Source: Lactobacillus sp. | GTDB taxonomy: Bacteria > Bacillota > Bacilli > Lactobacillales > Lactobacillaceae | Length of the DNA stretch: 58,605 bases | Assembly: GCA_022641965.1 (NCBI GenBank) | Contig: JALCDX010000008.1 | Coordinates: 1 to 58,605 of the forward strand | Direction of reading: 5' to 3' | In this document: piece by piece, positions 1 through 58,605 of the stretch | How positions within the stretch are numbered: position 1 is the stretch's first letter | Layout: each line of letters begins with the position of its first letter | Position numbers and translations under genes: made by a program | Notes under the pieces: generated by a model | What the model saw: only the letters and a program-made list of their open reading frames with translations | Databases searched by the model: none | What the model was told of the DNA's origin: nothing

Positions 1-204
1 ATTTGATGAAACGTGAGAAGCTCAATCGTTTAAAGATTAAATCCCTAGAAGAAATGAAACAGATTCTAACTGACTACGTTTACTGGTTCAACAACATTAG
101 ATGCTCCAACAAACTAAAATACACGAACCCTGTAAAGTACAGAGATCGTGTATTAGCTAATATTTAAGAATTTACAAAATGTCTAACTTTTGTATGGCAC
201 TTCA
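1..204 (+). mobile_element. IS3-family insertion sequence, right end (partial)
   Basis: This is the 3' end of an IS3-family (IS150-like) element cut by the window edge. It holds the last 54 codons of the transposase, then a short non-coding tail ending at about 204 with the terminal sequence ...GTATGGCACTTCA. The same terminal sequence starts the inverted copy at 58479, which places the element boundary. Bases 78-204 match the reverse complement of 58479-58605 at all but three positions. The target duplication cannot be read because the other end of each copy lies outside the window. Confidence 0.88.
3..167 (+). CDS. IS3-family transposase, C-terminal fragment
   Basis: An open frame enters from the left edge and stops at TAA 165-167. 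The visible residues include VYWFNNIRCSNKLKY followed by PVKYR, the usual C-terminal end of the DDE integrase domain (OrfB) of IS3-family transposases. The catalytic D, D and E residues would lie upstream, outside the window. It presumably belongs to an intact or nearly intact element, but completeness cannot be judged here. Confidence 0.85.
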   Translation: MMKREKLNRLKIKSLEEMKQILTDYVYWFNNIRCSNKLKYTNPVKYRDRVLANI

Positions 205-391
205 AACTAGAATATAGTTTCTTTTCATAGAAATCCTCTTTTGCAATAGTTAGCTACTAAGAATAGCTAACTATTTATTTTGCCTTTTTTCAATTGTTAT
301 TTTTACTGATTGCTGACCAAGCAGATTATTAGGAACTATTGTGTTGGTAAGTTAAAATAAAAGCATAAGAAACCAGAAAGGCGGCTTTATT
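205..391. other. Intergenic stretch with terminator-like hairpin
   Basis: No gene is seen between the IS end and the HesB-like gene. A hairpin with 12-base arms (AATAGTTAGCTA at 245-256, its complement at 264-275) is followed by a T-rich stretch, and looks like a Rho-independent terminator left from a gene displaced by the IS, or serving the IS transcript. The 3' part must carry the promoter of the gene at 392, whose ribosome site (GAAAGGCGG) lies at about 376-384. Confidence 0.5.
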
Positions 392-787
392 ATGGCACAT
401 ATCAAATTTACGCAGGCAGCTTTAGCAGAACTTAAAAAGCGTGGTCTATTATCTCATCCTTTGTTATTGATTGCTGATGATGGCGGCGGCAAATATTCAC
501 TGGCTGGTGGCTCATGCAGCATTGGGGCAAGTTTTTCAATAATCAAATTAAGCAAACTGGACCCAGATTATCCAGAGGTTTTAGAAAATGAAGCCGGGGT
601 AGAACTATATACCTCAAAGTATGATCTGACTTTGTTAGAAGACAATCTAGTCATGGATTACGTTAATGGCGGCTTATTGCTGAAAAATGACAGTGGCTTG
701 CTCGACGGAGCTATGAGAATTGGCGATGGCGATCGGCTGCTGGCAGCTAATCACGCTGTACAACAAACTGGTGTTAAGAATTGCTAG
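392..787 (+). CDS. HesB/IscA-like iron-sulfur biosynthesis family protein
   Basis: A 131-residue protein resembling the small HesB-like proteins annotated in lactobacilli as iron-sulfur cluster biosynthesis family. It has the typical core: LLIADDGGG, a GGSCSIG segment with one cysteine, a central acidic stretch, and a closing DSGLLDGAMRI segment. The three conserved cysteines of true A-type carriers are not present, so a direct role in cluster delivery is not shown. The start is supported by GAAAGGCGG 8 bases upstream. A strong terminator follows at 803-838, so it is probably monocistronic. Confidence 0.65.
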   Translation: MAHIKFTQAALAELKKRGLLSHPLLLIADDGGGKYSLAGGSCSIGASFSIIKLSKLDPDYPEVLENEAGVELYTSKYDLTLLEDNLVMDYVNGGLLLKNDSGLLDGAMRIGDGDRLLAANHAVQQTGVKNC

Positions 788-802
788 GATAAACTAAAAT
801 CA

Positions 803-838
803 AGCAGTCCTGTTTTAGTTAAAACAGGGCTGTTTTTG
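803..838 (+). terminator. Rho-independent terminator after HesB-like gene
   Basis: Near-perfect hairpin: CAGTCCTGTTTT at 805-816, loop AGTT, AAAACAGGGCTG at 821-832, followed by five T. It separates the HesB-like gene from higBA. Confidence 0.85.
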
Positions 839-862
839 CGTATATAAATTTGGAGGTATAAT

Positions 863-925
863 TTGCCATTAACAATCGATACTATCCGTATTTCAGATAT
901 GCTAAAATGTGATTATAACTTTTAA
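863..925 (+). CDS. Possible leader peptide overlapping higB
   Basis: A 20-codon frame beginning with TTG at 863 sits 6 bases behind a strong GGAGG (852-856) and ends inside the first codons of higB in another frame. The higB start itself has no visible ribosome site, so translation of this frame could deliver ribosomes to higB. The same GGAGG partly overlaps a TATAAT (857-862) that could instead be the operon -10 box, in which case this frame is not translated. No function is known. Confidence 0.2.
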   Translation: MPLTIDTIRISDMLKCDYNF

Positions 926-1190
926 AAACAACAGAACTAGGGAAATATTTGAAGGCAAATTCGTTAAGAAATTACCTGAGTCAATAGCCTCACGAGCAAA
1001 TATTAAGTTAATAATGATGGATAATGCTGCTGATTTAAATGATTTGCGGCTGCCACCCAGTAATCATTTAGAAAAATTGCAGGGAGACAGACGCGGGCAA
1101 TACAGTATAGCGATCAATTCACAGTGGAGAATATGTTTTTATTATTATCAAGGCAATTTCTACCAAGTTGAAATTGTCGATTATCACTAA
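909..1190 (+). CDS. higB: HigB-family toxin of a type II toxin-antitoxin system
   Basis: A 93-residue RelE/ParE-fold protein of the HigB (plasmid maintenance killer) family, whose members cleave mRNA on the ribosome. Family features visible are the start MIITFKNNRTREIFEG, LPPSNHLEKLQGDRRGQYSI and the basic strand NSQWRICF, followed by a C-terminal YQVEIVDYH. The start is GTG at 909, overlapping an ATG-TGA, with no clear ribosome site. The gene is followed after 8 bases by higA, the toxin-first order typical of hig operons. Confidence 0.87.
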   Translation: MIITFKNNRTREIFEGKFVKKLPESIASRANIKLIMMDNAADLNDLRLPPSNHLEKLQGDRRGQYSIAINSQWRICFYYYQGNFYQVEIVDYH

Positions 1191-1198
1191 GGAGAGAA

Positions 1199-1516
1199 AT
1201 GATGACTAAGTTAATTCCTACTCCGTCAATGAGAGATTTTCTCGAAAAGGAATTTATGAAGCCACTTAATATTTCGAGTTACAAATTGGCTAAGGATATC
1301 AAAGTTCCTTATTCCCGCATTCATGATATTTTAGCAGGGAAGAGAAAAGTAACAGCAGATACTTCAATGAGGCTTGGTAAATATTTTGGCGTTTCGCCTA
1401 AATTTTTTCTCAACTTGCAAATGGATATTGATTTAAGAAATGCCAAACGGAAAAATTCTGCGGTTCTAGCTCAAATCACGGCCTTGCCAAGTACCCAGTT
1501 AAAAGAAATAAAATAA
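1199..1516 (+). CDS. higA: HigA-family antitoxin, HTH protein
   Basis: A 105-residue XRE-type protein. A helix-turn-helix lies at about residues 25-60 (SSYKLAKDIKVPYSRIHDIL, then KRKVTADTSMRLGKYFGVSPKFFLNLQ), the conserved core of HigA antitoxins, which bind HigB and repress the operon promoter. GGAGAG directly precedes two adjacent ATG codons (1199 and 1202); either could start. Several TATAAT-like boxes follow the gene and probably serve the next one. Confidence 0.9.
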   Translation: MMTKLIPTPSMRDFLEKEFMKPLNISSYKLAKDIKVPYSRIHDILAGKRKVTADTSMRLGKYFGVSPKFFLNLQMDIDLRNAKRKNSAVLAQITALPSTQLKEIK

Positions 1517-1635
1517 AAAGCGCCGTGCTGGTATAATGTTATTATAAATAGTATAATAGTTATGTATTAAGAAAGACTTAGACTATCTTAATATCTACGC
1601 ATCTGCTATTTTATTTTTTAGGAGGGACTTTTGTC

Positions 1636-2001
1636 ATGAAGAAATTAGCTGGAACTGAATTAACTGCTGCACAACAAGAATTCTTTAAGACCCACTTGGC
1701 TTACTTAGCAACCGTTGATGCTAACGGCAATCCGCAAGTTGGGCCAAAGCAATCAATGAAAGTTTTGGACGCAAGCCACCTGCAATATCTGGAAAAAACT
1801 AAAGCGCATGCTTATGAAAATTTGAAAGCTGGATCAAAGGCTGCCGTTGTCGTAGCTGACAAGCCAGACCATACTAATGTTCGTGTTATCGGTACTGCTG
1901 AAATCCATGAAAATGACGCCTATGCTCAAAAGGTAAATGGCAGTGATGATGCTGGTAACCCATATGTTGTCGTTATTTCGATTGAAGAAATTGACGAATA
2001 G
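1636..2001 (+). CDS. Pyridoxamine 5'-phosphate oxidase family (FMN split-barrel) protein
   Basis: A 121-residue protein with the start of a split-barrel flavin-binding fold: LAYLATVDANGNPQVGPKQSM, then VLDASHLQYLEKT and AHAYENLKAGSKAAVVV. Small proteins of this type bind FMN or F420-like cofactors; the substrate is unknown. The start is set by GGAGGG about 10 bases upstream. A hairpin terminator follows at 2025-2058. Upstream, TATAAT-like boxes near 1540-1560 could be its promoter. Confidence 0.75.
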   Translation: MKKLAGTELTAAQQEFFKTHLAYLATVDANGNPQVGPKQSMKVLDASHLQYLEKTKAHAYENLKAGSKAAVVVADKPDHTNVRVIGTAEIHENDAYAQKVNGSDDAGNPYVVVISIEEIDE

Positions 2002-2024
2002 TTTTTATCTCAATAAATATTTAG

Positions 2025-2058
2025 AAATCTCAAAAGCTGCTAGGTTTTTGAGATTTTT
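2025..2058 (+). terminator. Rho-independent terminator
   Basis: AAATCTCAAAA at 2025-2035 pairs with TTTTTGAGATTT just downstream, ending in a T run. It closes the split-barrel protein gene. Confidence 0.8.
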
Positions 2059-2109
2059 AAGTGTCATTTCGGATAGTTAGGGAAAATTCAATTTAGCAAT
2101 AATTATCTA

Positions 2110-2275
2110 GTAGATTTAAGTGCATTTTATTGTTAAACTGTATATAGAAAGGGGAGCTCCTTTCTACAGAAGCTCCCTTGCAGCCCGCTTAAAGAGCGGT
2201 GGCTAAAATTACTGGTTGACGAAACGCCTACTCAATAACTTGACCAAAAGTTACGATTGAGCGGCGTTTTTTATT
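2110..2275 (+). ncRNA. Predicted antisense antitoxin RNA of a type I toxin-antitoxin locus
   Basis: Predicted from structure, not from similarity. On the plus strand a hairpin-rich stretch from about 2150 ends in a strong terminator at 2222-2275: AAACGCC and CTCAAT arms pair with ATTGAG and GGCGTTT, followed by six T. It runs opposite to the toxin transcript and would overlap its 3' part, as SR4 overlaps bsrG mRNA in Bacillus. A TATATA box at 2141-2146 preceded by TG is a weak promoter candidate; no good -35 box is seen. Confidence 0.5.
2150..2178 (-). terminator. Terminator of the holin-like toxin mRNA
   Basis: Read on the minus strand, GGGAGCT (2177-2171) and AGCTCCC (2158-2152) form a stem followed by CTTTCTATAT. 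It would end the toxin transcript about 95-120 bases after the toxin stop codon. The same bases on the plus strand form a 5' hairpin of the predicted antitoxin RNA. Confidence 0.55.
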
Positions 2276-2360
2276 TGGTGTGCTGATCGATGTACGTCAG
2301 CAGTTCCAAAAGAAAACTTCCTGCTAAGAATAGCAGTTTTAGAATGTCGACGAACGACAC
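2271..2360 (-). CDS. Holin-like type I toxin (TxpA/BsrG-like), 29 residues
   Basis: A 29-residue hydrophobic peptide, too short for usual gene calling. It starts with GTG at 2360 after an AAAGGA ribosome site. The middle is one membrane segment (ILKLLFLAGSFLLELL) and the end is LTYIDQHTK, the signature tail of the lactobacillar putative holin-like toxin family related to TxpA/BsrG. Such peptides insert in the membrane and are silenced by an antisense RNA. The locus has promoter, leader, terminator and an opposing RNA in the expected arrangement. Related to that family by motif and layout only. Confidence 0.75.
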   Translation of the reverse strand: MSFVDILKLLFLAGSFLLELLTYIDQHTK

Positions 2361-2392
2361 TTGGCCGTTTTCCTTTCATTAGTTTGGTACAT
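2339..2392 (-). CDS. Leader ORF upstream of and overlapping the toxin start
   Basis: A 17-codon frame (MYQTNERK...) begins at ATG 2392 with the best ribosome site of the locus (GGAGGTGAAG at 2406-2397) and ends inside the toxin gene in another frame. It overlaps the toxin GTG by 22 bases, so it may feed ribosomes to the toxin by translational coupling. Its product is hydrophilic and no function is suggested. Confidence 0.35.
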   Translation of the reverse strand: MYQTNERKTAKCRSSTF

Positions 2393-2443
2393 AGGACTTC
2401 ACCTCCAAAAGTCAAACCAGCCACCGCTCAGTAAACTTGCTGC

Positions 2444-2478
2444 AGACTTAATTATATCTGACTGTACAATAGTTTGAA
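2444..2478 (-). promoter_or_regulatory. Promoter of the holin-like toxin
   Basis: On the minus strand TTCAAA (2478-2473), a 16-base spacer and a perfect TATAAT (2456-2451) predict a transcript starting near 2444. The leader then holds GAGCGGTGGCT and TGGTTTGAC (2429-2411) immediately before the leader-ORF ribosome site. Confidence 0.6.
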
Positions 2479-2545
2479 ATAAACACACTAATTATATATT
2501 TGCACATATTTTTGCTTTTGTTTTAATTCTGCTGAAAGAGTGTAA

Positions 2546-3247
2546 TCACCAAGCAAAAACAGGATGGGCTTGATCTACCAATCCGCGCTGAACTTGGCAA
2601 TGGAAAATCGTTTGCAATTTATCTGCTAATTCATTGGCGGCCTGCTCGACTTTGTCCTGATTAACATCGCTAAAGCCGTCAATTGGGAAAAAGACTGTTT
2701 TAGTCTCCGGCGTAATCATCCCAAACTTGCTCTGCCGCCAGGTCCACCGGCGCGTGCGTACTTGGTGGCCAACCGCGTAAACAACTTCATTTTCATCAGG
2801 GGCTTCAACCTTGTCGCTGCCTAATGCTTCGAAGCTGTCGCCAGCTTCAGCCAGCCGCATTTCAATATTGTCCGTCGCTCCGTCCAAAGTATGCGTCCCC
2901 ATTGGCAAGGCGTACTTCAAAGAGATAGCATTGTTTAAGTCTACTAAGGGATTAATATGGGGCAGACTTTTACCTTTAGACAGCCGCTTAAACATCGCTT
3001 CCACTGAACAAGGGTAGCGGTTAGGATTAATGCCCAATTTTCGGAAAGCTTCCCGGTAAGGCACAATAAGCGGATCTTGTTTAACCTGCACATCTTTAAA
3101 CTGCCGCTGAGCGTTGGCAATTGCCTGGTCCAGCAGCGTTTCGATTTCCGGGTATGCTTGACTATTGTCAACCTGCTGGGCAATAACTACGCCAACACAC
3201 ATGGTTGGCAGCTGGGCAAAAATTTCTGGTTTAACTTCAAATTGCAT
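2546..3247 (-). CDS. B3/B4 tRNA-binding domain protein
   Basis: A 233-residue protein consisting of a B3/B4 domain, the fold found in the beta subunit of phenylalanyl-tRNA synthetase, where it takes part in substrate checking. Recognisable parts are PYREAFRKLGINPNRYPCSVEAM, LPHINPLVDLNNAISLKYALPMGTHTLD and the late FFPIDGF. Stand-alone members are thought to edit or bind misacylated tRNA or amino acids, but this is not established. The start is fixed by TAGGAGGAAT before ATG 3247. The gene has its own promoter and a terminator-like hairpin in its leader, matching that of the MFS gene. Confidence 0.8.
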   Translation of the reverse strand: MQFEVKPEIFAQLPTMCVGVVIAQQVDNSQAYPEIETLLDQAIANAQRQFKDVQVKQDPLIVPYREAFRKLGINPNRYPCSVEAMFKRLSKGKSLPHINPLVDLNNAISLKYALPMGTHTLDGATDNIEMRLAEAGDSFEALGSDKVEAPDENEVVYAVGHQVRTRRWTWRQSKFGMITPETKTVFFPIDGFSDVNQDKVEQAANELADKLQTIFHCQVQRGLVDQAHPVFAW

Positions 3248-3263
3248 AAGATATTCCTCCTAA

Positions 3264-3331
3264 AGGAAAAAGCTGAAACAGACGCCATGTCTATTCCAGC
3301 TTTTATTGTTTGCTCGCCGAGTACTGAGCAA
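3264..3331 (-). promoter_or_regulatory. Leader with small hairpin and attenuator, B3/B4 gene
   Basis: On the minus strand the leader has a 6-pair hairpin (TTGCTC 3331-3326 with GAGCAA 3315-3310), then a terminator-like hairpin (AAAGCTGGAATAGAC pairing with GTCTGTTTCAGCTTT, 3304-3268) with a T run, then the ribosome site only a few bases later. A promoter-like pair upstream at 3354-3382 puts this inside the transcript of the B3/B4 gene, so it can act as an attenuator. It could also end read-through from the MFS gene. The leader of the MFS gene has the same design. Confidence 0.55.
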
Positions 3332-3353
3332 TATTTTTAATTTATTTATCATA

Positions 3354-3382
3354 AAAATAGCAGACATCTTCACTTTTGGCAA
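3354..3382 (-). promoter_or_regulatory. Promoter of the B3/B4 gene
   Basis: TTGCCA (3382-3377), 17-base spacer, TATTTT (3359-3354) on the minus strand, in the gap after the MFS stop codon. Predicted start near 3347. Confidence 0.5.
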
Positions 3383-3403
3383 GCAGTGTGAACGATTATT
3401 TTG

Positions 3404-4807
3404 CTATTTTATTAGTTCAACTTTGGACTTGTTGTGCAGCCAAAAGACCAAAATGAAAGCTAAAGCATTTAAGACGCAAATTGCCGCAAACGACCAGTGA
3501 TAGCCCTGACTGCTAGCTGCTAGACTAGTCATCCCGGCAGCTGAGCCAGCCTTTTGACCCAAGGCCTGCATTGTCGCCGCCATGGCATTGGCAAAAGCAT
3601 CAGCGATTTGGTTCATATTGACAATTAAAGTGCTGCCAAAAACAACGTATTTAGTCGGCAGCGCATTAAGGGCGTAAACAGTTAACGGTGCATAAGCCAG
3701 GTTCAACCCGCCGCAGCGCAAAGCATACAGCAAGGTAACCGCAGCCGGAGCAGTTTTAGCCGAATAAAGGATCATGGGCAGGGTGCCCAGCAGACCGATC
3801 CCCATCCCAATGACCGCAATTTTTTTGATGCCGACCTCATCATACAAACGCCCAGCAATGGGTGAAACAATGCCCATTACAACGGCGCTCGGAATCAGCA
3901 TTAAACCAGACACCGTAGGAGTGACTTTAAGAATATTTTGATTAAACAGCGGCAGCATTAATTCAGTCGCCATTAAAGACGAGGTATTCAGCAAAGCCAA
4001 AAGCGCTCCCAGTCTAAATGATGGCGCTTGATAAACCCGCATTTCCAAGAGCGGCTTTTTTAGTTTGAACTGGCGACGCACAAAATAAGCCACAATGATC
4101 AGGCCAATGGCTTGCATTAAAACCAGCTGCCAAGTCAGCTGACCAGTTTGTCCCAGCAATCCTAAACTGTAAAGCAGCAAGCCCAGTCCGCCAGTGGCCG
4201 TAAATATGGATAGCCAATCCAGCTGGTCAGTTTTAGCCTGGACGACATTTTTAACTGCAAATTGCGTCGCGATAATAATTAACAAGCTGATTGGTATCAA
4301 AATAATAAAGAGCATGCGCCAGGAATAGTGATCTACTATTAAGCCAGAAACGGTCGGACCGATGGCAGGGCCAATATTGATAATGATGCCTGATAAGCCC
4401 ATGACAGTCCCGCGTTTATTAGCCGGATAAATCAGGGATAAAACGCTCGGGATCAGCGGCATATTGACGCCAACTGCGATGCCTTCAATCAAGCGCCCAA
4501 TCAGCAAAATGGGGAAATTCGGCGCACAAGCGGCAATCACGCTGCCCAGCAAGAAAATCGACATCGTAGAGGTAAACAGCCGCTTGAGCTTAAATGAATT
4601 CAGCAAATAAGCAGCCAGCGGCATGGTCATGCCCGCAATCAGCATATAGCCCGTACTCAGCCACTGCACTGTCATTTCTGACACGCCAACTTCGCGCATA
4701 ATCGTTGGCAGGCCATTATTAAGCAGGGTTTCTGAAAATGCCGTGGTAAAGCTGCCGCAAAGCAAAGTTACCACCATCCAGAATTTTTGTCTTTTCGTTA
4801 GCTGCAT
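3404..4807 (-). CDS. MDR family MFS transporter (DHA2/EmrB-QacA type)
   Basis: A 467-residue integral membrane protein of the major facilitator superfamily. It shows DHA2 hallmarks: motif FSETLLNNGLPTIMREVG at the start, LIGRLIEGIAVGVNMPLIPSVLSLIYPANKRGTVMG after helix 4, and the motif GIIINIGPAIGPTVSGLI in helix 5. Length and spacing fit 14 helices. Family members export drugs or lipophilic cations by proton antiport; substrates here are unknown. AGGAGG precedes ATG 4807. A terminator-like hairpin lies between promoter region and ribosome site, suggesting conditional expression. Confidence 0.88.
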   Translation of the reverse strand: MQLTKRQKFWMVVTLLCGSFTTAFSETLLNNGLPTIMREVGVSEMTVQWLSTGYMLIAGMTMPLAAYLLNSFKLKRLFTSTMSIFLLGSVIAACAPNFPILLIGRLIEGIAVGVNMPLIPSVLSLIYPANKRGTVMGLSGIIINIGPAIGPTVSGLIVDHYSWRMLFIILIPISLLIIIATQFAVKNVVQAKTDQLDWLSIFTATGGLGLLLYSLGLLGQTGQLTWQLVLMQAIGLIIVAYFVRRQFKLKKPLLEMRVYQAPSFRLGALLALLNTSSLMATELMLPLFNQNILKVTPTVSGLMLIPSAVVMGIVSPIAGRLYDEVGIKKIAVIGMGIGLLGTLPMILYSAKTAPAAVTLLYALRCGGLNLAYAPLTVYALNALPTKYVVFGSTLIVNMNQIADAFANAMAATMQALGQKAGSAAGMTSLAASSQGYHWSFAAICVLNALAFILVFWLHNKSKVELIK

Positions 4808-4819
4808 GTTAAACCTCCT

Positions 4820-4880
4820 GCCTAAAAAAAGCTGGATTAGGATAGACCTGATCCAGCTTTTATGCTCGCTGTTGATGAGC
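4820..4880 (-). promoter_or_regulatory. Leader with small hairpin and attenuator, MFS gene
   Basis: On the minus strand GCTC (4880-4877) pairs with GAGC (4867-4864), followed by a strong terminator hairpin (AAAGCTGGATCAGG with CCTAATCCAGCTTT, 4861-4830) and seven T, then AGGAGG and the ATG. No minus-strand gene lies upstream, since the next gene is divergent, so this hairpin can only work as an attenuator of the MFS transcript. Layout and parts of the sequence repeat in the B3/B4 leader. Confidence 0.6.
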
Positions 4881-4995
4881 TTTTCAAAACAAATTCTAAT
4901 AACAAATTAACAATTAACGGCCAGGTTAGCAAGAAAAAATCAAGAATTTTGATTAGAATAATTATGTTGAAAGCTAAATACAAAGGAGCAAACAG

Positions 4996-5451
4996 ATGGG
5001 CAAAGATGAACAATTTATGCAGCGGGCCATCGATCTGTCCCGCTTAGCCGTAGAACATGGGAATGAACCATTTGGGGCGGTCTTAGTCAAGGACGGCAAA
5101 ATTGTCTTTGAAAACGAAAATCAAATTCATACAGCAAGCGACCCAACTTTTCATGCAGAAACTGGCCTCATTCGCCGTTTTTGTCAGGAAACAGGTACTG
5201 AAGACTTAAGCAGCTACAGTTTGTATACCAGCTGCGAGCCGTGCATGATGTGTTCAGCAGCGATGGTTTGGGCTAAGCTGGGCAAAATGGTTTATGGTGC
5301 TAGCAACATCTACTTAGAAGAAAAGATCCTGCATCAACAGGGCAGCCATACTAGTGAATTAACCTTTCAAGAAATGGGCCGTGGACCCGCAACCAAGGGC
5401 GGAATTTTGCGTGACCAAGCCTTTCAAATTTTGCAAAGCTATTTTGGCTAA
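4996..5451 (+). CDS. Nucleoside/nucleobase deaminase (CDA family)
   Basis: A 151-residue zinc-dependent deaminase. The zinc and catalytic motifs are HAE (within TFHAETGLIRR) and PCMMC (within TSCEPCMMCSAAMVW). The protein belongs to the dCMP/cytidine deaminase superfamily, closest in pattern to guanine deaminase-type proteins and TadA. The extended ending (EEKILHQQG...GRGPATKGGILRDQ) and the stand-alone position argue for a base or nucleoside substrate rather than tRNA adenosine, but this is not settled. The start has AAAGGAG upstream. It is divergent from the MFS gene. Confidence 0.8.
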   Translation: MGKDEQFMQRAIDLSRLAVEHGNEPFGAVLVKDGKIVFENENQIHTASDPTFHAETGLIRRFCQETGTEDLSSYSLYTSCEPCMMCSAAMVWAKLGKMVYGASNIYLEEKILHQQGSHTSELTFQEMGRGPATKGGILRDQAFQILQSYFG

Positions 5452-5516
5452 GTTTTAATCTTGTTTTAATGATATTCTATTATATGATGATTGAGTTTTA
5501 AATAAAGGGGTATGTT

Positions 5517-6845
5517 ATGGGAGCTATTTCATTGCAAACGGCAGCGGCGTTAGCCGATCAATTTGCGGCTAAGCCTGAAAATCTGGCCGCTTCTCGGGCA
5601 GCTCGCCGCAGCGGCCTGCAGGCAGCGGCTTTTAACGACCACGTAACTGCTAAACTGCAGCCGGTTTTTTCAACTGAATTAAAAATTGGGACTGTAACTA
5701 ATCAAAAGCATTCTGGCCGCTGCTGGGAATTTTCGAGTTTGAACGTTTTGCGGCACTATTTTGGGCAAAAATACCAGGTCAAGAACTTCGTTTTTTCCCA
5801 AGCTTATAACTTTTTCTGGGACAAATTAGAGCGGGCCAACGCTTTTTATGACAAAATGATTGCTTTGGCAAACCAGCCACTTGACGACCGCGAAGTTCGC
5901 GCATGGCTAGATTTTGCTGGCGAAGATGGGGGCCTTTGGCCAATGGCAGCTAATTTAATTGCTAAATATGGTTTGCTGCCGGCCTATGCAATGCCAGAGA
6001 ATTTCAATTCCAACAACACGGCAGCTTTGGCCAGCTATTTAGCTAAAAAGGAGCGCAAAGATGCTTTGACCTTGCGCAAATTGGCTCAAACTGGCCAGGC
6101 AGACCAGCTGGCTGCTTTTAAACAGCAATGCTTAAGCGAAATTTATCAAATTGCAGCGATTGCTCTGGGCCAGCCGCCAAAAACGTTTGATTTGGAATAT
6201 CGCGATGACAAGGGGCAGTATAATTTGGACAAAGGCTTGACTCCGCAAAGATTCTTTAAGAAATACTTTGCTGACTTCAACTTGGATGATTATGTCCTGC
6301 TGCTGAACGCGCCAAATTTTGACTATGGCAAACGCTACCACCAGGACTTGTACGATAATATCGTCGGTGGGGCGCCAATTGTTGGCTTAAACCTGCCCAT
6401 GGAAGAATTAACGCAGGCAGCTTTGGCCCAGCTGAAAGCGGGGCAGGCTGTGCAATTTTCTAACGATGTCATGCAGCAAATGGACCGTCAAACTGGTTTC
6501 ATGGATCCTGATTTATACGAGCTTGATGCTTTACTGGGCGTTAACAGTCAGATGTCTAAAGCCGACCGCTTAGCAACGCGCGAAGGTTTAGCCACGCACG
6601 ACATGACTTTAGTCGGCGCCGATGAAGACCAGGGACAAGTCAAACGCTGGAAAGTAGAAAATTCTTGGGGCGAAGAACACGGCCATAAAGGTTTCTTTGT
6701 CATGAGCCAGTCTTGGTTTGAACAATATGCTTATACGGTTATCGTTAACAAGAAGTTTTTATCGGCGAAAGCGCAAGCTTTATTAAACGAGCCGCCAGTT
6801 GATGTTAAACCTTGGGAAAACGTCGGCATTTCTTGGGCGAAATAG
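5517..6845 (+). CDS. C1-family cysteine aminopeptidase/endopeptidase (PepC/PepE/PepG type)
   Basis: A 442-residue cytoplasmic peptidase of the bleomycin hydrolase family (C1B). The catalytic cysteine is C69 in NQKHSGRCWEFSSLN, the histidine is in THDMTLVG, and the asparagine in VENSWGEEHG. Lactobacilli carry several paralogues: PepC (aminopeptidase) and PepE/PepG (endopeptidases). They finish casein and peptide breakdown. Which activity this one has cannot be told from motifs. The family's usual length is 435-450, so it is complete. GGGG-rich ribosome site lies before ATG 5517. Confidence 0.9.
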   Translation: MGAISLQTAAALADQFAAKPENLAASRAARRSGLQAAAFNDHVTAKLQPVFSTELKIGTVTNQKHSGRCWEFSSLNVLRHYFGQKYQVKNFVFSQAYNFFWDKLERANAFYDKMIALANQPLDDREVRAWLDFAGEDGGLWPMAANLIAKYGLLPAYAMPENFNSNNTAALASYLAKKERKDALTLRKLAQTGQADQLAAFKQQCLSEIYQIAAIALGQPPKTFDLEYRDDKGQYNLDKGLTPQRFFKKYFADFNLDDYVLLLNAPNFDYGKRYHQDLYDNIVGGAPIVGLNLPMEELTQAALAQLKAGQAVQFSNDVMQQMDRQTGFMDPDLYELDALLGVNSQMSKADRLATREGLATHDMTLVGADEDQGQVKRWKVENSWGEEHGHKGFFVMSQSWFEQYAYTVIVNKKFLSAKAQALLNEPPVDVKPWENVGISWAK

Positions 6846-6859
6846 TAAGAAGGCAAAAA

Positions 6860-7351
6860 ATGAAATTTCGTTTGGCTAAAGCAGCAGACTTGCCGCAAAT
6901 TGTCCATATTTACAATGAAATTATTCCATCCCGACTGGCTACCGCTGACCTTGAACCAGTGAGCGTCGAAAGCCGTAAAGCTTGGCTATATTCGTTTACG
7001 CCGTCGCATCCGCTATGGGTCATGCTAGGCGATGATGGTCAAATCATTGGCTGGGTCGGACTTGAACCATTTTATGGTCGGCCAGCTTATGAGCATACAG
7101 CAGAAATTTCAATCTACATTGATCAAACTGCCCGTCACCAAGGCCTGGGCAAACAAGCTCTCAGCTTTGTCGAACAGCAACTGCCTGGCTTGGCAATTAG
7201 TGCAATTGTGGCTTATATTTTTGGCCATAACCAGCCAAGTTTGGCGCTCTTTAAAGGCTTCGGCTTCCAAGAATGGGGCCGGCTGCCCAAAGTGGCTGAA
7301 TTAGATGGCATCCAGCGTGATTTAGTTATTTTAGGCAAACGCTACGATTAG
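6860..7351 (+). CDS. GNAT acetyltransferase, phosphinothricin acetyltransferase-like
   Basis: A 163-residue N-acetyltransferase. The acetyl-CoA loop is RHQGLGKQAL in the middle, followed by the family's GHNQPSLALFKGFGF. The N-terminal IYNEIIPSRLATADLEPVS matches the phosphinothricin N-acetyltransferase (Pat) subgroup; the true substrate is unknown. I chose ATG 6860, which begins the conserved MKFRLAKAADLPQI, over an upstream in-frame codon inside the peptidase gene. It starts 12 bases after the peptidase stop, so the two probably share a transcript with the next two GNAT genes. Confidence 0.85.
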   Translation: MKFRLAKAADLPQIVHIYNEIIPSRLATADLEPVSVESRKAWLYSFTPSHPLWVMLGDDGQIIGWVGLEPFYGRPAYEHTAEISIYIDQTARHQGLGKQALSFVEQQLPGLAISAIVAYIFGHNQPSLALFKGFGFQEWGRLPKVAELDGIQRDLVILGKRYD

Positions 7352-7363
7352 GAGAAAATATCA

Positions 7364-7825
7364 ATGACAACAACGATTCAATTAGCGCAAACACGGCCAG
7401 CTGCCTTGATTGCCAATTTAACCAAATTTTGGCGAGCATCGGTTGCTGCCACGCATGATTTTTTATCTGCCGCTGAAATTGATCAGATTGAAAAATATGT
7501 GCCACAAGCTTTGCAAGCTGTCCAAATTTTGCTGATTGCCCGCAGTGACGGGAAAATCGTCGGTTTCATGGGCATTAACGGGCATTTTCTAGAAATGCTG
7601 TTTATTGATCCTAAATTTCGCGGGCAGGGCCTGGGCAAACAATTGCTCCAGCTTGGACAAACAAAATATGGCGTAAATGAGCTCAGCGTGAACGAGCAAA
7701 ACCCGCAAGCCGTCGGCTTTTACCAGCATATGGGCTTTGAGACTTATAAACGGACTGACCTTGATGAAGAGGGGCAGCCTTATCCGCTTTTATACATGAA
7801 AACAGGTGAAGCAAGTGGAAATTAG
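7364..7825 (+). CDS. GNAT family N-acetyltransferase
   Basis: A 153-residue GNAT protein of the YjaB-like subgroup. LEMLFIDPKFRGQGLGKQLL is the acetyl-CoA binding motif, followed by VNEQNPQAVGFYQHMGFETYKRT. Substrate unknown. It lies 12 bases after the previous acetyltransferase and overlaps the next one by 11 bases, so the three are very likely co-transcribed. Confidence 0.87.
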   Translation: MTTTIQLAQTRPAALIANLTKFWRASVAATHDFLSAAEIDQIEKYVPQALQAVQILLIARSDGKIVGFMGINGHFLEMLFIDPKFRGQGLGKQLLQLGQTKYGVNELSVNEQNPQAVGFYQHMGFETYKRTDLDEEGQPYPLLYMKTGEASGN

Positions 7826-8336
7826 GCCAGCTAAACTTAGCGACTTACCAGCAATTTGCGCTTTTTATGAGCAAGTCTGCCAGCAGCAAGCTAATGATGA
7901 ATATGGGGCAGACTGGCACTGGGGAATTTACCCAAGTAAGCAAGGACTACAATCCGCACTGACGGATAATTTTGTCATTATTGGTTTAATCAATGGGCAA
8001 ATTGTCAGTGCAGCAGTGCTCACGAAAGGCGAAGACCCTGCTTACAGTCACGTTCATTGGCTAACGCATGCAGCAAATTCTGCTGTTACAGTTTTGCATT
8101 TGTTTGCAGTTGACAAAGCCAGCCGTGGCCAAGGCGTTTCCAAGCAAATGCTCAGCTGGATGTGCCAATTTGCCAAGCAGCAGGGTTTCACTATCATGCA
8201 TCTTGACGTGATGAAAGGCAATTTGCCAGCCCAAAAAGCTTATGAGCATTTTGGCTTTAAGTTTGTGGAAGAGGCACTAATCACTTACCAAGATGATGGA
8301 GAAACGCCAGCACTGCTTTACGAAAAGATCTTGTAA
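7815..8336 (+). CDS. GNAT family N-acetyltransferase
   Basis: A 173-residue GNAT protein. The acetyl-CoA motif is ASRGQGVSKQML; the last part GNLPAQKAYEHFGFKFVEE is typical. I place the start at GTG 7815, giving VEIRPAKLSDLPAI, the usual GNAT beginning, with AGGTGA 6 bases upstream; GTG 7806 is an alternative. It overlaps the preceding gene and is followed by a terminator at 8343. Confidence 0.85.
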   Translation: MEIRPAKLSDLPAICAFYEQVCQQQANDEYGADWHWGIYPSKQGLQSALTDNFVIIGLINGQIVSAAVLTKGEDPAYSHVHWLTHAANSAVTVLHLFAVDKASRGQGVSKQMLSWMCQFAKQQGFTIMHLDVMKGNLPAQKAYEHFGFKFVEEALITYQDDGETPALLYEKIL

Positions 8337-8342
8337 CATCTG

Positions 8343-8372
8343 AAAACTGATTGTTCGCAATCAGTTTTTTTA
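8343..8372 (+). terminator. Rho-independent terminator
   Basis: AAAACTGATTG, loop TTCG, CAATCAGTTTT, then a T run. It ends the peptidase/acetyltransferase operon. Confidence 0.88.
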
Positions 8373-8444
8373 ATTAAAATAGTGGACAAAAGCCACTAAA
8401 TATTTTATGATGCTATTAAATAAATAAGAAAGAGGGAAAAAACG

Positions 8445-8879
8445 ATGCTGACCAGGCAAGAAATCAATCTAATTCGCAACTTTAATCGTCAGTACGTCAT
8501 TCAGCTCGGTGTGTTGAGCCGGCGAACCTATCACACTGATTTAACATGGCCGCAGGCCAGGCTGCTGATTGAAATTGGCTTGCATCATTTGCAAACGCCA
8601 ATGGAACTTTCCCGTCAGCTCAATTTGGACAAAAGCTATACTAGCCGGCTAATTAATCAGTTAGTCAAGCAGGGAATTTTACGCAAAGAAAAATCGCATC
8701 GAGATGGACGATCTGTAGTGGTAACTTTGACCAACGCAGGCGAGGAAGTCTTTCAAACAATTAATCAACGTTCAGATGAGCAAGTTAGAACGCTAATTAA
8801 AAACCTCTCGCCAGAAAAACAGGCGGAATTTTTAGCAGCCGTAACAACTATAAAAAAGTTAATTTTTTTAAAGAAGTGA
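8445..8879 (+). CDS. MarR family transcriptional regulator
   Basis: A 144-residue winged-helix repressor. The DNA-binding part is at about residues 50-100: MELSRQLNLDKSYTSRLINQLVKQGILRKEKSHRDGRSVVVTLT, with the DxR wing motif. The N- and C-terminal helices would form the dimer. It lies 6 bases before an ElaA-like gene, so it may control that gene and itself; no clear operator was identified. Confidence 0.88.
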   Translation: MLTRQEINLIRNFNRQYVIQLGVLSRRTYHTDLTWPQARLLIEIGLHHLQTPMELSRQLNLDKSYTSRLINQLVKQGILRKEKSHRDGRSVVVTLTNAGEEVFQTINQRSDEQVRTLIKNLSPEKQAEFLAAVTTIKKLIFLKK

Positions 8880-8885
8880 AACAAC

Positions 8886-9332
8886 ATGTGGCATTGCAAA
8901 CGTTTTAACGATTTAACCAATAATGAGCTCTACCAAATTTTATATCTGCGGACGGCAACTTTCGTCGTCGCCCAGCACCGTATTTACCAAGAAGTTGACA
9001 ACAGCGACCAAGCGGCCTGGCACATTTTTAAGTCTAATGCTGAGGGCAAAATTGTGGCTTATGCCCGGGTATTTTTAATTGACGACGGACGCAATGTCTC
9101 TTTTGGCCGTGTCGTTACCAGCCCCGAAGTCCGTGGACAAGGGGTAGGCGGCCAATTGCTGACTAAAATCATGGACACAATTCGGCAGCATTATCCTGAC
9201 AAAAACATTGTGATCGAATCGCAGGTGCAGGTGCAAGGCTTTTACGAGCGCGTGAATTTCCAACCGGTTGGCCAGCCGTTTATTTACAAAGCAACTCCGC
9301 ACATTAAGATGACACATGCGCCGTTAAACTAA
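8886..9332 (+). CDS. ElaA-like GNAT family acetyltransferase
   Basis: A 148-residue protein of the ElaA subgroup of GNAT enzymes: it begins WHCKRFNDLTNNELYQILYLRTATFVVAQH, a stretch specific to that subgroup, and carries FGRVVTSPEVRGQGVGGQLL as the acetyl-CoA motif. Function of the group is unknown. It follows the MarR gene closely and is the fourth acetyltransferase within 2.5 kb. Confidence 0.88.
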   Translation: MWHCKRFNDLTNNELYQILYLRTATFVVAQHRIYQEVDNSDQAAWHIFKSNAEGKIVAYARVFLIDDGRNVSFGRVVTSPEVRGQGVGGQLLTKIMDTIRQHYPDKNIVIESQVQVQGFYERVNFQPVGQPFIYKATPHIKMTHAPLN

Positions 9333-9365
9333 AAGAGATTCCAGCTGAGGCTGAAATCTCTTTTT
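9331..9365. terminator. Bidirectional terminator between convergent genes
   Basis: AAAAGAGATTCCAGC pairs with GCTGAAATCTCTTTTT around the loop TGAG. It can serve both the ElaA-like gene and the convergent sugar acetyltransferase. Confidence 0.85.
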
Positions 9366-9377
9366 GCGTGCGTGCTA

Positions 9378-9944
9378 TTAGTCCTGCTCGATCTTTTTAA
9401 TGATCTTGGCAGGAACCCCGCCGACAACGACATTATCTGGAATGTCTTTAGTTACGACTGCACCAGCAGCAATCACCACACCGCTGCCGATTGTTACGCC
9501 GGGGCAAATCGTAGTGTGACCACCGATCCAGACATCATTGCCAATTTTTACCGGTTTGCCAATGCCAAGCCGCTCGCGGCGTCCTTTAGCAGTCAATGGG
9601 TGGTTGACCGTATAAATATCGGTATTCGGCCCAATCCAGACATTATCGCCACTTTCGACCGGAGCAATATCGAGCACAGTCAGGTTGTAATTAGCCAAGA
9701 AATTGTCACCGACATGAATGTTTTTGCCATAATCAACATTCAGCCGGCTATGCACTACTAAATTTTTGCCAGCGGAGCCGAAAATCTCCCGAGCTTTGGC
9801 GGCTTGCTTTTCTGGCTCATTTTCAGGAATCGCATTGAATTCTTGACACAAGGTGGCTGAATTTAGCTTGCGAGCAGCAACTTCAGGATCGTTGAATTTA
9901 TACCATTCGCCATCTTCCAGCTTTTGCAATTCGCTTTTTGGCAT
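9378..9944 (-). CDS. Maltose/galactoside O-acetyltransferase-like protein
   Basis: A 188-residue left-handed beta-helix (hexapeptide repeat) acetyltransferase of the LacA/Maa family. The first 60 residues hold the maltose acetyltransferase domain ([21 protein letters not shown]); the repeats include [17 protein letters not shown], whose histidine is catalytic, and [32 protein letters not shown]. It would acetylate the 6-hydroxyl of a sugar or a similar acceptor. It is transcribed away from a broken MerR gene, and its promoter region carries a MerR-type spacer. Confidence 0.9.
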
Positions 9945-9986
9945 AGTTGAAGACTCCTTTATGTATTTAGAAACTTTTTTCTTAAG

Positions 9987-10054
9987 TTGACAAGGTCAGC
10001 TTATTACTTAAACTATGGTTTAAGTCAAAAACTATGGTTTAAGTCAAACATAAT
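9987..10054. promoter_or_regulatory. MerR-type divergent promoter/operator region with 19-base tandem repeat
   Basis: A perfect palindrome CTTAAAC-TATG-GTTTAAG lies at 10007-10024. The 20-base unit starting AAACTATGGTTTAAG occurs twice, at 10010 and 10029, with a period of 19. On the minus strand TTGACT (10028-10023) is followed by a 19-base spacer holding the palindrome and TAAGCT (10003-9998). The long 19-base spacer is the hallmark of MerR-activated promoters, here pointing at the sugar acetyltransferase gene. TTGACA at 9987-9992 may serve merR on the other strand. Confidence 0.55.
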
Positions 10055-10080
10055 TTTTAAAAAGTTGCAGGAGATTAAAA

Positions 10081-10607
10081 ATGTCCTATTATTCAATTGG
10101 CGAAGTGGCAGACAAAATGCACATGCCCGCCTCAACGATTCGTTACTATGAAAAACAAGGTCTGCTGCCGTTCGTTGATCGCGACGAAAATGGGCGGCGA
10201 GCTTTTAAAGACAATGACTTCAATTTTTTAGAAGTCATCAATTGCATGAAAAAAGCGGGTTGAAAATCGCGCAAATCCGGCAGTTTATTGATCTGTGCAT
10301 GCAGGGCGATATGACCTTGCTAGCCCGCTATCAATTCTTGGATCGTGAAGAAGCGGCTTTGACTAAGCAAATTAATACTTTACAGGCTCAACTTGATTTT
10401 CTGCGCTATAAAAAATGGTACTTTAAAACTGCTGTGGAAGCTGGCACTGAAAAAATTCATATGACTCAAGATGGCAAACGCGTGCAGCCGGATATTAAAG
10501 AGCAGTATGAAGCTGACCTAGCAAAATGCGTCGACCTGCGTGCTTTGCTCGATCTGCCGGACACTGAGGCAGCAGCCTTTGCAAAGAAGATGACAGCTAA
10601 TGGCTAA
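10081..10607 (+). pseudogene. MerR family regulator, interrupted by a frameshift
   Basis: The first frame (10081-10263) encodes a MerR helix-turn-helix: YSIGEVADKMHMPASTIRYYEKQGLLP, ending VINCMKKAG and a TGA. The reading continues in another frame with LKIAQIRQFIDLCMQGD, a coiled-coil effector part, to 10607. Adding one base near 10259-10262 (GGGTTGA to GGGTTTGA) restores an unbroken family-like protein of about 175 residues. So this is a one-base deletion or a sequencing error. The stretch is otherwise free of stops, which suggests a recent event. Confidence 0.8.
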
Positions 10608-11055
10608 TTTTGGCAATTATCATTTAGCCGCAGGTTGGTTTAAAATTGCTGCCGAAGCCGGTCAAATCTGCCTGATCGAAAAAATAGCTCAGCCTTCAGA
10701 ACAAGCTAAGCCCTCTGCTTTAACCAACCAGGCAGCAGCAGAATTAACCGAATATTTTTCCGGACGGCGGCGGAAATTTGATTTGCCGTTGAAGATGAAT
10801 GGAACTCCATTTCAAATTGCTGTTTGGCAAGCGGCCCTGCAAGTCCCATATGGGCAAACAGCTAGTTATAAAGACTTAGCCCGTAACATCGGCAAACCTG
10901 GCGCTAGCCGTGCAGTTGGACAAGCTTTACATAAAAATCCGCTGCTGATTGTGGTTCCTTGTCACCGCATTATCGGCAGCACTGGCAAATTAACCGGTTA
11001 TGGCTGCGGATTCGACCTGAAGCAAAAACTGTTACAATTAGAGCAGAAAGATTAA
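10600..11055 (+). CDS. ogt: Methylated-DNA--protein-cysteine S-methyltransferase
   Basis: A 151-residue suicide repair protein that moves the methyl group from O6-methylguanine in DNA to its own cysteine. The active site is VVPCHRIIGSTGKLTGYG; the DNA-binding helix has SRAVGQALHKNP. A weak N-terminal domain precedes. It overlaps the 3' end of the MerR frame by 8 bases, so it is probably translationally coupled to it. Confidence 0.93.
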   Translation: MANFGNYHLAAGWFKIAAEAGQICLIEKIAQPSEQAKPSALTNQAAAELTEYFSGRRRKFDLPLKMNGTPFQIAVWQAALQVPYGQTASYKDLARNIGKPGASRAVGQALHKNPLLIVVPCHRIIGSTGKLTGYGCGFDLKQKLLQLEQKD

Positions 11056-11080
11056 GTTTGAAAATCTTCAGGAGCAGATT

Positions 11081-12175
11081 ATGAAATTTTGGAAAACAGC
11101 CGCTTACGGCTTGCTCGGTTCTATTAGTGCTGTAGCCGCTTATTATGCATATTTAAGCAAGCAGTATTACCGCATCCCAGACCATGAACGCTTGCAGATT
11201 GGCAATAACCAAGCACAGGAATTAAAAATAGAAACGCCTTATTCCGCCATGACTTACAACGTTGGCTTTGGCGCTTACAATCATGACTTTGACTTTTTCA
11301 TGGATACTGGCACAATGCTGAACGGCAAAAAAGTGCGTGGCCACCGCGGCACCGCCATTTCCAAGAAAGCAGTCCTAGCTTCAACAAATGGGGTCATTAA
11401 AACTTTAAAGAACGAACAGCCTGATTTTGCCTTGCTGCAGGAAATCGACACTGATTCAACCCGTAGCTTCCATGTTAACCAAGTTAAACTGCTGGAAGCA
11501 GCTAACCCGCAAACAGGCCACGCTTATGCTAGTGATTTTCATACCGCCTATTTAGCAGTTCCAGTGACTAATCCGCATGGCATTGCTAATTCGGGCTTAT
11601 TAACCCTCAGCAAATACAAGGTTAACCGGGCTGAACGCCGCCAATATCCAGTTTCTCAAGGACTAATTGAAAAATTTGTTGATCTTGACCGCTGTTTTGA
11701 ACTCCTGCGTTTGCCAGTAGAAAATGGCAAAGAGCTGATTTTGATCAATAGTCACATGTCCGCTTACGATAAAAATGGCAATAGCCGGGCAAAGCAAATT
11801 AAGATGCTGGCCAAATTGCTCAAAGACGAAACTGCGGCTGGCAATTACGTAATTGTCGGCGGGGACTTTAACCAAGCCTTTGGCCACGATATGATCAGCT
11901 ACTACCAGCACCAAGAACAGATTCCAGCTTGGGTATCAGTCTTAAATGAGCCGGCAGTGTTGCCAAATAATTGCCAAGTTGTCCTGGCCAAAAACCGGCT
12001 GCAAGTGCCAACCTGCCGCGGGGCGGAATTACCATATGATCCTGAAGTCAACTACATGACGATTTGCGATGGCTTCATCATTTCAGACAATGTTGAAGCT
12101 GAGGCTGAGAATATCGACACTGATTTTGCTTATGCCGACCACAACCCGGTTAAATTAACTTTCAAATTGAAGTAA
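11081..12175 (+). CDS. Endonuclease/exonuclease/phosphatase family protein, membrane anchored
   Basis: A 364-residue protein with an N-terminal membrane anchor (residues about 6-26) and a DNase I-like hydrolase domain. Visible family motifs are MTYNVGFG, FALLQEID, INSHMSA, VIVGGDFNQ and YADHNPV, which give the metal-binding and catalytic residues N, E, D/N, D/N and D-H. Similar proteins hydrolyse nucleic acids or phospholipid head groups; the substrate is unknown. GGAG precedes the ATG. Confidence 0.85.
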   Translation: MKFWKTAAYGLLGSISAVAAYYAYLSKQYYRIPDHERLQIGNNQAQELKIETPYSAMTYNVGFGAYNHDFDFFMDTGTMLNGKKVRGHRGTAISKKAVLASTNGVIKTLKNEQPDFALLQEIDTDSTRSFHVNQVKLLEAANPQTGHAYASDFHTAYLAVPVTNPHGIANSGLLTLSKYKVNRAERRQYPVSQGLIEKFVDLDRCFELLRLPVENGKELILINSHMSAYDKNGNSRAKQIKMLAKLLKDETAAGNYVIVGGDFNQAFGHDMISYYQHQEQIPAWVSVLNEPAVLPNNCQVVLAKNRLQVPTCRGAELPYDPEVNYMTICDGFIISDNVEAEAENIDTDFAYADHNPVKLTFKLK

Positions 12176-12176
12176 T

Positions 12177-12206
12177 AAAAAAGCCAGCTGACTAGCTGAC
12201 TTTTTG
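12177..12206. terminator. Bidirectional terminator between convergent genes
   Basis: AAAGCCAGCT and AGCTGACTTT flank a GACT loop with A and T runs outside. Pairing is better read on the minus strand (a G-U pair replaces a mismatch), where it ends plsY. Confidence 0.75.
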
Positions 12207-12218
12207 CTTGCTTAAAAT

Positions 12219-12866
12219 TTAATGCTGCTTGGGATGCTTCTGTTTATACCAGTAGTACAGGCCAAAGGGCATGATGCTTTCTTCCTTATGTTCTAAGCGC
12301 TTGATGTTGGCATGGTGGCGTACAAAGAGCAGGACCATAATGCCAAACATTACCACCGTTAAGATCCAATCATGAAACCAGAAAGACAAGATAAAGATAA
12401 GCACCACTGAAATCAGGCTTGATAGACTGACCGTACTGGTAATAAATAAAATCGGGAAGAAAATAACTGCGCACCAGCCAAAGAAAACTGGATTATAGCC
12501 AAGCAAAATGCCAGCGCTGGTTGCCACCGCCTTGCCGCCATGAAATTTAAGAAAGATCGAAAAGGTGTGGCCGATAATGGCAGCGATCCCATAAATCAGC
12601 ACCCAGTAATGAGGCAAGCCCAAATGAAAAATTACCGGCAAAATAGACCCAAGCGTTCCTTTTAAGACGTCAACTATTAACACAAAAATACCCGCCACTG
12701 GGCCGCAAGTCCGAAAAGTATTAGTCGCCCCAGTATTGCCTGACCCAATTTTGCGAATATCTTTATGGAAGAAAAATTTACCGACTAAATATCCTGTCGG
12801 AAAGCTGCCAATTAAATATGCTAAAATAAGTAACAGCGCTATTTTTAAAGTAAGCACAGCATTCAT
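12219..12866 (-). CDS. plsY: Glycerol-3-phosphate acyltransferase PlsY
   Basis: A 215-residue membrane enzyme that transfers the acyl group from acyl-phosphate to glycerol 3-phosphate, the first step of phospholipid synthesis. The conserved loops are YLIGSFPTGYLVGK, IRKIGSGNTGATNTFR and the HGGKAVATSAGILL segment, between five or so helices. I start at ATG 12866, with AAAGGA 8 bases away, rather than TTG 12872. It is divergent from parE, an arrangement common in Firmicutes. Confidence 0.94.
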   Translation of the reverse strand: MNAVLTLKIALLLILAYLIGSFPTGYLVGKFFFHKDIRKIGSGNTGATNTFRTCGPVAGIFVLIVDVLKGTLGSILPVIFHLGLPHYWVLIYGIAAIIGHTFSIFLKFHGGKAVATSAGILLGYNPVFFGWCAVIFFPILFITSTVSLSSLISVVLIFILSFWFHDWILTVVMFGIMVLLFVRHHANIKRLEHKEESIMPFGLYYWYKQKHPKQH

Positions 12867-12960
12867 AATCAATATCCTTTCATTACTCTTATTCTACCAA
12901 AAAAGCCATTAGAATGAGGCTAATGTTAAGGGCAGCTAATAATTCATTGGAGGAATTTGT

Positions 12961-14907
12961 TTGGCTGAGAAAAATAGTTATACTGATTCATCAATTAAAA
13001 TTTTGCATGGCCTGGAAGCAGTTCGCAAACGGCCAGGGATGTATATCGGCTCAACCGATATTCATGGCTTGAACCAACTGGTTTATGAAATCGTCGACAA
13101 CTCTGTTGATGAGGCGATGGCCGGCTTTGGCAAGGAAATCAGAATTACCATCCATCCTGACAACAGCGTCACCGTGCAAGACTTCGGCCGCGGAATGCCA
13201 ACTGGGATGCATCCTTCAGGCAAGCCGACCATTGAGGTTATCCTGACCGTTTTGCATGCTGGCGGCAAATTTACAGAGCAAAATTATAAAACTTCTGGCG
13301 GGCTGCACGGCGTTGGCTCATCGGTTGTCAACGCTCTGTCTGAATGGCTAAAAATCCGCGTTGTCCGCGGCGGAGAAGCATTTGAAGAGACTTTTCAGCA
13401 TGGCGGGCATCCAGTTGGTACCTTGAAAAAGCTGGGGCCAACCAAGGATAAAACTGGGACGACAATTACTTTTAAGCCCGATTCAACCATTTTCACCACG
13501 ACTAAATTCAATTTTGAAACCATTGAAGAACGGATTCGCGAATCAGCCTTTTTGCTGCCAGGCGTTCGCTTCTTACTGACAGATGAGCGTACCCCGCAGC
13601 ATCATGATGATTTCAATTATCATGATGGGATCAAGTCCTTTGTGAAGTATCTGAATGAAGGCAAAGAAACCTTGGGGGATGTTTTCTATTTCTCTGGCAA
13701 ACAAGAAGGGATAGAAATCGAGTTCAGCGGTCAATACAACGATGGCTATTCAGAGAACTTCATTTCTTTCGTTAACGATGTCAGGACAGCTGACGGCGGC
13801 AGTCACGAAGTAGGGGCCCGGTCTGGTTTCACTCGTGCTTTTAACGACTATGCTAAAAAGCAGGGTCTGTTGAAAAAGAACGAAAAGACCATTGACGGTT
13901 CCGATTACCGGGAGGGCCTAAGCGCCGTTTTATCAGTCAAAATTCCAGAAGAACTCCTTGAATTTGAGGGGCAGACTAAAGGCAAACTAGGTACGCCGCA
14001 AGCTCGCTCGGCCGTTGATAGCATTGTTTACGAGCAGCTGTCTTACTACTTAATGGAAAACGGCGAATTTGCTCAAGAACTGGTTAAAAAGGCTCAACGC
14101 GCTCGTGATGCTCGGCAAGCGGCTAAAAAAGCCCGTGACGAAAGCCGATCGGGTAAAAAACGACGCAAGAAAGAACTGCTGTCCGGCAAACTTACCCCAG
14201 CTCAGTCACGCAACCCGAAGAAAAATGAATTGTTCTTAGTCGAGGGCGACTCAGCCGGTGGCTCCGCCAAGCAAGGTCGCGACCGGCGTTTTCAAGCGAT
14301 TTTGCCGCTGCGAGGCAAGGTTTTAAACACTCAGAAAGCCAAACTGGCTGATATTTTCAAGAATGAAGAAATCAACACAATGATTCATACCATTGGCGCA
14401 GGTGTAGGTACTGAGTTTAATCTGGATGATGCAAATTACGACAAGATCATTATTATGACTGATGCCGATACCGATGGGGCTCATATTCAGGTCCTGCTAT
14501 TGACTTTCTTCTACCGCTACATGCGGCCAATGATCACGGCTGGCCGAGTTTATATTGCCTTGCCGCCTTTGTACAAACTACAAAAGGGCAGCGGTAAAAA
14601 AGCCAAAATTATTTATGCCTGGACCGATGAAGAACTAGACAACGACACCAAAAAGATCGGTAAAGGCTATGCCTTGCAGCGCTTCAAGGGACTGGGCGAA
14701 ATGAACGCGGACCAGCTGTGGGAAACGACGATGAATCCGGCCACGCGGACATTGATCCGGGTCAAGATTGACGATGCCGCACTAGCTGAACGACGCGTAA
14801 CTACCTTGATGGGCACGCAAGTGGCAGCCCGGCGCAAATGGCTTGAAGAAAACGTCCAGTTTAAGATGGGCGAAGACGGATCAATTTTAGAAACCAGTCG
14901 GAATTAA
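12961..14907 (+). CDS. parE: DNA topoisomerase IV subunit B
   Basis: A 648-residue ATPase subunit of topoisomerase IV, which unlinks daughter chromosomes. In order: GHKL ATPase (EIVDNSVDEAMAG, the DFGRGMP and HAGGKF loops, then GLHGVGSSVVNAL), transducer, and TOPRIM with EGDSAGG and DTDGAHI. It starts with TTG at 12961, set by GGAGGAAT 4 bases before. The parC gene follows after 13 bases. Pairing with ParC and plsY nearby identifies it as ParE rather than GyrB. Confidence 0.95.
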   Translation: MAEKNSYTDSSIKILHGLEAVRKRPGMYIGSTDIHGLNQLVYEIVDNSVDEAMAGFGKEIRITIHPDNSVTVQDFGRGMPTGMHPSGKPTIEVILTVLHAGGKFTEQNYKTSGGLHGVGSSVVNALSEWLKIRVVRGGEAFEETFQHGGHPVGTLKKLGPTKDKTGTTITFKPDSTIFTTTKFNFETIEERIRESAFLLPGVRFLLTDERTPQHHDDFNYHDGIKSFVKYLNEGKETLGDVFYFSGKQEGIEIEFSGQYNDGYSENFISFVNDVRTADGGSHEVGARSGFTRAFNDYAKKQGLLKKNEKTIDGSDYREGLSAVLSVKIPEELLEFEGQTKGKLGTPQARSAVDSIVYEQLSYYLMENGEFAQELVKKAQRARDARQAAKKARDESRSGKKRRKKELLSGKLTPAQSRNPKKNELFLVEGDSAGGSAKQGRDRRFQAILPLRGKVLNTQKAKLADIFKNEEINTMIHTIGAGVGTEFNLDDANYDKIIIMTDADTDGAHIQVLLLTFFYRYMRPMITAGRVYIALPPLYKLQKGSGKKAKIIYAWTDEELDNDTKKIGKGYALQRFKGLGEMNADQLWETTMNPATRTLIRVKIDDAALAERRVTTLMGTQVAARRKWLEENVQFKMGEDGSILETSRN

Positions 14908-14920
14908 AGAGGGTATTTAA

Positions 14921-17401
14921 GTGGCAGAAAGCAAAGAGAGAATTCGTGAACTTCCGCTTGAAGAAGTGATGGGGGAACGGTTTGGCCGCTATTCCAAATA
15001 TATTATCCAAGAACGGGCCTTGCCAGACATCAATGATGGCTTAAAGCCAGTTCAGCGGCGAATCTTGTACGCCATGTATTTGGACCATAATACTTTTGAC
15101 AAGCCTTACAAAAAAGCGGCTAAATCTGTCGGCAATGTGATGGGTAACTTCCACCCACATGGCGACAGTTCAATTTATGGCGCGCTGGTCCACATGTCGC
15201 AAGACTGGAAAATGCGGGCACAGCTGATCCAAATGCACGGCAACAACGGCTCAATGGATGGCGATAGCCCTGCAGCGATGCGGTATACCGAGGCACGCTT
15301 GAGCAAAATTGCCAACGCTATGCTGGCCGATATTGATAAAGCTACCGTTCCGATGGTGCTCAATTTTGATGATACGGAAAATGAGCCAACTGTTTTACCA
15401 GCAGGCTTTCCGAACTTGCTCGTCAACGGCGCCACTGGCATTTCCTCTGGCTATGCCACGGAAATTCCGCCACATAATTTAGGTGAAGTGCTCGATGCAT
15501 CAATTTATCTAGTCAAGCATCCCGCAGCTGATTTAGCAGATTTAATGCAATTCGTCAAAGGGCCTGATTTCCCAACTGGTGGGATTATCATGGGCACGGA
15601 AGGCATTCAGCAAGCCTATGAAACTGGCCGCGGTCGTATTCAAGTTCGTGCCAAAACCAGCATTCAAGAAATTCGCGGGCACCGGCAGGCGATCGTGATT
15701 ACTGAGATTCCTTTTGCCGTTAATAAAGCCTTGCTCGTCAAAAAGATGGACGAAATCCGCTTGAATAAAGAAATTGATGGCATTAGCGAAGTGCGTGACG
15801 AAACTGACCGCCATGGCTTAACGATCGTGGTTGAATTGAAGAAAAATGCAGCTGCTAACAGCATTTTGAATTATTTATTCAAGAATACTGATTTGCAAGT
15901 TTCCTACAATTTCAACATGGTTGCGATTGACGACATGACGCCGAAACAGGTGGGGCTCAAACATATCCTGACCGCCTTTTTGGCACATAAACGCAGCGTA
16001 GTCATCAAGCGCACTCGTTATGATTTGCAGCAAGCCCAAGACCGACTTGAAGTTATTGATGGTTTGATTCATGCAATGAGTATTTTGGACCAAGTAATCA
16101 AGACGATCCGGGCTTCTAAAAACAAAGCCGATGCTCAACGCAACTTAACGAAGGAGTTTGACTTTTCCGACCGGCAGGCGGCAGCAATTGTCGCTTTGCG
16201 TTTGTACCGATTAACTAATACTGATGTCGTGGCTTTGCAAGAAGAGCACGATGACCTGGAAAAACAAGTCAAGCAATTCCAGCAGATTTTGAACGACAAG
16301 CAAACTTTAGATAAACAAATCATTAAAGAATTAAGACAAGTGAAACGCGATTTTGACGATCCACGTCGGACGGAAATCTCGGAAGCCTCGGCTAAGATTA
16401 AAATTAACGAAAAATCGCTGATTGCCGATGAAGACGTTCGTGTTTTGGTTAGCCGCAATGGTTATCTGAAACGGTCATCGCTGCGCTCGTACTCGTCAAC
16501 CTCTGATAGCGACAATGGCTTGCCCGATGGCGATGAAGTTGTCTTTGAAAAAACAGTTTCAACACTGACTAATTTGTATTTGTTTACCGACTACGGCAAT
16601 TTGATTTACCGGCCTGTCCACGAATTAAGCGACAGCAAGTGGAAAGAAACTGGCCAGCACTTGTCGCAGGAATTGGGACTAGCTAGCGACGAGCATATTA
16701 TCCGCGTGTTTGAACTGCCAAAACTAAAAGCCGCCGCCAATTTTGTCTTTGCGACTTCCGATGGCTATATCAAGCAAGTCCAGCTAGCTGACTTGCAGCC
16801 AACGCGAACCTATAAATCGCGCGCCATCAGTGCCATTAAGCTGAAAACTGATAGTGCTCGTTTGTTAAATGTCTTTATGGTCTCCCCACAAGCTAAACGA
16901 GAAGTTTTGCTGTTAACCCAGCATGCCTATGCTTTGCGGTACGATCTAGCAGAAGTGAGCGTATCCGGCAAACAAGCCGTTGGTGTTAAATCAATTAACT
17001 TAAAACAAGATGACCAGGTAGCCGGCTTTTACGTACTGAATCCAGAGTATGATCAGCTGCTGACTCTGGGTTTGATCACTCAGCGCGGAGCCTTTAAGCA
17101 ATTGTCTGTTAGCGACATCAATTTGATCACTCGTGCCAAACGAGGCGTACAAATTATGCGCGAACTAAAAACTAAACCGCATCGGTTGGTTGACAGCGTT
17201 TGCTACGGGCAAAATCACGAGTTGATTCTCACTACTGGCAGTCAGCGCCATATTACAATTAAAACTAGCGCCTTCCCAATTGACAGCCGCTATTCCAACG
17301 GTTCCTTTGTCATGGATCCAATGACCGAGGGACGGCCAATCCGGCTGACCATGGGCAAGCCGCTGCCTGCTGGCAGGTCAAATATTGATCAGCTCTTTTA
17401 G
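14921..17401 (+). CDS. parC: DNA topoisomerase IV subunit A
   Basis: An 826-residue DNA-cleaving subunit. The winged-helix part has HPHGDSSIYGALVHMSQDW, with the catalytic tyrosine further on in AAMRYTEARLS (Y at about 125). A coiled-coil stretch and a C-terminal beta-pinwheel follow. It starts with GTG 14921 behind GAGGG. At the position that is usually acidic in the quinolone-determining region (D83 in pneumococcal numbering) it has Gly87. The rest of the region is ordinary. Confidence 0.95.
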   Translation: MAESKERIRELPLEEVMGERFGRYSKYIIQERALPDINDGLKPVQRRILYAMYLDHNTFDKPYKKAAKSVGNVMGNFHPHGDSSIYGALVHMSQDWKMRAQLIQMHGNNGSMDGDSPAAMRYTEARLSKIANAMLADIDKATVPMVLNFDDTENEPTVLPAGFPNLLVNGATGISSGYATEIPPHNLGEVLDASIYLVKHPAADLADLMQFVKGPDFPTGGIIMGTEGIQQAYETGRGRIQVRAKTSIQEIRGHRQAIVITEIPFAVNKALLVKKMDEIRLNKEIDGISEVRDETDRHGLTIVVELKKNAAANSILNYLFKNTDLQVSYNFNMVAIDDMTPKQVGLKHILTAFLAHKRSVVIKRTRYDLQQAQDRLEVIDGLIHAMSILDQVIKTIRASKNKADAQRNLTKEFDFSDRQAAAIVALRLYRLTNTDVVALQEEHDDLEKQVKQFQQILNDKQTLDKQIIKELRQVKRDFDDPRRTEISEASAKIKINEKSLIADEDVRVLVSRNGYLKRSSLRSYSSTSDSDNGLPDGDEVVFEKTVSTLTNLYLFTDYGNLIYRPVHELSDSKWKETGQHLSQELGLASDEHIIRVFELPKLKAAANFVFATSDGYIKQVQLADLQPTRTYKSRAISAIKLKTDSARLLNVFMVSPQAKREVLLLTQHAYALRYDLAEVSVSGKQAVGVKSINLKQDDQVAGFYVLNPEYDQLLTLGLITQRGAFKQLSVSDINLITRAKRGVQIMRELKTKPHRLVDSVCYGQNHELILTTGSQRHITIKTSAFPIDSRYSNGSFVMDPMTEGRPIRLTMGKPLPAGRSNIDQLF

Positions 17402-17473
17402 AAAAGGGTTGGCAAGGCTGACGGATTTTAGTAGGCTAGTTAAGGAAGATAAGTAAATAAAAGAGGTTTTAAA

Positions 17474-18406
17474 ATGAAAGAATTAGTTTTTGGACACCGC
17501 AGTCCAGATACGGACGCGATTGATACAGCCATCGCTTTTTCATATTTGCAAAATCAACTTGGCTATGACACTGAGGCAGTCGCTTTGGGCGAGCCAAGCG
17601 ATGAAACTAAATACGCTTTAAACAAGTTCGGCTACAAAGCACCTCGCGTTGTCAAAACTGTGGCTAATGAAGTTAAAGCAGTCATGCTGGTGGACCATAA
17701 TGAACCACAGCAGAGCGTGGCTGATCGTGATCAGGTAACGGTTACACACGTTGTTGATCACCACCGTATTATGAACTTCAACACGGCTGCGCCATTGTAC
17801 TACCGGGCTGAACCAGTTGGTTGCACCAGTACTATCGTTTGGGAAATGTTCAACGAAAAAGGCGTTGAAATTCCAAGCAAACTGGCTGGCTTAATGCTGT
17901 CAGCAATTATTTCTGACACATTGCTGCTCAAGAGCCCAACTACTACCGATTTAGATAAAAAAGCCGTCAAAGCACTGGCAGACTTAGCCGGCGTTGACTA
18001 CCAAACTTACGGCTTAGCTATGCTGAAAGCTGGTACTAATATCGCTGACAAAGCTGAAAGCGACTTAATCGACCAAGACGCTAAGAGCTTTGAATTAAAT
18101 GGCTCCAACATTCGGGTGGCACAGATCAATACGGTCGACTTGCCAGAAGCAATGGAGCGTAAAGACGCTTTCTTAAAGGCCATGCAAGCTGAAGCTGACC
18201 AGCAAGGCTATGATGTTTTCTTAGTGCTGCTAACTGATATTTTGAACTCTAATTCAAAGGGCTTGGCAATTGGTAGTGAAGCTGGTAAAGCTGGTCTAGA
18301 AGCAGCCTTTAACCAAAAACTGCAAAATGGCGAACTAGATTTACCAGGCGTAGTTTCACGTAAGAAGCAAATTGTCCCACCATTAACATCTGCATTTGAG
18401 AAATAA
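17474..18406 (+). CDS. ppaC: Manganese-dependent inorganic pyrophosphatase
   Basis: A 310-residue DHH-family (family II) pyrophosphatase, which hydrolyses PPi and draws biosynthetic reactions forward. Metal ligands are visible in [17 protein letters not shown] and VVDHHR; the C-terminal DHHA2 domain ends in the RKKQIVPPL stretch that binds phosphate. GAGG precedes the ATG. Confidence 0.95.
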
Positions 18407-18415
18407 GGGGTAGCT

Positions 18416-19072
18416 ATGAATAATTCCCAACCAGATTTCCCACAATTAAACTTAACAACTGCTGCTGGTCCGCAAGCTTTAGTTAAAACCAACTACGGCG
18501 ACTTCTTAATTCAATTATTTGAAAAAGAAGCACCAATGATGGTTGAAAACTTTGTCCGTCTGGCTCAAAGTCGCTATTATGACGACACCGTTTTCTATAA
18601 GATTGACCCTGATTTTGCTTTGCAAGGCGGCTCAACCAAGCTTGACGGCACTGGTGGCCGCAGCGCTTGGGGACACCCAATCGAAAATGAATTTGCGCCA
18701 AACTTGTTCCATTTCCGCGGAGCAGTTTCGATGGTCAGCGAACAGCCACAAACCAACACTAACGCTAGTCAATTTTTCGTTGTTCAAAATAAACACACCC
18801 CAGAACAATATCTGAAGCAGCTGGAAGAGGCAGGCTACCCAGAAGATATTATCAACACTTATAAGCAAAATGGGGGACTGCCAATTTTAGACCAACGTTA
18901 CAGCATTTTTGGACAAGTTGTTCAAGGCCTGGACGTAGTTGATAAAATTGCCGGCGTTAAAATTGATGCTGAGAATCACCCAGTTGAGCCAGTAAAAATT
19001 GAAACGGTCGAAATTAACGGTGACCTCTGGAGCATTAAAGTTCCGCGGCAAGATAAAAAAGCAGAAGATTAA
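18416..19072 (+). CDS. Peptidyl-prolyl cis-trans isomerase, cyclophilin type
   Basis: A 218-residue cytoplasmic cyclophilin (no signal peptide). The core is recognisable: DFLIQLFEKEAPMMVENFV, ALQGG, FRGAVSMV and NTNASQFFVV. The catalytic arginine of the FHR motif is replaced: the segment reads VFYKIDPDFALQGG. An insert of about 20 residues (HTPEQYLKQLEEAGYPED...) is common in lactobacillar members. It starts 9 bases after ppaC and is ended by a strong terminator. Confidence 0.88.
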   Translation: MNNSQPDFPQLNLTTAAGPQALVKTNYGDFLIQLFEKEAPMMVENFVRLAQSRYYDDTVFYKIDPDFALQGGSTKLDGTGGRSAWGHPIENEFAPNLFHFRGAVSMVSEQPQTNTNASQFFVVQNKHTPEQYLKQLEEAGYPEDIINTYKQNGGLPILDQRYSIFGQVVQGLDVVDKIAGVKIDAENHPVEPVKIETVEINGDLWSIKVPRQDKKAED

Positions 19073-19084
19073 AAAATTTAAAAC

Positions 19085-19125
19085 AAAAATGACTAGAAGT
19101 TTTGATTACTTCTAGTCATTTTTTT
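19085..19125. terminator. Bidirectional terminator between convergent genes
   Basis: AAAAATGACTAGAAGT pairs with ACTTCTAGTCATTTTTTT around an 8-base loop. It ends the cyclophilin gene and, on the other strand, deoR. Confidence 0.9.
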
Positions 19126-19133
19126 GAACTTTA

Positions 19134-20066
19134 TTATTTATTTAGCAGCGATTTAGCCGTCTTCGTGTCAGTAATTAGCACATTAGGATAGCCAGCAGCC
19201 AAAGCAGCTTTAATTGGCAGCAACTTGGCAGGGCCTCCAGCAATTAAAATTGAATATTCTTTTTGCTTCAAATCGTCTAGCAAAACGGCTGCCGTTCGTT
19301 TATCCAGCTCTGGATCAGCTAAACTGCCATCAGCTTTAATAAAATGCGCATTAATGTCACCAACGGCGCTAGCTTGCAAAGCTGCAATCTCTTGCTCGTT
19401 GAAATAGCCCAAGTTAAACATCATTGCTTGTCTGCGGACAGTTCCAACAGTGTACATTACAATATCAGATTGTTTGCTCAAATCAGCCAGCTGCTTAACA
19501 AACCCATCCTGCATAACAGCTTGCAGAGTATCAGCTGATTGAAAGATAACTGGGACCGGCCACAGCTGCGTTTGCAACTGATAAGCTTGGTTGAAAGCCG
19601 CAGCAATTTGCCCTGCAAAGTTGGTTTGGTCAGAATTGGAAACGATTCCTTTTAAAGAGACAAATTGCAAAGCTGGCTGATTGGCTGGCTGCAAGTGCTG
19701 AGCGACTGCAGTCATCGTTTCGCCCCAACTTAAACCAATCGTTTGGTGGCCATGAATAATTTTTTGCAAATATTCAGCTCCTGCTTGGCCTAAATTCATT
19801 AATAATTCTGGCGGAGTTCCAGGTTCGCACAGGATCACTTTTTGCAAATGATACTTGTTAGCCAATTTTTGACTAAGAGCAGCAGCCGTAGCTAGAGGAT
19901 CGTTGATTTTAATTTCAACAATGCCAGTTTGCAAAGCAGTCTTTAAAGCCTGCGCTATCGTTGGGCGCGACAAATGCATTTGATCAGCAATTTGACTTTG
20001 ACTGAGGTGTTGGTAGTAATATAGCTGACTGATTGTGACCAGTCTTTGCAGCTTCTCATTATTCAT
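19134..20066 (-). CDS. deoR: SorC/DeoR-type sugar-binding transcriptional regulator
   Basis: A 310-residue regulator of the SorC family, as Bacillus DeoR. An N-terminal helix-turn-helix (SQSQIADQMHLSRPTIAQALKTA, about residues 20-43) is followed by a sugar-phosphate binding domain with GLSWGETMTAV and the late SILIAGGPAKL. Divergence from deoC suggests it represses deoxyribonucleoside breakdown and responds to deoxyribose 5-phosphate. A perfect 10-base inverted repeat lies between the two genes. Confidence 0.88.
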   Translation of the reverse strand: MNNEKLQRLVTISQLYYYQHLSQSQIADQMHLSRPTIAQALKTALQTGIVEIKINDPLATAAALSQKLANKYHLQKVILCEPGTPPELLMNLGQAGAEYLQKIIHGHQTIGLSWGETMTAVAQHLQPANQPALQFVSLKGIVSNSDQTNFAGQIAAAFNQAYQLQTQLWPVPVIFQSADTLQAVMQDGFVKQLADLSKQSDIVMYTVGTVRRQAMMFNLGYFNEQEIAALQASAVGDINAHFIKADGSLADPELDKRTAAVLLDDLKQKEYSILIAGGPAKLLPIKAALAAGYPNVLITDTKTAKSLLNK

Positions 20067-20102
20067 CTAGCTAGCAACTCCTTAATTATTTAGTTATTCT
20101 TT

Positions 20103-20167
20103 ATTATAATGCAAATTTAGCAATTGTAAAACATTATTATTTACAATTGATAAATTGCATGTATAAT
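20103..20167. promoter_or_regulatory. Divergent deoR/deoC promoters sharing one operator
   Basis: CAATTGTAAA (20121-20130) and TTTACAATTG (20140-20149) form a perfect inverted repeat with a 9-base spacer. For deoC, TTTACA (20140-20145) and TATAAT (20162-20167) are 16 apart. For deoR on the minus strand, TTTACA (20130-20125) and TATAAT (20108-20103) are also 16 apart. Each -35 box lies in one arm of the operator, so one bound repressor would block both. Confidence 0.8.
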
Positions 20168-20216
20168 AAAAATTGTCAAAAACAAATAAGTCTTTTGTTA
20201 AAGGAGTTAAGCAAAC

Positions 20217-20873
20217 ATGACTGAATTCAACAAATACATTGACCATACTTTATTAAGCCCAGATGCAACCGAAGACCAAGTAGATACGGTCATCAAACAA
20301 GCTATTGACAATCATTTCCACACGGTCATGATCAATCCATACTGGGTTAAGAAGACTCATCAAGCTTTAGCAGGTACTGATGTTGTTACCGCAACTGTTA
20401 TTGGTTTTCCTCTGGGAGCAACTACTACCGCTGCTAAACTGTTTGAAGCTAAGCAAGCTATGAAAGACGGCGTTGATGAATTTGATATGGTGATGAATAT
20501 TGGTGAAATGAAGGCTGGTCATTATGACAAAGTTGAAGCTGATATTAAAGCTTTAGTTGATGCAGGCCATGCAGAAAACAAAGTTGTCAAGGTTATCATT
20601 GAAACTTGCTTATTAACTGACGATGAAATCACTAAGGCAAGCAAGATCGTTGCTAAGACTGGTGCTGACTTTGTTAAGACGTCAACTGGCTTTTCAACTG
20701 AAGGAGCAACTGTTCATGGTGTTGAATTAATGGCTGCAGCTGTTAAAGGCACCAAGACCAAAGTTAAGGCTTCAGGCGGCATTCACTCAGCTGCTGAAGC
20801 TCAAGCCATGATTGATGCCGGTGCTACTCGTTTAGGCGTTAGCCACAGCATGGCTATTATCGGCAAAGCTTAA
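20217..20873 (+). CDS. deoC: Deoxyribose-phosphate aldolase
   Basis: A 218-residue class I aldolase that splits 2-deoxyribose 5-phosphate to glyceraldehyde 3-phosphate and acetaldehyde. Active-site parts: [35 protein letters not shown] (Schiff-base lysine) and KVKASGGI (second lysine). Codon use is biased to AT-ending codons compared with neighbours, hinting at strong expression. AAGGAG precedes the ATG and a terminator follows. Confidence 0.95.
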
Positions 20874-20894
20874 AAAGAAATCCACTGATTATTT

Positions 20895-20926
20895 AAAGAT
20901 CGAATCCTAGTGATTCGATCTTTTTG
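20895..20926 (+). terminator. Rho-independent terminator after deoC
   Basis: AAAGATCGAATC pairs with GATTCGATCTTT around CTAGT, followed by a T run. Confidence 0.88.
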
Positions 20927-21000
20927 TTCATCCAACAATTGCTATGCTAACTTATAATTGTTGGCAATTAGCTAGTAAAACGGCCATTAAAACTTGCTGC

Positions 21001-21146
21001 TTGTTAAGCTGCTAATTTCTTGCTATGATTGAGATAGGTCGTTTGCTAGTATTAAAACAGTAATTTTAATACTAGGTTCATCGAGCACCCTAGCAATTGC
21101 AACAAATCCCGTAATATCAATTATTGATGGGATTTGAAGTTTTTAT
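21001..21146 (+). ncRNA. Predicted small RNA or structured leader with own promoter and terminator
   Basis: TTGTTA (21001-21006), a 17-base spacer and TATGAT (21024-21029) predict a start near 21036. The RNA of about 110 bases can form a 12-pair hairpin (CTAGTATTAAAA 21046-21057 with 21064-21075), or instead pair TTGCTAG (21043-21049) with CTAGCAA (21090-21096); the two share CTAG. It ends in AAATCCC (21104-21110) paired with GGGATTT (21129-21135) and a T-rich stretch. No reading frame of note lies in it. Function unknown; the family is not recognised. Confidence 0.45.
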
Positions 21147-21179
21147 CTATTTGCTTAAAATTAGTCAGTTTTAAAAATT

Positions 21180-21224
21180 TTTGTCCCATTTTTTTGTACC
21201 CAAAATTCTATTTTTTTGGACAAA
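21180..21224. other. Candidate dif-like recombination site upstream of xerS
   Basis: At 21193-21224 an imperfect inverted repeat of 32 bases has arms TTTGTACCCAAAA and TTTTTTTGGACAAA around a 6-base centre. TTTGTCC at 21180-21186 is a perfect partner to GGACAAA at 21218-21224. It ends 41 bases before the recombinase start. In streptococci and lactococci the dif(SL) site lies just upstream of xerS, so by analogy this is the best candidate, although sequence identity to the known site is limited. Confidence 0.4.
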
Positions 21225-21265
21225 GATAAACACGAACGATGATGATATAGAAAGCTAACTCAACA

Positions 21266-22360
21266 ATGGAAACGCAAAAATATCTTGATTTAATCGATCA
21301 TGAACTTACAGGCTTGCCAGATTATGTGCAGCAATATTATTTAGGCACCAATCATTCATTAGCAACTTCTTACCAATATTTAACAGAAATCCGCCGATTT
21401 TTGACGTGGCTGCGTGCAAGTGGAATTTCCAATGCTGACACAAATGCTGACGTTTCAACTGAAACGCTTGCCAATTTGCGCCGCAACGACATTATGTTGT
21501 ACATTGATTACCTTAAGCACGCTAAGAATCAGCAAGGCCATTTAAATTCGCCAACGACCATTAATCGTTCAATCAATTCTTTGCGGTCACTATTCAAATT
21601 TCTAACTATTACCGCTGATAACAACCATGGTGAACCATATTTTGACCGCAATGTCATGCTGAAGATTGACTCGCTTAATTCTTCAAAAACGCTGAATTAT
21701 CGGGCCCACGTGCTAGAATCTCACATGCTGCCAGGTCAAATGAAATATGATTTTTTAGATTTTATTGAAAACACTTACGAGCAAAAATGCCGCAAACAAG
21801 CCTTACCAGCTTTTAAAATGAATAAGGAACGCGATCTGGCCATTATTGCGTTAATTTTGGGGACTGGTGTGCGTGTTTCTGAATGCGCTGGAACTAATTT
21901 GGAAGATTTGAATTTGAAAAAAGCCACCTTAGACGTTACTCGTAAAGGTGGTCAACGCGACAGCGTCCCGATTTCCTTGTGGACCTTGCCATATGTCAAA
22001 AACTATTTGCAGATTCGGGCAAAACGCTACCAGGCAAAGAAAGCCGATCGTGCCCTTTTTCTCACCCGCTGGCACGATCAAACTCGGCGCATCACTTCTC
22101 ATGCCATTGAAATGCTGGTCAACAAATATTCAAAAGCCTTTGGACATCCATTGACCCCGCACAAGTTGCGGCACACGCTCGCTTCAGAATTATATGGTGT
22201 AACCAAAGATCAAGTTCTAGTTGCTCAGCAATTGGGGCAAAAAGGAACTTCTGCAACTGATTTATATACGCACGTTGATCAAAAACAGCAGCGGGCTGCT
22301 TTAAATGAAATTCGCCAGCTGGACCAAGCAGAAAGTCAGCAGCACGAAAAAAAGGACTAG
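21266..22360 (+). CDS. xerS: Tyrosine recombinase XerS
   Basis: A 364-residue site-specific recombinase. The N-terminal SAM-like domain includes TINRSINSLRSLFKFLT and GEPYFDRNVM, typical of XerS; the catalytic domain has R203 (GTGVRVSE), K227 (RKGGQRDS), H299 and R302 (TPHKLRHTLA) and the nucleophile Y334 (TDLYTH). The usual LGH histidine is Gln325. XerS alone resolves chromosome dimers at dif(SL) in lactic cocci, with no XerC/XerD pair. A repeat resembling such a site lies just upstream. No clear ribosome site is seen before ATG 21266. Confidence 0.88.
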   Translation: METQKYLDLIDHELTGLPDYVQQYYLGTNHSLATSYQYLTEIRRFLTWLRASGISNADTNADVSTETLANLRRNDIMLYIDYLKHAKNQQGHLNSPTTINRSINSLRSLFKFLTITADNNHGEPYFDRNVMLKIDSLNSSKTLNYRAHVLESHMLPGQMKYDFLDFIENTYEQKCRKQALPAFKMNKERDLAIIALILGTGVRVSECAGTNLEDLNLKKATLDVTRKGGQRDSVPISLWTLPYVKNYLQIRAKRYQAKKADRALFLTRWHDQTRRITSHAIEMLVNKYSKAFGHPLTPHKLRHTLASELYGVTKDQVLVAQQLGQKGTSATDLYTHVDQKQQRAALNEIRQLDQAESQQHEKKD

Positions 22361-22380
22361 CTTTGACTAGCCCTTTTTTA
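22346..22380. terminator. Bidirectional terminator between convergent genes
   Basis: AAAAAAAGGACTAG and CTAGCCCTTTTTT flank a short loop; it closes xerS and the convergent degV gene. Confidence 0.83.
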
Positions 22381-22406
22381 TGTCGAAAATGCAGTTCGTT
22401 ATGCTT

Positions 22407-23285
22407 CTACCTAGTTAAATCAAACTTATTAAAATCATACATCCAAGCAAAGCCCATTGACTTCTCACCTAAATGCGTTGCTACGCTAGGAGTAAATTCT
22501 GTAATTTCAATGTTTTGGTCAGGAAATAGCTGTTTAACATCATGTTTGACTTTCTCTGCTTGTTTTAAGTCATTGGAGTGAATAACCAAAAAGCAAAGTT
22601 TATCTTTGTAAGGCAGCTTATTAATCCGCTCTTGGGCTAATTCTTCAACCTTAGCTAGCGCCCGTTTCATTGACCGCACCTTATCAAAAGCGACAATTTT
22701 GCCATCTTCAAAGGTTAACAAAGGCTTAATATGCAGCAATGTGCCAATAAAAGCACTGGCATTGCTCAGACGGCCATTCTTTTGCAAATTGTTTAAATCA
22801 TCAACAATAAACAGTTCATCAATGGTGGAGCGCAGCTTTTCTAGTCGTTCAATAATTTCAGTTGGTGCTAAGCCATTTTCAGCCATCTTCGCAGCGGCAA
22901 TGGCCAAATTGCCCTGCATTTTAACCGTCATGCCAGAATCAAATGGGTATAAGTTAAATTCTGGATGCTCGCGTTGAACTGAATTAAGTGAGTTAAACCA
23001 GCCACTGATGCCGCTAGATAAGGCGATCGCTATAATTGCCTCATATCCATTTTGATGGAGCTTTTGACAAGTAGCTATAACATCGCCTAACCGCGGCTGC
23101 GAAGTATGCGGCAATGCACCAGTTTCTCTTTTAATTTCAAAGAATTGTTTGGTGGTGATGTTGACGCCTTCTAAAAAGGATTGGCCAGCGATTTCAATCG
23201 GAGTAGAAATTACTTCAACATGATATTTTTCTTGGTCAGCACTTGAAAGACCACAAGTACTATCTGTAATGACAGCTATCTTCAA
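22407..23285 (-). CDS. DegV family fatty-acid binding protein (FakB-like)
   Basis: A 292-residue protein of the DegV/FakB family, which binds a fatty acid and presents it to the kinase FakA for phosphorylation. Typical parts are AVITDSTCGLSS at the start, TSQPRLGDV, ALSSGISGWFNS (fatty-acid carboxylate site) and LQKNGRLSNASAFIG. A second family member lies at 33463. FakA is not in the window. A TATAAT box about 50 bases upstream (minus strand) is the likely -10. Confidence 0.92.
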   Translation of the reverse strand: MKIAVITDSTCGLSSADQEKYHVEVISTPIEIAGQSFLEGVNITTKQFFEIKRETGALPHTSQPRLGDVIATCQKLHQNGYEAIIAIALSSGISGWFNSLNSVQREHPEFNLYPFDSGMTVKMQGNLAIAAAKMAENGLAPTEIIERLEKLRSTIDELFIVDDLNNLQKNGRLSNASAFIGTLLHIKPLLTFEDGKIVAFDKVRSMKRALAKVEELAQERINKLPYKDKLCFLVIHSNDLKQAEKVKHDVKQLFPDQNIEITEFTPSVATHLGEKSMGFAWMYDFNKFDLTR

Positions 23286-23353
23286 CTTTATACTTCCTCA
23301 TTAAAATATCTGTTACGAATTATAACATAGAGAAAGTCGATCACCTATTGATT

Positions 23354-23764
23354 TTACTTCAGATCAGTCTGCAGGCGACCATTTATTTCGACAAGCTGTT
23401 CGGTAAAACGATCCTTATCCTGGCTTTGCCAGCCGCCAAAAATCTCCTCTTCTAACTCATTTAATGCAGCTTCCAAGGCCTGAGCTTTTTCTAGGCCCTT
23501 CTGATTAAGCTTGATCGTTTTAGCAGAATTGCCAGGAACTTTTGAAACTTCAATCAAGCTGGCAGTTTTAGATTGGCTTAGCTGCCGACTTAGCGTAGAC
23601 AGAGAAATGTGCAAGCCCGCAGCCAAGTCCCCCATCTTGATAGCCTGGTTATCATTATGCAAAAAGTAATAAACTAGTCTGGTTTGTGAAGAATTTAATT
23701 TAAGTTTGTGAAATATATAACTTCTTATCTCACCAGCAATGTTGGCAAAGTCTAAGACCTGCAT
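23354..23764 (-). CDS. MarR family transcriptional regulator
   Basis: A 136-residue winged-helix regulator. The recognition helix is in MGDLAAGLHISLSTLSRQLSQ and the wing in ASLIEVSKVPGNSAKTIKLNQKGLEKAQ. It lies just upstream of and in line with the degV gene, so it may control fatty-acid use, as FabT-like MarR proteins do, but its overall sequence does not identify it as FabT. GGAGG precedes the ATG. Confidence 0.85.
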   Translation of the reverse strand: MQVLDFANIAGEIRSYIFHKLKLNSSQTRLVYYFLHNDNQAIKMGDLAAGLHISLSTLSRQLSQSKTASLIEVSKVPGNSAKTIKLNQKGLEKAQALEAALNELEEEIFGGWQSQDKDRFTEQLVEINGRLQTDLK

Positions 23765-24004
23765 GAGGCTGGTCTCCTCCCATTTATCGGCTCAAAAGGC
23801 CCTTTTTATTTTTCATCCAAAGCGTTGTTCTATGACTTTTATTTTATCCCAATCAGCCGAGTATCTGAAATATTTTAATCTTTTTATAATAAAACTGGCA
23901 AGCTTGTGATCAAAGAAATCTAAAAATAAAGTACAGTGCTCGTGATTAGCCAGTAGTCAGCCTTTGCCGTATAATGAAAGGGTATCGTTTTAAGGAGGAG
24001 TTTT

Positions 24005-25693
24005 ATGGCTTTTAACGGCTTATTTATTCATAGTTTGCTGGGTGCTATCTCCCCCACCCTGCTCCACGGCAAATTGTCTAAAATTTACCAGCCCTTTGAT
24101 CATGATTTGATTTTTGTTTTCCGTCAGCAGCGTAAAAATTACAAACTGCTTTTGTCAGCTAATTCTCAAAATCCGCGTTTTTACTTCCAGACAGAAGAAA
24201 TTCCTAATCCAGAAAAAGCGCCGGCTTTTGTCATGGTCCTGCGCAAATACTTGGCCGGATCGATTTTGCAAAAAATCGAACAGGTTGGGTTAGACCGGAT
24301 CGTTAATTTTTATTTTTCCAACCGCAATGAACTCGGCGACGAAGTAAATTTGATGTTGTCCTTCGAACTGATGGGACGACACAGCAATGTTTTATTAGTT
24401 GATCAAACAACGGGCAAGATCATCGACTTGCTTAAGCGCATAAATCCAGATGAAAATCGAGCTCGGCTGCTTTTACCACATGCCAAGTACGAATTGCCGC
24501 CATTAAAACCAGGCCTCAATCCTCTCACAACAACAGCAGACGAATTTAAGCAACTAAGCAGCAGTAATGATCCCACTGATTTAGTTCAGCAGGTCACCGG
24601 CCTAGACCGCGATGATCGCGATGAACTGCTGGGCTATTTGACTGATGATTATTCTTTCACGTCCTGGCAAACGTTTTTCAACCAGCTGCAGCATCCTAAA
24701 GCCTATGTCCTGCAAAATCAGCGTCACCGCGATCGCATTTTTTTGTACTTGCCTTACCACTTGGATCTGACGCTGATTAGCAAAGCAGATGATCTCAACG
24801 TCGCTTTAGAAAATTTTTATCACGATCAGGCTACGCGGGACTGGGTCCGGCAAAAATCTGGCCGTATCAGAACTGTCATTAAGAACGAGCAAAAAAAGCT
24901 TCGCAAGAAAATTGCCAAGCTTGAACAGCAGCTTGATGCTGCTCAAAATGCTGATTCGCTCAGAATCAAAGGCGAACTGCTCAATACTTATCTGCGGCAA
25001 GTGCCCGCCGGCGCTGCTTCAGTCAAATTGCCAAATTATTATGATAATAATCAGCCGCTAACAATTGAGCTCGACCCATCCCTGCGGCCAGAACGCAATG
25101 CGCAAAAATACTTCACTCGCTATCAAAAGCTTCGTGATTCGGTCAAGCACGTTAATGAACAGATCAAATTGGCTCAGGCGGATTTAGCATATTTTGAAAC
25201 AATTCAAACTGAAATTGACATCGCTGACCCGCAAGATATTGATGCCATCAATGATGAATTGATCAATCAGGGCTACTTGCATGTTCAAAAACAGCAGCAT
25301 CGGCGTAAGAAGATTACCAGCCGTATCTTGCCGCAGTTTAAGCTGTCTTCTGGCAAAACTGTCTTAGTCGGAAAAAACAATTATGAAAACGACTGGCTAA
25401 CTTTTAAAAAAGCCAATAAAAACGACTATTGGTTCCACGTCAAAAATATGCCAGGTTCGCATACAATTTTGCAAGACAGCGAACCAACAGAGGCTGACAT
25501 TCAAGAAGCCGCCGAAATCGCTGCTTATTTTTCAAAAGGCAAGCACTCTAGTCATGTGCCGGTTGATTACATTCAAGTCAAGCGCATCAAAAAGCCGCAT
25601 GGCAGCAAGCCTGGCTTTGTTACTTATCGCGGCCAGCATTCAATTGAAGCAACCCCAATTGAAAGCGAAGTTCTCGCTAAAAAGATCAATTAA
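24005..25693 (+). CDS. rqcH: Rqc2 homologue RqcH (NFACT protein, formerly fibronectin-binding protein)
   Basis: A 562-residue NFACT protein. RqcH binds stalled 50S subunits with peptidyl-tRNA and adds C-terminal alanine tails that mark the chain for degradation. The NFACT-N domain starts MAFNGLFIHSLLGAISPTLLHGKLSKIYQP; a coiled coil covers about residues 290-320 and 375-400; the NFACT-R domain ends the protein with NDYWFHVKNMPGSHTIL and KGKHSSHVPVDYIQVKRIKKPHGSKPGFV. AAGGAGGAG and a TATAAT at 23970 precede the start. Confidence 0.93.
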   Translation: MAFNGLFIHSLLGAISPTLLHGKLSKIYQPFDHDLIFVFRQQRKNYKLLLSANSQNPRFYFQTEEIPNPEKAPAFVMVLRKYLAGSILQKIEQVGLDRIVNFYFSNRNELGDEVNLMLSFELMGRHSNVLLVDQTTGKIIDLLKRINPDENRARLLLPHAKYELPPLKPGLNPLTTTADEFKQLSSSNDPTDLVQQVTGLDRDDRDELLGYLTDDYSFTSWQTFFNQLQHPKAYVLQNQRHRDRIFLYLPYHLDLTLISKADDLNVALENFYHDQATRDWVRQKSGRIRTVIKNEQKKLRKKIAKLEQQLDAAQNADSLRIKGELLNTYLRQVPAGAASVKLPNYYDNNQPLTIELDPSLRPERNAQKYFTRYQKLRDSVKHVNEQIKLAQADLAYFETIQTEIDIADPQDIDAINDELINQGYLHVQKQQHRRKKITSRILPQFKLSSGKTVLVGKNNYENDWLTFKKANKNDYWFHVKNMPGSHTILQDSEPTEADIQEAAEIAAYFSKGKHSSHVPVDYIQVKRIKKPHGSKPGFVTYRGQHSIEATPIESEVLAKKIN

Positions 25694-25700
25694 AACAAGC

Positions 25701-25731
25701 AAAAAGACACTTCGAAATGAAGTGTCTTTTG
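25701..25731. terminator. Bidirectional terminator between rqcH and carB
   Basis: AAAAAGACACTTC pairs with GAAGTGTCTTTT around GAAAT. A T run follows on the plus strand; on the minus strand it can end the fhs-lspA-rluD-carAB transcript. Confidence 0.88.
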
Positions 25732-25754
25732 TGTTTCTTGCTTAAAATTATTTT

Positions 25755-28700
25755 TTAAATTGGCTGGGTGGTCAGTGACAGCGATTCCAAAACTTCTAGT
25801 ACAAACTCTGCCGTTTGCAAGCTTGAAAAGACTGGAATGTGCGTACTTAGTGCTTGGTCACGGATCCTAATAGCATCTTGACTGGCAGCATCAGAGAAAT
25901 CGGTCACGTTGATAACTAGTTTGATTTGGTGACTGAATAATTTGCTAAGGAGGCTATCGCCGCCCTGGTGAATTTTTTTGACAATATCGGTTGTAATACC
26001 AGCTTCGGCCAGCATATTAGCTGTCCCTTCGGTGGCAATCAGCTTAAAGCCAAGCCGGTGGAAACGTTTAGCAATTTGCGTAGCTCGCTCCTTGTCCTTG
26101 TCCTTGACCGAAATGAAAATCGTACCATAAGTTGGCACATACATGCCACTTGCTTCGTAGCCTTTATACAGCGCCTTGGATAAGGCCGGATCACGCCCAA
26201 TAACGTTGCCAGCAGTTTTCATTTTCGAATCAAAAGTGTTGTCGCTGTGATAATTAAGCCAGCTAGAAACAGGCATTTTGATATAGATCAGCTTATTAGT
26301 CAGTTGCCAAGCTTGCGGTTTTACTAAGGATGGCAGTTTTTGACCCAGTAAAATAGATGTTGCTAAGCCCACCAAATTTTGGTTTAAAACTTTCGACATA
26401 AAGGCCAAATTATGACCGGCATATGTTTTGAGCTGCAAGAAATAGAGCTGGCCATCGGCGATCAAAAAGTTCAGATTGATTGGCCCAACTAAGTGCTCGG
26501 CTTTAATCAAGCCAGCCGTGGCTGTGCGAATAGCTTGCTCATTAACTTTTTTCAAGTTTTGCGGCGGAAAAACGGCGATTGAATCGCTTGCATGCGAGCC
26601 AGATTGTTCCAAGTGCTCAATAATTCCAGGTATGGTGACATGCATTCCGTCTGAAATGGCTGCGACTTCGTATTTCGCTCCAGCAATAAATTTAGAAATC
26701 CGAATGGTTTTTAATTCATTTTCTTGAATATATTTGCTTAAAGCCGGCATGTCAAAGACGACCGCTGATTTTTGTTCCTGCTTTTGATGACTAGTCCCGC
26801 CAATCAGTACTGGAAAACCTACTTTGACTGCAAAGCTGTAAGCTTTATTTTCATCGCTAGTCCGCAAGGCCGGCGGCATTGAAATTGACAACCGCTCAGT
26901 AATAGCATGCCAGTTTGGTTTAGTCAAAGCCGGCTGACCGATAATTTTGAGCCCTGCCCCAACCAGTTGCTTACGCAAAGCATTGACCTTTTTGCCGGAA
27001 AATTCCGTCATGACTTCAGTAATTTGCTCGCGCTCAGCAATATCCAAGATGTTTTCTAAAGTGACTGGTTCAAAGTAGACCTTGTTAACCGCATTATAGG
27101 CAGCAGAAATTGATTCAGCATTATTGCTGAGCAAAATAGCCGTTCTTCCCTGTGCTCGCAGGGTTTGCGCTGCTTGATAAAGCATGAAGTCGAATTCGCT
27201 GGTTTGCGAAACTTGGAAGGGATACAGCCCGACCAATAAAACCTTATTTTGACTAGTTTGCTGGCCGGCTTCATCTTCAACCCCGTAAGCTGAATAAACA
27301 GCATTGATTTTGGGCTGCCACATGCCAGCCGCTCCGTTCACTCGCAAATAAACCGGCTCAATCCCCGCTTGTGTGCGGGCCTGTCTGATTTCACGGGCTG
27401 ATAAAGACGCTAGTTTAGCGATTGCTTTGTCTGAAAAACCTGTCTTTTTAGCAGCTAAAAGCAAGTCACTCGCAGGCACTTGGCTAGTTACGAGTCGATT
27501 CATGACGTCAATTGCCTGGTTCAGCAGTCGCAAAAACAATGGTTGAATTTTGGTAGCCGCTTGAATTTTAACCAGACTAATTTTACGCGCCAAGGCCGCT
27601 AGTAAAACTATCAGGTGCATTTCGTCAGGATGGCTCAAATCGTGCAAGACTACGTCATCATTTTTGGCAACTTCAGCTTGAAACACACTGGCAGCATTGC
27701 TGAAACTCATCGTTGATTCCAAGCCCTTGAAAAATGCTGACGAGAAATCAATTCCCAAGCTGATTGTTTCACCACTAGCTTGCATCCTAGGCCCCAGTTC
27801 ATAATGATTGAATCCGCTATCAGAAAATGACCAGTAAGGTGTCTTCACAGCAACTGCATCTAGAACTGGTTCTACCGCTGCATTTAAGCCAGACTCTGGG
27901 TCGTCAATTTCATTTAAATTGTAGCCTAAAGCCAGCTTAGCCGTTACATAGCCTAAACTGTAAACCCCAGCTCGATAAGCAAGCAATGAACTGCGGGCAA
28001 TCCGCGGTTTAAAGCCTAAAATTTTCACCGCTAATTGATTAAGATCATGCTTAACTGCAAAGTGCAAACTAAGCGCACCGACCAAATCCAAGTTGGCGGC
28101 GACTTTGCCAGCATAAGCGCGCAAACGCTGTACTTCATCATTGTTAAAACCTAGCAGCGGCGAGATCAAGATCGAATCGCCAGAATTAATCGCCACCGGT
28201 TCTAAAGACGAAGCCAAGTTGATGAAGCAAACGTTTCCGTTACCATCGCGCACTAAGTCGACGATAACTTCTTCCCAATCGGACAAGTCTTCCGTTATGC
28301 GATAATTGTGCAATTTGAAATGTTCACTCGTCCGTTCTTGCTCAAAATATTTTTCTAAGCCGCCTTGATCTTCAAAATGCAAGTGATCATTTTTCACATA
28401 ACGGTGATATTTAGTCAGGAGGACTGGATATGTCAGCTGCTTTAGTGTTTGGGTCAGTGGCACGTTTTTTTGCAAACGCCAGGATTTGCTGGTAGGCAGT
28501 TGATTGTCACGCAAAAATTTTAGCTGCTGACTTTGCTGCTGCAGCAAAAGTGCCTTTTTAGTGACGGTCAGCAGTTCAATCTGCATTTCGTTCAAAATGC
28601 CATCTTCCAACAGCTGTCTGGTTAAATTCAGTCCCACTAGGCTGCCGTAAGCAGTGACAATGGCATTTGGCTCTTCAATCCGCAAAATCCGCTTCATAAA

Positions 28701-28916
28701 AGACAGCGTCAGCGGCTCAAGGTAAATCGTAACGCCAGGCCGTTTATTGGTTGCGATGGTGGCTGGATTAGGATTGACCAGCACGACCTGCACATTGTCT
28801 TCAACAAAGGCATCGATAGCCTGCTTGGTCATTAAGTCCAGCTCAGCAACGGCCCCAACAATATTGGGACCAGACCCGATAATTAATACTTTGTTCAAAT
28901 CAGTTCTTAACGGCAT
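25755..28916 (-). CDS. carB: CarB-like protein, predicted catalytically inactive
   Basis: A 1053-residue homologue of the large subunit of carbamoyl phosphate synthetase, with all parts in order: first ATP-grasp half, oligomerisation part, second ATP-grasp half (from about 555) and the C-terminal MGS-like allosteric domain (from about 930). By eye alignment with E. coli CarB, metal ligands E299/N301 are G301/K303 and E841/N843 are Q828/K830; Q285 is H285, R169 is T168, R715 is Gly, and both GG loops are gone. The allosteric domain keeps ATEGTA and GTIFISVKD. The frame is unbroken and overlaps carA by 17 bases. A pseudoenzyme or sensor role is inference. Confidence 0.85.
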   Translation of the reverse strand: MPLRTDLNKVLIIGSGPNIVGAVAELDLMTKQAIDAFVEDNVQVVLVNPNPATIATNKRPGVTIYLEPLTLSFMKRILRIEEPNAIVTAYGSLVGLNLTRQLLEDGILNEMQIELLTVTKKALLLQQQSQQLKFLRDNQLPTSKSWRLQKNVPLTQTLKQLTYPVLLTKYHRYVKNDHLHFEDQGGLEKYFEQERTSEHFKLHNYRITEDLSDWEEVIVDLVRDGNGNVCFINLASSLEPVAINSGDSILISPLLGFNNDEVQRLRAYAGKVAANLDLVGALSLHFAVKHDLNQLAVKILGFKPRIARSSLLAYRAGVYSLGYVTAKLALGYNLNEIDDPESGLNAAVEPVLDAVAVKTPYWSFSDSGFNHYELGPRMQASGETISLGIDFSSAFFKGLESTMSFSNAASVFQAEVAKNDDVVLHDLSHPDEMHLIVLLAALARKISLVKIQAATKIQPLFLRLLNQAIDVMNRLVTSQVPASDLLLAAKKTGFSDKAIAKLASLSAREIRQARTQAGIEPVYLRVNGAAGMWQPKINAVYSAYGVEDEAGQQTSQNKVLLVGLYPFQVSQTSEFDFMLYQAAQTLRAQGRTAILLSNNAESISAAYNAVNKVYFEPVTLENILDIAEREQITEVMTEFSGKKVNALRKQLVGAGLKIIGQPALTKPNWHAITERLSISMPPALRTSDENKAYSFAVKVGFPVLIGGTSHQKQEQKSAVVFDMPALSKYIQENELKTIRISKFIAGAKYEVAAISDGMHVTIPGIIEHLEQSGSHASDSIAVFPPQNLKKVNEQAIRTATAGLIKAEHLVGPINLNFLIADGQLYFLQLKTYAGHNLAFMSKVLNQNLVGLATSILLGQKLPSLVKPQAWQLTNKLIYIKMPVSSWLNYHSDNTFDSKMKTAGNVIGRDPALSKALYKGYEASGMYVPTYGTIFISVKDKDKERATQIAKRFHRLGFKLIATEGTANMLAEAGITTDIVKKIHQGGDSLLSKLFSHQIKLVINVTDFSDAASQDAIRIRDQALSTHIPVFSSLQTAEFVLEVLESLSLTTQPI

Positions 28917-29967
28917 TTTTATTCATCATCTTAAAAAAATCATCAAAAATGACACTCGCTTCAAAAGCACCAGGTGAACCCTCTGGGTTAAAAGCAGTGG
29001 CTATAATTTTTTCCTCGTCAAAGCGGTAGCCGGCCAGCAAATCGCTATGCAAATCGTAATATTTTTCAGAAAAATCAAATTCTACCGTTTGCGGAAGCGC
29101 CAATTGGGATAGATTCATGGCAGTTTGCCAGATCAGGCCGGTATTTTGTGCAATGACCGGATAATTGCTGCCATTATAGGCAGGCTGTAAATCTGCTAGT
29201 TCAAATTTCAAATAGTCGCTCAAGGCAAGAAAGCCCAAACCAATGCCCATAAACGGCAACTTGGTTAAAAAGCGTTTAAAAATTGGCGCTAAATTGCTGC
29301 GTACTTCTTGCACGGATCCAGGGCCATTTGAAACGATCAACCCATTTGGCTGCAAATTTGCTATGTCTTCGGCGCTAGCGGTCACCGGCATCACAACGAC
29401 ATTAATTTTGCGCAGAGATAAAGAACGCAGCAGCGAATTTTTCAAGCCTAGATCAATCACAGCGACAGTTTTGCCAACATTTGGCACCGCATAAGCATTG
29501 GTCGTTGAGGTCTGGGCAGTTTTGTTTTTAGGCAGAACTAGGGCCTTAATCTGGTCAAAAGCATGCTGGTCGTCGGTATCCATAATCGAGGCTTTAATGA
29601 CCGGCTCAGCCACCAGTTTTCTGACCAAAGCATGCGTATCAACGCCATAAATACCCGGAATGCCCTTTTCTTGCAAAAAATCATTCAGGTCTTCTGCGGC
29701 TGAGCGGCCGGTAGCAGCCACTCCGCCAGCAATAATGCCTTTAATGCGCGGATTAATCGCTTCATAATCAATAGCATTAATACCGCTAGCCCCAATCAAG
29801 GGTGTCGAAAACAGCAAAATTTTACCGTCATTAGCAGGGTCTGTTAGAGCCTCTTGATAGCCGTAATTACCGGTAAACAGGGCTAGCTCGCCAGTGGTGA
29901 TAGTTGAGGCGCCAAAGCCTTCGCCAGCAAAAGAAGTTCCATCTGCTAAAACTAAATAGCGTTTCAT
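28900..29967 (-). CDS. carA: CarA-like protein, predicted inactive glutaminase
   Basis: A 355-residue homologue of the small subunit of carbamoyl phosphate synthetase. The N-terminal CPSase domain is clear (FTGNYGYQEALTDPAN, GIPGIYGVDTHALVRKL), and so is the amidotransferase fold (VAVIDLGLKNSLLRSL, IVSNGPGSV). The nucleophile elbow GICLG reads GIGLG (G243 for Cys), the HPE triad motif reads NPE (N327), and QNHG reads QNTG. It therefore should not release ammonia from glutamine. It overlaps rluD by 4 bases (ATGA), which argues for maintained coupling. Confidence 0.87.
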   Translation of the reverse strand: MKRYLVLADGTSFAGEGFGASTITTGELALFTGNYGYQEALTDPANDGKILLFSTPLIGASGINAIDYEAINPRIKGIIAGGVAATGRSAAEDLNDFLQEKGIPGIYGVDTHALVRKLVAEPVIKASIMDTDDQHAFDQIKALVLPKNKTAQTSTTNAYAVPNVGKTVAVIDLGLKNSLLRSLSLRKINVVVMPVTASAEDIANLQPNGLIVSNGPGSVQEVRSNLAPIFKRFLTKLPFMGIGLGFLALSDYLKFELADLQPAYNGSNYPVIAQNTGLIWQTAMNLSQLALPQTVEFDFSEKYYDLHSDLLAGYRFDEEKIIATAFNPEGSPGAFEASVIFDDFFKMMNKNAVKN

Positions 29968-30875
29968 TGTTTTGCCTCTTTTCTTAGTCTGGCTAAAGTA
30001 GTCTGAAAAATTGCTGGTGGCTCAACTGAGAATTCGCACCATTTGCCCGTACGGGGATGCTTAAAGCCTAACACCCCAGCATGCAGAAATTGCCCATGTC
30101 CTGGCAATGTATGCCGAGGTCCATACAAAGGATCGCCAGCAACTGGATGGCCGATATAAGCTAAGTGTACCCGAATTTGGTGAGTGCGACCAGTTTCTAG
30201 CTGACAGGCAATCAAACTGTAGCCCCGGAATTGCTCTAGCACCTTAAAGTGAGTCACAGCAGCCTTGCCGCCAGCCACAACTGCCATTTGCTTGCGATCA
30301 TATGGGTTGCGGCCAATCGGCGCATCAACCGTGCCGGTCTTTTCCGTAAAATTGCCATGCACGATCGCTAGATAAACTCGCTTATTGCTTTTTTCAGCCA
30401 GCTGCTTTTCTAACGATGAGCGGGCTGCGGCATTTTTGGCAATCATCAATAAGCCAGAAGTGTCTTTATCAATGCGATGCACAATGCCTGGTCGAAAGCC
30501 CTCAGGGCTTTTAGCCAATTCGCGCGTATGAAACAGCAGTGCATTCACTAAAGTATGGTCTGGATGGCCAGCTGATGGATGAACTACCATTCCTTGCGGC
30601 TTATTAACCACGATGACGTCTTGGTCTTCATAAACAATCGCTAACGGGATATTTTCTGGCTCAATTGATAACGGCTGCAAAGCCGGCACATGAACTGAAA
30701 TCTTGGCAAGCTGTTCTAGCTTCAGCGAACTTTTAGCTTTTTGCCCGTCAACTAGAATATCGCCGCTTTTGATTAATTCCTGCACGCGCGTCCGGCTAAG
30801 AGACTTTATTTGGCCGGCCACAAACTTATCCAATCGTTCGCCGCTGCCTAAGGCCTGCAATTGATAATCAGTCAT
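29964..30875 (-). CDS. RluD-family 23S rRNA pseudouridine synthase
   Basis: A 303-residue enzyme that isomerises uridines in 23S rRNA. An S4 domain (LDKFVAGQIKSLSRTRVQELIKSGDILV) precedes the catalytic domain with HRIDKDTSGLLMIAKN, whose aspartate is the nucleophile, and GRTHQIRVHLAYIGHPVAGDPLYG. I start at ATG 30875, which overlaps the lspA stop by 8 bases and has AAGGA before it, not at the earlier in-frame codon 30893. The lspA-rluD order is conserved in Bacilli, where the pyr operon usually comes next. Confidence 0.93.
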   Translation of the reverse strand: MTDYQLQALGSGERLDKFVAGQIKSLSRTRVQELIKSGDILVDGQKAKSSLKLEQLAKISVHVPALQPLSIEPENIPLAIVYEDQDVIVVNKPQGMVVHPSAGHPDHTLVNALLFHTRELAKSPEGFRPGIVHRIDKDTSGLLMIAKNAAARSSLEKQLAEKSNKRVYLAIVHGNFTEKTGTVDAPIGRNPYDRKQMAVVAGGKAAVTHFKVLEQFRGYSLIACQLETGRTHQIRVHLAYIGHPVAGDPLYGPRHTLPGHGQFLHAGVLGFKHPRTGKWCEFSVEPPAIFQTTLARLRKEAKQ

Positions 30876-31329
30876 GCTTTTCCTTGCCTTCAAAGAAAAT
30901 CAAATAGATAAAAATCAAAATGATGCCGACGGTAATGGCACTATCTGCAAGATTAAAAATATTAAAATTCATAAAATCGAGCTGAATCATGTCCACAACA
31001 TAATGATAGTGCAAGCGGTCAATCAAATTGCCGATGATTCCGCCCAAAACCAGGCTGAGGCCGACACTAAATAAGACTGAACGTGGCGATTGTTTGAACA
31101 AGTAATAGAGTACGATGGCAATGGCAATCACAGAAATAATGTAGAAAAATACCATCTGGCCGGGAAAGATATTCCAGGCAGCACCATTATTGCGCAAATA
31201 AGTCAGCGAAAATAAGCCGGGCACAGCCGGCTTAACTTCTCCTAGCGCCCAATTATTAACGATCAAAGCCTTTAAGCCTTGATCGGCCAGGACAATCAAC
31301 AAAGAAATAATCAAATAAAGTGCTTGCAT
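30868..31329 (-). CDS. lspA: Lipoprotein signal peptidase II
   Basis: A 153-residue membrane aspartyl protease that removes the signal peptide of prolipoproteins after lipidation. Four hydrophobic helices are visible. Catalytic aspartates lie in YHYVVDMI and FNLADSAI; the NGAAWNI and GGIIGNLIDR segments are conserved. Its ATG shares one base with the fhs stop codon. Confidence 0.95.
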   Translation of the reverse strand: MQALYLIISLLIVLADQGLKALIVNNWALGEVKPAVPGLFSLTYLRNNGAAWNIFPGQMVFFYIISVIAIAIVLYYLFKQSPRSVLFSVGLSLVLGGIIGNLIDRLHYHYVVDMIQLDFMNFNIFNLADSAITVGIILIFIYLIFFEGKEKHD

Positions 31330-33008
31330 TAGAATAAACCAGAAATTTTGCCATTATTATCAACATCGATGTCTAAAGCTGCTGGGTGTTTTGGCAAGCC
31401 TGGCATGCTTAAGACATGACCTGTGCGCACAACTACAAAACCTGCCCCATTCTTCAGCTGCAGCGAACGGACATGTAAAACGAAACCTGTTGGGGCACCC
31501 AATATTTTTTTATCATCAGTGAAACTAAATTGTGTCTTTGCAATAATAACTGGCAGTTTGTCTTTGCCCAAACGCTGCAAATGAGCCAATTGCTGTTTAG
31601 CCAAGTCGCTATATTCAACTTGCCCAGCCCCATAAACGCGCTTAGCAATTTTTTCAATTTTAACATCGACTGGGTCGTCATTTTGGTAAGTCCGTTTAAT
31701 TTCATTAGCCGGTGCAGCTTGCAGCAAGTGCAAAACTTTTTCTGCTGCTTCATTGCTGGAATCAGTGCCGCGATCGTGATAATTTACGACTGCACACTCA
31801 ACTCCTTCAGCCTCAATTAGCTGCCGTAAAGTGGCTAGCTCAGCCTGAGTATCAGTAGCAAACTCATTAATCAAAACGATCACCGGCAAGCCGTAAAGCC
31901 GCATATTGTTCATATGCCGCTGCAAATTGCTGAAGCCTGCTTTCAGCGAGGCAAGATTTTCTTGTCCCAAATGATCAGTGGACTGCTCTGCTTGGTATTT
32001 CAAAGCCCGCACTGTTGCCACAACCACAACAGCATCAGGCTGCTTATCCAAATGCTGCGAGACAAAATCCATAAATTTTTGTCCGCCTAAATCGGCTCCA
32101 AAGCCGGCTTCGGTCAGAACGATATCGCTTAAATGCAAAGCTAAATTCGTTGCTAAAATTGAATTTGCTCCGTGCGCAATATTGGCAAACGGCCCGCCGT
32201 GAACAAATGCTGGCACATGGTACAAAGTTTGCACCAAATTTGGCTCCAGTGCTTTAGACAGCAAAGCAGCAATCGCACCTTCAAAATGAAGCTGTTTGAC
32301 ATAAACCGGCTCGTCATTAACTGTGTACCCAACTAGCATATTGCCAATCCGACGCTTCAAATCATCAATATCTGCAGCTAAACACAAAATTGCCATCAGC
32401 TCATTAGCCACGGTAATAGCAAAATGATCCTCACGCTCAATCCCGTTAAAACGTGAGCCTTGACCGATCGTAATTTTTCTCAGCGTCCGGTCATTGACGT
32501 CTAGCCCCCGCTTCAGCAAAATCCGGTTTGGATCTAGTTGCAAGCTGTTGTCTTGATACAAATAATTGTCAACCAAAGCCGCCAGAGTATCAATTGCACT
32601 AGTCAAAGCATGCATATCGCCAGTAAAGTGCAAGTTGATGTCTTCCATCGGAATTATTTGAGCTTTGCCGCCGCCAGTAGCACCGCCCTTGAGGCCAAAG
32701 ACTGGTCCCATTGAGGGTTCACGCAGTGCGATGGCTACTCGCTGGTGCTCTTGTTCTTGCAAAGCATCCCCTAACCCGATTGTAATCGTAGATTTGCCTT
32801 CACCAGCTGGGGTTGGACTGATCGAAGTAACCAAAATCAGTTTGCCCAAATGCTGATTAGCTCGAATGCGCTTAATAGCCGGCCAAGTAATCTTGGCTTT
32901 ATCATGACCATAAACTTCTAAATCAGCTGGTTGCAAATTCAGTTTAGCAGCAATTTTTTCAATTGGTTCGGCCTTAGTTGCTTGTGCAATTTCAATATCA
33001 GATTTCAT
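31329..33008 (-). CDS. fhs: Formate--tetrahydrofolate ligase
   Basis: A 559-residue ATP-dependent ligase that makes 10-formyltetrahydrofolate for purine synthesis and Met-tRNA formylation. The phosphate loop is [40 protein letters not shown] and [13 protein letters not shown] are family hallmarks. Full length (family 550-560). It overlaps the small membrane protein upstream by 11 bases and lspA downstream by 1, so the block is one tightly coupled operon. Confidence 0.96.
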
Positions 33009-33366
33009 CGGTACGTTCTCCTTTGCGTTTCTTGATCAATAGCAAAGTCAGCTGCTTATAATCAGACAGCTTGACTTGATAAATACGAATAACTGAAAAA
33101 GCAACCAGCAACTGGGCGGACTTAATGGCCTGTGCTTGGCGTTCATAAGGCAATCTAATTTTGGTGTGCTCATCCTCCTTGCTGATGTAGCAGGTTAACA
33201 AACTATAGAGCAAAATTAAAGCAAACAAAGCCCCAACACCGACTGCTGGCCAAGAAATGTTGCGATTGCTTTCGTAGGCAATAATGAAAGCAATAAACAG
33301 CAAATCCAGCAGCCAGCTATTGTAAATTAGACCGGCTTTGCCTAAAAGCAGACAATGTTTCTTCAT
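32998..33366 (-). CDS. Small membrane protein, EbsA-like
   Basis: A 122-residue protein with two hydrophobic segments (about residues 16-30 and 38-60) and a basic cytoplasmic tail. Overall size, membrane layout and place next to fhs/lspA resemble the EbsA family of lactic acid bacteria, but no motif is decisive. GGAGCGCC precedes the ATG. It is the first gene of the operon leading to carAB, with a TATAAT at about 33402-33397 on the minus strand as likely -10. Confidence 0.5.
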
Positions 33367-33410
33367 AGGCGCTCCTTATGATAAGATTTTCATAGATAAT
33401 TATAGCAGAA

Positions 33411-33435
33411 ATGCCAATCTTTTGATGATTGGCAA
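33411..33435. repeat. Perfect inverted repeat in a divergent intergenic region
   Basis: TGCCAATC, a 7-base spacer and GATTGGCA lie between the EbsA-like/fhs operon and the second degV gene. No T run follows, so a terminator is unlikely; an operator is plausible. The binding protein is unknown. Confidence 0.5.
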
Positions 33436-33462
33436 ATGGGATAGAAAAATGGAGTGAACATC

Positions 33463-34338
33463 ATGAAAATCGGAGTTTTGACAGATAGTTCTGCCTATTT
33501 GACCCCAAAAGAGCAAGCTGCTGATAATATCAAAGTCTTGCCAATTCCAATCATTTGGGGCAAAAAGACGTACTATGATTTAGTCGATATTGGCTTTCAA
33601 GAATTTTATCAAAAATTGGCTAGCGAACAGGAATTGCCAAATACTTCACAGCCTTCGACTGGCGAAGTAAAGACCGCGATTGATGAATTTGCGGCAGCTG
33701 GCTACACTGATGTGTTTATTATCACCCTGTCCAGCGGCATTTCCAGCTTTTACTCAAGTGTAGTGCAGTACGCTAAGCAAGAAGATCGCTTGCGAATCCA
33801 CCCATTTGATTCAAAAGTCACTTGTGCCGGCCTAGCTTTTCAGGCGCAGCTGGCTGGGCGAATGGCTAAGAATGGCGCTGATGTTGACACTATTCAGGCG
33901 GCTTTGGAAGATTTGCGCAGCACTACCAGAGTACGTTTTGAAGTTGACAATTTGCAGCATTTAAAGCGCACTGGTCGCTTATCTAACGCGGCTAGCTTCA
34001 TCGGCGGCTTACTAAAAATCAAGCCTATTTTGACAATGAACGTGCAAGGCGACGGCAAGATCGTTGCTATTGCCAAAGAACGGCAAGAAAAGCGGGCCTT
34101 AAACCACATTATCCGCGATGTGCAAACTGATGTCGCACAAGCAAATTACCCAGTGCAAGGCACGATTTTCCATGCGGATGATGAGGAAAAGGAAAATGCT
34201 TGGTGCGCAGCTTTTGTTAAGCAAGTCCCAACGATGAGACTGGGTCGCAGCATCATTGGCCCCGTTGTGGGTACTCACGTTGGCCAGCATACCATGGCGA
34301 TTATTTGGGCTAAAGATTTAGCTGAATATTTTAAATAG
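33463..34338 (+). CDS. DegV family fatty-acid binding protein (FakB-like)
   Basis: A 291-residue second FakB-like protein. It shows KIGVLTDSSAYL, NTSQPSTGEV, TLSSGISSFYSSV and LKRTGRLSNAASFIGGLLKIKP. Bacteria often hold two or more FakB proteins that prefer saturated or unsaturated fatty acids; the preference here is not readable. I start at ATG 33463, with GGAG 8 bases before it, instead of GTG 33454. A terminator follows. Confidence 0.92.
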   Translation: MKIGVLTDSSAYLTPKEQAADNIKVLPIPIIWGKKTYYDLVDIGFQEFYQKLASEQELPNTSQPSTGEVKTAIDEFAAAGYTDVFIITLSSGISSFYSSVVQYAKQEDRLRIHPFDSKVTCAGLAFQAQLAGRMAKNGADVDTIQAALEDLRSTTRVRFEVDNLQHLKRTGRLSNAASFIGGLLKIKPILTMNVQGDGKIVAIAKERQEKRALNHIIRDVQTDVAQANYPVQGTIFHADDEEKENAWCAAFVKQVPTMRLGRSIIGPVVGTHVGQHTMAIIWAKDLAEYFK

Positions 34339-34350
34339 ATAGCAGCATGC

Positions 34351-34381
34351 AAAAAGGCGGGGCGTTTGCCCTGCCTTTTTA
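34351..34381. terminator. Bidirectional terminator between convergent genes
   Basis: AAAAAGGCGGGGC pairs with GCCCTGCCTTTTT around GTTT. The 3' arm overlaps the stop region of the convergent phosphoesterase gene. Confidence 0.88.
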
Positions 34382-35590
34382 GTACTCTAAATGCAGATAC
34401 CAGTGATTTTGAGTAGGATCAGTATGATACAAGCTAAGCAAGTAGTCAGGCTGCATAATTTGTGCCTGTACGAGCCACTTAAAAGCTGGCGTTTGCTGCA
34501 ACGCAGCCAATTTTTCTGGACTGATTAAATTCCGCCCAGTAAAGTAAGCCCAATGCATCTGCGCCAGCAGTTTAGTCCCTTCCTGCCAGATCTGAGGATC
34601 GACCGTTTGCGGATCAATTTTTGCTAAAAATTGTTTTTGATCGCGTTTAAAAAAGATGCTGCGTAAATAAGCAGCAAACTCTTGTTCAGGCGGCGCAAAC
34701 TGCTGCCGCCGATAGGTTAAGGATGTCGGAGTCAATTGCAACTGACCATAGCCTTGATCGGTCATGCAAAAAGCAGACGTTGCCACTTCAGCCAAAGCAT
34801 GCTCTTGATCAGGACGCAAGATATTCTGCGCATGAATGTGGCCGGCAAACACAGCCGGCACCTCATATTTTGCTAAAAGCGGTTCAATTTCATCAGCATT
34901 GTCCAGCACAAAACCGCGATGAATCAGCTTGTTATGCCAATACAAATCATGGTGCATAAAAACCAAACAGTGCTGACCAGCTGCTTGAGCTAATTCCAGC
35001 TGATTCTTCAGCCAGGCCTGTTCGGGCTTGGAAATTTTGCCATTGGTAATTGGGTCGTCGTAATTAAAAAACGGCTGATACAGGCAAGAATCAAGCAAAA
35101 GCAGTCGGTAGTCTGTATTCAAATTGACGCTGTAAGCCAACGAACTGTCATCTTGAGCGGCTGCTTGCATATATGAAGCGTATAACAAATTTTTCCAGTC
35201 ACTGGGACTGATTTCACGTGCAAACTTCATTTCGTTTTGATGAAAGCTGCGCGCCCAACCATCATGAATATCATGGTTGCCTGGCACTACTAGCAGCGGA
35301 ATGCCCAGCACTTCCAGCGGGGCAAAAATATCAGCCAGCCGTTGGGCGGACTCATACTCACCATTGAATGCTAAATCGCCGGTAATGATAATTGCAGTCG
35401 GCCGCTTTTTAATGGCCAAGGCCACTAAGCCTTGCAGCCGCCATTCTTGAAAAGCAAGATCTTTGCCGGCAGTAGTTTGTTCCATTCGGCGAAAAGCCGG
35501 ACCATAGTCATGCAAATTGCGAGCCAATAAATGCGTATCGCTTAGCAGCCACAGCACCGGGTTGGGACTAGTTGTGATGCTTTTTTCCAT
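34379..35590 (-). CDS. Metallophosphoesterase
   Basis: A 403-residue calcineurin-like phosphoesterase. Metal-binding motifs are LLSDTHLL, IITGDLAFNGE, VPGNHDIHDG, VFMHHDLYWH and FAGHIHAQN. The C-terminal quarter is a helical extension with no known motif. I start at ATG 35590, which overlaps the methyltransferase gene by 23 bases and directly precedes the domain; longer in-frame starts would lie deep in that gene. There is no strong ribosome site, which suggests coupling to the upstream gene. Substrate unknown. Confidence 0.85.
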   Translation of the reverse strand: MEKSITTSPNPVLWLLSDTHLLARNLHDYGPAFRRMEQTTAGKDLAFQEWRLQGLVALAIKKRPTAIIITGDLAFNGEYESAQRLADIFAPLEVLGIPLLVVPGNHDIHDGWARSFHQNEMKFAREISPSDWKNLLYASYMQAAAQDDSSLAYSVNLNTDYRLLLLDSCLYQPFFNYDDPITNGKISKPEQAWLKNQLELAQAAGQHCLVFMHHDLYWHNKLIHRGFVLDNADEIEPLLAKYEVPAVFAGHIHAQNILRPDQEHALAEVATSAFCMTDQGYGQLQLTPTSLTYRRQQFAPPEQEFAAYLRSIFFKRDQKQFLAKIDPQTVDPQIWQEGTKLLAQMHWAYFTGRNLISPEKLAALQQTPAFKWLVQAQIMQPDYLLSLYHTDPTQNHWYLHLEY

Positions 35591-36710
35591 GAAAGTTTGC
35601 CCAATATTGATAAAAGTCCGTCCGCAGATTGCCATTAAACAATTTGCGCTTTTTGTTTGCTTTAGCACCAAAGAAAGTTTCAAATTTAGGGTCAGCCGTC
35701 AAATAATATTGACTGAAAGAAGTCAGCGGCCGCAAAACCTGCCCCATTTGCTGATAAAGATCTTCCGCACTGCGGCGATCTTTTAGCCGTTTGCCATAAG
35801 GCGGGTTGGCAATGATGATGCCATTTTCTAAGTCAGTCGCAAAATCCTTGACAGCTACTTGCTTAAAATCAATATCTTGCAGGACGCCGGCGTTATGCGC
35901 GTTGAGCTTAGCAATTTCCAAGACCGATTGGTCGATGTCGCTAGCCCAGATCGGTGCATGGTCGGTTTTAACTTGTTCTTTAGCAGCCAGCACAGCATTT
36001 TGATGCAGCTGTGGGTCAAACCAGTCAAAGCCGTCATAAGCAAAATCTCGCTGGCAGCCAGGAGCAATGTTTTTGGCAATCAAAGCTGCTTCAATAGCCA
36101 GCGTGCCTGAACCAGTCATCGGGTCGATCAACGGGTGTGATCCATCATAAGGAGTCAATTCAAGCAATCCGGCCGCGAAGTTTTCTTTAAGCGGAGCACC
36201 GCCGTGTTCCACTCGGTAGCCGCGCTTGAACAGACTTGGGCCAGTCGTATCCAGCGATAAAGTCGCTTGATCTTTATAAATTCTGATTTCTAGCGGATAA
36301 GCATGCCCATTTTCTGGCAAAAAACCGCGCCGATGATAAGCTGCTGTCATTTTATCAACAATTGCTTTTTTAACAATCGATTGCACATCCGGTTCAGAGT
36401 GGAGCTTAGAGCGTACGCAGCGACCGGCAACTGGGAACTTAGCATCAACTGGCAGCAGCTGGGACCAGTCAAAAGCATAGGTTTGGTCGTAAAGTTCTTC
36501 AAAGCTGACGGCTTTAAACTGCTTCAGCAGAATCTTAATACGGTCAGCGCTGCGCAGCCATAAGTTGGTTTTAACAATATCAGCTTGATCACCGGTAAAA
36601 AATACACGGCCATTGCTGGTTTTCGTTTGATACCCTAACGCCTGCAGTTCTTTTTTAGTGACGCTTTCAAAACCCGCGCCCATGGTTGCAAATAGTTGAT
36701 ATTTTGCCAT
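35568..36710 (-). CDS. THUMP-domain class I rRNA methyltransferase (RlmL/YpsC family)
   Basis: A 380-residue SAM-dependent RNA methyltransferase. The N-terminal ferredoxin-like/THUMP part spans about 1-160 (ATMGAGFESVTKKELQALGYQ); the catalytic part has PMTGSGTLAIEAALIA and the NPPYGKRL motif that contacts the target base. Family members make m2G in 23S rRNA. The neighbours rnpB, gpsB and ypsA are the same as in other Bacilli. Confidence 0.92.
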   Translation of the reverse strand: MAKYQLFATMGAGFESVTKKELQALGYQTKTSNGRVFFTGDQADIVKTNLWLRSADRIKILLKQFKAVSFEELYDQTYAFDWSQLLPVDAKFPVAGRCVRSKLHSEPDVQSIVKKAIVDKMTAAYHRRGFLPENGHAYPLEIRIYKDQATLSLDTTGPSLFKRGYRVEHGGAPLKENFAAGLLELTPYDGSHPLIDPMTGSGTLAIEAALIAKNIAPGCQRDFAYDGFDWFDPQLHQNAVLAAKEQVKTDHAPIWASDIDQSVLEIAKLNAHNAGVLQDIDFKQVAVKDFATDLENGIIIANPPYGKRLKDRRSAEDLYQQMGQVLRPLTSFSQYYLTADPKFETFFGAKANKKRKLFNGNLRTDFYQYWANFHGKKHHN

Positions 36711-36728
36711 TTTATTTCCTTTTCTAAC

Positions 36729-36756
36729 AAAAAAGCCGAGTCCAAAGACTCAGCTG
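36729..36756 (-). terminator. Terminator of rnpB
   Basis: On the minus strand AGCTGAGTC, loop TTTG and GACTCGGCT are followed by TTTTTT, directly after the rnpB 3' end. Confidence 0.88.
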
Positions 36757-37140
36757 CCCTGCGCGCAAGTTCTGTAAGCCACGTTCTGTTCAAACTGCTC
36801 GTGGGTCTGAGCAATTATCAGCAATCATCTATCTTCACCGAAGTGATCTGACCTTTAGTTCATTTCCTCAGGCCAAGACGCCCCTACCAAAGTTTGGGTT
36901 GCCCGCTTGCAGGGTTTACCTCGTTCCACCAAAGCGATTTCTCGCCTTGCTTCGTCACTGTGGCACTTTCCAGGATAGTCGCGCATATCCGAAGACTTAG
37001 CGCTTTTTCCGCCATCATTGCCAAGCAATGCCTTAGCTTCTTGGGCTAAGTACAAACACTACCAGCATCTCAGCTCGTGCGGGCGTGGACTTTCCTCAGC
37101 TGATTCAAACCAGCCGCGATTGCTCAAACTTGCGCACACA
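36757..37140 (-). ncRNA. rnpB: RNase P RNA (Bacillus-type, class B)
   Basis: The catalytic RNA of RNase P, which trims the 5' end of pre-tRNA. On the minus strand the 5' part has GCGCAAGTTTGAGCAATCGC and the near-universal GAGGAAAGTCC (37098-37088); the 3' part has the conserved ACAGAA box twice and CTTGCGCGC, which pairs with the 5' GCGCAAG to form helix P1. Length of about 380 bases fits. A TATAAT lies at 37153-37148, about 8 bases before the predicted start. Ends are accurate to a few bases. Confidence 0.95.
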
Positions 37141-37165
37141 AGTAATTATTATAGCAAAAAAGTTC

Positions 37166-37588
37166 CTAATTAGCAGAAAAGGTTCTATTTTGCCGATTAA
37201 CTCTCTGTTCTAAGTTGAAAACTTTTCTCTCTAGCGTCGACAGGCGCTGAATAATCGCCATATTAGTAGTTTCAGCATTATTAGGGCTGCCGAATGTGGC
37301 CGTTTGCGCAGTGCCTAAGCCAGGACCAGCTGATTGACCAGGATGGTATTCTTTGACGTCATCAGCCGGCTTCTGCTCTTGCTGTTCATACTTTTCCTGC
37401 AGAGATTTTTGCAGTTCTTCAATTTGCTCTTGCTGGTTTTCAATAATCGATTCAAACGCCTTATAATCAGAAATAATTTGATCTAGGTAAGAATCAACTT
37501 CCTGCTCATCGTATCCTTTCATGCTGCGTTTGAACTGTTTCTTCAGAATTGCATCTGCATTTAGTTTAACTTGATTCATTGCTGCCAT
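37166..37588 (-). CDS. gpsB: Cell division protein GpsB
   Basis: A 140-residue DivIVA-domain protein that links penicillin-binding proteins to the division machinery. The N-terminal domain has LNADAILKKQFKRSMKGYDEQEVDSYLDQIISDY, followed by a coiled coil to about residue 75, a variable linker and a C-terminal trimerisation helix (IIQRLSTLERKVFNLEQRV). It lies between ypsA and rnpB as in other Bacilli. Confidence 0.94.
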   Translation of the reverse strand: MAAMNQVKLNADAILKKQFKRSMKGYDEQEVDSYLDQIISDYKAFESIIENQQEQIEELQKSLQEKYEQQEQKPADDVKEYHPGQSAGPGLGTAQTATFGSPNNAETTNMAIIQRLSTLERKVFNLEQRVNRQNRTFSAN

Positions 37589-37657
37589 AATTTTCTCCTT
37601 CGGCTAAATATTTTAGCAAATCGCGGCCGCAGGGCAAGCAAATCGCTAACGCTTTTA

Positions 37658-38215
37658 TTAAAAATTATCGTTTGCCTGTTCAGCCAGCTCCTCAGCTGCT
37701 TCTTGCAAATCATAAAAATCCAGCAGTTCTAACTGATAGTCTCCTTTTTCAGCTGCTTGCTGCACCAATTCGTAATCGTATTTGCTTTTACCGGGATGAT
37801 CAGGATCATAAACCAATAGAGCCCCCTCGGTATGCGCCAGCATAAAATTTTCATAATTGCGCAGCTGGACAGGGCTTTGATAAGGATGATTAGAAGTAGC
37901 AGCCGCAAAATCGACCGCTTGCTGCAGCTGCAAAAAATGAGCTTGGTGAGCTTCATTCCAATTTTTAGCGTAATCCGCATACGGCGTCATCATGGCCACA
38001 TGCACCTGCTGATTGCGCAAGGTCAAAGCCGTTTCTGCCGCCCACTGCTCAACGCCAAGCGCACCGCCAGTAATCACCCAATCTAATTCATCATCGTCAA
38101 GCTTAGCTTGTAAGGCGTTTTTTAGCGCGTATTTGATAACCTTGATTTTAGGATCTTTATCGCCAAAAACATTAATTTCATAACTACGGTAACCAGTGAC
38201 CCAGAGCCGTTTCAA
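37658..38215 (-). CDS. ypsA: YpsA family (DUF1273, SLOG) protein
   Basis: A 185-residue Rossmann-like protein of the SLOG superfamily: WVTGYRSYEINVFGDKDPKI, WVITGGALGVEQWAAE and MTPYADYAKNWNEAH are the family blocks. In Bacillus, YpsA affects cell division and works with GpsB, which follows here after 70 bases. It is presumed to bind a nucleotide-like ligand; enzymatic activity is unproven. It is divergent from recU. Confidence 0.93.
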   Translation of the reverse strand: MKRLWVTGYRSYEINVFGDKDPKIKVIKYALKNALQAKLDDDELDWVITGGALGVEQWAAETALTLRNQQVHVAMMTPYADYAKNWNEAHQAHFLQLQQAVDFAAATSNHPYQSPVQLRNYENFMLAHTEGALLVYDPDHPGKSKYDYELVQQAAEKGDYQLELLDFYDLQEAAEELAEQANDNF

Positions 38216-38275
38216 CTACCATCGCTCCTACAAATTAAAGTAGATTTTGCTATAATGCTAGCAGGAGTGAGAACT

Positions 38276-38905
38276 ATGGTCAAATACCCGCAAGGCGTGT
38301 CGCCATTTGTGAATCAAGCAGATGAAAAAAATTGGTCACAAATGCAGCAGCCTGCTAAACATCGTCACCGGCGCGGAGTTGACTTTTCTGATCGGGGCAT
38401 GACGCTTGAGCAGCAGCTCAACGAATCAAATAAATATTATCTTGCCAAAGGGCTAGCAGTCGTACACAAAAAGCCGACGCCGGTCCAGATTGTCAAGGTC
38501 GATTATCCGAAACGCTCGCGGGCAGTGATTCGCGAAGCCTATTTTCGGCAGGCTTCAACAACTGACTATAACGGCGTCTATCGCGGCTATTATTTGGATT
38601 TTGAAGCTAAGGAAACCCGCAACAAAAGCTGTTTTCCGCTGAAAAATTTCCACCCGCACCAGATCAGTCATTTGCAGGCTTGCTTAGAGCAAGATGGTAT
38701 TTGTTTTACAGTGCTGAAATTCGTTACGCTAGAGCGATATTTTATCGTTCCGGCCAGCATTGTGATTGCAGCTTGGAAGAATCCAGACCATAGTTCGATT
38801 AGTTTAGAGGAAATTATTAGCAGCAGCATTGAATTGCAGTGTGGCTATCGACCGCCGCTGCCTTACTTAGATGCTGTGGACCGGTTGATTGAAGGTAGGA
38901 AATAA
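38276..38905 (+). CDS. recU: Holliday junction resolvase RecU
   Basis: A 209-residue resolvase that cuts four-way DNA junctions in recombination and chromosome segregation. The N-terminal flexible arm and RGMTLEQQLNESNKYYLAKGLAVVHKKPTPVQIVKVDY are followed by the catalytic YLDFEAKETRNKSCFPLKNFHPHQISHL, with the metal-binding D, E and K. I start at ATG 38276 after AGGAG rather than upstream. A TATAAT at 38251-38256 gives a very short leader. It is coupled to the PBP gene. Confidence 0.95.
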   Translation: MVKYPQGVSPFVNQADEKNWSQMQQPAKHRHRRGVDFSDRGMTLEQQLNESNKYYLAKGLAVVHKKPTPVQIVKVDYPKRSRAVIREAYFRQASTTDYNGVYRGYYLDFEAKETRNKSCFPLKNFHPHQISHLQACLEQDGICFTVLKFVTLERYFIVPASIVIAAWKNPDHSSISLEEIISSSIELQCGYRPPLPYLDAVDRLIEGRK

Positions 38906-38909
38906 ACAC

Positions 38910-41213
38910 ATGGCAGAAACCAGAGAAACTGAATCACGTGTGAGCATGAACGAGCATCACAGTCACGGCGGATGGTTTTTAAAATTAATCAAATGGATTT
39001 TCTTACTAGCCGTCTTGGCCGTAGTCTCCGGCGTGGGTTTATTCGCTTATTACGCTAAAGACGCACCTAGCATTTCTAAAGATCAGCTGCAAAGCGGTGG
39101 TGGATCCAGCCTATATACGACCAATGGCAAATTTTTGCTGTCATTAAGCTCTGAAAAAAGGACTTATGTCTCAAACAGTCAAATTCCGCAGCAGCTCAAA
39201 GATGCAGTTATTTCCGTCGAAGACAAGCGTTTTTATCATGAAGGCTTAGGCCTCGACCCGATCCGAATCGTTGGATCAGTCCTTCTTAATGCCCGCAGTC
39301 AGAGCGTAGCCGCCGGCGGATCGACGATCACGCAGCAACTAGTCAAGCTATCAGTTTTCTCAACAGCCAACTCGCAAAGAACTTTGCGGCGCAAGGCGCA
39401 AGAAGCTTGGCTAGCCATGAAAGTTGAACGTGATTATTCCAAAGACCAGATTTTGGAGTTTTACATCAACAAAGTCTACATGAACTACAACAACTACGGG
39501 ATGGGTACGGCTGCTAACTATTACTATGGCAAATCGTTGAAAAAGCTGGATTTGGCGCAAACAGCCCTGCTAGCAGGTATGCCAAATGCTCCTGTCAAAT
39601 ACGACCCCTACTTGCATCCTGATCTTACCACCCAGCGACGCAATATCGTTCTCAGGGCCATGTACAAAAACAATAAAATCAGCAAACACCAGTATCAGCA
39701 GGCCGTTAAAGAAAGCGTTAAGACGGGGCTAGTTCCGCAGCGCAACAGCAGCGATTCAACTTTGCGCAAGATTGATGACCCTTACATCAAAGAAACAATT
39801 ACTGAAGTTAAGGAAAAAGGTTTTGACCCTTATCGCGACAACCTAAAAATTACTGTCAATATTGACCAGGATGCTCAAAATAAGCTCTATAACTTGGTTA
39901 ATGATGGGACGGTGCCTTTCACTAACAATAAGATGCAAGTTGGCGCAACGGTAGTTAATCCTAATAATGGCCACGTAATTGCTATTATCGGCGGACGCAA
40001 ATTGCCATCAGTGCAGTTAGGACTAGACCGAGCCGTGCAAACAGGCCGCTCAACCGGGTCAAGCATTAAGCCTGTTTTGGACTATGCTCCCGCTATTCAA
40101 TACCTGCATTGGTCGACTGGCCACATTTTAAACGACTCGCGCTATGTATACCCTGGCACCAATATTCAGCTGTACGATTGGGACAACACTTATATGGGAC
40201 CAATTACGATGCGCAAGGCCTTAGAGCAGTCAAGGAATGTGCCAGCGGTTAAAACTTTAGCAAAAGTTGGCCTCAGCCGGGCAGCTCTATTTGCTAGAAA
40301 AATGGGCGTCAATATCGATTCTGATGCTGGCCTGTCCGTGGCAATTGGCGCTAATGCTTCTTCCCTGCAAATGGCCGGCGCCTTCGGGGCCTTCGCCAAC
40401 CGCGGCGTTTACCATAAACCGCAATTTGTTTCAAAAATTGAAACTCCTGATGGCTTGGTCCGCAACTACGATAGTACTGGCTCGCGGGTCATGTCATCAG
40501 CAACTGCTTATATGATTACGGATATGCTGAAAGGCGTTTTGACTAATGGGTCAGGTACTGCTGCTAAGACCAAATATCACGAAGCTGGCAAAACTGGGAC
40601 CGTTAAGTATTCCGACGCGGACTTGATCAAATTCCCAAGCTACAGCTCAACGCCAAAAGATTCTTGGTTCGTTGGATATACCAGAAGCTACTCGTTAGGT
40701 ATTTGGACTGGATACGATAATTTGAAAGATGGCACGATCAGCGGCAGCGGTGAGCAGTCGGCGCAACTGCTGTATAAGCATATGATGACTTACTTGATGA
40801 AAGACAAATCCAATCGTGATTGGTCAATGCCAAGTCATGTCGTGAAAAAAGGTTCAGAGCTCTATTACTCAAGTACAGCTCACAGTCATAAAAAGAAAAA
40901 AGCTAGTGCTGATTACAGCAGCGACGATGAGGAAACTAACACCAATTCTGATTTTGATGCTGATAGCGACAGCGATAGTCAATCCGGATCAACTAGTCAG
41001 TCTGACAATAACAGCAGTCAAAGCGGCAATGATGATAGCAATAGCGATAGTCAAACTACTGACAGCAGCAGTGAAAATAGCACCAACAACAATCAGAGCA
41101 ACAGTGGTGATAATTCGACTAACACTAGCGGCAATTCCAATAACAATAATAGCCAAACCAACAATAGCAACAGCAGCAACAATTCCACTGGCGGCAGCTT
41201 TACCCTGCCATAA
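38910..41213 (+). CDS. ponA: Class A penicillin-binding protein (PBP1A type)
   Basis: A 767-residue bifunctional peptidoglycan synthase. A membrane anchor lies at about residues 20-42. The glycosyltransferase domain has SVEDKRFYHEGLG and GGSTITQQLVK; the transpeptidase domain has SxxK (STGSSIKP), SRN in LEQSRNVPAV, and KTG in EAGKTGTVKYS. The last 100 residues are a Ser/Asn/Asp/Thr-rich, low-complexity tail outside the cell. The start ATG 38910 is set by AGGA after the recU end. It is paired with recU as in Bacillus. Confidence 0.93.
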   Translation: MAETRETESRVSMNEHHSHGGWFLKLIKWIFLLAVLAVVSGVGLFAYYAKDAPSISKDQLQSGGGSSLYTTNGKFLLSLSSEKRTYVSNSQIPQQLKDAVISVEDKRFYHEGLGLDPIRIVGSVLLNARSQSVAAGGSTITQQLVKLSVFSTANSQRTLRRKAQEAWLAMKVERDYSKDQILEFYINKVYMNYNNYGMGTAANYYYGKSLKKLDLAQTALLAGMPNAPVKYDPYLHPDLTTQRRNIVLRAMYKNNKISKHQYQQAVKESVKTGLVPQRNSSDSTLRKIDDPYIKETITEVKEKGFDPYRDNLKITVNIDQDAQNKLYNLVNDGTVPFTNNKMQVGATVVNPNNGHVIAIIGGRKLPSVQLGLDRAVQTGRSTGSSIKPVLDYAPAIQYLHWSTGHILNDSRYVYPGTNIQLYDWDNTYMGPITMRKALEQSRNVPAVKTLAKVGLSRAALFARKMGVNIDSDAGLSVAIGANASSLQMAGAFGAFANRGVYHKPQFVSKIETPDGLVRNYDSTGSRVMSSATAYMITDMLKGVLTNGSGTAAKTKYHEAGKTGTVKYSDADLIKFPSYSSTPKDSWFVGYTRSYSLGIWTGYDNLKDGTISGSGEQSAQLLYKHMMTYLMKDKSNRDWSMPSHVVKKGSELYYSSTAHSHKKKKASADYSSDDEETNTNSDFDADSDSDSQSGSTSQSDNNSSQSGNDDSNSDSQTTDSSSENSTNNNQSNSGDNSTNTSGNSNNNNSQTNNSNSSNNSTGGSFTLP

Positions 41214-41231
41214 TGATTCCGCAATTGCATG

Positions 41232-41271
41232 AAAAAATCCAAGCACGATTTTAAAGTGCTTGGATTTTTTG
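41232..41271. terminator. Bidirectional terminator between convergent genes
   Basis: AAAAAATCCAAGCAC pairs with GTGCTTGGATTTTTT. It closes the PBP gene and the leftward nth operon. Confidence 0.9.
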
Positions 41272-41287
41272 TTTGTCGAAATATAAA

Positions 41288-41902
41288 TTACTCTAAAAAA
41301 TCATAGGGATTCTTATCCTTAGCTCTGGCTGGCCAGCGGTAGCGGCCAAAGAAAATCAAGGCGTGGTGAGTATGAATCCATTCATTTTTTGGCAAGATTT
41401 GTTCCAGCCGTTTCTCTATTTCAACAGGCGTAGCCTTGGCTGGCACGATTTTAAAAGCTTTAGCAATACGGGCAACATGCGTATCCACTGCGATTGCTGG
41501 CACGCCAAATCCTTCTGCCAGGACCACATTAGCAGTTTTAATGCCGACTCCAGGCAGCTGAACCAGCTCAGCCTTGCTTTTAGGAACTTGCCCGTCATAT
41601 TTTTGCGTCAAAATTTGAGCCATTGCTTTTAAATGCTTAGCCTTAGTGCGATACAGGCCAATGGTTTTAATATCTGCTTCGATTTGACTAATGTCGGCCT
41701 GGGCTAAAGTTTGTGCATCGGGAAAATCCGCTGAAAATTTTGGCATAACCCGGTTAACCATTTTATCAGTCGTCTGAGCGCTCATTAGCACCGCACACAA
41801 TAAATGAAAATGGCTATCCCACTGCAACTCGCCCTTCGCCTCTGGAAACATTTGATCAATGCGGTGCAGTACTTGGTAAGCTTCTTGATCAGATAGAACC
41901 AT
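41288..41902 (-). CDS. nth: Endonuclease III lacking the iron-sulfur motif
   Basis: A 204-residue HhH-GPD DNA glycosylase/AP lyase that removes oxidised pyrimidines. The helix-hairpin-helix LPGVGIKTANVVLAEGF carries the catalytic K122, and VDTHVARIAKAF carries D140, so it should be active. The protein ends at HHALIFFGRYRWPARAKDKNPYDFLE, where most homologues continue with four cysteines that hold a [4Fe-4S] cluster; these are absent. It is the last gene of the asnS-dnaD-nth block. Confidence 0.92.
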   Translation of the reverse strand: MVLSDQEAYQVLHRIDQMFPEAKGELQWDSHFHLLCAVLMSAQTTDKMVNRVMPKFSADFPDAQTLAQADISQIEADIKTIGLYRTKAKHLKAMAQILTQKYDGQVPKSKAELVQLPGVGIKTANVVLAEGFGVPAIAVDTHVARIAKAFKIVPAKATPVEIEKRLEQILPKNEWIHTHHALIFFGRYRWPARAKDKNPYDFLE

Positions 41903-41906
41903 CTTC

Positions 41907-42557
41907 CTATTGCCTCCCTTGCAAAGGCTGATTGCGCGTCAAATAAGTTTGCACGGCCTGTTCGGTCGACAGGTGCATGCGCTGCCAATTGAGCAGGATG
42001 CGGTCAATATACTTGAAGTTGTACGCCTGGGCCAACACAGCTTCTCGCAAGGCTAATTTGACAATTTTGGGGTCATAGTGGTCCACATTCAGCCAGTCAG
42101 CAATCTCTTCTCGTTCAATCGGGCTTAGCATGCGGCCAAACTCGATTTCGAACTGTCTAACCAGCTGAGTTAAAGGATCATTATCCAGCACAGATTTTTC
42201 GGTCTGCCGCTTCCTTGTTAAAACATGCGTTTGCAAATACTGATCCAATTTTTCATACAGCGGATCCAAACTGTAGCTGTTGCTGATGCGGCCATCGCTG
42301 TCCTGCTCTTCAGTCAACACTAGCAGCTGCTTATCGATTAGTCCCTGCAGCAAATTGCTGACCTCGCCAGCATCCAGGTCGGTGTTAGCAGCTATGCGGT
42401 TAGAACTTGGGAAAATATCTCCCTTTTGTGCAAAGGCCTCCAGTTGCAAAACTAAAACAAATTCTGTGCTGGTCAAGCCTAAGCGGGCATAATAGGCAAG
42501 CAAAGCATTGCTCAGAGTAGTAAAGCCTAAGCGCCGATATTGATTAAAAGCCGTCAT
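41907..42557 (-). CDS. dnaD: DnaD-like replication initiation protein
   Basis: A 216-residue primosome protein that helps load the replicative helicase at oriC and restart sites. The N-terminal winged-helix domain (TSTEFVLVLQLEAFAQKGDIFPSSNRIAANTDL) and the C-terminal DDBH2 domain (IEREEIADWLNVDHYDPKIVKLALREAVL, then KYIDRILLNWQ) are both present. It lies between asnS and nth as in Bacillus. A terminator lies just before the gene, so part of its expression is probably read-through. Confidence 0.92.
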   Translation of the reverse strand: MTAFNQYRRLGFTTLSNALLAYYARLGLTSTEFVLVLQLEAFAQKGDIFPSSNRIAANTDLDAGEVSNLLQGLIDKQLLVLTEEQDSDGRISNSYSLDPLYEKLDQYLQTHVLTRKRQTEKSVLDNDPLTQLVRQFEIEFGRMLSPIEREEIADWLNVDHYDPKIVKLALREAVLAQAYNFKYIDRILLNWQRMHLSTEQAVQTYLTRNQPLQGRQ

Positions 42558-42574
42558 TTATCATTCATCTCGAT

Positions 42575-42612
42575 TAAAAAAGTTGAAGCAAATTTGACTT
42601 GCTTCAACTTGA
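42575..42612 (-). terminator. Terminator between asnS and dnaD
   Basis: On the minus strand AAGTTGAAGCAA pairs with TTGCTTCAACTT, followed by a T run. The dnaD ATG is only about 20 bases further, so there is no room for a separate promoter after it and some read-through is needed. Confidence 0.8.
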
Positions 42613-42620
42613 TTTTATTT

Positions 42621-43919
42621 TTATGGTTGCATTCGATTGATTAATCTTGGGAATGGAATTGCTTCACGAATGTGATCTAGCTTGCAGATCCACGCAATTG
42701 TCCGTTCAAAGCCCATGCCAAAGCCTGAGTGTGGCACGCCGCCGTACTTGCGCAAGTCCAGGTACCATTGGTAGTCTTCCAAGTTCACGCCTGCATCGAT
42801 AATTTGCTGCTTCAGAACTTCATAGTTGCCTTCACGTTCTGAACCGCCCATAATTTCGCCGTAGCCTTCTGGGGCGAGGACATCAGCACATAAGTATTCC
42901 TTAGGATTATCTGGGTTCTTCTTCATGTAGAACGGCTTGATTGAAGTCGGGTAATTAACAATGAAGACTGGACGATCGAATTGGTTGGAAATAACACCTT
43001 CATCAGGGGCCCCGAAATCGTCGCCCCACTTAAAGTCGCGGCCAGCATCTTGCAGCATCTTAACTGCATCATCATATGGCAGACGAGTGAAATTGCCTTC
43101 AGTTGTTGGACGCAGCTTTTCAGGATCGCGGCCTAAGATCGACAATTCATACTGGTTTTTCTCCAACACTTGCTTAGTCATGTAGGCCAAGTATCTTTCT
43201 TGAATGTCTAAGGATTCATCTTGGTGCATCCACGCCATTTCTGGCTCCATCATCCAAAATTCGGTCATATGGCGACGACCTTTAGATTCCTCGGCTCTAA
43301 AAGTTGGACCAAAGGTAAAGATCTTGCCGTAGGCCATTGCCCCAGCTTCACCATACAGTTGACCAGATTGCGACAGGTAAGCATCATGTTTGAAATAATC
43401 AACGTGGAATAATTGCGTCGTGCCTTCTGGAGCAGAGTGCATGAAAATCGGAGCATCAAATTTAATGAAGCCTTCTTTTTCAAAGAAGTCAACTGTCGCC
43501 TTAAACATCGTGTTGCGAATTTGCATAATTGCAAATGGCTTCTTCGACCGCAGCCAAACATGCCGGTTATCCAGCAAAAAGTCAATACCATGCTCTTTAT
43601 TGCCGATTGGGTAACCATCATTGTTTGAAACAACTTGCAGGTCCGAAATTTGAACTTCGTAGCCAAAATGTGACCGCTTGTCTTCATGAATCGTACCAGT
43701 TAAATAAAAGCTGGCTTCTTGACGCAGCTCCTTGGCCGTGTTGAAAACATCTTCCGACACATCGTTTTTGCGGACAACGCCCTGGAAAAAGGCTGTCCCA
43801 TCACGCAGCTGCAAAAACATGATCTTGCCGCTGGAGCGTTTGTCGGTCAGCCAAACGTGCAGTCTGACTTCTTCGCCAACGTGTTTTGGCGATTCTTTAA
43901 TACTGATTAATTCCGTCAT
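42621..43919 (-). CDS. asnS: Asparaginyl-tRNA synthetase
   Basis: A 432-residue class IIb synthetase that charges tRNA-Asn. An OB-fold anticodon domain covers about residues 15-105 ([27 protein letters not shown]); the catalytic domain has motif 2 ([28 protein letters not shown]) and motif 3 ([16 protein letters not shown]). Its place between tseB and dnaD matches other Bacilli. The upstream gap is too short for a T-box. Confidence 0.96.
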
Positions 43920-43989
43920 TTCATTCCACCCTCTAAAAAAATCTATCCCAATTATACAAAAAAGCAGAACTGTCCTCTACTCTCATTCA

Positions 43990-44484
43990 TTACAAATTGT
44001 CAATAAATGAAAGCTGCTTGCCTGTTTTAAATGAATACAGCAGATATGAGCAGTCACCATTTTGTTTGCGATAAGCGACTTCCCAGACTGGTTGGCCATG
44101 GTACCAGCCCAAATTAATGCTGGTATCATTGTGCTGGCCATGTGCCTTTTTAGCCTTATTCAAGATAAACCGCTGGGACTTGCCTTTGCTGGCTGCATAA
44201 AGATAAGCCCGTTTTGAATTTGGCAAGAAAATAAAATAATAGCGGTGACCGCGGCGATCGACCCCGCTGGCAGCGACACTGCGCACGCTTCTGCTTAGAT
44301 GATAAGAATGATCAATCTTCACAATTGGCGTTTTGCGGCTAATCACGCTTTGCATAGCACGATAGTCGCTGCCTCGTTCTCGTCCGGCAGCTGCCAAAAT
44401 CAAACTGGCTGCTAAAGCCAAGACCACGATAATCCCTAACAGCCAACTGACAAAGATCATCGTTTGGCGATTTTCATATCTCAT
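43990..44484 (-). CDS. TseB/YpmB-like cell-wall protein (DUF5590)
   Basis: A 164-residue protein with one N-terminal membrane helix (about residues 10-30) and an extracellular PepSY-like part. In Bacillus the product, YpmB or TseB, interacts with PBP2A and affects elongation. The sequence is only weakly conserved, so the call rests mostly on size, topology and place between dinG and asnS. It overlaps the dinG stop by 4 bases. Confidence 0.7.
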   Translation of the reverse strand: MRYENRQTMIFVSWLLGIIVVLALAASLILAAAGRERGSDYRAMQSVISRKTPIVKIDHSYHLSRSVRSVAASGVDRRGHRYYFIFLPNSKRAYLYAASKGKSQRFILNKAKKAHGQHNDTSINLGWYHGQPVWEVAYRKQNGDCSYLLYSFKTGKQLSFIDNL

Positions 44485-47279
44485 GATTTCAAATCCTTAC
44501 TTAGCATTTTTTCAGCACCCTTTAAGTTTACCTTTTCTGTTTTGACTGGCAAGCTTTCCAGGAAAATCGGTCCATAATTTCGATGCCAAAGCCGCTGATC
44601 CAGCAAAACATACACACCGTGATCATGCTCGCCGCGAATCAGCCGGCCGCATCCCTGCCGCAATTTTAATAAAGCCCGCGGCAATAAATCATCCCGGAAC
44701 TGGTCTTGCCCTTGCAAATTGAGCTTTTTCTGCCTGAGCTTGACTTCCGGCTGCTCGGGCGAGTCAAACGGCAGCTTGGTGGCAATCGCCAAGTCGACTT
44801 GGGCATGCTGAAAATCAACGCCTTCCCAAAAAGTATTGGCCCCGAGCAAAATCGACCGTTTGGCAATGGCAAAACGTTTAGCAATACGCTCATTCGAACC
44901 TGTAATGCCCTGCGCCAGCACCTCATAGTCCTTAAAATGCTGGTCAGCCGCGATTTTATCATAAACGGTTTGAATCGTTTTTAAGTTGGTAAACAGCACT
45001 AGAATATGCTTCGCCGTGAGCGGCAACTGTTTGAGAAATTGCCCGCAAAAATTGTCAAAATCGCTTTGATTAGGATCAAGCGGAATTTTAGCGTCGCTGA
45101 CTCCTAAAATATGCAAGCGTTTCGTCAAATCAAAGCTGGCCTGTCCTAGATAAGTCGGCGTCTCCGCTGGCAAAGCCAGTTCTTGCTTGGCAAAGCTGAA
45201 ATCGCCATTATTGGCCAGGGTCGCACTGACAAATAGCCGTTGCTGAAAACGATGGTAAATGCGTTTGATTTCCATGCGCGGATCCAGCATGAGCCAACTA
45301 ATATTCGTCGACAGCGGATCACCAGCACTGGTAATTTGCAAAATAAAGCCCCGCTTGACCAGTTCTTGCCGGTTGCTGGTTTGATCGGCCAGCACGTAAA
45401 TCTGTTGCAAATAATAATCAAGCTGGTCCAGCTGCTGAGCCAAGTCTTTGGCTAGCGACTCATCCTCACCCAGCCAATTTTCTTTTTCGCTGTATAAAAT
45501 ATCTAGGCAATCAGTCAGCAGTTGCCGAACAGTGTTGATTTTCTTCTGCAAATTTTTAAACAACCGCCGATAAACAGCGGGCTGATCGAATAAATCGACG
45601 CCGTCAAAGCTCAAGACGATTGTGTCATTGGCCAGTTGATTGCGGCTCAAGGCCTGCTGCCGGTGATTGTAAAATTGCTTTTGCAAATTGTTAATACTGC
45701 GAATCGCCGCCAAAATTGCTGGCTCTAGCTTTTGCAGCGGCCGGCTTAAACCTAAATCGGCCCCAAAACGGTCATTGACGTTGCTCTCGCCAAAATACAG
45801 GGTATTACGCAAATGACTCAGCGACCCCCACAAACTTTCCAAATGCAGCTGGTCGTTGCGAGAACTAGCCACGCTCTCAACAAAACGGTGGGCCTCGTCA
45901 ACAATCAAAATCGGCTGATAGCCCAAAATGCTGTCTTCATAGTGGTTGGCCAAGTAAGCGTGATTGGTAACCAAAATATCGGCCTGTTCAGCTCGGTAGC
46001 GTGCTAAATTCCAAAAATCAACCTCGCTAAAAGCAGTGCCAGTTCTGGCATCGCCGGGATGCTGAATCTGGCTGAACAAAGGTGCCTGGTAATTAGTCAG
46101 CTGCAATTCATCCAAATCGCCAGTTTTGGTCTGCGTTAACCAAATGAGAATGCCCATTTGCAAGATCAAAGTCGGCTTGTTGGCATCGGTTGGATAAAGC
46201 GAATTGGCAAAACCGTCCAAATCAAGGTAATGGCTGCTGGCTTTTACCAACTGAGCAGACAGATCTAACCCAGTGACCGCCAGCATTTGCGGGATTTCAG
46301 CCCGCATCAGCTGTTCTTGCAGCACTTTTGTTGGTGCAGCAATTACTAGTTTGTGCCCACGATACAGTTCATACCCAGCGGCGAACAAATAGGCAAAAGT
46401 CTTGCCCGTCCCATTCGGAGCTTCAACCAACAAGTCGTGTTGGTTTTTATCAGTCAAAAAGCCGTGCAAGCGGTTGATTAATTTAACTTGGGCTCGTCGA
46501 TAACGCACGTGTCCTTTAAACAAAGCCTTTTTCTCCTGGTCATTTTGCGGGAAACGGGCAGATGCTGGCCGGTTTTGACCGATTTGCTGATCTTGCCGGC
46601 GTAAGACCAGGTTGCGAATTTGCAAAAAATCTTTGCTGAGCGGGCGTTTTTGCTGACGGGCAACTTGACTGATCTCTTGAAAAATATAGCTTGTATCCCT
46701 AATCAGGCCTTTGGATAAAGCCGATAAAGTATTCAGCGTAGCTTGCGGCAGCTGCTCAACTCGGTTGATGATCTGCAAAAGCAGCTCAGCAGTTACTAAG
46801 GCATCCGAATCAGCACGGTGCGGGTTCAAGTGCTTAATCTGCAAGCGGGCAGTTAAATCGCGCAGCTTGTAAGAGGGATAAGTTGGAAAGACGACTTGCG
46901 CTAATTCAACCGTATCAATTGCGCGGTTAGGCAACGGATCTAAGCCTGCATTGGTTAATTCATAGTTTAAAAATGGCAAGTCAAAGTTGACGTTGTGGGC
47001 GACAAAGATTGTCCCTTGCAAAATGCGCCGAATGCGTTTGGCAAAGTAGCGAAAATCACGCTTGCGAGCGACATCTGCATTGCTAATGCCCGTAAGATTT
47101 TGCACTGCTTGCGGAATTGAACGATGCGGATTGATCAAAAACGAATAAGTTTTAACAACTTGGCGATGCTTGATAATGGCGCACCCAAATTGAATGATGC
47201 GATCATGCTGCAGGCGCTGGGTACCAGTTGTTTCTAGGTCAACGACTGCAAAAACATCATCAGTAAAGGCTGCTTTCAT
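44481..47279 (-). CDS. dinG: DinG family exonuclease/helicase
   Basis: A 932-residue two-part protein. The N-terminal DEDD exonuclease resembles the DnaQ family (FAVVDLETTGTQRLQHDRIIQFG, HNVNFDLPFLNYEL, HRADSDALVTAEL). The superfamily 2 helicase part follows, with Walker A VEAPNGTGKTFAYLF, DEAH in LIVDEAHRF and a late QGCGRLIRG. The four-cysteine iron-sulfur element of E. coli DinG is not seen, as is usual in Firmicutes, where purified homologues act as 3'-5' exonucleases. It directly follows addA. Confidence 0.92.
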   Translation of the reverse strand: MKAAFTDDVFAVVDLETTGTQRLQHDRIIQFGCAIIKHRQVVKTYSFLINPHRSIPQAVQNLTGISNADVARKRDFRYFAKRIRRILQGTIFVAHNVNFDLPFLNYELTNAGLDPLPNRAIDTVELAQVVFPTYPSYKLRDLTARLQIKHLNPHRADSDALVTAELLLQIINRVEQLPQATLNTLSALSKGLIRDTSYIFQEISQVARQQKRPLSKDFLQIRNLVLRRQDQQIGQNRPASARFPQNDQEKKALFKGHVRYRRAQVKLINRLHGFLTDKNQHDLLVEAPNGTGKTFAYLFAAGYELYRGHKLVIAAPTKVLQEQLMRAEIPQMLAVTGLDLSAQLVKASSHYLDLDGFANSLYPTDANKPTLILQMGILIWLTQTKTGDLDELQLTNYQAPLFSQIQHPGDARTGTAFSEVDFWNLARYRAEQADILVTNHAYLANHYEDSILGYQPILIVDEAHRFVESVASSRNDQLHLESLWGSLSHLRNTLYFGESNVNDRFGADLGLSRPLQKLEPAILAAIRSINNLQKQFYNHRQQALSRNQLANDTIVLSFDGVDLFDQPAVYRRLFKNLQKKINTVRQLLTDCLDILYSEKENWLGEDESLAKDLAQQLDQLDYYLQQIYVLADQTSNRQELVKRGFILQITSAGDPLSTNISWLMLDPRMEIKRIYHRFQQRLFVSATLANNGDFSFAKQELALPAETPTYLGQASFDLTKRLHILGVSDAKIPLDPNQSDFDNFCGQFLKQLPLTAKHILVLFTNLKTIQTVYDKIAADQHFKDYEVLAQGITGSNERIAKRFAIAKRSILLGANTFWEGVDFQHAQVDLAIATKLPFDSPEQPEVKLRQKKLNLQGQDQFRDDLLPRALLKLRQGCGRLIRGEHDHGVYVLLDQRLWHRNYGPIFLESLPVKTEKVNLKGAEKMLSKDLKS

Positions 47280-47295
47280 TGGCTCGCCCTCCTTT

Positions 47296-50200
47296 TCAAT
47301 CCAATTTTACGCATTTTTGGGCCGCAAGCAAAATCAAATACTGACTAACTACTTTTTTACAGGTAAAACTAGCTAAAGCTTGGGCATAAAGCTTAAGCTG
47401 CTGGCGATAACGGCGTTTAATGCGGTCAATTGCTGCTGCTTGCTGGCTGCGATCAACTTGGTCTGTTTTATAATCGAAGAGCAAGATGCCGTCCTGGGTT
47501 TCAAAGTAGCCGTCAATTGTTCCGTGCAGCAAAACTTTAGCCTCCGGATCATCGACATCATTGAACAAATTTTGCGCCGGCAGCAGGCCAGAAAAAGCGA
47601 CTTCCCGGTGCAGCTGGCTTGGATTTTGCCAAAATGGTTGGGCAAATTCGGAATGAACGAACCATTCTAATTCTGCTAGCGGCAGCTCATTTGCCAACTG
47701 GCCATTCAGTTTGCCCTCTTTGACTAATTTATCGGCAGTTTCCGCAACTGTTTGCGGGTGAGCCAAATCATAAGGGTAGTATTGCAGCACTAAGTGTGCT
47801 CCTGTCCCAATTTGCGCTGCGGTAAATTTGTCCTGATACAAAAAACTAGGCTTAGTTTCGATTGGCTGCAAATAGCGATTAGTCGAACGGTGCAAGTGAC
47901 TATTTTCTAGTGCTCGCTCGTCCGGATCAAGCTGACGCTTAATGTCTGAAACTGATTGATAAGCGGACTTGATCGTTTCGGCTTGGTATGGATATTTAAA
48001 GGCAAATAAACGCTGGACTTGCTGACTTAAATTCGTGCTTGAATTATCAGCAACTGCTGCAAGAGTCTTGGCCTCAGTTTGCTTAGATTGTTTAGACTCA
48101 GTTTCTGTTGGCTGCAACTCCCCACTGACTAGCAAAAATGAGCTTTGTTCAGCCGCTAAATCAATTTGCTTAATTTGATGCAGCACTTGCTGGTCCAAAT
48201 GCAGCTGGCCGCCAAGCAGGTCTAGTGGGCGGTTGGCATTAATCGCTGCTGCTGCCGGGACTTTGCCACTAGCGGTTAAACGCTTGCTTAATGCGGCGCC
48301 AGCGGCTTGCCAGTCAGAAATTTGCCCCACCAGAATCAATTTTTGCTCTGCCCGCGTTAAGGCCACATAAGCAATCCGGCTCTCTTCTTCCAGCATGCGC
48401 TGCTGCTGACGCAAGGCGGCCGCTGTTTTGACCAGCGTATCAACTTTAAAGTCTGGCTCAGTGATGGTAATGCCCAAATCATGCTGGTCAAAAATATAAT
48501 CTCGCTGCAGATCTTGCCGCTGAAAGCCATGGGTCAAACCAGTATAAAACACAATTGGAAATTGCAAACCTTTCGCCCCATGAATTGTCAGCAGCTTGAC
48601 CGCATTATTTGCTTCCTTGCTTAGCAGAGGTTCAGCTAAATCTTTGTCAGCGGCCTGCATGCGGGCGATAAAGCGAATAAATTGATAGATGCCTTTAAAA
48701 CCAGCACTTTCAAACGAACTGGCTCGCTCATACAAGTTTTCTAAGTTGACCCGGCGCTGCTCACCATTGGGCAAATTGGTCATAATTTCCAGCAAATGAG
48801 TTTGACTATATAAGCTCCAGATTAATTCTGAAATGCGGTGCTGTTTGGAAAAGTCGCGCAGGTCTGTCAATTGCTGCAAAAATTGATGACAACGCTTTGC
48901 CAAAGCATTATTTGCAAGCGAATAAGCAGCTACGGCGGTATAAAAACTGCTGCGCGGCGACTTGATGCGGATTTTAGCCAAATCACTGGTCGAAAAACTA
49001 AAAATTGGCGATCTCAGCACAGCGACAAGCGGGATATCTTGCTCAGGATTATCGATAATTTTTAAGTAATTCAAGACAATCGATAGCTCAAAGGTCTGAA
49101 AATAATTTTGAGCATCCGTAATCAGCAGCGGGATGCCAGCCTGAGCAAAAGCTGACATAATCTCCAAATTGTCAGACCGGCTTCGCGTTAAGATGGCAAT
49201 ATCTGAATATTTAACCGGGCGCTGCTGCCCTAACTGATCATCATAAACCTGAAAATTCTCCGCTTGCAGCTGACAAATGCGCTGAATCAGCAGCTGGCTT
49301 AGAGGCAGCTGTTTGCTATCCGGCGTTAATAAAAGCTCTGCCGCTTGCGGGGCTTGATCATAATGATGATTGGCTGCTAGCAGCTGGCTGTCAGCTTCAT
49401 AATCAAGACCGCCAAAAGCAGGTGTCATCAAGCCATTAAAAATCTGGTTGACCACTTTGGTAACTGCTGGACTGGACCGAAAGTTTTCAGCCAGCTGCAA
49501 ACACTGATCGGCTGAACTGGCTTGATAAGCGCGATATTTTTGTAAAAACAATTCTGGACGCGCCTGACGAAAACCGTAAATTGACTGCTTGACGTCGCCA
49601 ACAAAGAACAAATGATTCTGGCTGCCGTGCAAGCAATTAATCAATTGATCCTGCAAGCCATTAATGTCTTGGCATTCATCCACCAGAATTTCAGCAAATT
49701 TTTCTTGATAAAAGCGGCGGGCCGCTTGGCCTTGCGTAGTTGGCTTTGTCAAAATTTGATAGGCTAGTTGCTCTAAATCACCATAATCCAGCAAAGTTTG
49801 CTGGCGTTTCAGCTGGTTGTAGGCAGCGATGAAATCTGTTTCCATCGCCGCCAGTGTTCGCACCAGCGCTTGGCCAGTCTGAAGAGCCGCTGTCTGACCT
49901 TGCTCTTTCTGCGCATAGAAGCTAACCAGCAGCTGCAAAACAGCCGGTTTAATTTCCTGTTTGACTGTTTGGCTGCTTTCATAAAATTCAGCGGTCTGCT
50001 CATCCCATTTCTTGCTCTTTGCTGTGCGCAGCTCAAAGCGGCAAGTCTGCAGCAAAGCGCGCTGCTCGTCATATGGCTGATCAGAACTGACAGCTTGTTT
50101 GAAGGCCGTCCAATTCTGTGCAAAGCCTTGAAAATTTTGCCGCATTTTAGTCAAATCGGGATGAGCAAAAAGCGGATCATTGACGATTTTTGCTAAATTT

Positions 50201-50880
50201 CCATCAATATTATCAATTTGACGGGACAGCGGCGCTTTAATCAGCTGCTGCCAGAGCTCACTGCTAACCAATGTTTGTCCCTTTAAGTCATAGCTGTCAG
50301 CTAACGAATTCAGCCAAGTCTGATAGTCAGCCTTAGCCATGGCTTCAGCATAAAGGTCAAGCAGCAAATCGCTAGCCTGCTGAAAATCACGGTCGCCTGC
50401 GAAATTGTTGAATAAGCGTTTAAATTCATCCGGCCGGTTTTGCAGCCACTTTTCCTCCACGGTCTGCAAGGCTCGTTCCTCAAGCAGTGCCTGCTGGGTT
50501 TCATCAGTCAGAATGCTAAAGCTAGGGTCTAGCTCAATCACATAGTAAAAGCGCTTGATTAAATCGAGGCAAAAAGCATCAATCGTTGAAATATTGGCGG
50601 TATCGACGGCCAGAAGCTGTTCTTGCAGCCAGCGTCGCTGATCAGGCCTCTCAGCTTGTAAAGCCGTCAGCCGCTGCTTGATTCGCAACTTCATTTCAGT
50701 TGCAGCCGCCTTGGTAAAAGTAATCACTAACAGATGATCTAGCGGCTGGCCATGCAAGACTTCATAAATTACGCGTTCTACCAGAACCGTGGTTTTGCCT
50801 GAGCCGGCCGAAGCCGAAACCAGCAAATTCTTGCCTTGGGTTTTAATGGCGGCCGTTTGTGCTGGGGTAAATTTAGTCAT
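47296..50880 (-). CDS. addA: ATP-dependent helicase/nuclease subunit A
   Basis: A 1194-residue RexA/AddA protein that processes double-strand DNA ends for recombination. UvrD-type helicase motifs are clear: SASAGSGKTTVLVERVIYE (Walker A), DECQDINGLQ, GDVKQSIYGFR and LLTIHGAKGLQFPIV. The C-terminal nuclease has GTIDGYFETQDGILLFDYKTD with the catalytic D-x-K. It overlaps addB by 8 bases, as expected for the complex. Confidence 0.96.
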   Translation of the reverse strand: MTKFTPAQTAAIKTQGKNLLVSASAGSGKTTVLVERVIYEVLHGQPLDHLLVITFTKAAATEMKLRIKQRLTALQAERPDQRRWLQEQLLAVDTANISTIDAFCLDLIKRFYYVIELDPSFSILTDETQQALLEERALQTVEEKWLQNRPDEFKRLFNNFAGDRDFQQASDLLLDLYAEAMAKADYQTWLNSLADSYDLKGQTLVSSELWQQLIKAPLSRQIDNIDGNLAKIVNDPLFAHPDLTKMRQNFQGFAQNWTAFKQAVSSDQPYDEQRALLQTCRFELRTAKSKKWDEQTAEFYESSQTVKQEIKPAVLQLLVSFYAQKEQGQTAALQTGQALVRTLAAMETDFIAAYNQLKRQQTLLDYGDLEQLAYQILTKPTTQGQAARRFYQEKFAEILVDECQDINGLQDQLINCLHGSQNHLFFVGDVKQSIYGFRQARPELFLQKYRAYQASSADQCLQLAENFRSSPAVTKVVNQIFNGLMTPAFGGLDYEADSQLLAANHHYDQAPQAAELLLTPDSKQLPLSQLLIQRICQLQAENFQVYDDQLGQQRPVKYSDIAILTRSRSDNLEIMSAFAQAGIPLLITDAQNYFQTFELSIVLNYLKIIDNPEQDIPLVAVLRSPIFSFSTSDLAKIRIKSPRSSFYTAVAAYSLANNALAKRCHQFLQQLTDLRDFSKQHRISELIWSLYSQTHLLEIMTNLPNGEQRRVNLENLYERASSFESAGFKGIYQFIRFIARMQAADKDLAEPLLSKEANNAVKLLTIHGAKGLQFPIVFYTGLTHGFQRQDLQRDYIFDQHDLGITITEPDFKVDTLVKTAAALRQQQRMLEEESRIAYVALTRAEQKLILVGQISDWQAAGAALSKRLTASGKVPAAAAINANRPLDLLGGQLHLDQQVLHQIKQIDLAAEQSSFLLVSGELQPTETESKQSKQTEAKTLAAVADNSSTNLSQQVQRLFAFKYPYQAETIKSAYQSVSDIKRQLDPDERALENSHLHRSTNRYLQPIETKPSFLYQDKFTAAQIGTGAHLVLQYYPYDLAHPQTVAETADKLVKEGKLNGQLANELPLAELEWFVHSEFAQPFWQNPSQLHREVAFSGLLPAQNLFNDVDDPEAKVLLHGTIDGYFETQDGILLFDYKTDQVDRSQQAAAIDRIKRRYRQQLKLYAQALASFTCKKVVSQYLILLAAQKCVKLD

Positions 50881-53800
50881 GTTCCGCCTCGTTTTCTAAA
50901 GCTGTTTTAATGAGAGCAAATAAATCTGTCTTTGATAAATACGTAATCTCATGGTAGCGGTTGCCATTCAGCATTGGATCAAAGAAGAAAATATCTTTGA
51001 AGTTTGAATACTGCAGCTGAGTTTGCTGGCCCCGGCGATATGGATTCAGCTCAATTTGTCCATTTAAAATCTGCTGGCCAGCTTGTTTGAGCAGATATTC
51101 ATCATAAGCCAAGAGTTGGTCAAATTGCTGCGGGCTAAAAGTAGCAGTGCGCGGCAAGCTTAAACCGCCCTTCTTTTTGATGCTGGTGCCGCCATACAGC
51201 TGTGATTTTTGATGATCGCGCAGGCTTTGATCAGCAAGCCGAATCAGGTCAGGATCATTGATCAGCAGCCCTTTATACAACAAGCGCTGCTGGCCATTAG
51301 CCAAATCAGGTTTTAGCTGCAAATCAGCTGTAAACAAATTGCGCAGGTTTAAACGCTCAACTTGACCGGTGACAGTTTGATAGAAAGCCCCCAGCAAAGC
51401 TAGCGGCTTTTCGCCAGCAAAAAAGTCCTGGTGCTTAGCTAAAACGTCCAAATAAGAAACCATTTGCAAGGCCAAGCCAGAAGCAAACATCCCTAGGTCA
51501 AAGCTTTTAGCGGAAGATTTATAATCAATCACTTGTCCAACGACTTCATCTTCTTGTTCAGCTAAATCCACCCGGTCGATTTTCCCGCGCAGGCTGATGC
51601 CAATTTGATCGGAAATATCAAAACTCAAGCCAGGCACCGGTTGTCCTAGGCCAAAGCCTAATTCAGAGTAACGGGGCTGCAGCTGGGTATTTTGACTGCG
51701 GCTATGCCAAGAAGCAACTAACTTATGAGTTGTCTGGTTCAACAAACTGAACAAATATTGATTCAGCGGCTCTTGCTGAAGCTGCTGGTAGCGCGGCTGC
51801 TCCTGCAGCTGAGTGTGCAAGTGGGCAACCAGTTCATGCAAATCCTTAGCCGAGAGCTGCTTCAGCTGCAAATTATGGGCCCGCAAATATTTCACCAAAT
51901 TGTCCATGGTCTGATGGTAATAATTGCCAGCTTGCACTACGTCTAGAGCGTTTTCCAAGCGAGGCTTGAGGCGCAGACCATAAGTCAAAAAGTATTCAAA
52001 AGAGTTCCCATAGTATGTCTCAAGTTGAGAAACTGAAGCTGACAGCTTTTTTCCATAGAGCTGCTGGGCCAAATCAGGGCCTATATTTTCCGGCTGATTG
52101 TCAAACTGCGCACTGGTCAAAACCTGCTTGGTTAAGGCAGGTTCATACTCGGCGGCAATCTTCAGCAGCTCAGCTTGCTTTAAATATGCCAAATAGCCCA
52201 GGCTGGCTGCTGGATTAGTCACGAAATTCAGAAAATCGCTGCCATCCCGTGCTGGCAAATCATGTTGGGCAAAAACTGGCCCGCTGACTGTCTGCAGACG
52301 GTCAAAATAAATTGACGGCTCTAGTCGTTCATTGGCCGCATTTAAGACTGGGTATGACAAATATACCCGCTGACTGGCTAAGGACAGCGCTCGTCCGAAT
52401 TGATAGTCCTGGTCTAAATTGTTTAGCCGCTGCTGATCTTCCAAATAGCTGCTGTCATTAAAAGCCGCCTGCACGCTTGCAATGTTCTCGCTGGTGATAA
52501 AACCAGGCTGATGCTCAATTTTGGGCAGAGCCGTACTAGTGGCACCAATAATAAAGACCTGCCGATAAGCATGCTGCTGGACCATGCCAAATTCTGAGAC
52601 GTTGACTGCATCCAAAGTCGAAGGAATTTGTGAGAAAGAGGCTTGGCTAAAGCCATTGGTCAGCAGCTCAAAAAACTCATCTTCATCAAATTGGGCCGGC
52701 GCTAGCAGCAAATAGTCTTGCAGCAGCGCAATTAGTAAATCCCACACCTGTTCAGGCTCCTGGGCAGCTTGCTGATCGCCGCGATCACTAGCTTCTTTTC
52801 GCCACTGGTCTAGTCTGCGGGCAACCCCGCTTTCCACTAAAAATTCAAACAGACTGGTCGCAGCCTGACGAGGATCAGTCTCGGTCTCCAATTTGGCAAG
52901 TACCGGCTCAATTTGAGAAGTGATGAATTTGCGCAAGCGCTCTAAGCGAGTCAGGACGGCTTGATTGTGATCAATTGCCAGCAAATTAGCCTGAGCAAAG
53001 GGCTCCCAGTTCTGCAACCAGCGCTTATGATTAATGCCGTGAGCCAAGACAAAATTTTCCAGCAGGTCCAAATCAGCCGTAAATTCACGTTCATCGCCGT
53101 ACCAGCTGGGAATCAGCAAGTTGGTCTTTAAAATTGCCAGCAAGGCAGAAGTCGACCAGTCACCATTCGTTAGCGCCCGCAAATTTTCCAGCAGTACAAC
53201 CAGCGGATGATATTTCATCTGCCGCTGCAAGTCATCAAAAAAAGGCACCTGATTTTGCCGTAAAATTGGCAGCAAATAGGTCTCATACGCCTGCAAGTCA
53301 GGGGCTAAGACCAAAAAATCGCGAAAACGTGCTTGCCCTAAGGCTACCTGCTGGTAAATCGTCCGCGCAACAAAATAAGCTTCAGCATAACGCGAATCGG
53401 CTTTCACTAGCTGCACGACATTATCATTGTTCAAATTCTGACTATCAGCTGCCGAATTTTGCCTTGTCCAAAAACGATTTAACAAGGCCTGCTGGTCTGA
53501 GCGCGGACTAGCTGGCACAATTTGCTCTTGCCAGCGCAAATGGCGGCTGCGCCAAAAACGCTGCAGACGCTGAATGGTAGTCTGGACAACGTAATCATAG
53601 TCGCCGGCTACTGGCTGCTGATTAAGCGCACCCGTCTTGGTTTCAAAATACAATTTGACTTGTGCACCCTTACTAGTCAGCAGCTTGATTGTCATTAGCT
53701 CTGGCTGTGAAAAATGCGCAAACCCGCAAAATAAAAAATGCAAGTGGCTAACATCTTTATCTGCTAGCAACTGGTTGAACTGCAGCAAAAAGTCGCTGCT

Positions 53801-54337
53801 GGTTTGAAACTTGCCAGCCATCTCAGCCTGAACGCCAGCTGATAAAATACCCAAGTCGTGAAATTTGGCCCTGGCTTCTTCAGCTTGTGCCTGCTTGCTT
53901 AATTCAGTAAAATCAATTTCAGCGCTGCGGCCTAATTGCACAGCTTGGTACAAATCACCCATCAAACCCGGATTTGGCTGCTGAGTTTGCAGCAGGTGCA
54001 GTTGAGATTGCACCTGCGAAAAAACCTTGCGCACTAGCATTTGCCCGCCAGCATCGTCAAGCACAGTCAGCTGCTTGCCAGGTGCATCCCGCAAAAAGAA
54101 CCAAGCCAGCCGGGAAAATGACAAAATATGCAAATTTTTGACAGCCGGTTCTGCTTGCCCAGTTAAGTCGCCAAGTTTGCGGAGAGCCCGCACTTCTGTG
54201 GTAAACTTAATATGATTAGGAACTAACAAAAAAGTTTGCTCCTGGGGATGTTTTAAGTAGGTCGCCACTGCGGCTTCAATGCTTAAACTTTCCAAATCAT
54301 CGCTTTGGCGACCAGTTATTAATGAAATCATGCTCAT
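50873..54337 (-). CDS. addB: ATP-dependent nuclease subunit B (RexB type)
   Basis: A 1154-residue AddB/RexB subunit. The region where AddB of Bacillus has a Walker A loop reads ITGRQSDDLES, so ATP binding is not expected, as in lactic acid bacteria RexB. The nuclease motif is GKIDRVDLAEQEDEVVGQVIDYKSS. The four cysteines that hold [4Fe-4S] in Bacillus AddB are not visible. The function, Chi recognition and end cutting with AddA, is inferred from the family. Confidence 0.92.
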   Translation of the reverse strand: MSMISLITGRQSDDLESLSIEAAVATYLKHPQEQTFLLVPNHIKFTTEVRALRKLGDLTGQAEPAVKNLHILSFSRLAWFFLRDAPGKQLTVLDDAGGQMLVRKVFSQVQSQLHLLQTQQPNPGLMGDLYQAVQLGRSAEIDFTELSKQAQAEEARAKFHDLGILSAGVQAEMAGKFQTSSDFLLQFNQLLADKDVSHLHFLFCGFAHFSQPELMTIKLLTSKGAQVKLYFETKTGALNQQPVAGDYDYVVQTTIQRLQRFWRSRHLRWQEQIVPASPRSDQQALLNRFWTRQNSAADSQNLNNDNVVQLVKADSRYAEAYFVARTIYQQVALGQARFRDFLVLAPDLQAYETYLLPILRQNQVPFFDDLQRQMKYHPLVVLLENLRALTNGDWSTSALLAILKTNLLIPSWYGDEREFTADLDLLENFVLAHGINHKRWLQNWEPFAQANLLAIDHNQAVLTRLERLRKFITSQIEPVLAKLETETDPRQAATSLFEFLVESGVARRLDQWRKEASDRGDQQAAQEPEQVWDLLIALLQDYLLLAPAQFDEDEFFELLTNGFSQASFSQIPSTLDAVNVSEFGMVQQHAYRQVFIIGATSTALPKIEHQPGFITSENIASVQAAFNDSSYLEDQQRLNNLDQDYQFGRALSLASQRVYLSYPVLNAANERLEPSIYFDRLQTVSGPVFAQHDLPARDGSDFLNFVTNPAASLGYLAYLKQAELLKIAAEYEPALTKQVLTSAQFDNQPENIGPDLAQQLYGKKLSASVSQLETYYGNSFEYFLTYGLRLKPRLENALDVVQAGNYYHQTMDNLVKYLRAHNLQLKQLSAKDLHELVAHLHTQLQEQPRYQQLQQEPLNQYLFSLLNQTTHKLVASWHSRSQNTQLQPRYSELGFGLGQPVPGLSFDISDQIGISLRGKIDRVDLAEQEDEVVGQVIDYKSSAKSFDLGMFASGLALQMVSYLDVLAKHQDFFAGEKPLALLGAFYQTVTGQVERLNLRNLFTADLQLKPDLANGQQRLLYKGLLINDPDLIRLADQSLRDHQKSQLYGGTSIKKKGGLSLPRTATFSPQQFDQLLAYDEYLLKQAGQQILNGQIELNPYRRGQQTQLQYSNFKDIFFFDPMLNGNRYHEITYLSKTDLFALIKTALENEAEHD

Positions 54338-54399
54338 GCTCCTTGCTTTTCATTTTAGCATAGGAGCTCTCTTCAACTTATAAGGAAGGATGAATTAAG

Positions 54400-55311
54400 G
54401 TGAAGACTAGTTTTGCTGCTCATGGAAAAGTAATTTTGATTGGCGATCATTCCGTTGTTTATGGCTACGATGCCTTGGCCGTCCCTGCTAAGACTCTGCA
54501 AATTGTCACGACGATCGAGCCAATTAAAAAGGACTTTTGGATGGATACGCCGCGTTATCATGGACCGCTGTTTACCGCGCCAGATGAATTTGACGGCATT
54601 AAGTACATCGTCCGGGCAATGAAAGCTAAAGCCTACCGCCGGCAGGCCTTAAAAGTTACCTACACTGGCGAAATTCCGATGCAGCGCGGGCTAGGTTCTT
54701 CAGCCGCTGTCGCTTTTGGGACAACCCAAGCTTTAAACGAGTACTATCACCTGCATTTATCCCGCGATGATATCATGGCGATTACTAACCATGCTGAAAT
54801 GATTACGCACGGCAAAGCTTCCGGCCTAGATGCGGCCACTGTTGCTTCCAATTATGCTGTGTCATTTTCAACCAAGACTGGGACTGAAGAACTGACTGGA
54901 AAATTAGGCAGCTTTTTAGTTATGCTGGATACGGGTCAAATGGGCAACACCAAGGAAGCTGTCACGCAAGTGCATGAATTATATGCTAAAAACCGGTCTG
55001 TTCGACAAGATATGCGGGCTTTAGGCAAACTGGCCCCCGTTTTCAAAAAGGCTTTTCTAGCTCATGATGCAGCGACTTGCGGGGATTGTTTCAACCAGGC
55101 CCAAGATATTTTGGCTTCCTTTGGTATCTCCACTGACAAAATTGACAGCTTGTGCGAACTAGCCAACCAGAATGGCGCGTTTGGCGCTAAATTGTCAGGC
55201 GGCGGTTTAGGCGGGATTGTGATCGCTTTGGTCCCTGATCCAACCGTCGGCCAGAAAATCATCAACTTGGCAAAGGGACAAATTGCCCATGCTTGGATCG
55301 AGGAAATTTAA
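54400..55311 (+). CDS. mvk: Mevalonate kinase
   Basis: A 303-residue GHMP kinase that phosphorylates mevalonate. Motifs are GKVILIGDHSVVYGYDA, the ATP loop MQRGLGSSAAVAFG and KLSGGGLGGIVIAL. It starts with GTG 54400 after AAGGAAGG. It is the first gene of an operon for isopentenyl diphosphate synthesis; HMG-CoA synthase and reductase are not in the window. Confidence 0.95.
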   Translation: MKTSFAAHGKVILIGDHSVVYGYDALAVPAKTLQIVTTIEPIKKDFWMDTPRYHGPLFTAPDEFDGIKYIVRAMKAKAYRRQALKVTYTGEIPMQRGLGSSAAVAFGTTQALNEYYHLHLSRDDIMAITNHAEMITHGKASGLDAATVASNYAVSFSTKTGTEELTGKLGSFLVMLDTGQMGNTKEAVTQVHELYAKNRSVRQDMRALGKLAPVFKKAFLAHDAATCGDCFNQAQDILASFGISTDKIDSLCELANQNGAFGAKLSGGGLGGIVIALVPDPTVGQKIINLAKGQIAHAWIEEI

Positions 55312-56285
55312 TGTCAGCGACTGCAATAGCACATACTAATATTGCTTTAATAAAATACTGGGGCAAAGCTGATCCTGATTTGCGTTTGCCGCTAATGAAC
55401 AGCTTGTCGATGACGCTGGACAAATTTTATACGGAAACCACCCTTTCTTGGCAAACGTCCGATCAATTTTTCTTAAATGGGAAACTGCAAGCGGCAGCTG
55501 ACAGCCAGCGCGTTTTTTCATACCTGCATTTGCTCGAGCGGCGTTTGAATTTGCCGAATCGGCATTACTTAGTCAGATCTGTCAATCATGTGCCGACTAG
55601 TGCCGGCCTTGCTTCTTCCAGCTCAGCTTTTGCGGCCCTGGCCGCTGCCTTTGACCAGTTGCAGCAGCTGCATTTGAGCCGGCAAGATTTGTCTCGTTTG
55701 GCCCGGCTGGGGTCAGGGTCAGCGACGCGGTCGATTTTCGGCGGTTTTGCTGAATGGCAAGCCGGCGACGATGCAAATTCCTATGCTGTGCCAATTGATG
55801 AACGCCCAAAACTGGACCTGCATTTGCTGGTCGTCGAATTAGACCAGCAGCCTAAAAAAATTTCTTCAACAATCGGGATGCAGCGGGCACAAACTTCGCC
55901 CTTCTATCAAACTTGGCTTGAGCGCAACCCGGACGAAATAGCTCAAATGAAGCTGGCGATCCAACAAGCTGATTTTGATAAAATTGGCCAATTAGCTGAA
56001 CTCAATGCTAATGAAATGCACGCTTTAAATCTGACTGCCCAGCCTCCGTTTACTTATTTTGAACCGGCCACAATGCAAATTATTAAGTGGGTTCAGGCCT
56101 GGCGGGCAGCTGGCATTCCCTGTTATTACACGATAGATGCGGGCCCTAATGTCAAAATTTTGACAAGTTTAAAAAATTGCAAAGTTCTCAGCAGTCGACT
56201 TGCCCAACTCATGCCGAGTGCTAAGATTGTGGTGACAAATTTTGGTCCAGGCGTAAAGAGCTGGTCCAACTCTGACATGGAATAG
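55311..56285 (+). CDS. mvaD: Diphosphomevalonate decarboxylase
   Basis: A 324-residue GHMP enzyme that makes isopentenyl diphosphate by ATP-dependent decarboxylation. Motifs include HTNIALIKYWGKAD, SAGLASSSSAFAALAAAF and SGSATRSIFGGFAEW, and DAGPNVKIL with the catalytic aspartate. The ATG at 55311 shares its first base with the mvk stop (TAATG), with GAGGAA upstream. The usual length is 320-335. Confidence 0.95.
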   Translation: MSATAIAHTNIALIKYWGKADPDLRLPLMNSLSMTLDKFYTETTLSWQTSDQFFLNGKLQAAADSQRVFSYLHLLERRLNLPNRHYLVRSVNHVPTSAGLASSSSAFAALAAAFDQLQQLHLSRQDLSRLARLGSGSATRSIFGGFAEWQAGDDANSYAVPIDERPKLDLHLLVVELDQQPKKISSTIGMQRAQTSPFYQTWLERNPDEIAQMKLAIQQADFDKIGQLAELNANEMHALNLTAQPPFTYFEPATMQIIKWVQAWRAAGIPCYYTIDAGPNVKILTSLKNCKVLSSRLAQLMPSAKIVVTNFGPGVKSWSNSDME

Positions 56286-56295
56286 AGGTTTCATC

Positions 56296-57411
56296 TTGAT
56301 TTCTGTTAAAGCACCAGGCAAGTTGTATATTGCCGGAGAATATGCCGTTTTAGAGCAAAATTGCCCTGCTATTTTGGTTGCTTTGAATCGTTATGTGTTC
56401 GTCACCATCAAGCAAAGCGAAAATCAGACCGGCAGCATCTACTCAAAGCAGTACTCGCAAGACTCTTTGCATTGGGTCAGACATGGGGATAAAATAATAA
56501 TTGATAACCGTGATAATCCCTTTGCTTTTATCCTTTCTGCCATCCAATACACCGAAAAGTACGTGCTCGAACGCGGGATTCGTTTAGCGGTCTACGATCT
56601 GCATGTCAATTCCAACTTGGATTCGGCTGATGGCAAAAAGTACGGTTTAGGCTCTTCAGCTGCTGTAACGGTCGCCACTGTCAAAGCTATTTTGCAGTTT
56701 TATCAATTGCCAGTTACTCGTGACTTGCTTTTTAAAATTGCAGCCATCGCACACTACAGCGTGCAAAAAAATGGCTCAGCTGGTGATGTAGCGTCTAGCG
56801 TTTATGGCGGCTGGCTGGCTTACCAAACTTTCGATAAAAAATGGCTCAAGGATGAGCTGCGCAGCAAAACTTTTTTGCAAGTAGTAACTGAAGCTTGGCC
56901 GGGGTTAAAGATTCAAAGTCTTGAGCCGCCAAAGGGTTTGCAGCTGCTCATCGGCTGGACGCAGAAGCCGGCTTCGACTTCCCAACTGGTTGACGAATCA
57001 AATGCGCAAAAAGCGGTTCTTCAATACAGCTATGCTAAATTTTTGCTAAATTCGCGGCAATGCGTGCTGAGAATAATCGCGGGATTTGCTAAAGGCAACA
57101 TCCACCTTATTCAGCAGCAAATTCGTGCTAACCGGTTGATTTTGCAAAAATTTGGCCAGCTAAATCATATTGCAGTAGAAATTCCGCGGCTGCATCAGCT
57201 GATTAGCATCGCCGAAAAGCACCACGGGGCTGCGAAAACTTCTGGCGCCGGTGGAGGCGACTGCGGCATTGTTATCGGCAGTGCTGATACCGAAGTTGAC
57301 GCTTTAAAGCAGGAGTGGCTGGCTAATGGCATTTTGCCACTAGATTTCCAGGTCCACCCTGCTGGGCAAACCGTTGTAGTAGAAAGCGAAAAACAAAATG
57401 GATGCAGATAA
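56296..57411 (+). CDS. mvaK2: Phosphomevalonate kinase
   Basis: A 371-residue GHMP kinase for the second phosphorylation of mevalonate. Motifs: APGKLYIAGEYAVLE, KKYGLGSSAAVTVAT and the late KTSGAGGGDCGIVI. It starts with TTG 56296 behind AGAGG. Overlap with fni is 14 bases. Confidence 0.95.
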   Translation: MISVKAPGKLYIAGEYAVLEQNCPAILVALNRYVFVTIKQSENQTGSIYSKQYSQDSLHWVRHGDKIIIDNRDNPFAFILSAIQYTEKYVLERGIRLAVYDLHVNSNLDSADGKKYGLGSSAAVTVATVKAILQFYQLPVTRDLLFKIAAIAHYSVQKNGSAGDVASSVYGGWLAYQTFDKKWLKDELRSKTFLQVVTEAWPGLKIQSLEPPKGLQLLIGWTQKPASTSQLVDESNAQKAVLQYSYAKFLLNSRQCVLRIIAGFAKGNIHLIQQQIRANRLILQKFGQLNHIAVEIPRLHQLISIAEKHHGAAKTSGAGGGDCGIVIGSADTEVDALKQEWLANGILPLDFQVHPAGQTVVVESEKQNGCR

Positions 57412-58444
57412 GCAACGAAAAATTGATCAATTACGATTAGCAAGTTCATTTTTTATACCAAACAAGAGCAACGACTTTGACCAGATGCATTTAGTTGCAC
57501 CTGAATTGCCAGAAACCAGAGTCCAGCCTGAAATTCTCTCAACCGAAATTTTTGGCTACCGAATTGCGGCTCCTTTCTTTATTGAAGCGATGACTGGTGG
57601 GTCAGATTTGTCTTTCCAAGTTAATAAGGACCTGTCGCTGGCCGCTTGCAAGACTCATATTCCAATGGCTTTAGGATCAGCTTCCATGCTGGAACATGAT
57701 GAAAAACAGTTAAAGAGTTTTACGGTTGCGCGGGAATTTGACCCAGATGGGTTAATTTTTGCCAACATTAACCCTGAAACTTCACCTGAGTGGGCGGGCC
57801 GCATCGTCGACGAACTTGGCGCAGATGCTTTGCAAATCCACTTAAATGCCCCACAAGAATTGGTTATGCCAGAAGGCATGCGGGACTTCCACTGGATCGA
57901 CAAGATTGTTGATATCAAGGAGGCTGTTGATGTGCCAGTGGTCGTCAAAGCCGTTGGCTTTGGTTTTGACAAGGATAGCATTCAACTGTTGATGGACAAC
58001 GGCATTGAATGGGTTGACTTAGGCGGTGCTGGTGGTACCAATTTCGTTCAAATTGAAAATGCCCGTGGCCATGGCGATTACGATTACTTAGGCGACTTGG
58101 GCTTATCAACCGTAGTCAGCTTGATGACTGCGCGGCAATTAAATGCTGGCGACCGCAGCCGGAAGATTGGCGTCTTTGCTTCTGGTGGTGTGCGTCAGCC
58201 GCTGGACATCATGAAATCGCTGGTTCTAGGAGCTCGCATGGTTGGGATTGCTTCAACCTTCCTGCACACCGTGCAAAAAGGCGGTTCTGAAGCCTTAGTT
58301 GAGCAAATCAATGAATGGAAACAACAACTTGGCGGTCTGTTTGCCCTCTTCGGCTACAACAACTTGGTTGAAGTTTCAACGCACGGCCACTTCTACTTTG
58401 ACTTGCCGCTGCAAGCAAAATTAGAACAAATTTTGAAATACTAA
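57398..58444 (+). CDS. fni: Type 2 isopentenyl-diphosphate delta-isomerase
   Basis: A 348-residue FMN-dependent isomerase that interconverts isopentenyl and dimethylallyl diphosphate. The TIM-barrel shows PFFIEAMTGGS, MALGSASML, LQIHLNAPQE, VVVKAVGFG and VDLGGAGGTNF, all typical of Fni. It is the last gene of the mevalonate operon and ends 35 bases before the IS copy. Confidence 0.96.
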   Translation: MDADKQRKIDQLRLASSFFIPNKSNDFDQMHLVAPELPETRVQPEILSTEIFGYRIAAPFFIEAMTGGSDLSFQVNKDLSLAACKTHIPMALGSASMLEHDEKQLKSFTVAREFDPDGLIFANINPETSPEWAGRIVDELGADALQIHLNAPQELVMPEGMRDFHWIDKIVDIKEAVDVPVVVKAVGFGFDKDSIQLLMDNGIEWVDLGGAGGTNFVQIENARGHGDYDYLGDLGLSTVVSLMTARQLNAGDRSRKIGVFASGGVRQPLDIMKSLVLGARMVGIASTFLHTVQKGGSEALVEQINEWKQQLGGLFALFGYNNLVEVSTHGHFYFDLPLQAKLEQILKY

Positions 58445-58478
58445 TTAAATCGCAAACACAAAAAAGAGGATCTCTGAC

Positions 58479-58605
58479 TGAAGTGCCATACAAAAGTTAG
58501 ACATTTTGTAAATTCTTAAATATTAGCTAATACACGATCTCTGTATTCTACAGGCTTCGTGTATTTTAGTTTGTTGGAGCATCTAATGTTGTTGAACCAG
58601 TAAAC
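58479..58605 (-). mobile_element. IS3-family insertion sequence, right end (partial, inverted copy)
   Basis: The reverse complement of bases 78-204 with three mismatches. The element boundary is at 58479 (TGAAGTGCC...). It runs off the right edge of the window. The 127 bases include the terminal non-coding tail and the last 29 codons of the transposase. Confidence 0.88.
58516..58605 (-). CDS. IS3-family transposase, C-terminal fragment
   Basis: The final 29 codons of the same transposase as at the left edge, on the minus strand, with TAA at 58518-58516. It differs from the left copy by two residues (TKPVEYR against TNPVKYR), so the two ends are separate copies and not one sequence assembled twice. 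Confidence 0.85.
   Translation of the reverse strand, partial: VYWFNNIRCSNKLKYTKPVEYRDRVLANI

Follow-up and report, generated by a model that had tools for sequence, protein, structure and literature searches.

An apparent pseudoenzyme of two subunits, derived from carbamoyl-phosphate synthase, at the ancestral pyr-operon position in Lactobacillus

The CarA'-CarB' pair of Lactobacillus appears to be a two-subunit pseudoenzyme that descended from carbamoyl-phosphate synthase (CPS) and is under strong purifying selection throughout the genus. Its catalytic residues were gone across the clade, and CarB' was nevertheless retained in 74 of 75 genomes. Since it is catalytically ruined and yet kept intact, chiefly at its nucleotide-binding end, it is probably a sensor and not the enzyme that its label implies. 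A search of the open-access literature found no description of the dead CarA'-CarB' pair.

The window, the whole stretch of 58,605 nucleotides that was analyzed, carries the pair next to rluD and lspA (Table 1). The first-pass annotation had described unbroken frames of 355 and 1053 codons tightly coupled to rluD and to each other; the frames and positions agreed with this, with overlaps of 4 nt (rluD and carA') and 17 nt (carA' and carB'). In the window no gene, and so no pyrR, separates rluD from carA'. The rluD product stayed under the cut-off of the RluD model PRK11180.1. The hairpin downstream of carB' is weak evidence of a terminator because the stretch has 17 such sites against 10.3 expected.

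Table 1. Features of the CarA'-CarB' locus in the window
Feature	Position	Strand	Description and basis
CarA'	28900..29967	-	355 aa; dead glutaminase small subunit of CPS; PF00988 and PF00117
CarA' Gly243 codon	29239..29241	-	Replaces catalytic Cys269; alignment
CarA' Asn327 codon	28987..28989	-	Replaces triad His353; alignment
CarB'	25755..28916	-	1053 aa; dead large subunit of CPS
CarB' residues 551-930	26127..27266	-	C-terminal synthetase half, remodelled pocket; conserved-but-different columns and residue table
CarB' residues 931-1053	25758..26126	-	MGS-like domain, UMP/IMP-site residues kept; PF02142
rluD	29964..30893	-	Upstream of carA', overlapping; TIGR00005 over cut-off
lspA	30868..31329	-	ORF; name given by the first-pass annotation from sequence alone
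rqcH (NFACT)	24005..25693	+	Convergent neighbor, end-marker of the ancestral pyr slot; PF05833
Terminator-like hairpin	25702..25730	both strands	Between carB' and rqcH; pattern scan, weak

The domain architecture of active CarAB was present in both subunits, according to Pfam, alignments with solved structures and a model of CarA'. CarB' contains PF25596 and PF02786 in two stretches each, PF02787 and PF02142, and it aligns with E. coli CarB over residues 1 to 1027. The AlphaFold model of CarA' had a mean pLDDT of 85, and its best Foldseek match was E. coli CarA (1jdb_C; TM 0.91, 26% identity). Identity of the pair to E. coli CarAB was about 27 to 28%.

Residues were called by alignment with E. 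coli CarAB as the reference. In CarA' of the window, Cys269 is replaced by Gly243 and His353 by Asn327, and Glu355 is retained as Glu329. In the first half of CarB', E299 and N301 have become G301 and K303, Q285 is H285, R169 is T168, and G175 and G176 are V174 and K175; in the second half, E841 and N843 have become Q828 and K830, and G721 and G722 are Q713 and E714. We take Q285/E299/N301 and Q829/E841/N843 to be the metal ligands of the two sites. Thus, the earlier reading of a full-length CarA/CarB pair with all three active sites lost, including the two CarA replacements and the changed metal ligands, glycine loops, Q285 and R169 of CarB, was borne out by the alignment. The same reading had matched QNHG with QNTG, and this was wrong; N, H and G align with N285, L286 and S287 (MNLS).

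The losses were uniform among the named relatives. C269G, Q273L and H353N of CarA' each occurred in 55/55 loci of named records. In CarB', E841Q and N843K were found in 55/55 scorable sequences (1 of 56 has a gap), and R715G and E761K in 56/56. At site 1, E299 and Q285 were each lost in 55/55 scorable rows and N301 in 54/55, and the synthetase-site residues H243 and R845 were missing as well. The named-record loci and the rows of the first alignment overlap, so that the two residue counts are not independent, many records being the same genomes. Uniformity of this kind is far beyond chance.

The glutaminase Cys is lost outside the Lactobacillus clade as well, being absent from 6 of 22 CarA rows with an ordinary label. 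By itself this loss is compatible with an ammonia-dependent activity: human CPS1 is an active CPS that depends on ammonia, and the Cys of its dead glutaminase-like domain is replaced (excerpt of PMC4655335). An ordinary or CPS1-like synthase is, however, extremely improbable for CarA'-CarB', in which the metal ligands and the glycine loops have gone too, together with the synthetase-site residues R715, E761, R845 and H243. A23 and G575, presumably carbamate-tunnel residues, are conserved-but-changed columns in CarB', and the ornithine residue T1042 is Ser. The pair passed the NCBIfam equivalogs PRK12838.1 and PRK05294.1, which name it carbamoyl-phosphate synthase, but stayed under the cut-offs of TIGR01368 and TIGR01369. 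Since two curated NCBI models score it as CPS, genome annotation and metabolic models can mistakenly assign the first step of the pyrimidine pathway to species that lack the pathway. Common human, dairy and bee symbionts belong to Lactobacillus.

All 60 genomes with a completeness of 90% or more and a contamination of 5% or less carried CarB'. Among the 74 matched copies, 71 extend over the entire profile and two are cut by the end of a contig; the remaining one, in L. hamsteri (L111 and G021), is interrupted, perhaps by an assembly error. The dN/dS ratio was 0.042 to 0.158 for CarB' (11 scalable pairs) and 0.010 to 0.079 for CarA' (12 pairs), a few of the pairs being near-copies of each other. 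In six species that have both, CarA' and the active CarA were conserved to a similar degree, with pairwise identities of 0.689 to 0.846 and 0.725 to 0.842, respectively (15 pairs). Selection and stop codons in relatives had been proposed as the checks for a decaying gene, and dN/dS values far below 1 together with frames open across the genus led us to reject a decaying pseudogene; despite the one interrupted copy, we consider it next to impossible. The same low dN/dS and open frames, with the catalytic residues absent, support the earlier suggestion of a two-subunit pseudoenzyme retained for another purpose.

An intact ordinary CarB accompanies CarB' in 51 of the 75 genomes, and conservation is high (0.48 of columns) in residues 1 to 150 of CarA', which in E. 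coli lie in the portion in contact with CarB. Both observations would fit a regulatory or stabilizing subunit of ordinary CarAB that acts in mixed complexes. Such a role is nevertheless very improbable and is largely refuted by the retention of CarB' without ordinary CarAB: of the 58 genomes with a completeness of 95% or more, 14 had no intact ordinary CarB, yet CarB' was whole in 13 of them. In the record of the nearest relative of the window (L063, with a contig of 1.56 Mb), the only CarB oligomerization domain is that of CarB' itself. CarB' was also present in 13 genomes of 37 with no PyrB above the cut-off, and in three that are 99% complete and have no good PyrR match. Therefore, the pair persists where ordinary CarB and PyrB are gone.

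By gene order, CarA'-CarB' fills the ancestral pyr-operon slot (lspA-rluD-...-rqcH). Among active carAB loci fetched from Lactobacillales, 8 of 19 had pyr genes and carAB between lspA-rluD and a convergent rqcH, in agreement with the earlier remark that the pair sits at the usual place of the pyr operon; pyrR, pyrP and pyrB were found in that gap in three checked genomes (G038, G043 and G044). At the named loci of the Lactobacillus type, rluD was upstream of carA' in 53 of 55, an lspA homologue was upstream of rluD in 53 of 55, and rqcH was downstream of carB' in 48 of 55.

Apparently dead CarAB pairs hold the same slot in other genera of Lactobacillaceae. In 14 hand-picked genomes of such genera (L200 to L213), the slot contained carA*-carB* with a dead CarA* (Cys269 replaced by Gly, no His353) and a shortened CarB* of 792 to 857 aa, which lacks the MGS domain and the second synthetase site; rluD was found at 14/14 of these loci and rqcH at 12/14. 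With no MGS domain in the short CarB*, MGS sensing cannot account for all dead pairs. Site 1 E299 was retained in 5 of the 14. The genus-wide spread, the ordinary CarB alongside and these dead pairs elsewhere were beyond what the first-pass annotation could know from sequence alone. Genome G069 (L147) also has a pair with a dead CarA* in this slot; its CarB* is full-length, is 44% identical to E. coli CarB and retains R169, N301, R715 and N843. A tree of the CarB N-terminal half joined all 29 dead rows with a support of 99.9, subject to a long-branch warning, and the CarA tree placed the active rows on one side with a support of 84; the full CarB tree placed L147 among active rows. Common descent of CarA'-CarB' with the dead pairs of other genera is likely rather than certain.

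The short-form loci bring in a sensor of carbon and pyrimidines tied to PyrR, in which dead CarAB would sense bicarbonate or carbamoyl phosphate together with PyrR2; the pair of Lactobacillus, with no pyrR linked to it, would descend from such a device. The order rluD-pyrR-carA*-carB* was found in 13 of the 14 fetched loci, with pyrR likewise between rluD and carA* in L147, where a PyrR RNA element is followed by pyrR, pyrP, carA* and carB*. The short CarB* also keeps the N-terminal, bicarbonate-handling half (E215 in 14/14, H243 in 13/14). An inorganic-carbon response of PyrR2 in L. plantarum was reportedly the subject of a 2006 paper by Arsene-Ploetze, by its title. The pyr operon of L. plantarum responds to inorganic carbon through PyrR2 (excerpt of PMC3582564), and pyrR2 is lp_1782 (a table of PMC7911632). 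We consider this sensor unlikely, since the N-terminal half is the relaxed one in the CarB' of Lactobacillus, with H243 lost, and since the PyrR tree, which is poorly resolved, did not group the Lactobacillus PyrR linked to pyrP with the PyrRs linked to dead pairs.

The distribution of constraint points to the other end of CarB'. The fraction of columns at least 95% conserved was 0.20 in ATP-grasp1, 0.33 in ATP-grasp2 and 0.37 in the MGS domain of CarB' (n = 52), versus 0.53, 0.40 and 0.19 in ordinary Lactobacillaceae CarB (n = 18) and 0.79, 0.70 and 0.54 in ordinary Lactobacillus CarB (n = 6). Therefore, the order of conservation is reversed: the first ATP-grasp half is the most conserved and the MGS domain the least in ordinary CarB, and the opposite holds in CarB'. 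The window retains K942, T962, T965, K981 and N1003 (E. coli K954, T974, T977, K993 and N1015) in its C-terminal MGS-like domain. Across CarB', 5 of 5 of the residues that we take to form the UMP/IMP site of E. coli CarB were at least 95% conserved (P of about 1e-4; 6 of 7 on a wider list), versus 3 of 11 and 2 of 9 for the named residues of the two ATP sites. Thr977 and Lys993 are crucial for inhibition by UMP and for its binding (excerpt of PMC6245113). E. coli R1031 is Arg in 20 of 23 ordinary rows and Asp in 53 of 53 scorable CarB' rows, and T1017 is below 95% conservation in CarB'; ligand specificity may therefore have changed. Strong conservation of the MGS domain could also stem from a protein contact.

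A new catalytic activity could be sought in the remodelled C-terminal pocket, where K748, H816, Q828, K830, Y832 and H835 are conserved in the family; the protein of the window differs at two positions that are fixed in most members (H816 is N816 and K714 is E714). Each replacement is the same residue in almost all rows, unlike mere relaxation, the conservation of ATP-grasp2 is not much lower than in ordinary Lactobacillaceae CarB, and some pseudoenzymes later proved active. Such an activity is improbable, given that the metal ligands of both sites and the glycine loops are lost, and we know of no ATP-grasp enzyme that works without its metal ligands.

We give about an even chance to a pseudo-CPS that still binds a nucleotide monophosphate at its MGS domain and reports the balance of pyrimidines and purines. 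Nucleotide sensing had been raised as a possibility in the first-pass annotation; the movement of constraint onto the MGS domain supports it indirectly, and binding itself remains putative. On this proposal, CarA'-CarB' would no longer make carbamoyl phosphate, and the MGS domain of CarB' would still bind UMP or IMP, or a close relative. In CPS, UMP acts on the second Mg-ATP (excerpt of PMC6245113). Effectors at the MGS domain of a true CPS act on the second Mg-ATP site, and the corresponding C-terminal half of CarB' has a newly fixed lysine-rich pocket. A bound ligand may alter the conformation of the CarA'-CarB' complex, or its oligomeric state, and thereby its hold on a putative partner, so that the balance would be reported independently of the biosynthetic pathway. 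More tentatively, the dead CPS family that occupies the pyr slot of Lactobacillaceae, beside PyrR in most of the genera examined, may be an ancient metabolite sensor that outlives the pathway, having kept the bicarbonate half in other genera and the MGS half in Lactobacillus. If the sensor reading is true, a classic allosteric enzyme has been reduced in nature to its allosteric part, which would provide a ready experiment on signalling between CPS domains and a concrete starting point for learning how pyrimidine supply is linked to nucleotide pools and inorganic carbon in lactobacilli.

Among known systems, E. coli CarA/CarB shares with CarA'-CarB' the domains of both subunits, the CarA fold, the order of carA before carB and the residues of the UMP/IMP site, whereas CarA'-CarB' has neither the catalytic Cys and His nor the glycine loops and metal ligands of its two ATP-grasp sites. 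Human CPS1 similarly lost a glutaminase Cys within a CPS, but its synthetase is active (excerpt of PMC4655335) while CarB' lacks residues of both synthetase sites. The dead CarA* pairs resemble the Lactobacillus pair in their place after rluD, in Cys269 replaced by Gly with no His353 and in their grouping with CarB' in the N-half tree; the Lactobacillus pair differs in being full-length with an MGS domain and in having no linked pyrR. L. plantarum PyrR2 is a second PyrR in Lactobacillaceae, and dead pairs of other genera were seen beside a pyrR, in contrast to the Lactobacillus pair with none linked. Regulatory pseudoenzymes are paralogues of enzymes that lack catalytic residues and are kept for another job. 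Unlike pseudoenzymes in general, CarA'-CarB' has both subunits and three active centers apparently dead and inherited as a pair.

The loss of catalytic residues claimed for CarA' and CarB', the dead carbamoyl-phosphate synthase (CPS) pair of the window, was borne out by alignment with E. coli CarAB, whose residue numbering is used here. In CarA', Cys269 was replaced by Gly, His353 by Asn, and Gln273 by Leu. Both sites of CarB' had altered metal ligands (E299/N301 to G/K and E841/N843 to Q/K), and the glycine loops, R169, H243, R715, E761, and R845 were also replaced. Most of the named E. coli residues are assigned here to ATP-site, metal, tunnel, and UMP-site lists according to roles that we presume. 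The change of QNHG to QNTG reported in the first-pass annotation was an alignment slip; the counterpart of QNHG is MNLS. Residual CPS activity of the pair was rejected because the catalytic residues were gone on alignment. The roles of Cys269, His353, Thr977, Lys993, and Thr1042 come from passages of PMC6245113.

The window is a contig of 58.6 kb, and the genome to which it belongs has 808 kb and is about 68% complete. Named records place it in the genus Lactobacillus. CarA' has 355 amino acids (aa) and CarB' 1,053 aa, both with bacterial CPS domains according to Pfam, and residues 1 to 1027 were covered when CarB' was aligned with E. coli CarB. An AlphaFold model of CarA' had a mean pLDDT of 85, and its best solved match was E. 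coli CarA (TM score of 0.91, 26% identity). Under two equivalog models from NCBI, both the pair of the window and that of Lactobacillus johnsonii pass as carbamoyl-phosphate synthase, and the pair is therefore probably mislabelled in public annotation. The features with their locations are collected in the table.

Features of the window and of loci in other genomes
Feature	Location	Strand	Description
lspA, rluD, carA', carB' (window)		minus	consecutive, overlapping ORFs
carA' (window)	28900-29967	minus	
carB' (window)	25755-28916	minus	
rqcH (NFACT; window)		opposite to carB'	convergent on carB'
RNase P RNA, bacterial class B (window)	36770-37131	minus	Rfam, 309 bits
L147 (genome G069, other genus)	4205-10754		PyrR RNA element, pyrR, pyrP, carA*, carB*; rqcH in slot
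carB' of L111 (L. hamsteri)	5995-9182		split close to the C terminus
carA and carB of L118 (Tissierellia MAG)	4893-9174		

The same losses recurred in relatives. Among named Lactobacillus-type loci, C269G, Q273L, and H353N occurred together in 55/55 CarA' proteins; in CarB', E841Q and N843K were found in 55/55 scorable rows, E299 was lost in 55/55, and R715G and E761K were present in 56/56. Six ordinary CarAB pairs from Lactobacillus (L058 to L060 and L157 to L159) retained every one of these residues. The ordinary comparison rows (23 CarB and 22 CarA) consisted of scan finds plus three from Lactobacillus, and Cys269 was also absent from 6 of the 22 CarA rows labelled ordinary, so that loss of this Cys alone is not unique. 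The only one of these six inspected by name, L118, carries Gly at position 269 and Tyr at position 353 instead of the Cys and His, and the adjoining CarB keeps the checked catalytic residues; judged from these residues, it is likely an ammonia-dependent CPS.

A decaying gene was rejected as an explanation, since dN/dS was far below 1 and the frames were open across Lactobacillus. CarB' was present in 74 of 75 Lactobacillus genomes, including that of the window, and in all 60 genomes with at least 90% completeness and at most 5% contamination; the sole genome without it is 59% complete. The profile was matched over its whole length by 71 of the 74, two stopped at a contig end (G001 and G032), and one was interrupted (G021, L. 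hamsteri). The L. hamsteri break reflects a frameshift or an assembly error. Values of dN/dS, calculated by the Nei-Gojobori method with our own script, were 0.042 to 0.158 for CarB' (11 scalable of 12 relative pairs) and 0.010 to 0.079 for CarA' (12 pairs), with L069/L077 and L070/L080 being near-copies of each other. The window and its nearest relative, L063, share 89% protein identity with a synonymous pS of 0.74; since synonymous sites were saturated, dN/dS could not be scaled for them and the other pairs were used instead. The nonsynonymous difference between these two was 0.068 and 0.055 for the pair, inside the 0.053 to 0.094 spanned by the neighboring genes rluD, lspA, fhs, rqcH, and degV (lspA and fhs being names that we assume). 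The view that the pair is not decaying thus held in both checks, low dN/dS in relatives and the whole-profile matches. In 15 comparisons among six genomes with both kinds, CarA' identity (0.689 to 0.846) was about equal to that of active CarA (0.725 to 0.842), whereas CarB' identity (0.597 to 0.781) was below that of active CarB (0.803 to 0.870).

An intact ordinary CarB was present in addition to CarB' in 51 of 75 Lactobacillus genomes. At a completeness of at least 95%, 14 of 58 genomes had no intact ordinary CarB, and CarB' was whole in 13 of these 14. In a separate count of the window genome and 36 congeners, which left out G034 because its ordinary CarB was divided between contigs, intact ordinary CarB was missing in 14, some of which may be gaps because G000, G001, G004, G018, and G032 are less than 90% complete. 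PyrB over the cutoff was missing too in 13 of those 14, and G003, G005, and G009 (99% complete) additionally had no good PyrR match. Judging from the CarB and PyrB losses, the pair is kept where de novo pyrimidine synthesis would not be possible. The possibility that the pair is a mere helper of ordinary CarAB was rejected, since it is retained in genomes without intact ordinary CarB. In two Lactobacillus genomes, G010 and G014 (99% complete), ordinary carB was broken or shortened and CarB' was whole; the active enzyme was probably lost recently in both.

The pair was said to occupy the place where the pyr operon usually follows lspA-rluD, and this agreed with active loci: of 19 Lactobacillales loci with active carAB that were examined, 8 have carAB 3' of rluD, and six of these have rqcH beyond. 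In three checked active loci, the gap contained pyrR, pyrP, and pyrB; the complete gene set of that ancestral operon is our assumption. In the window, only carA'-carB' lies between rluD and rqcH, and in the named Lactobacillus-type loci rluD was upstream of carA' in 53/55 and rqcH downstream in 48/55. A record titled Faecalicatena absiana YH-C36a (L096) is probably mislabelled or contaminated because it carries a Lactobacillus-type carA'-carB' locus.

Dead pairs (CarA*/CarB*) were also found in this slot in other genera. Following rluD, carA*-carB* occurred in 14 genomes of 12 other Lactobacillaceae genera, from 17 genomes chosen by hand, mostly for an odd best score, and thus not a random sample. 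Cys269 was replaced by Gly and His353 was absent in all 14. Their CarB* is short (792 to 857 aa) and lacks both MGS (the C-terminal CarB domain) and the second site. E299 is kept in 5/14, with N301 changed, and the inactivity of these five therefore rests on CarA* and the missing second site. On these sequences, the 14 loci form a second class of apparently dead CarAB. A 397-genome search with a short-CarB* profile gave matches of at least 868 bits among the matches listed; such searches scored at most two candidates per genome. L147, possibly an intermediate state, has C269G and H353D in CarA* and Q285H, E299A, Q829K, and E841A in a full-length CarB* that keeps N301, N843, and R715; its genome has intact CarAB elsewhere. 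In three genomes of another Lactobacillales family (L214, L215, and L216), pyrR lies near a carA* with Gly for Cys269, beside a CarB-like protein of just 577 to 591 aa; PyrB is present, and a profile search found no ordinary-level CarB match.

A single origin of the dead pairs is likely from quick trees with long-branched dead rows. A CarB N-half tree, which carried a long-branch warning, had a branch with an SH-aLRT of 99.9 that set all 29 dead rows apart, and active rows were separated in the CarA tree (support of 84). The full-length CarB tree placed L147 with active rows (80), and the tree without clostridia grouped it with CarB' (83). A single origin is not proven because of the long branches, the tool warning, and this conflict over the G069 copy. 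RqcH and RluD marker trees placed G069 outside the Lactobacillus-Holzapfeliella group. A 43-row PyrR tree gave no support for relocation of the linked pyrR-pyrP of G069 elsewhere in Lactobacillus.

The main rival explanation would connect the dead family with both PyrR2 and inorganic carbon. In the other genera, pyrR lay between rluD and carA* in 13/14 genomes. PyrR2 appears in a reference title and one sentence of PMC3582564, and a table row in PMC7911632 gives pyrR2 as lp_1782. The open-access literature searched contained no paper naming the neighbors of lp_1782 and no description of the CarA'-CarB' pair, the searches being partly aimed at other points.

Our preferred reading is that CarA'-CarB' is a nucleotide-responsive pseudo-CPS, a view drawn from where constraint lies. 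The fractions of columns at least 95% conserved in ATP-grasp1, ATP-grasp2, and MGS were 0.53, 0.40, and 0.19 in 18 ordinary Lactobacillaceae CarB, 0.79, 0.70, and 0.54 in six ordinary Lactobacillus CarB, and 0.20, 0.33, and 0.37 in 52 CarB', without rows below 1,000 aa, L147, and L129. Mean identities were 0.70, 0.83, and 0.58, respectively; overall, the CarB' sequences differ most from one another, and their high relative MGS value therefore does not come from closer sequences. The proposed conservation of the MGS nucleotide site was upheld: 5/5 UMP/IMP-site residues were kept at 95% or more, compared with 24/138 MGS columns generally (P of about 1e-4), as were 6/7 of a wider list; 3/11 and 2/9 named ATP-site residues were kept. 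The second ATP-grasp pocket accounts for many of the 43 conserved-but-different CarB columns (R715G, E761K, Q829H, E841Q, N843K, R845Y, and R848H), which suggests that it has been remodelled rather than relaxed. Position 1031 is Arg in 20/23 ordinary rows and Asp in 53/53 scorable CarB', which counts against a UMP site of the simple kind. A passage of PMC6245113 calls Thr977 and Lys993 crucial for UMP binding and inhibition. As a nucleotide-responsive pseudo-CPS, the pair would bind UMP or IMP at the MGS domain through the kept residues, and the CarA'-CarB' complex would alter its hold on a putative partner after the signal had passed from MGS to the remodelled C-terminal half, as in the true enzyme.
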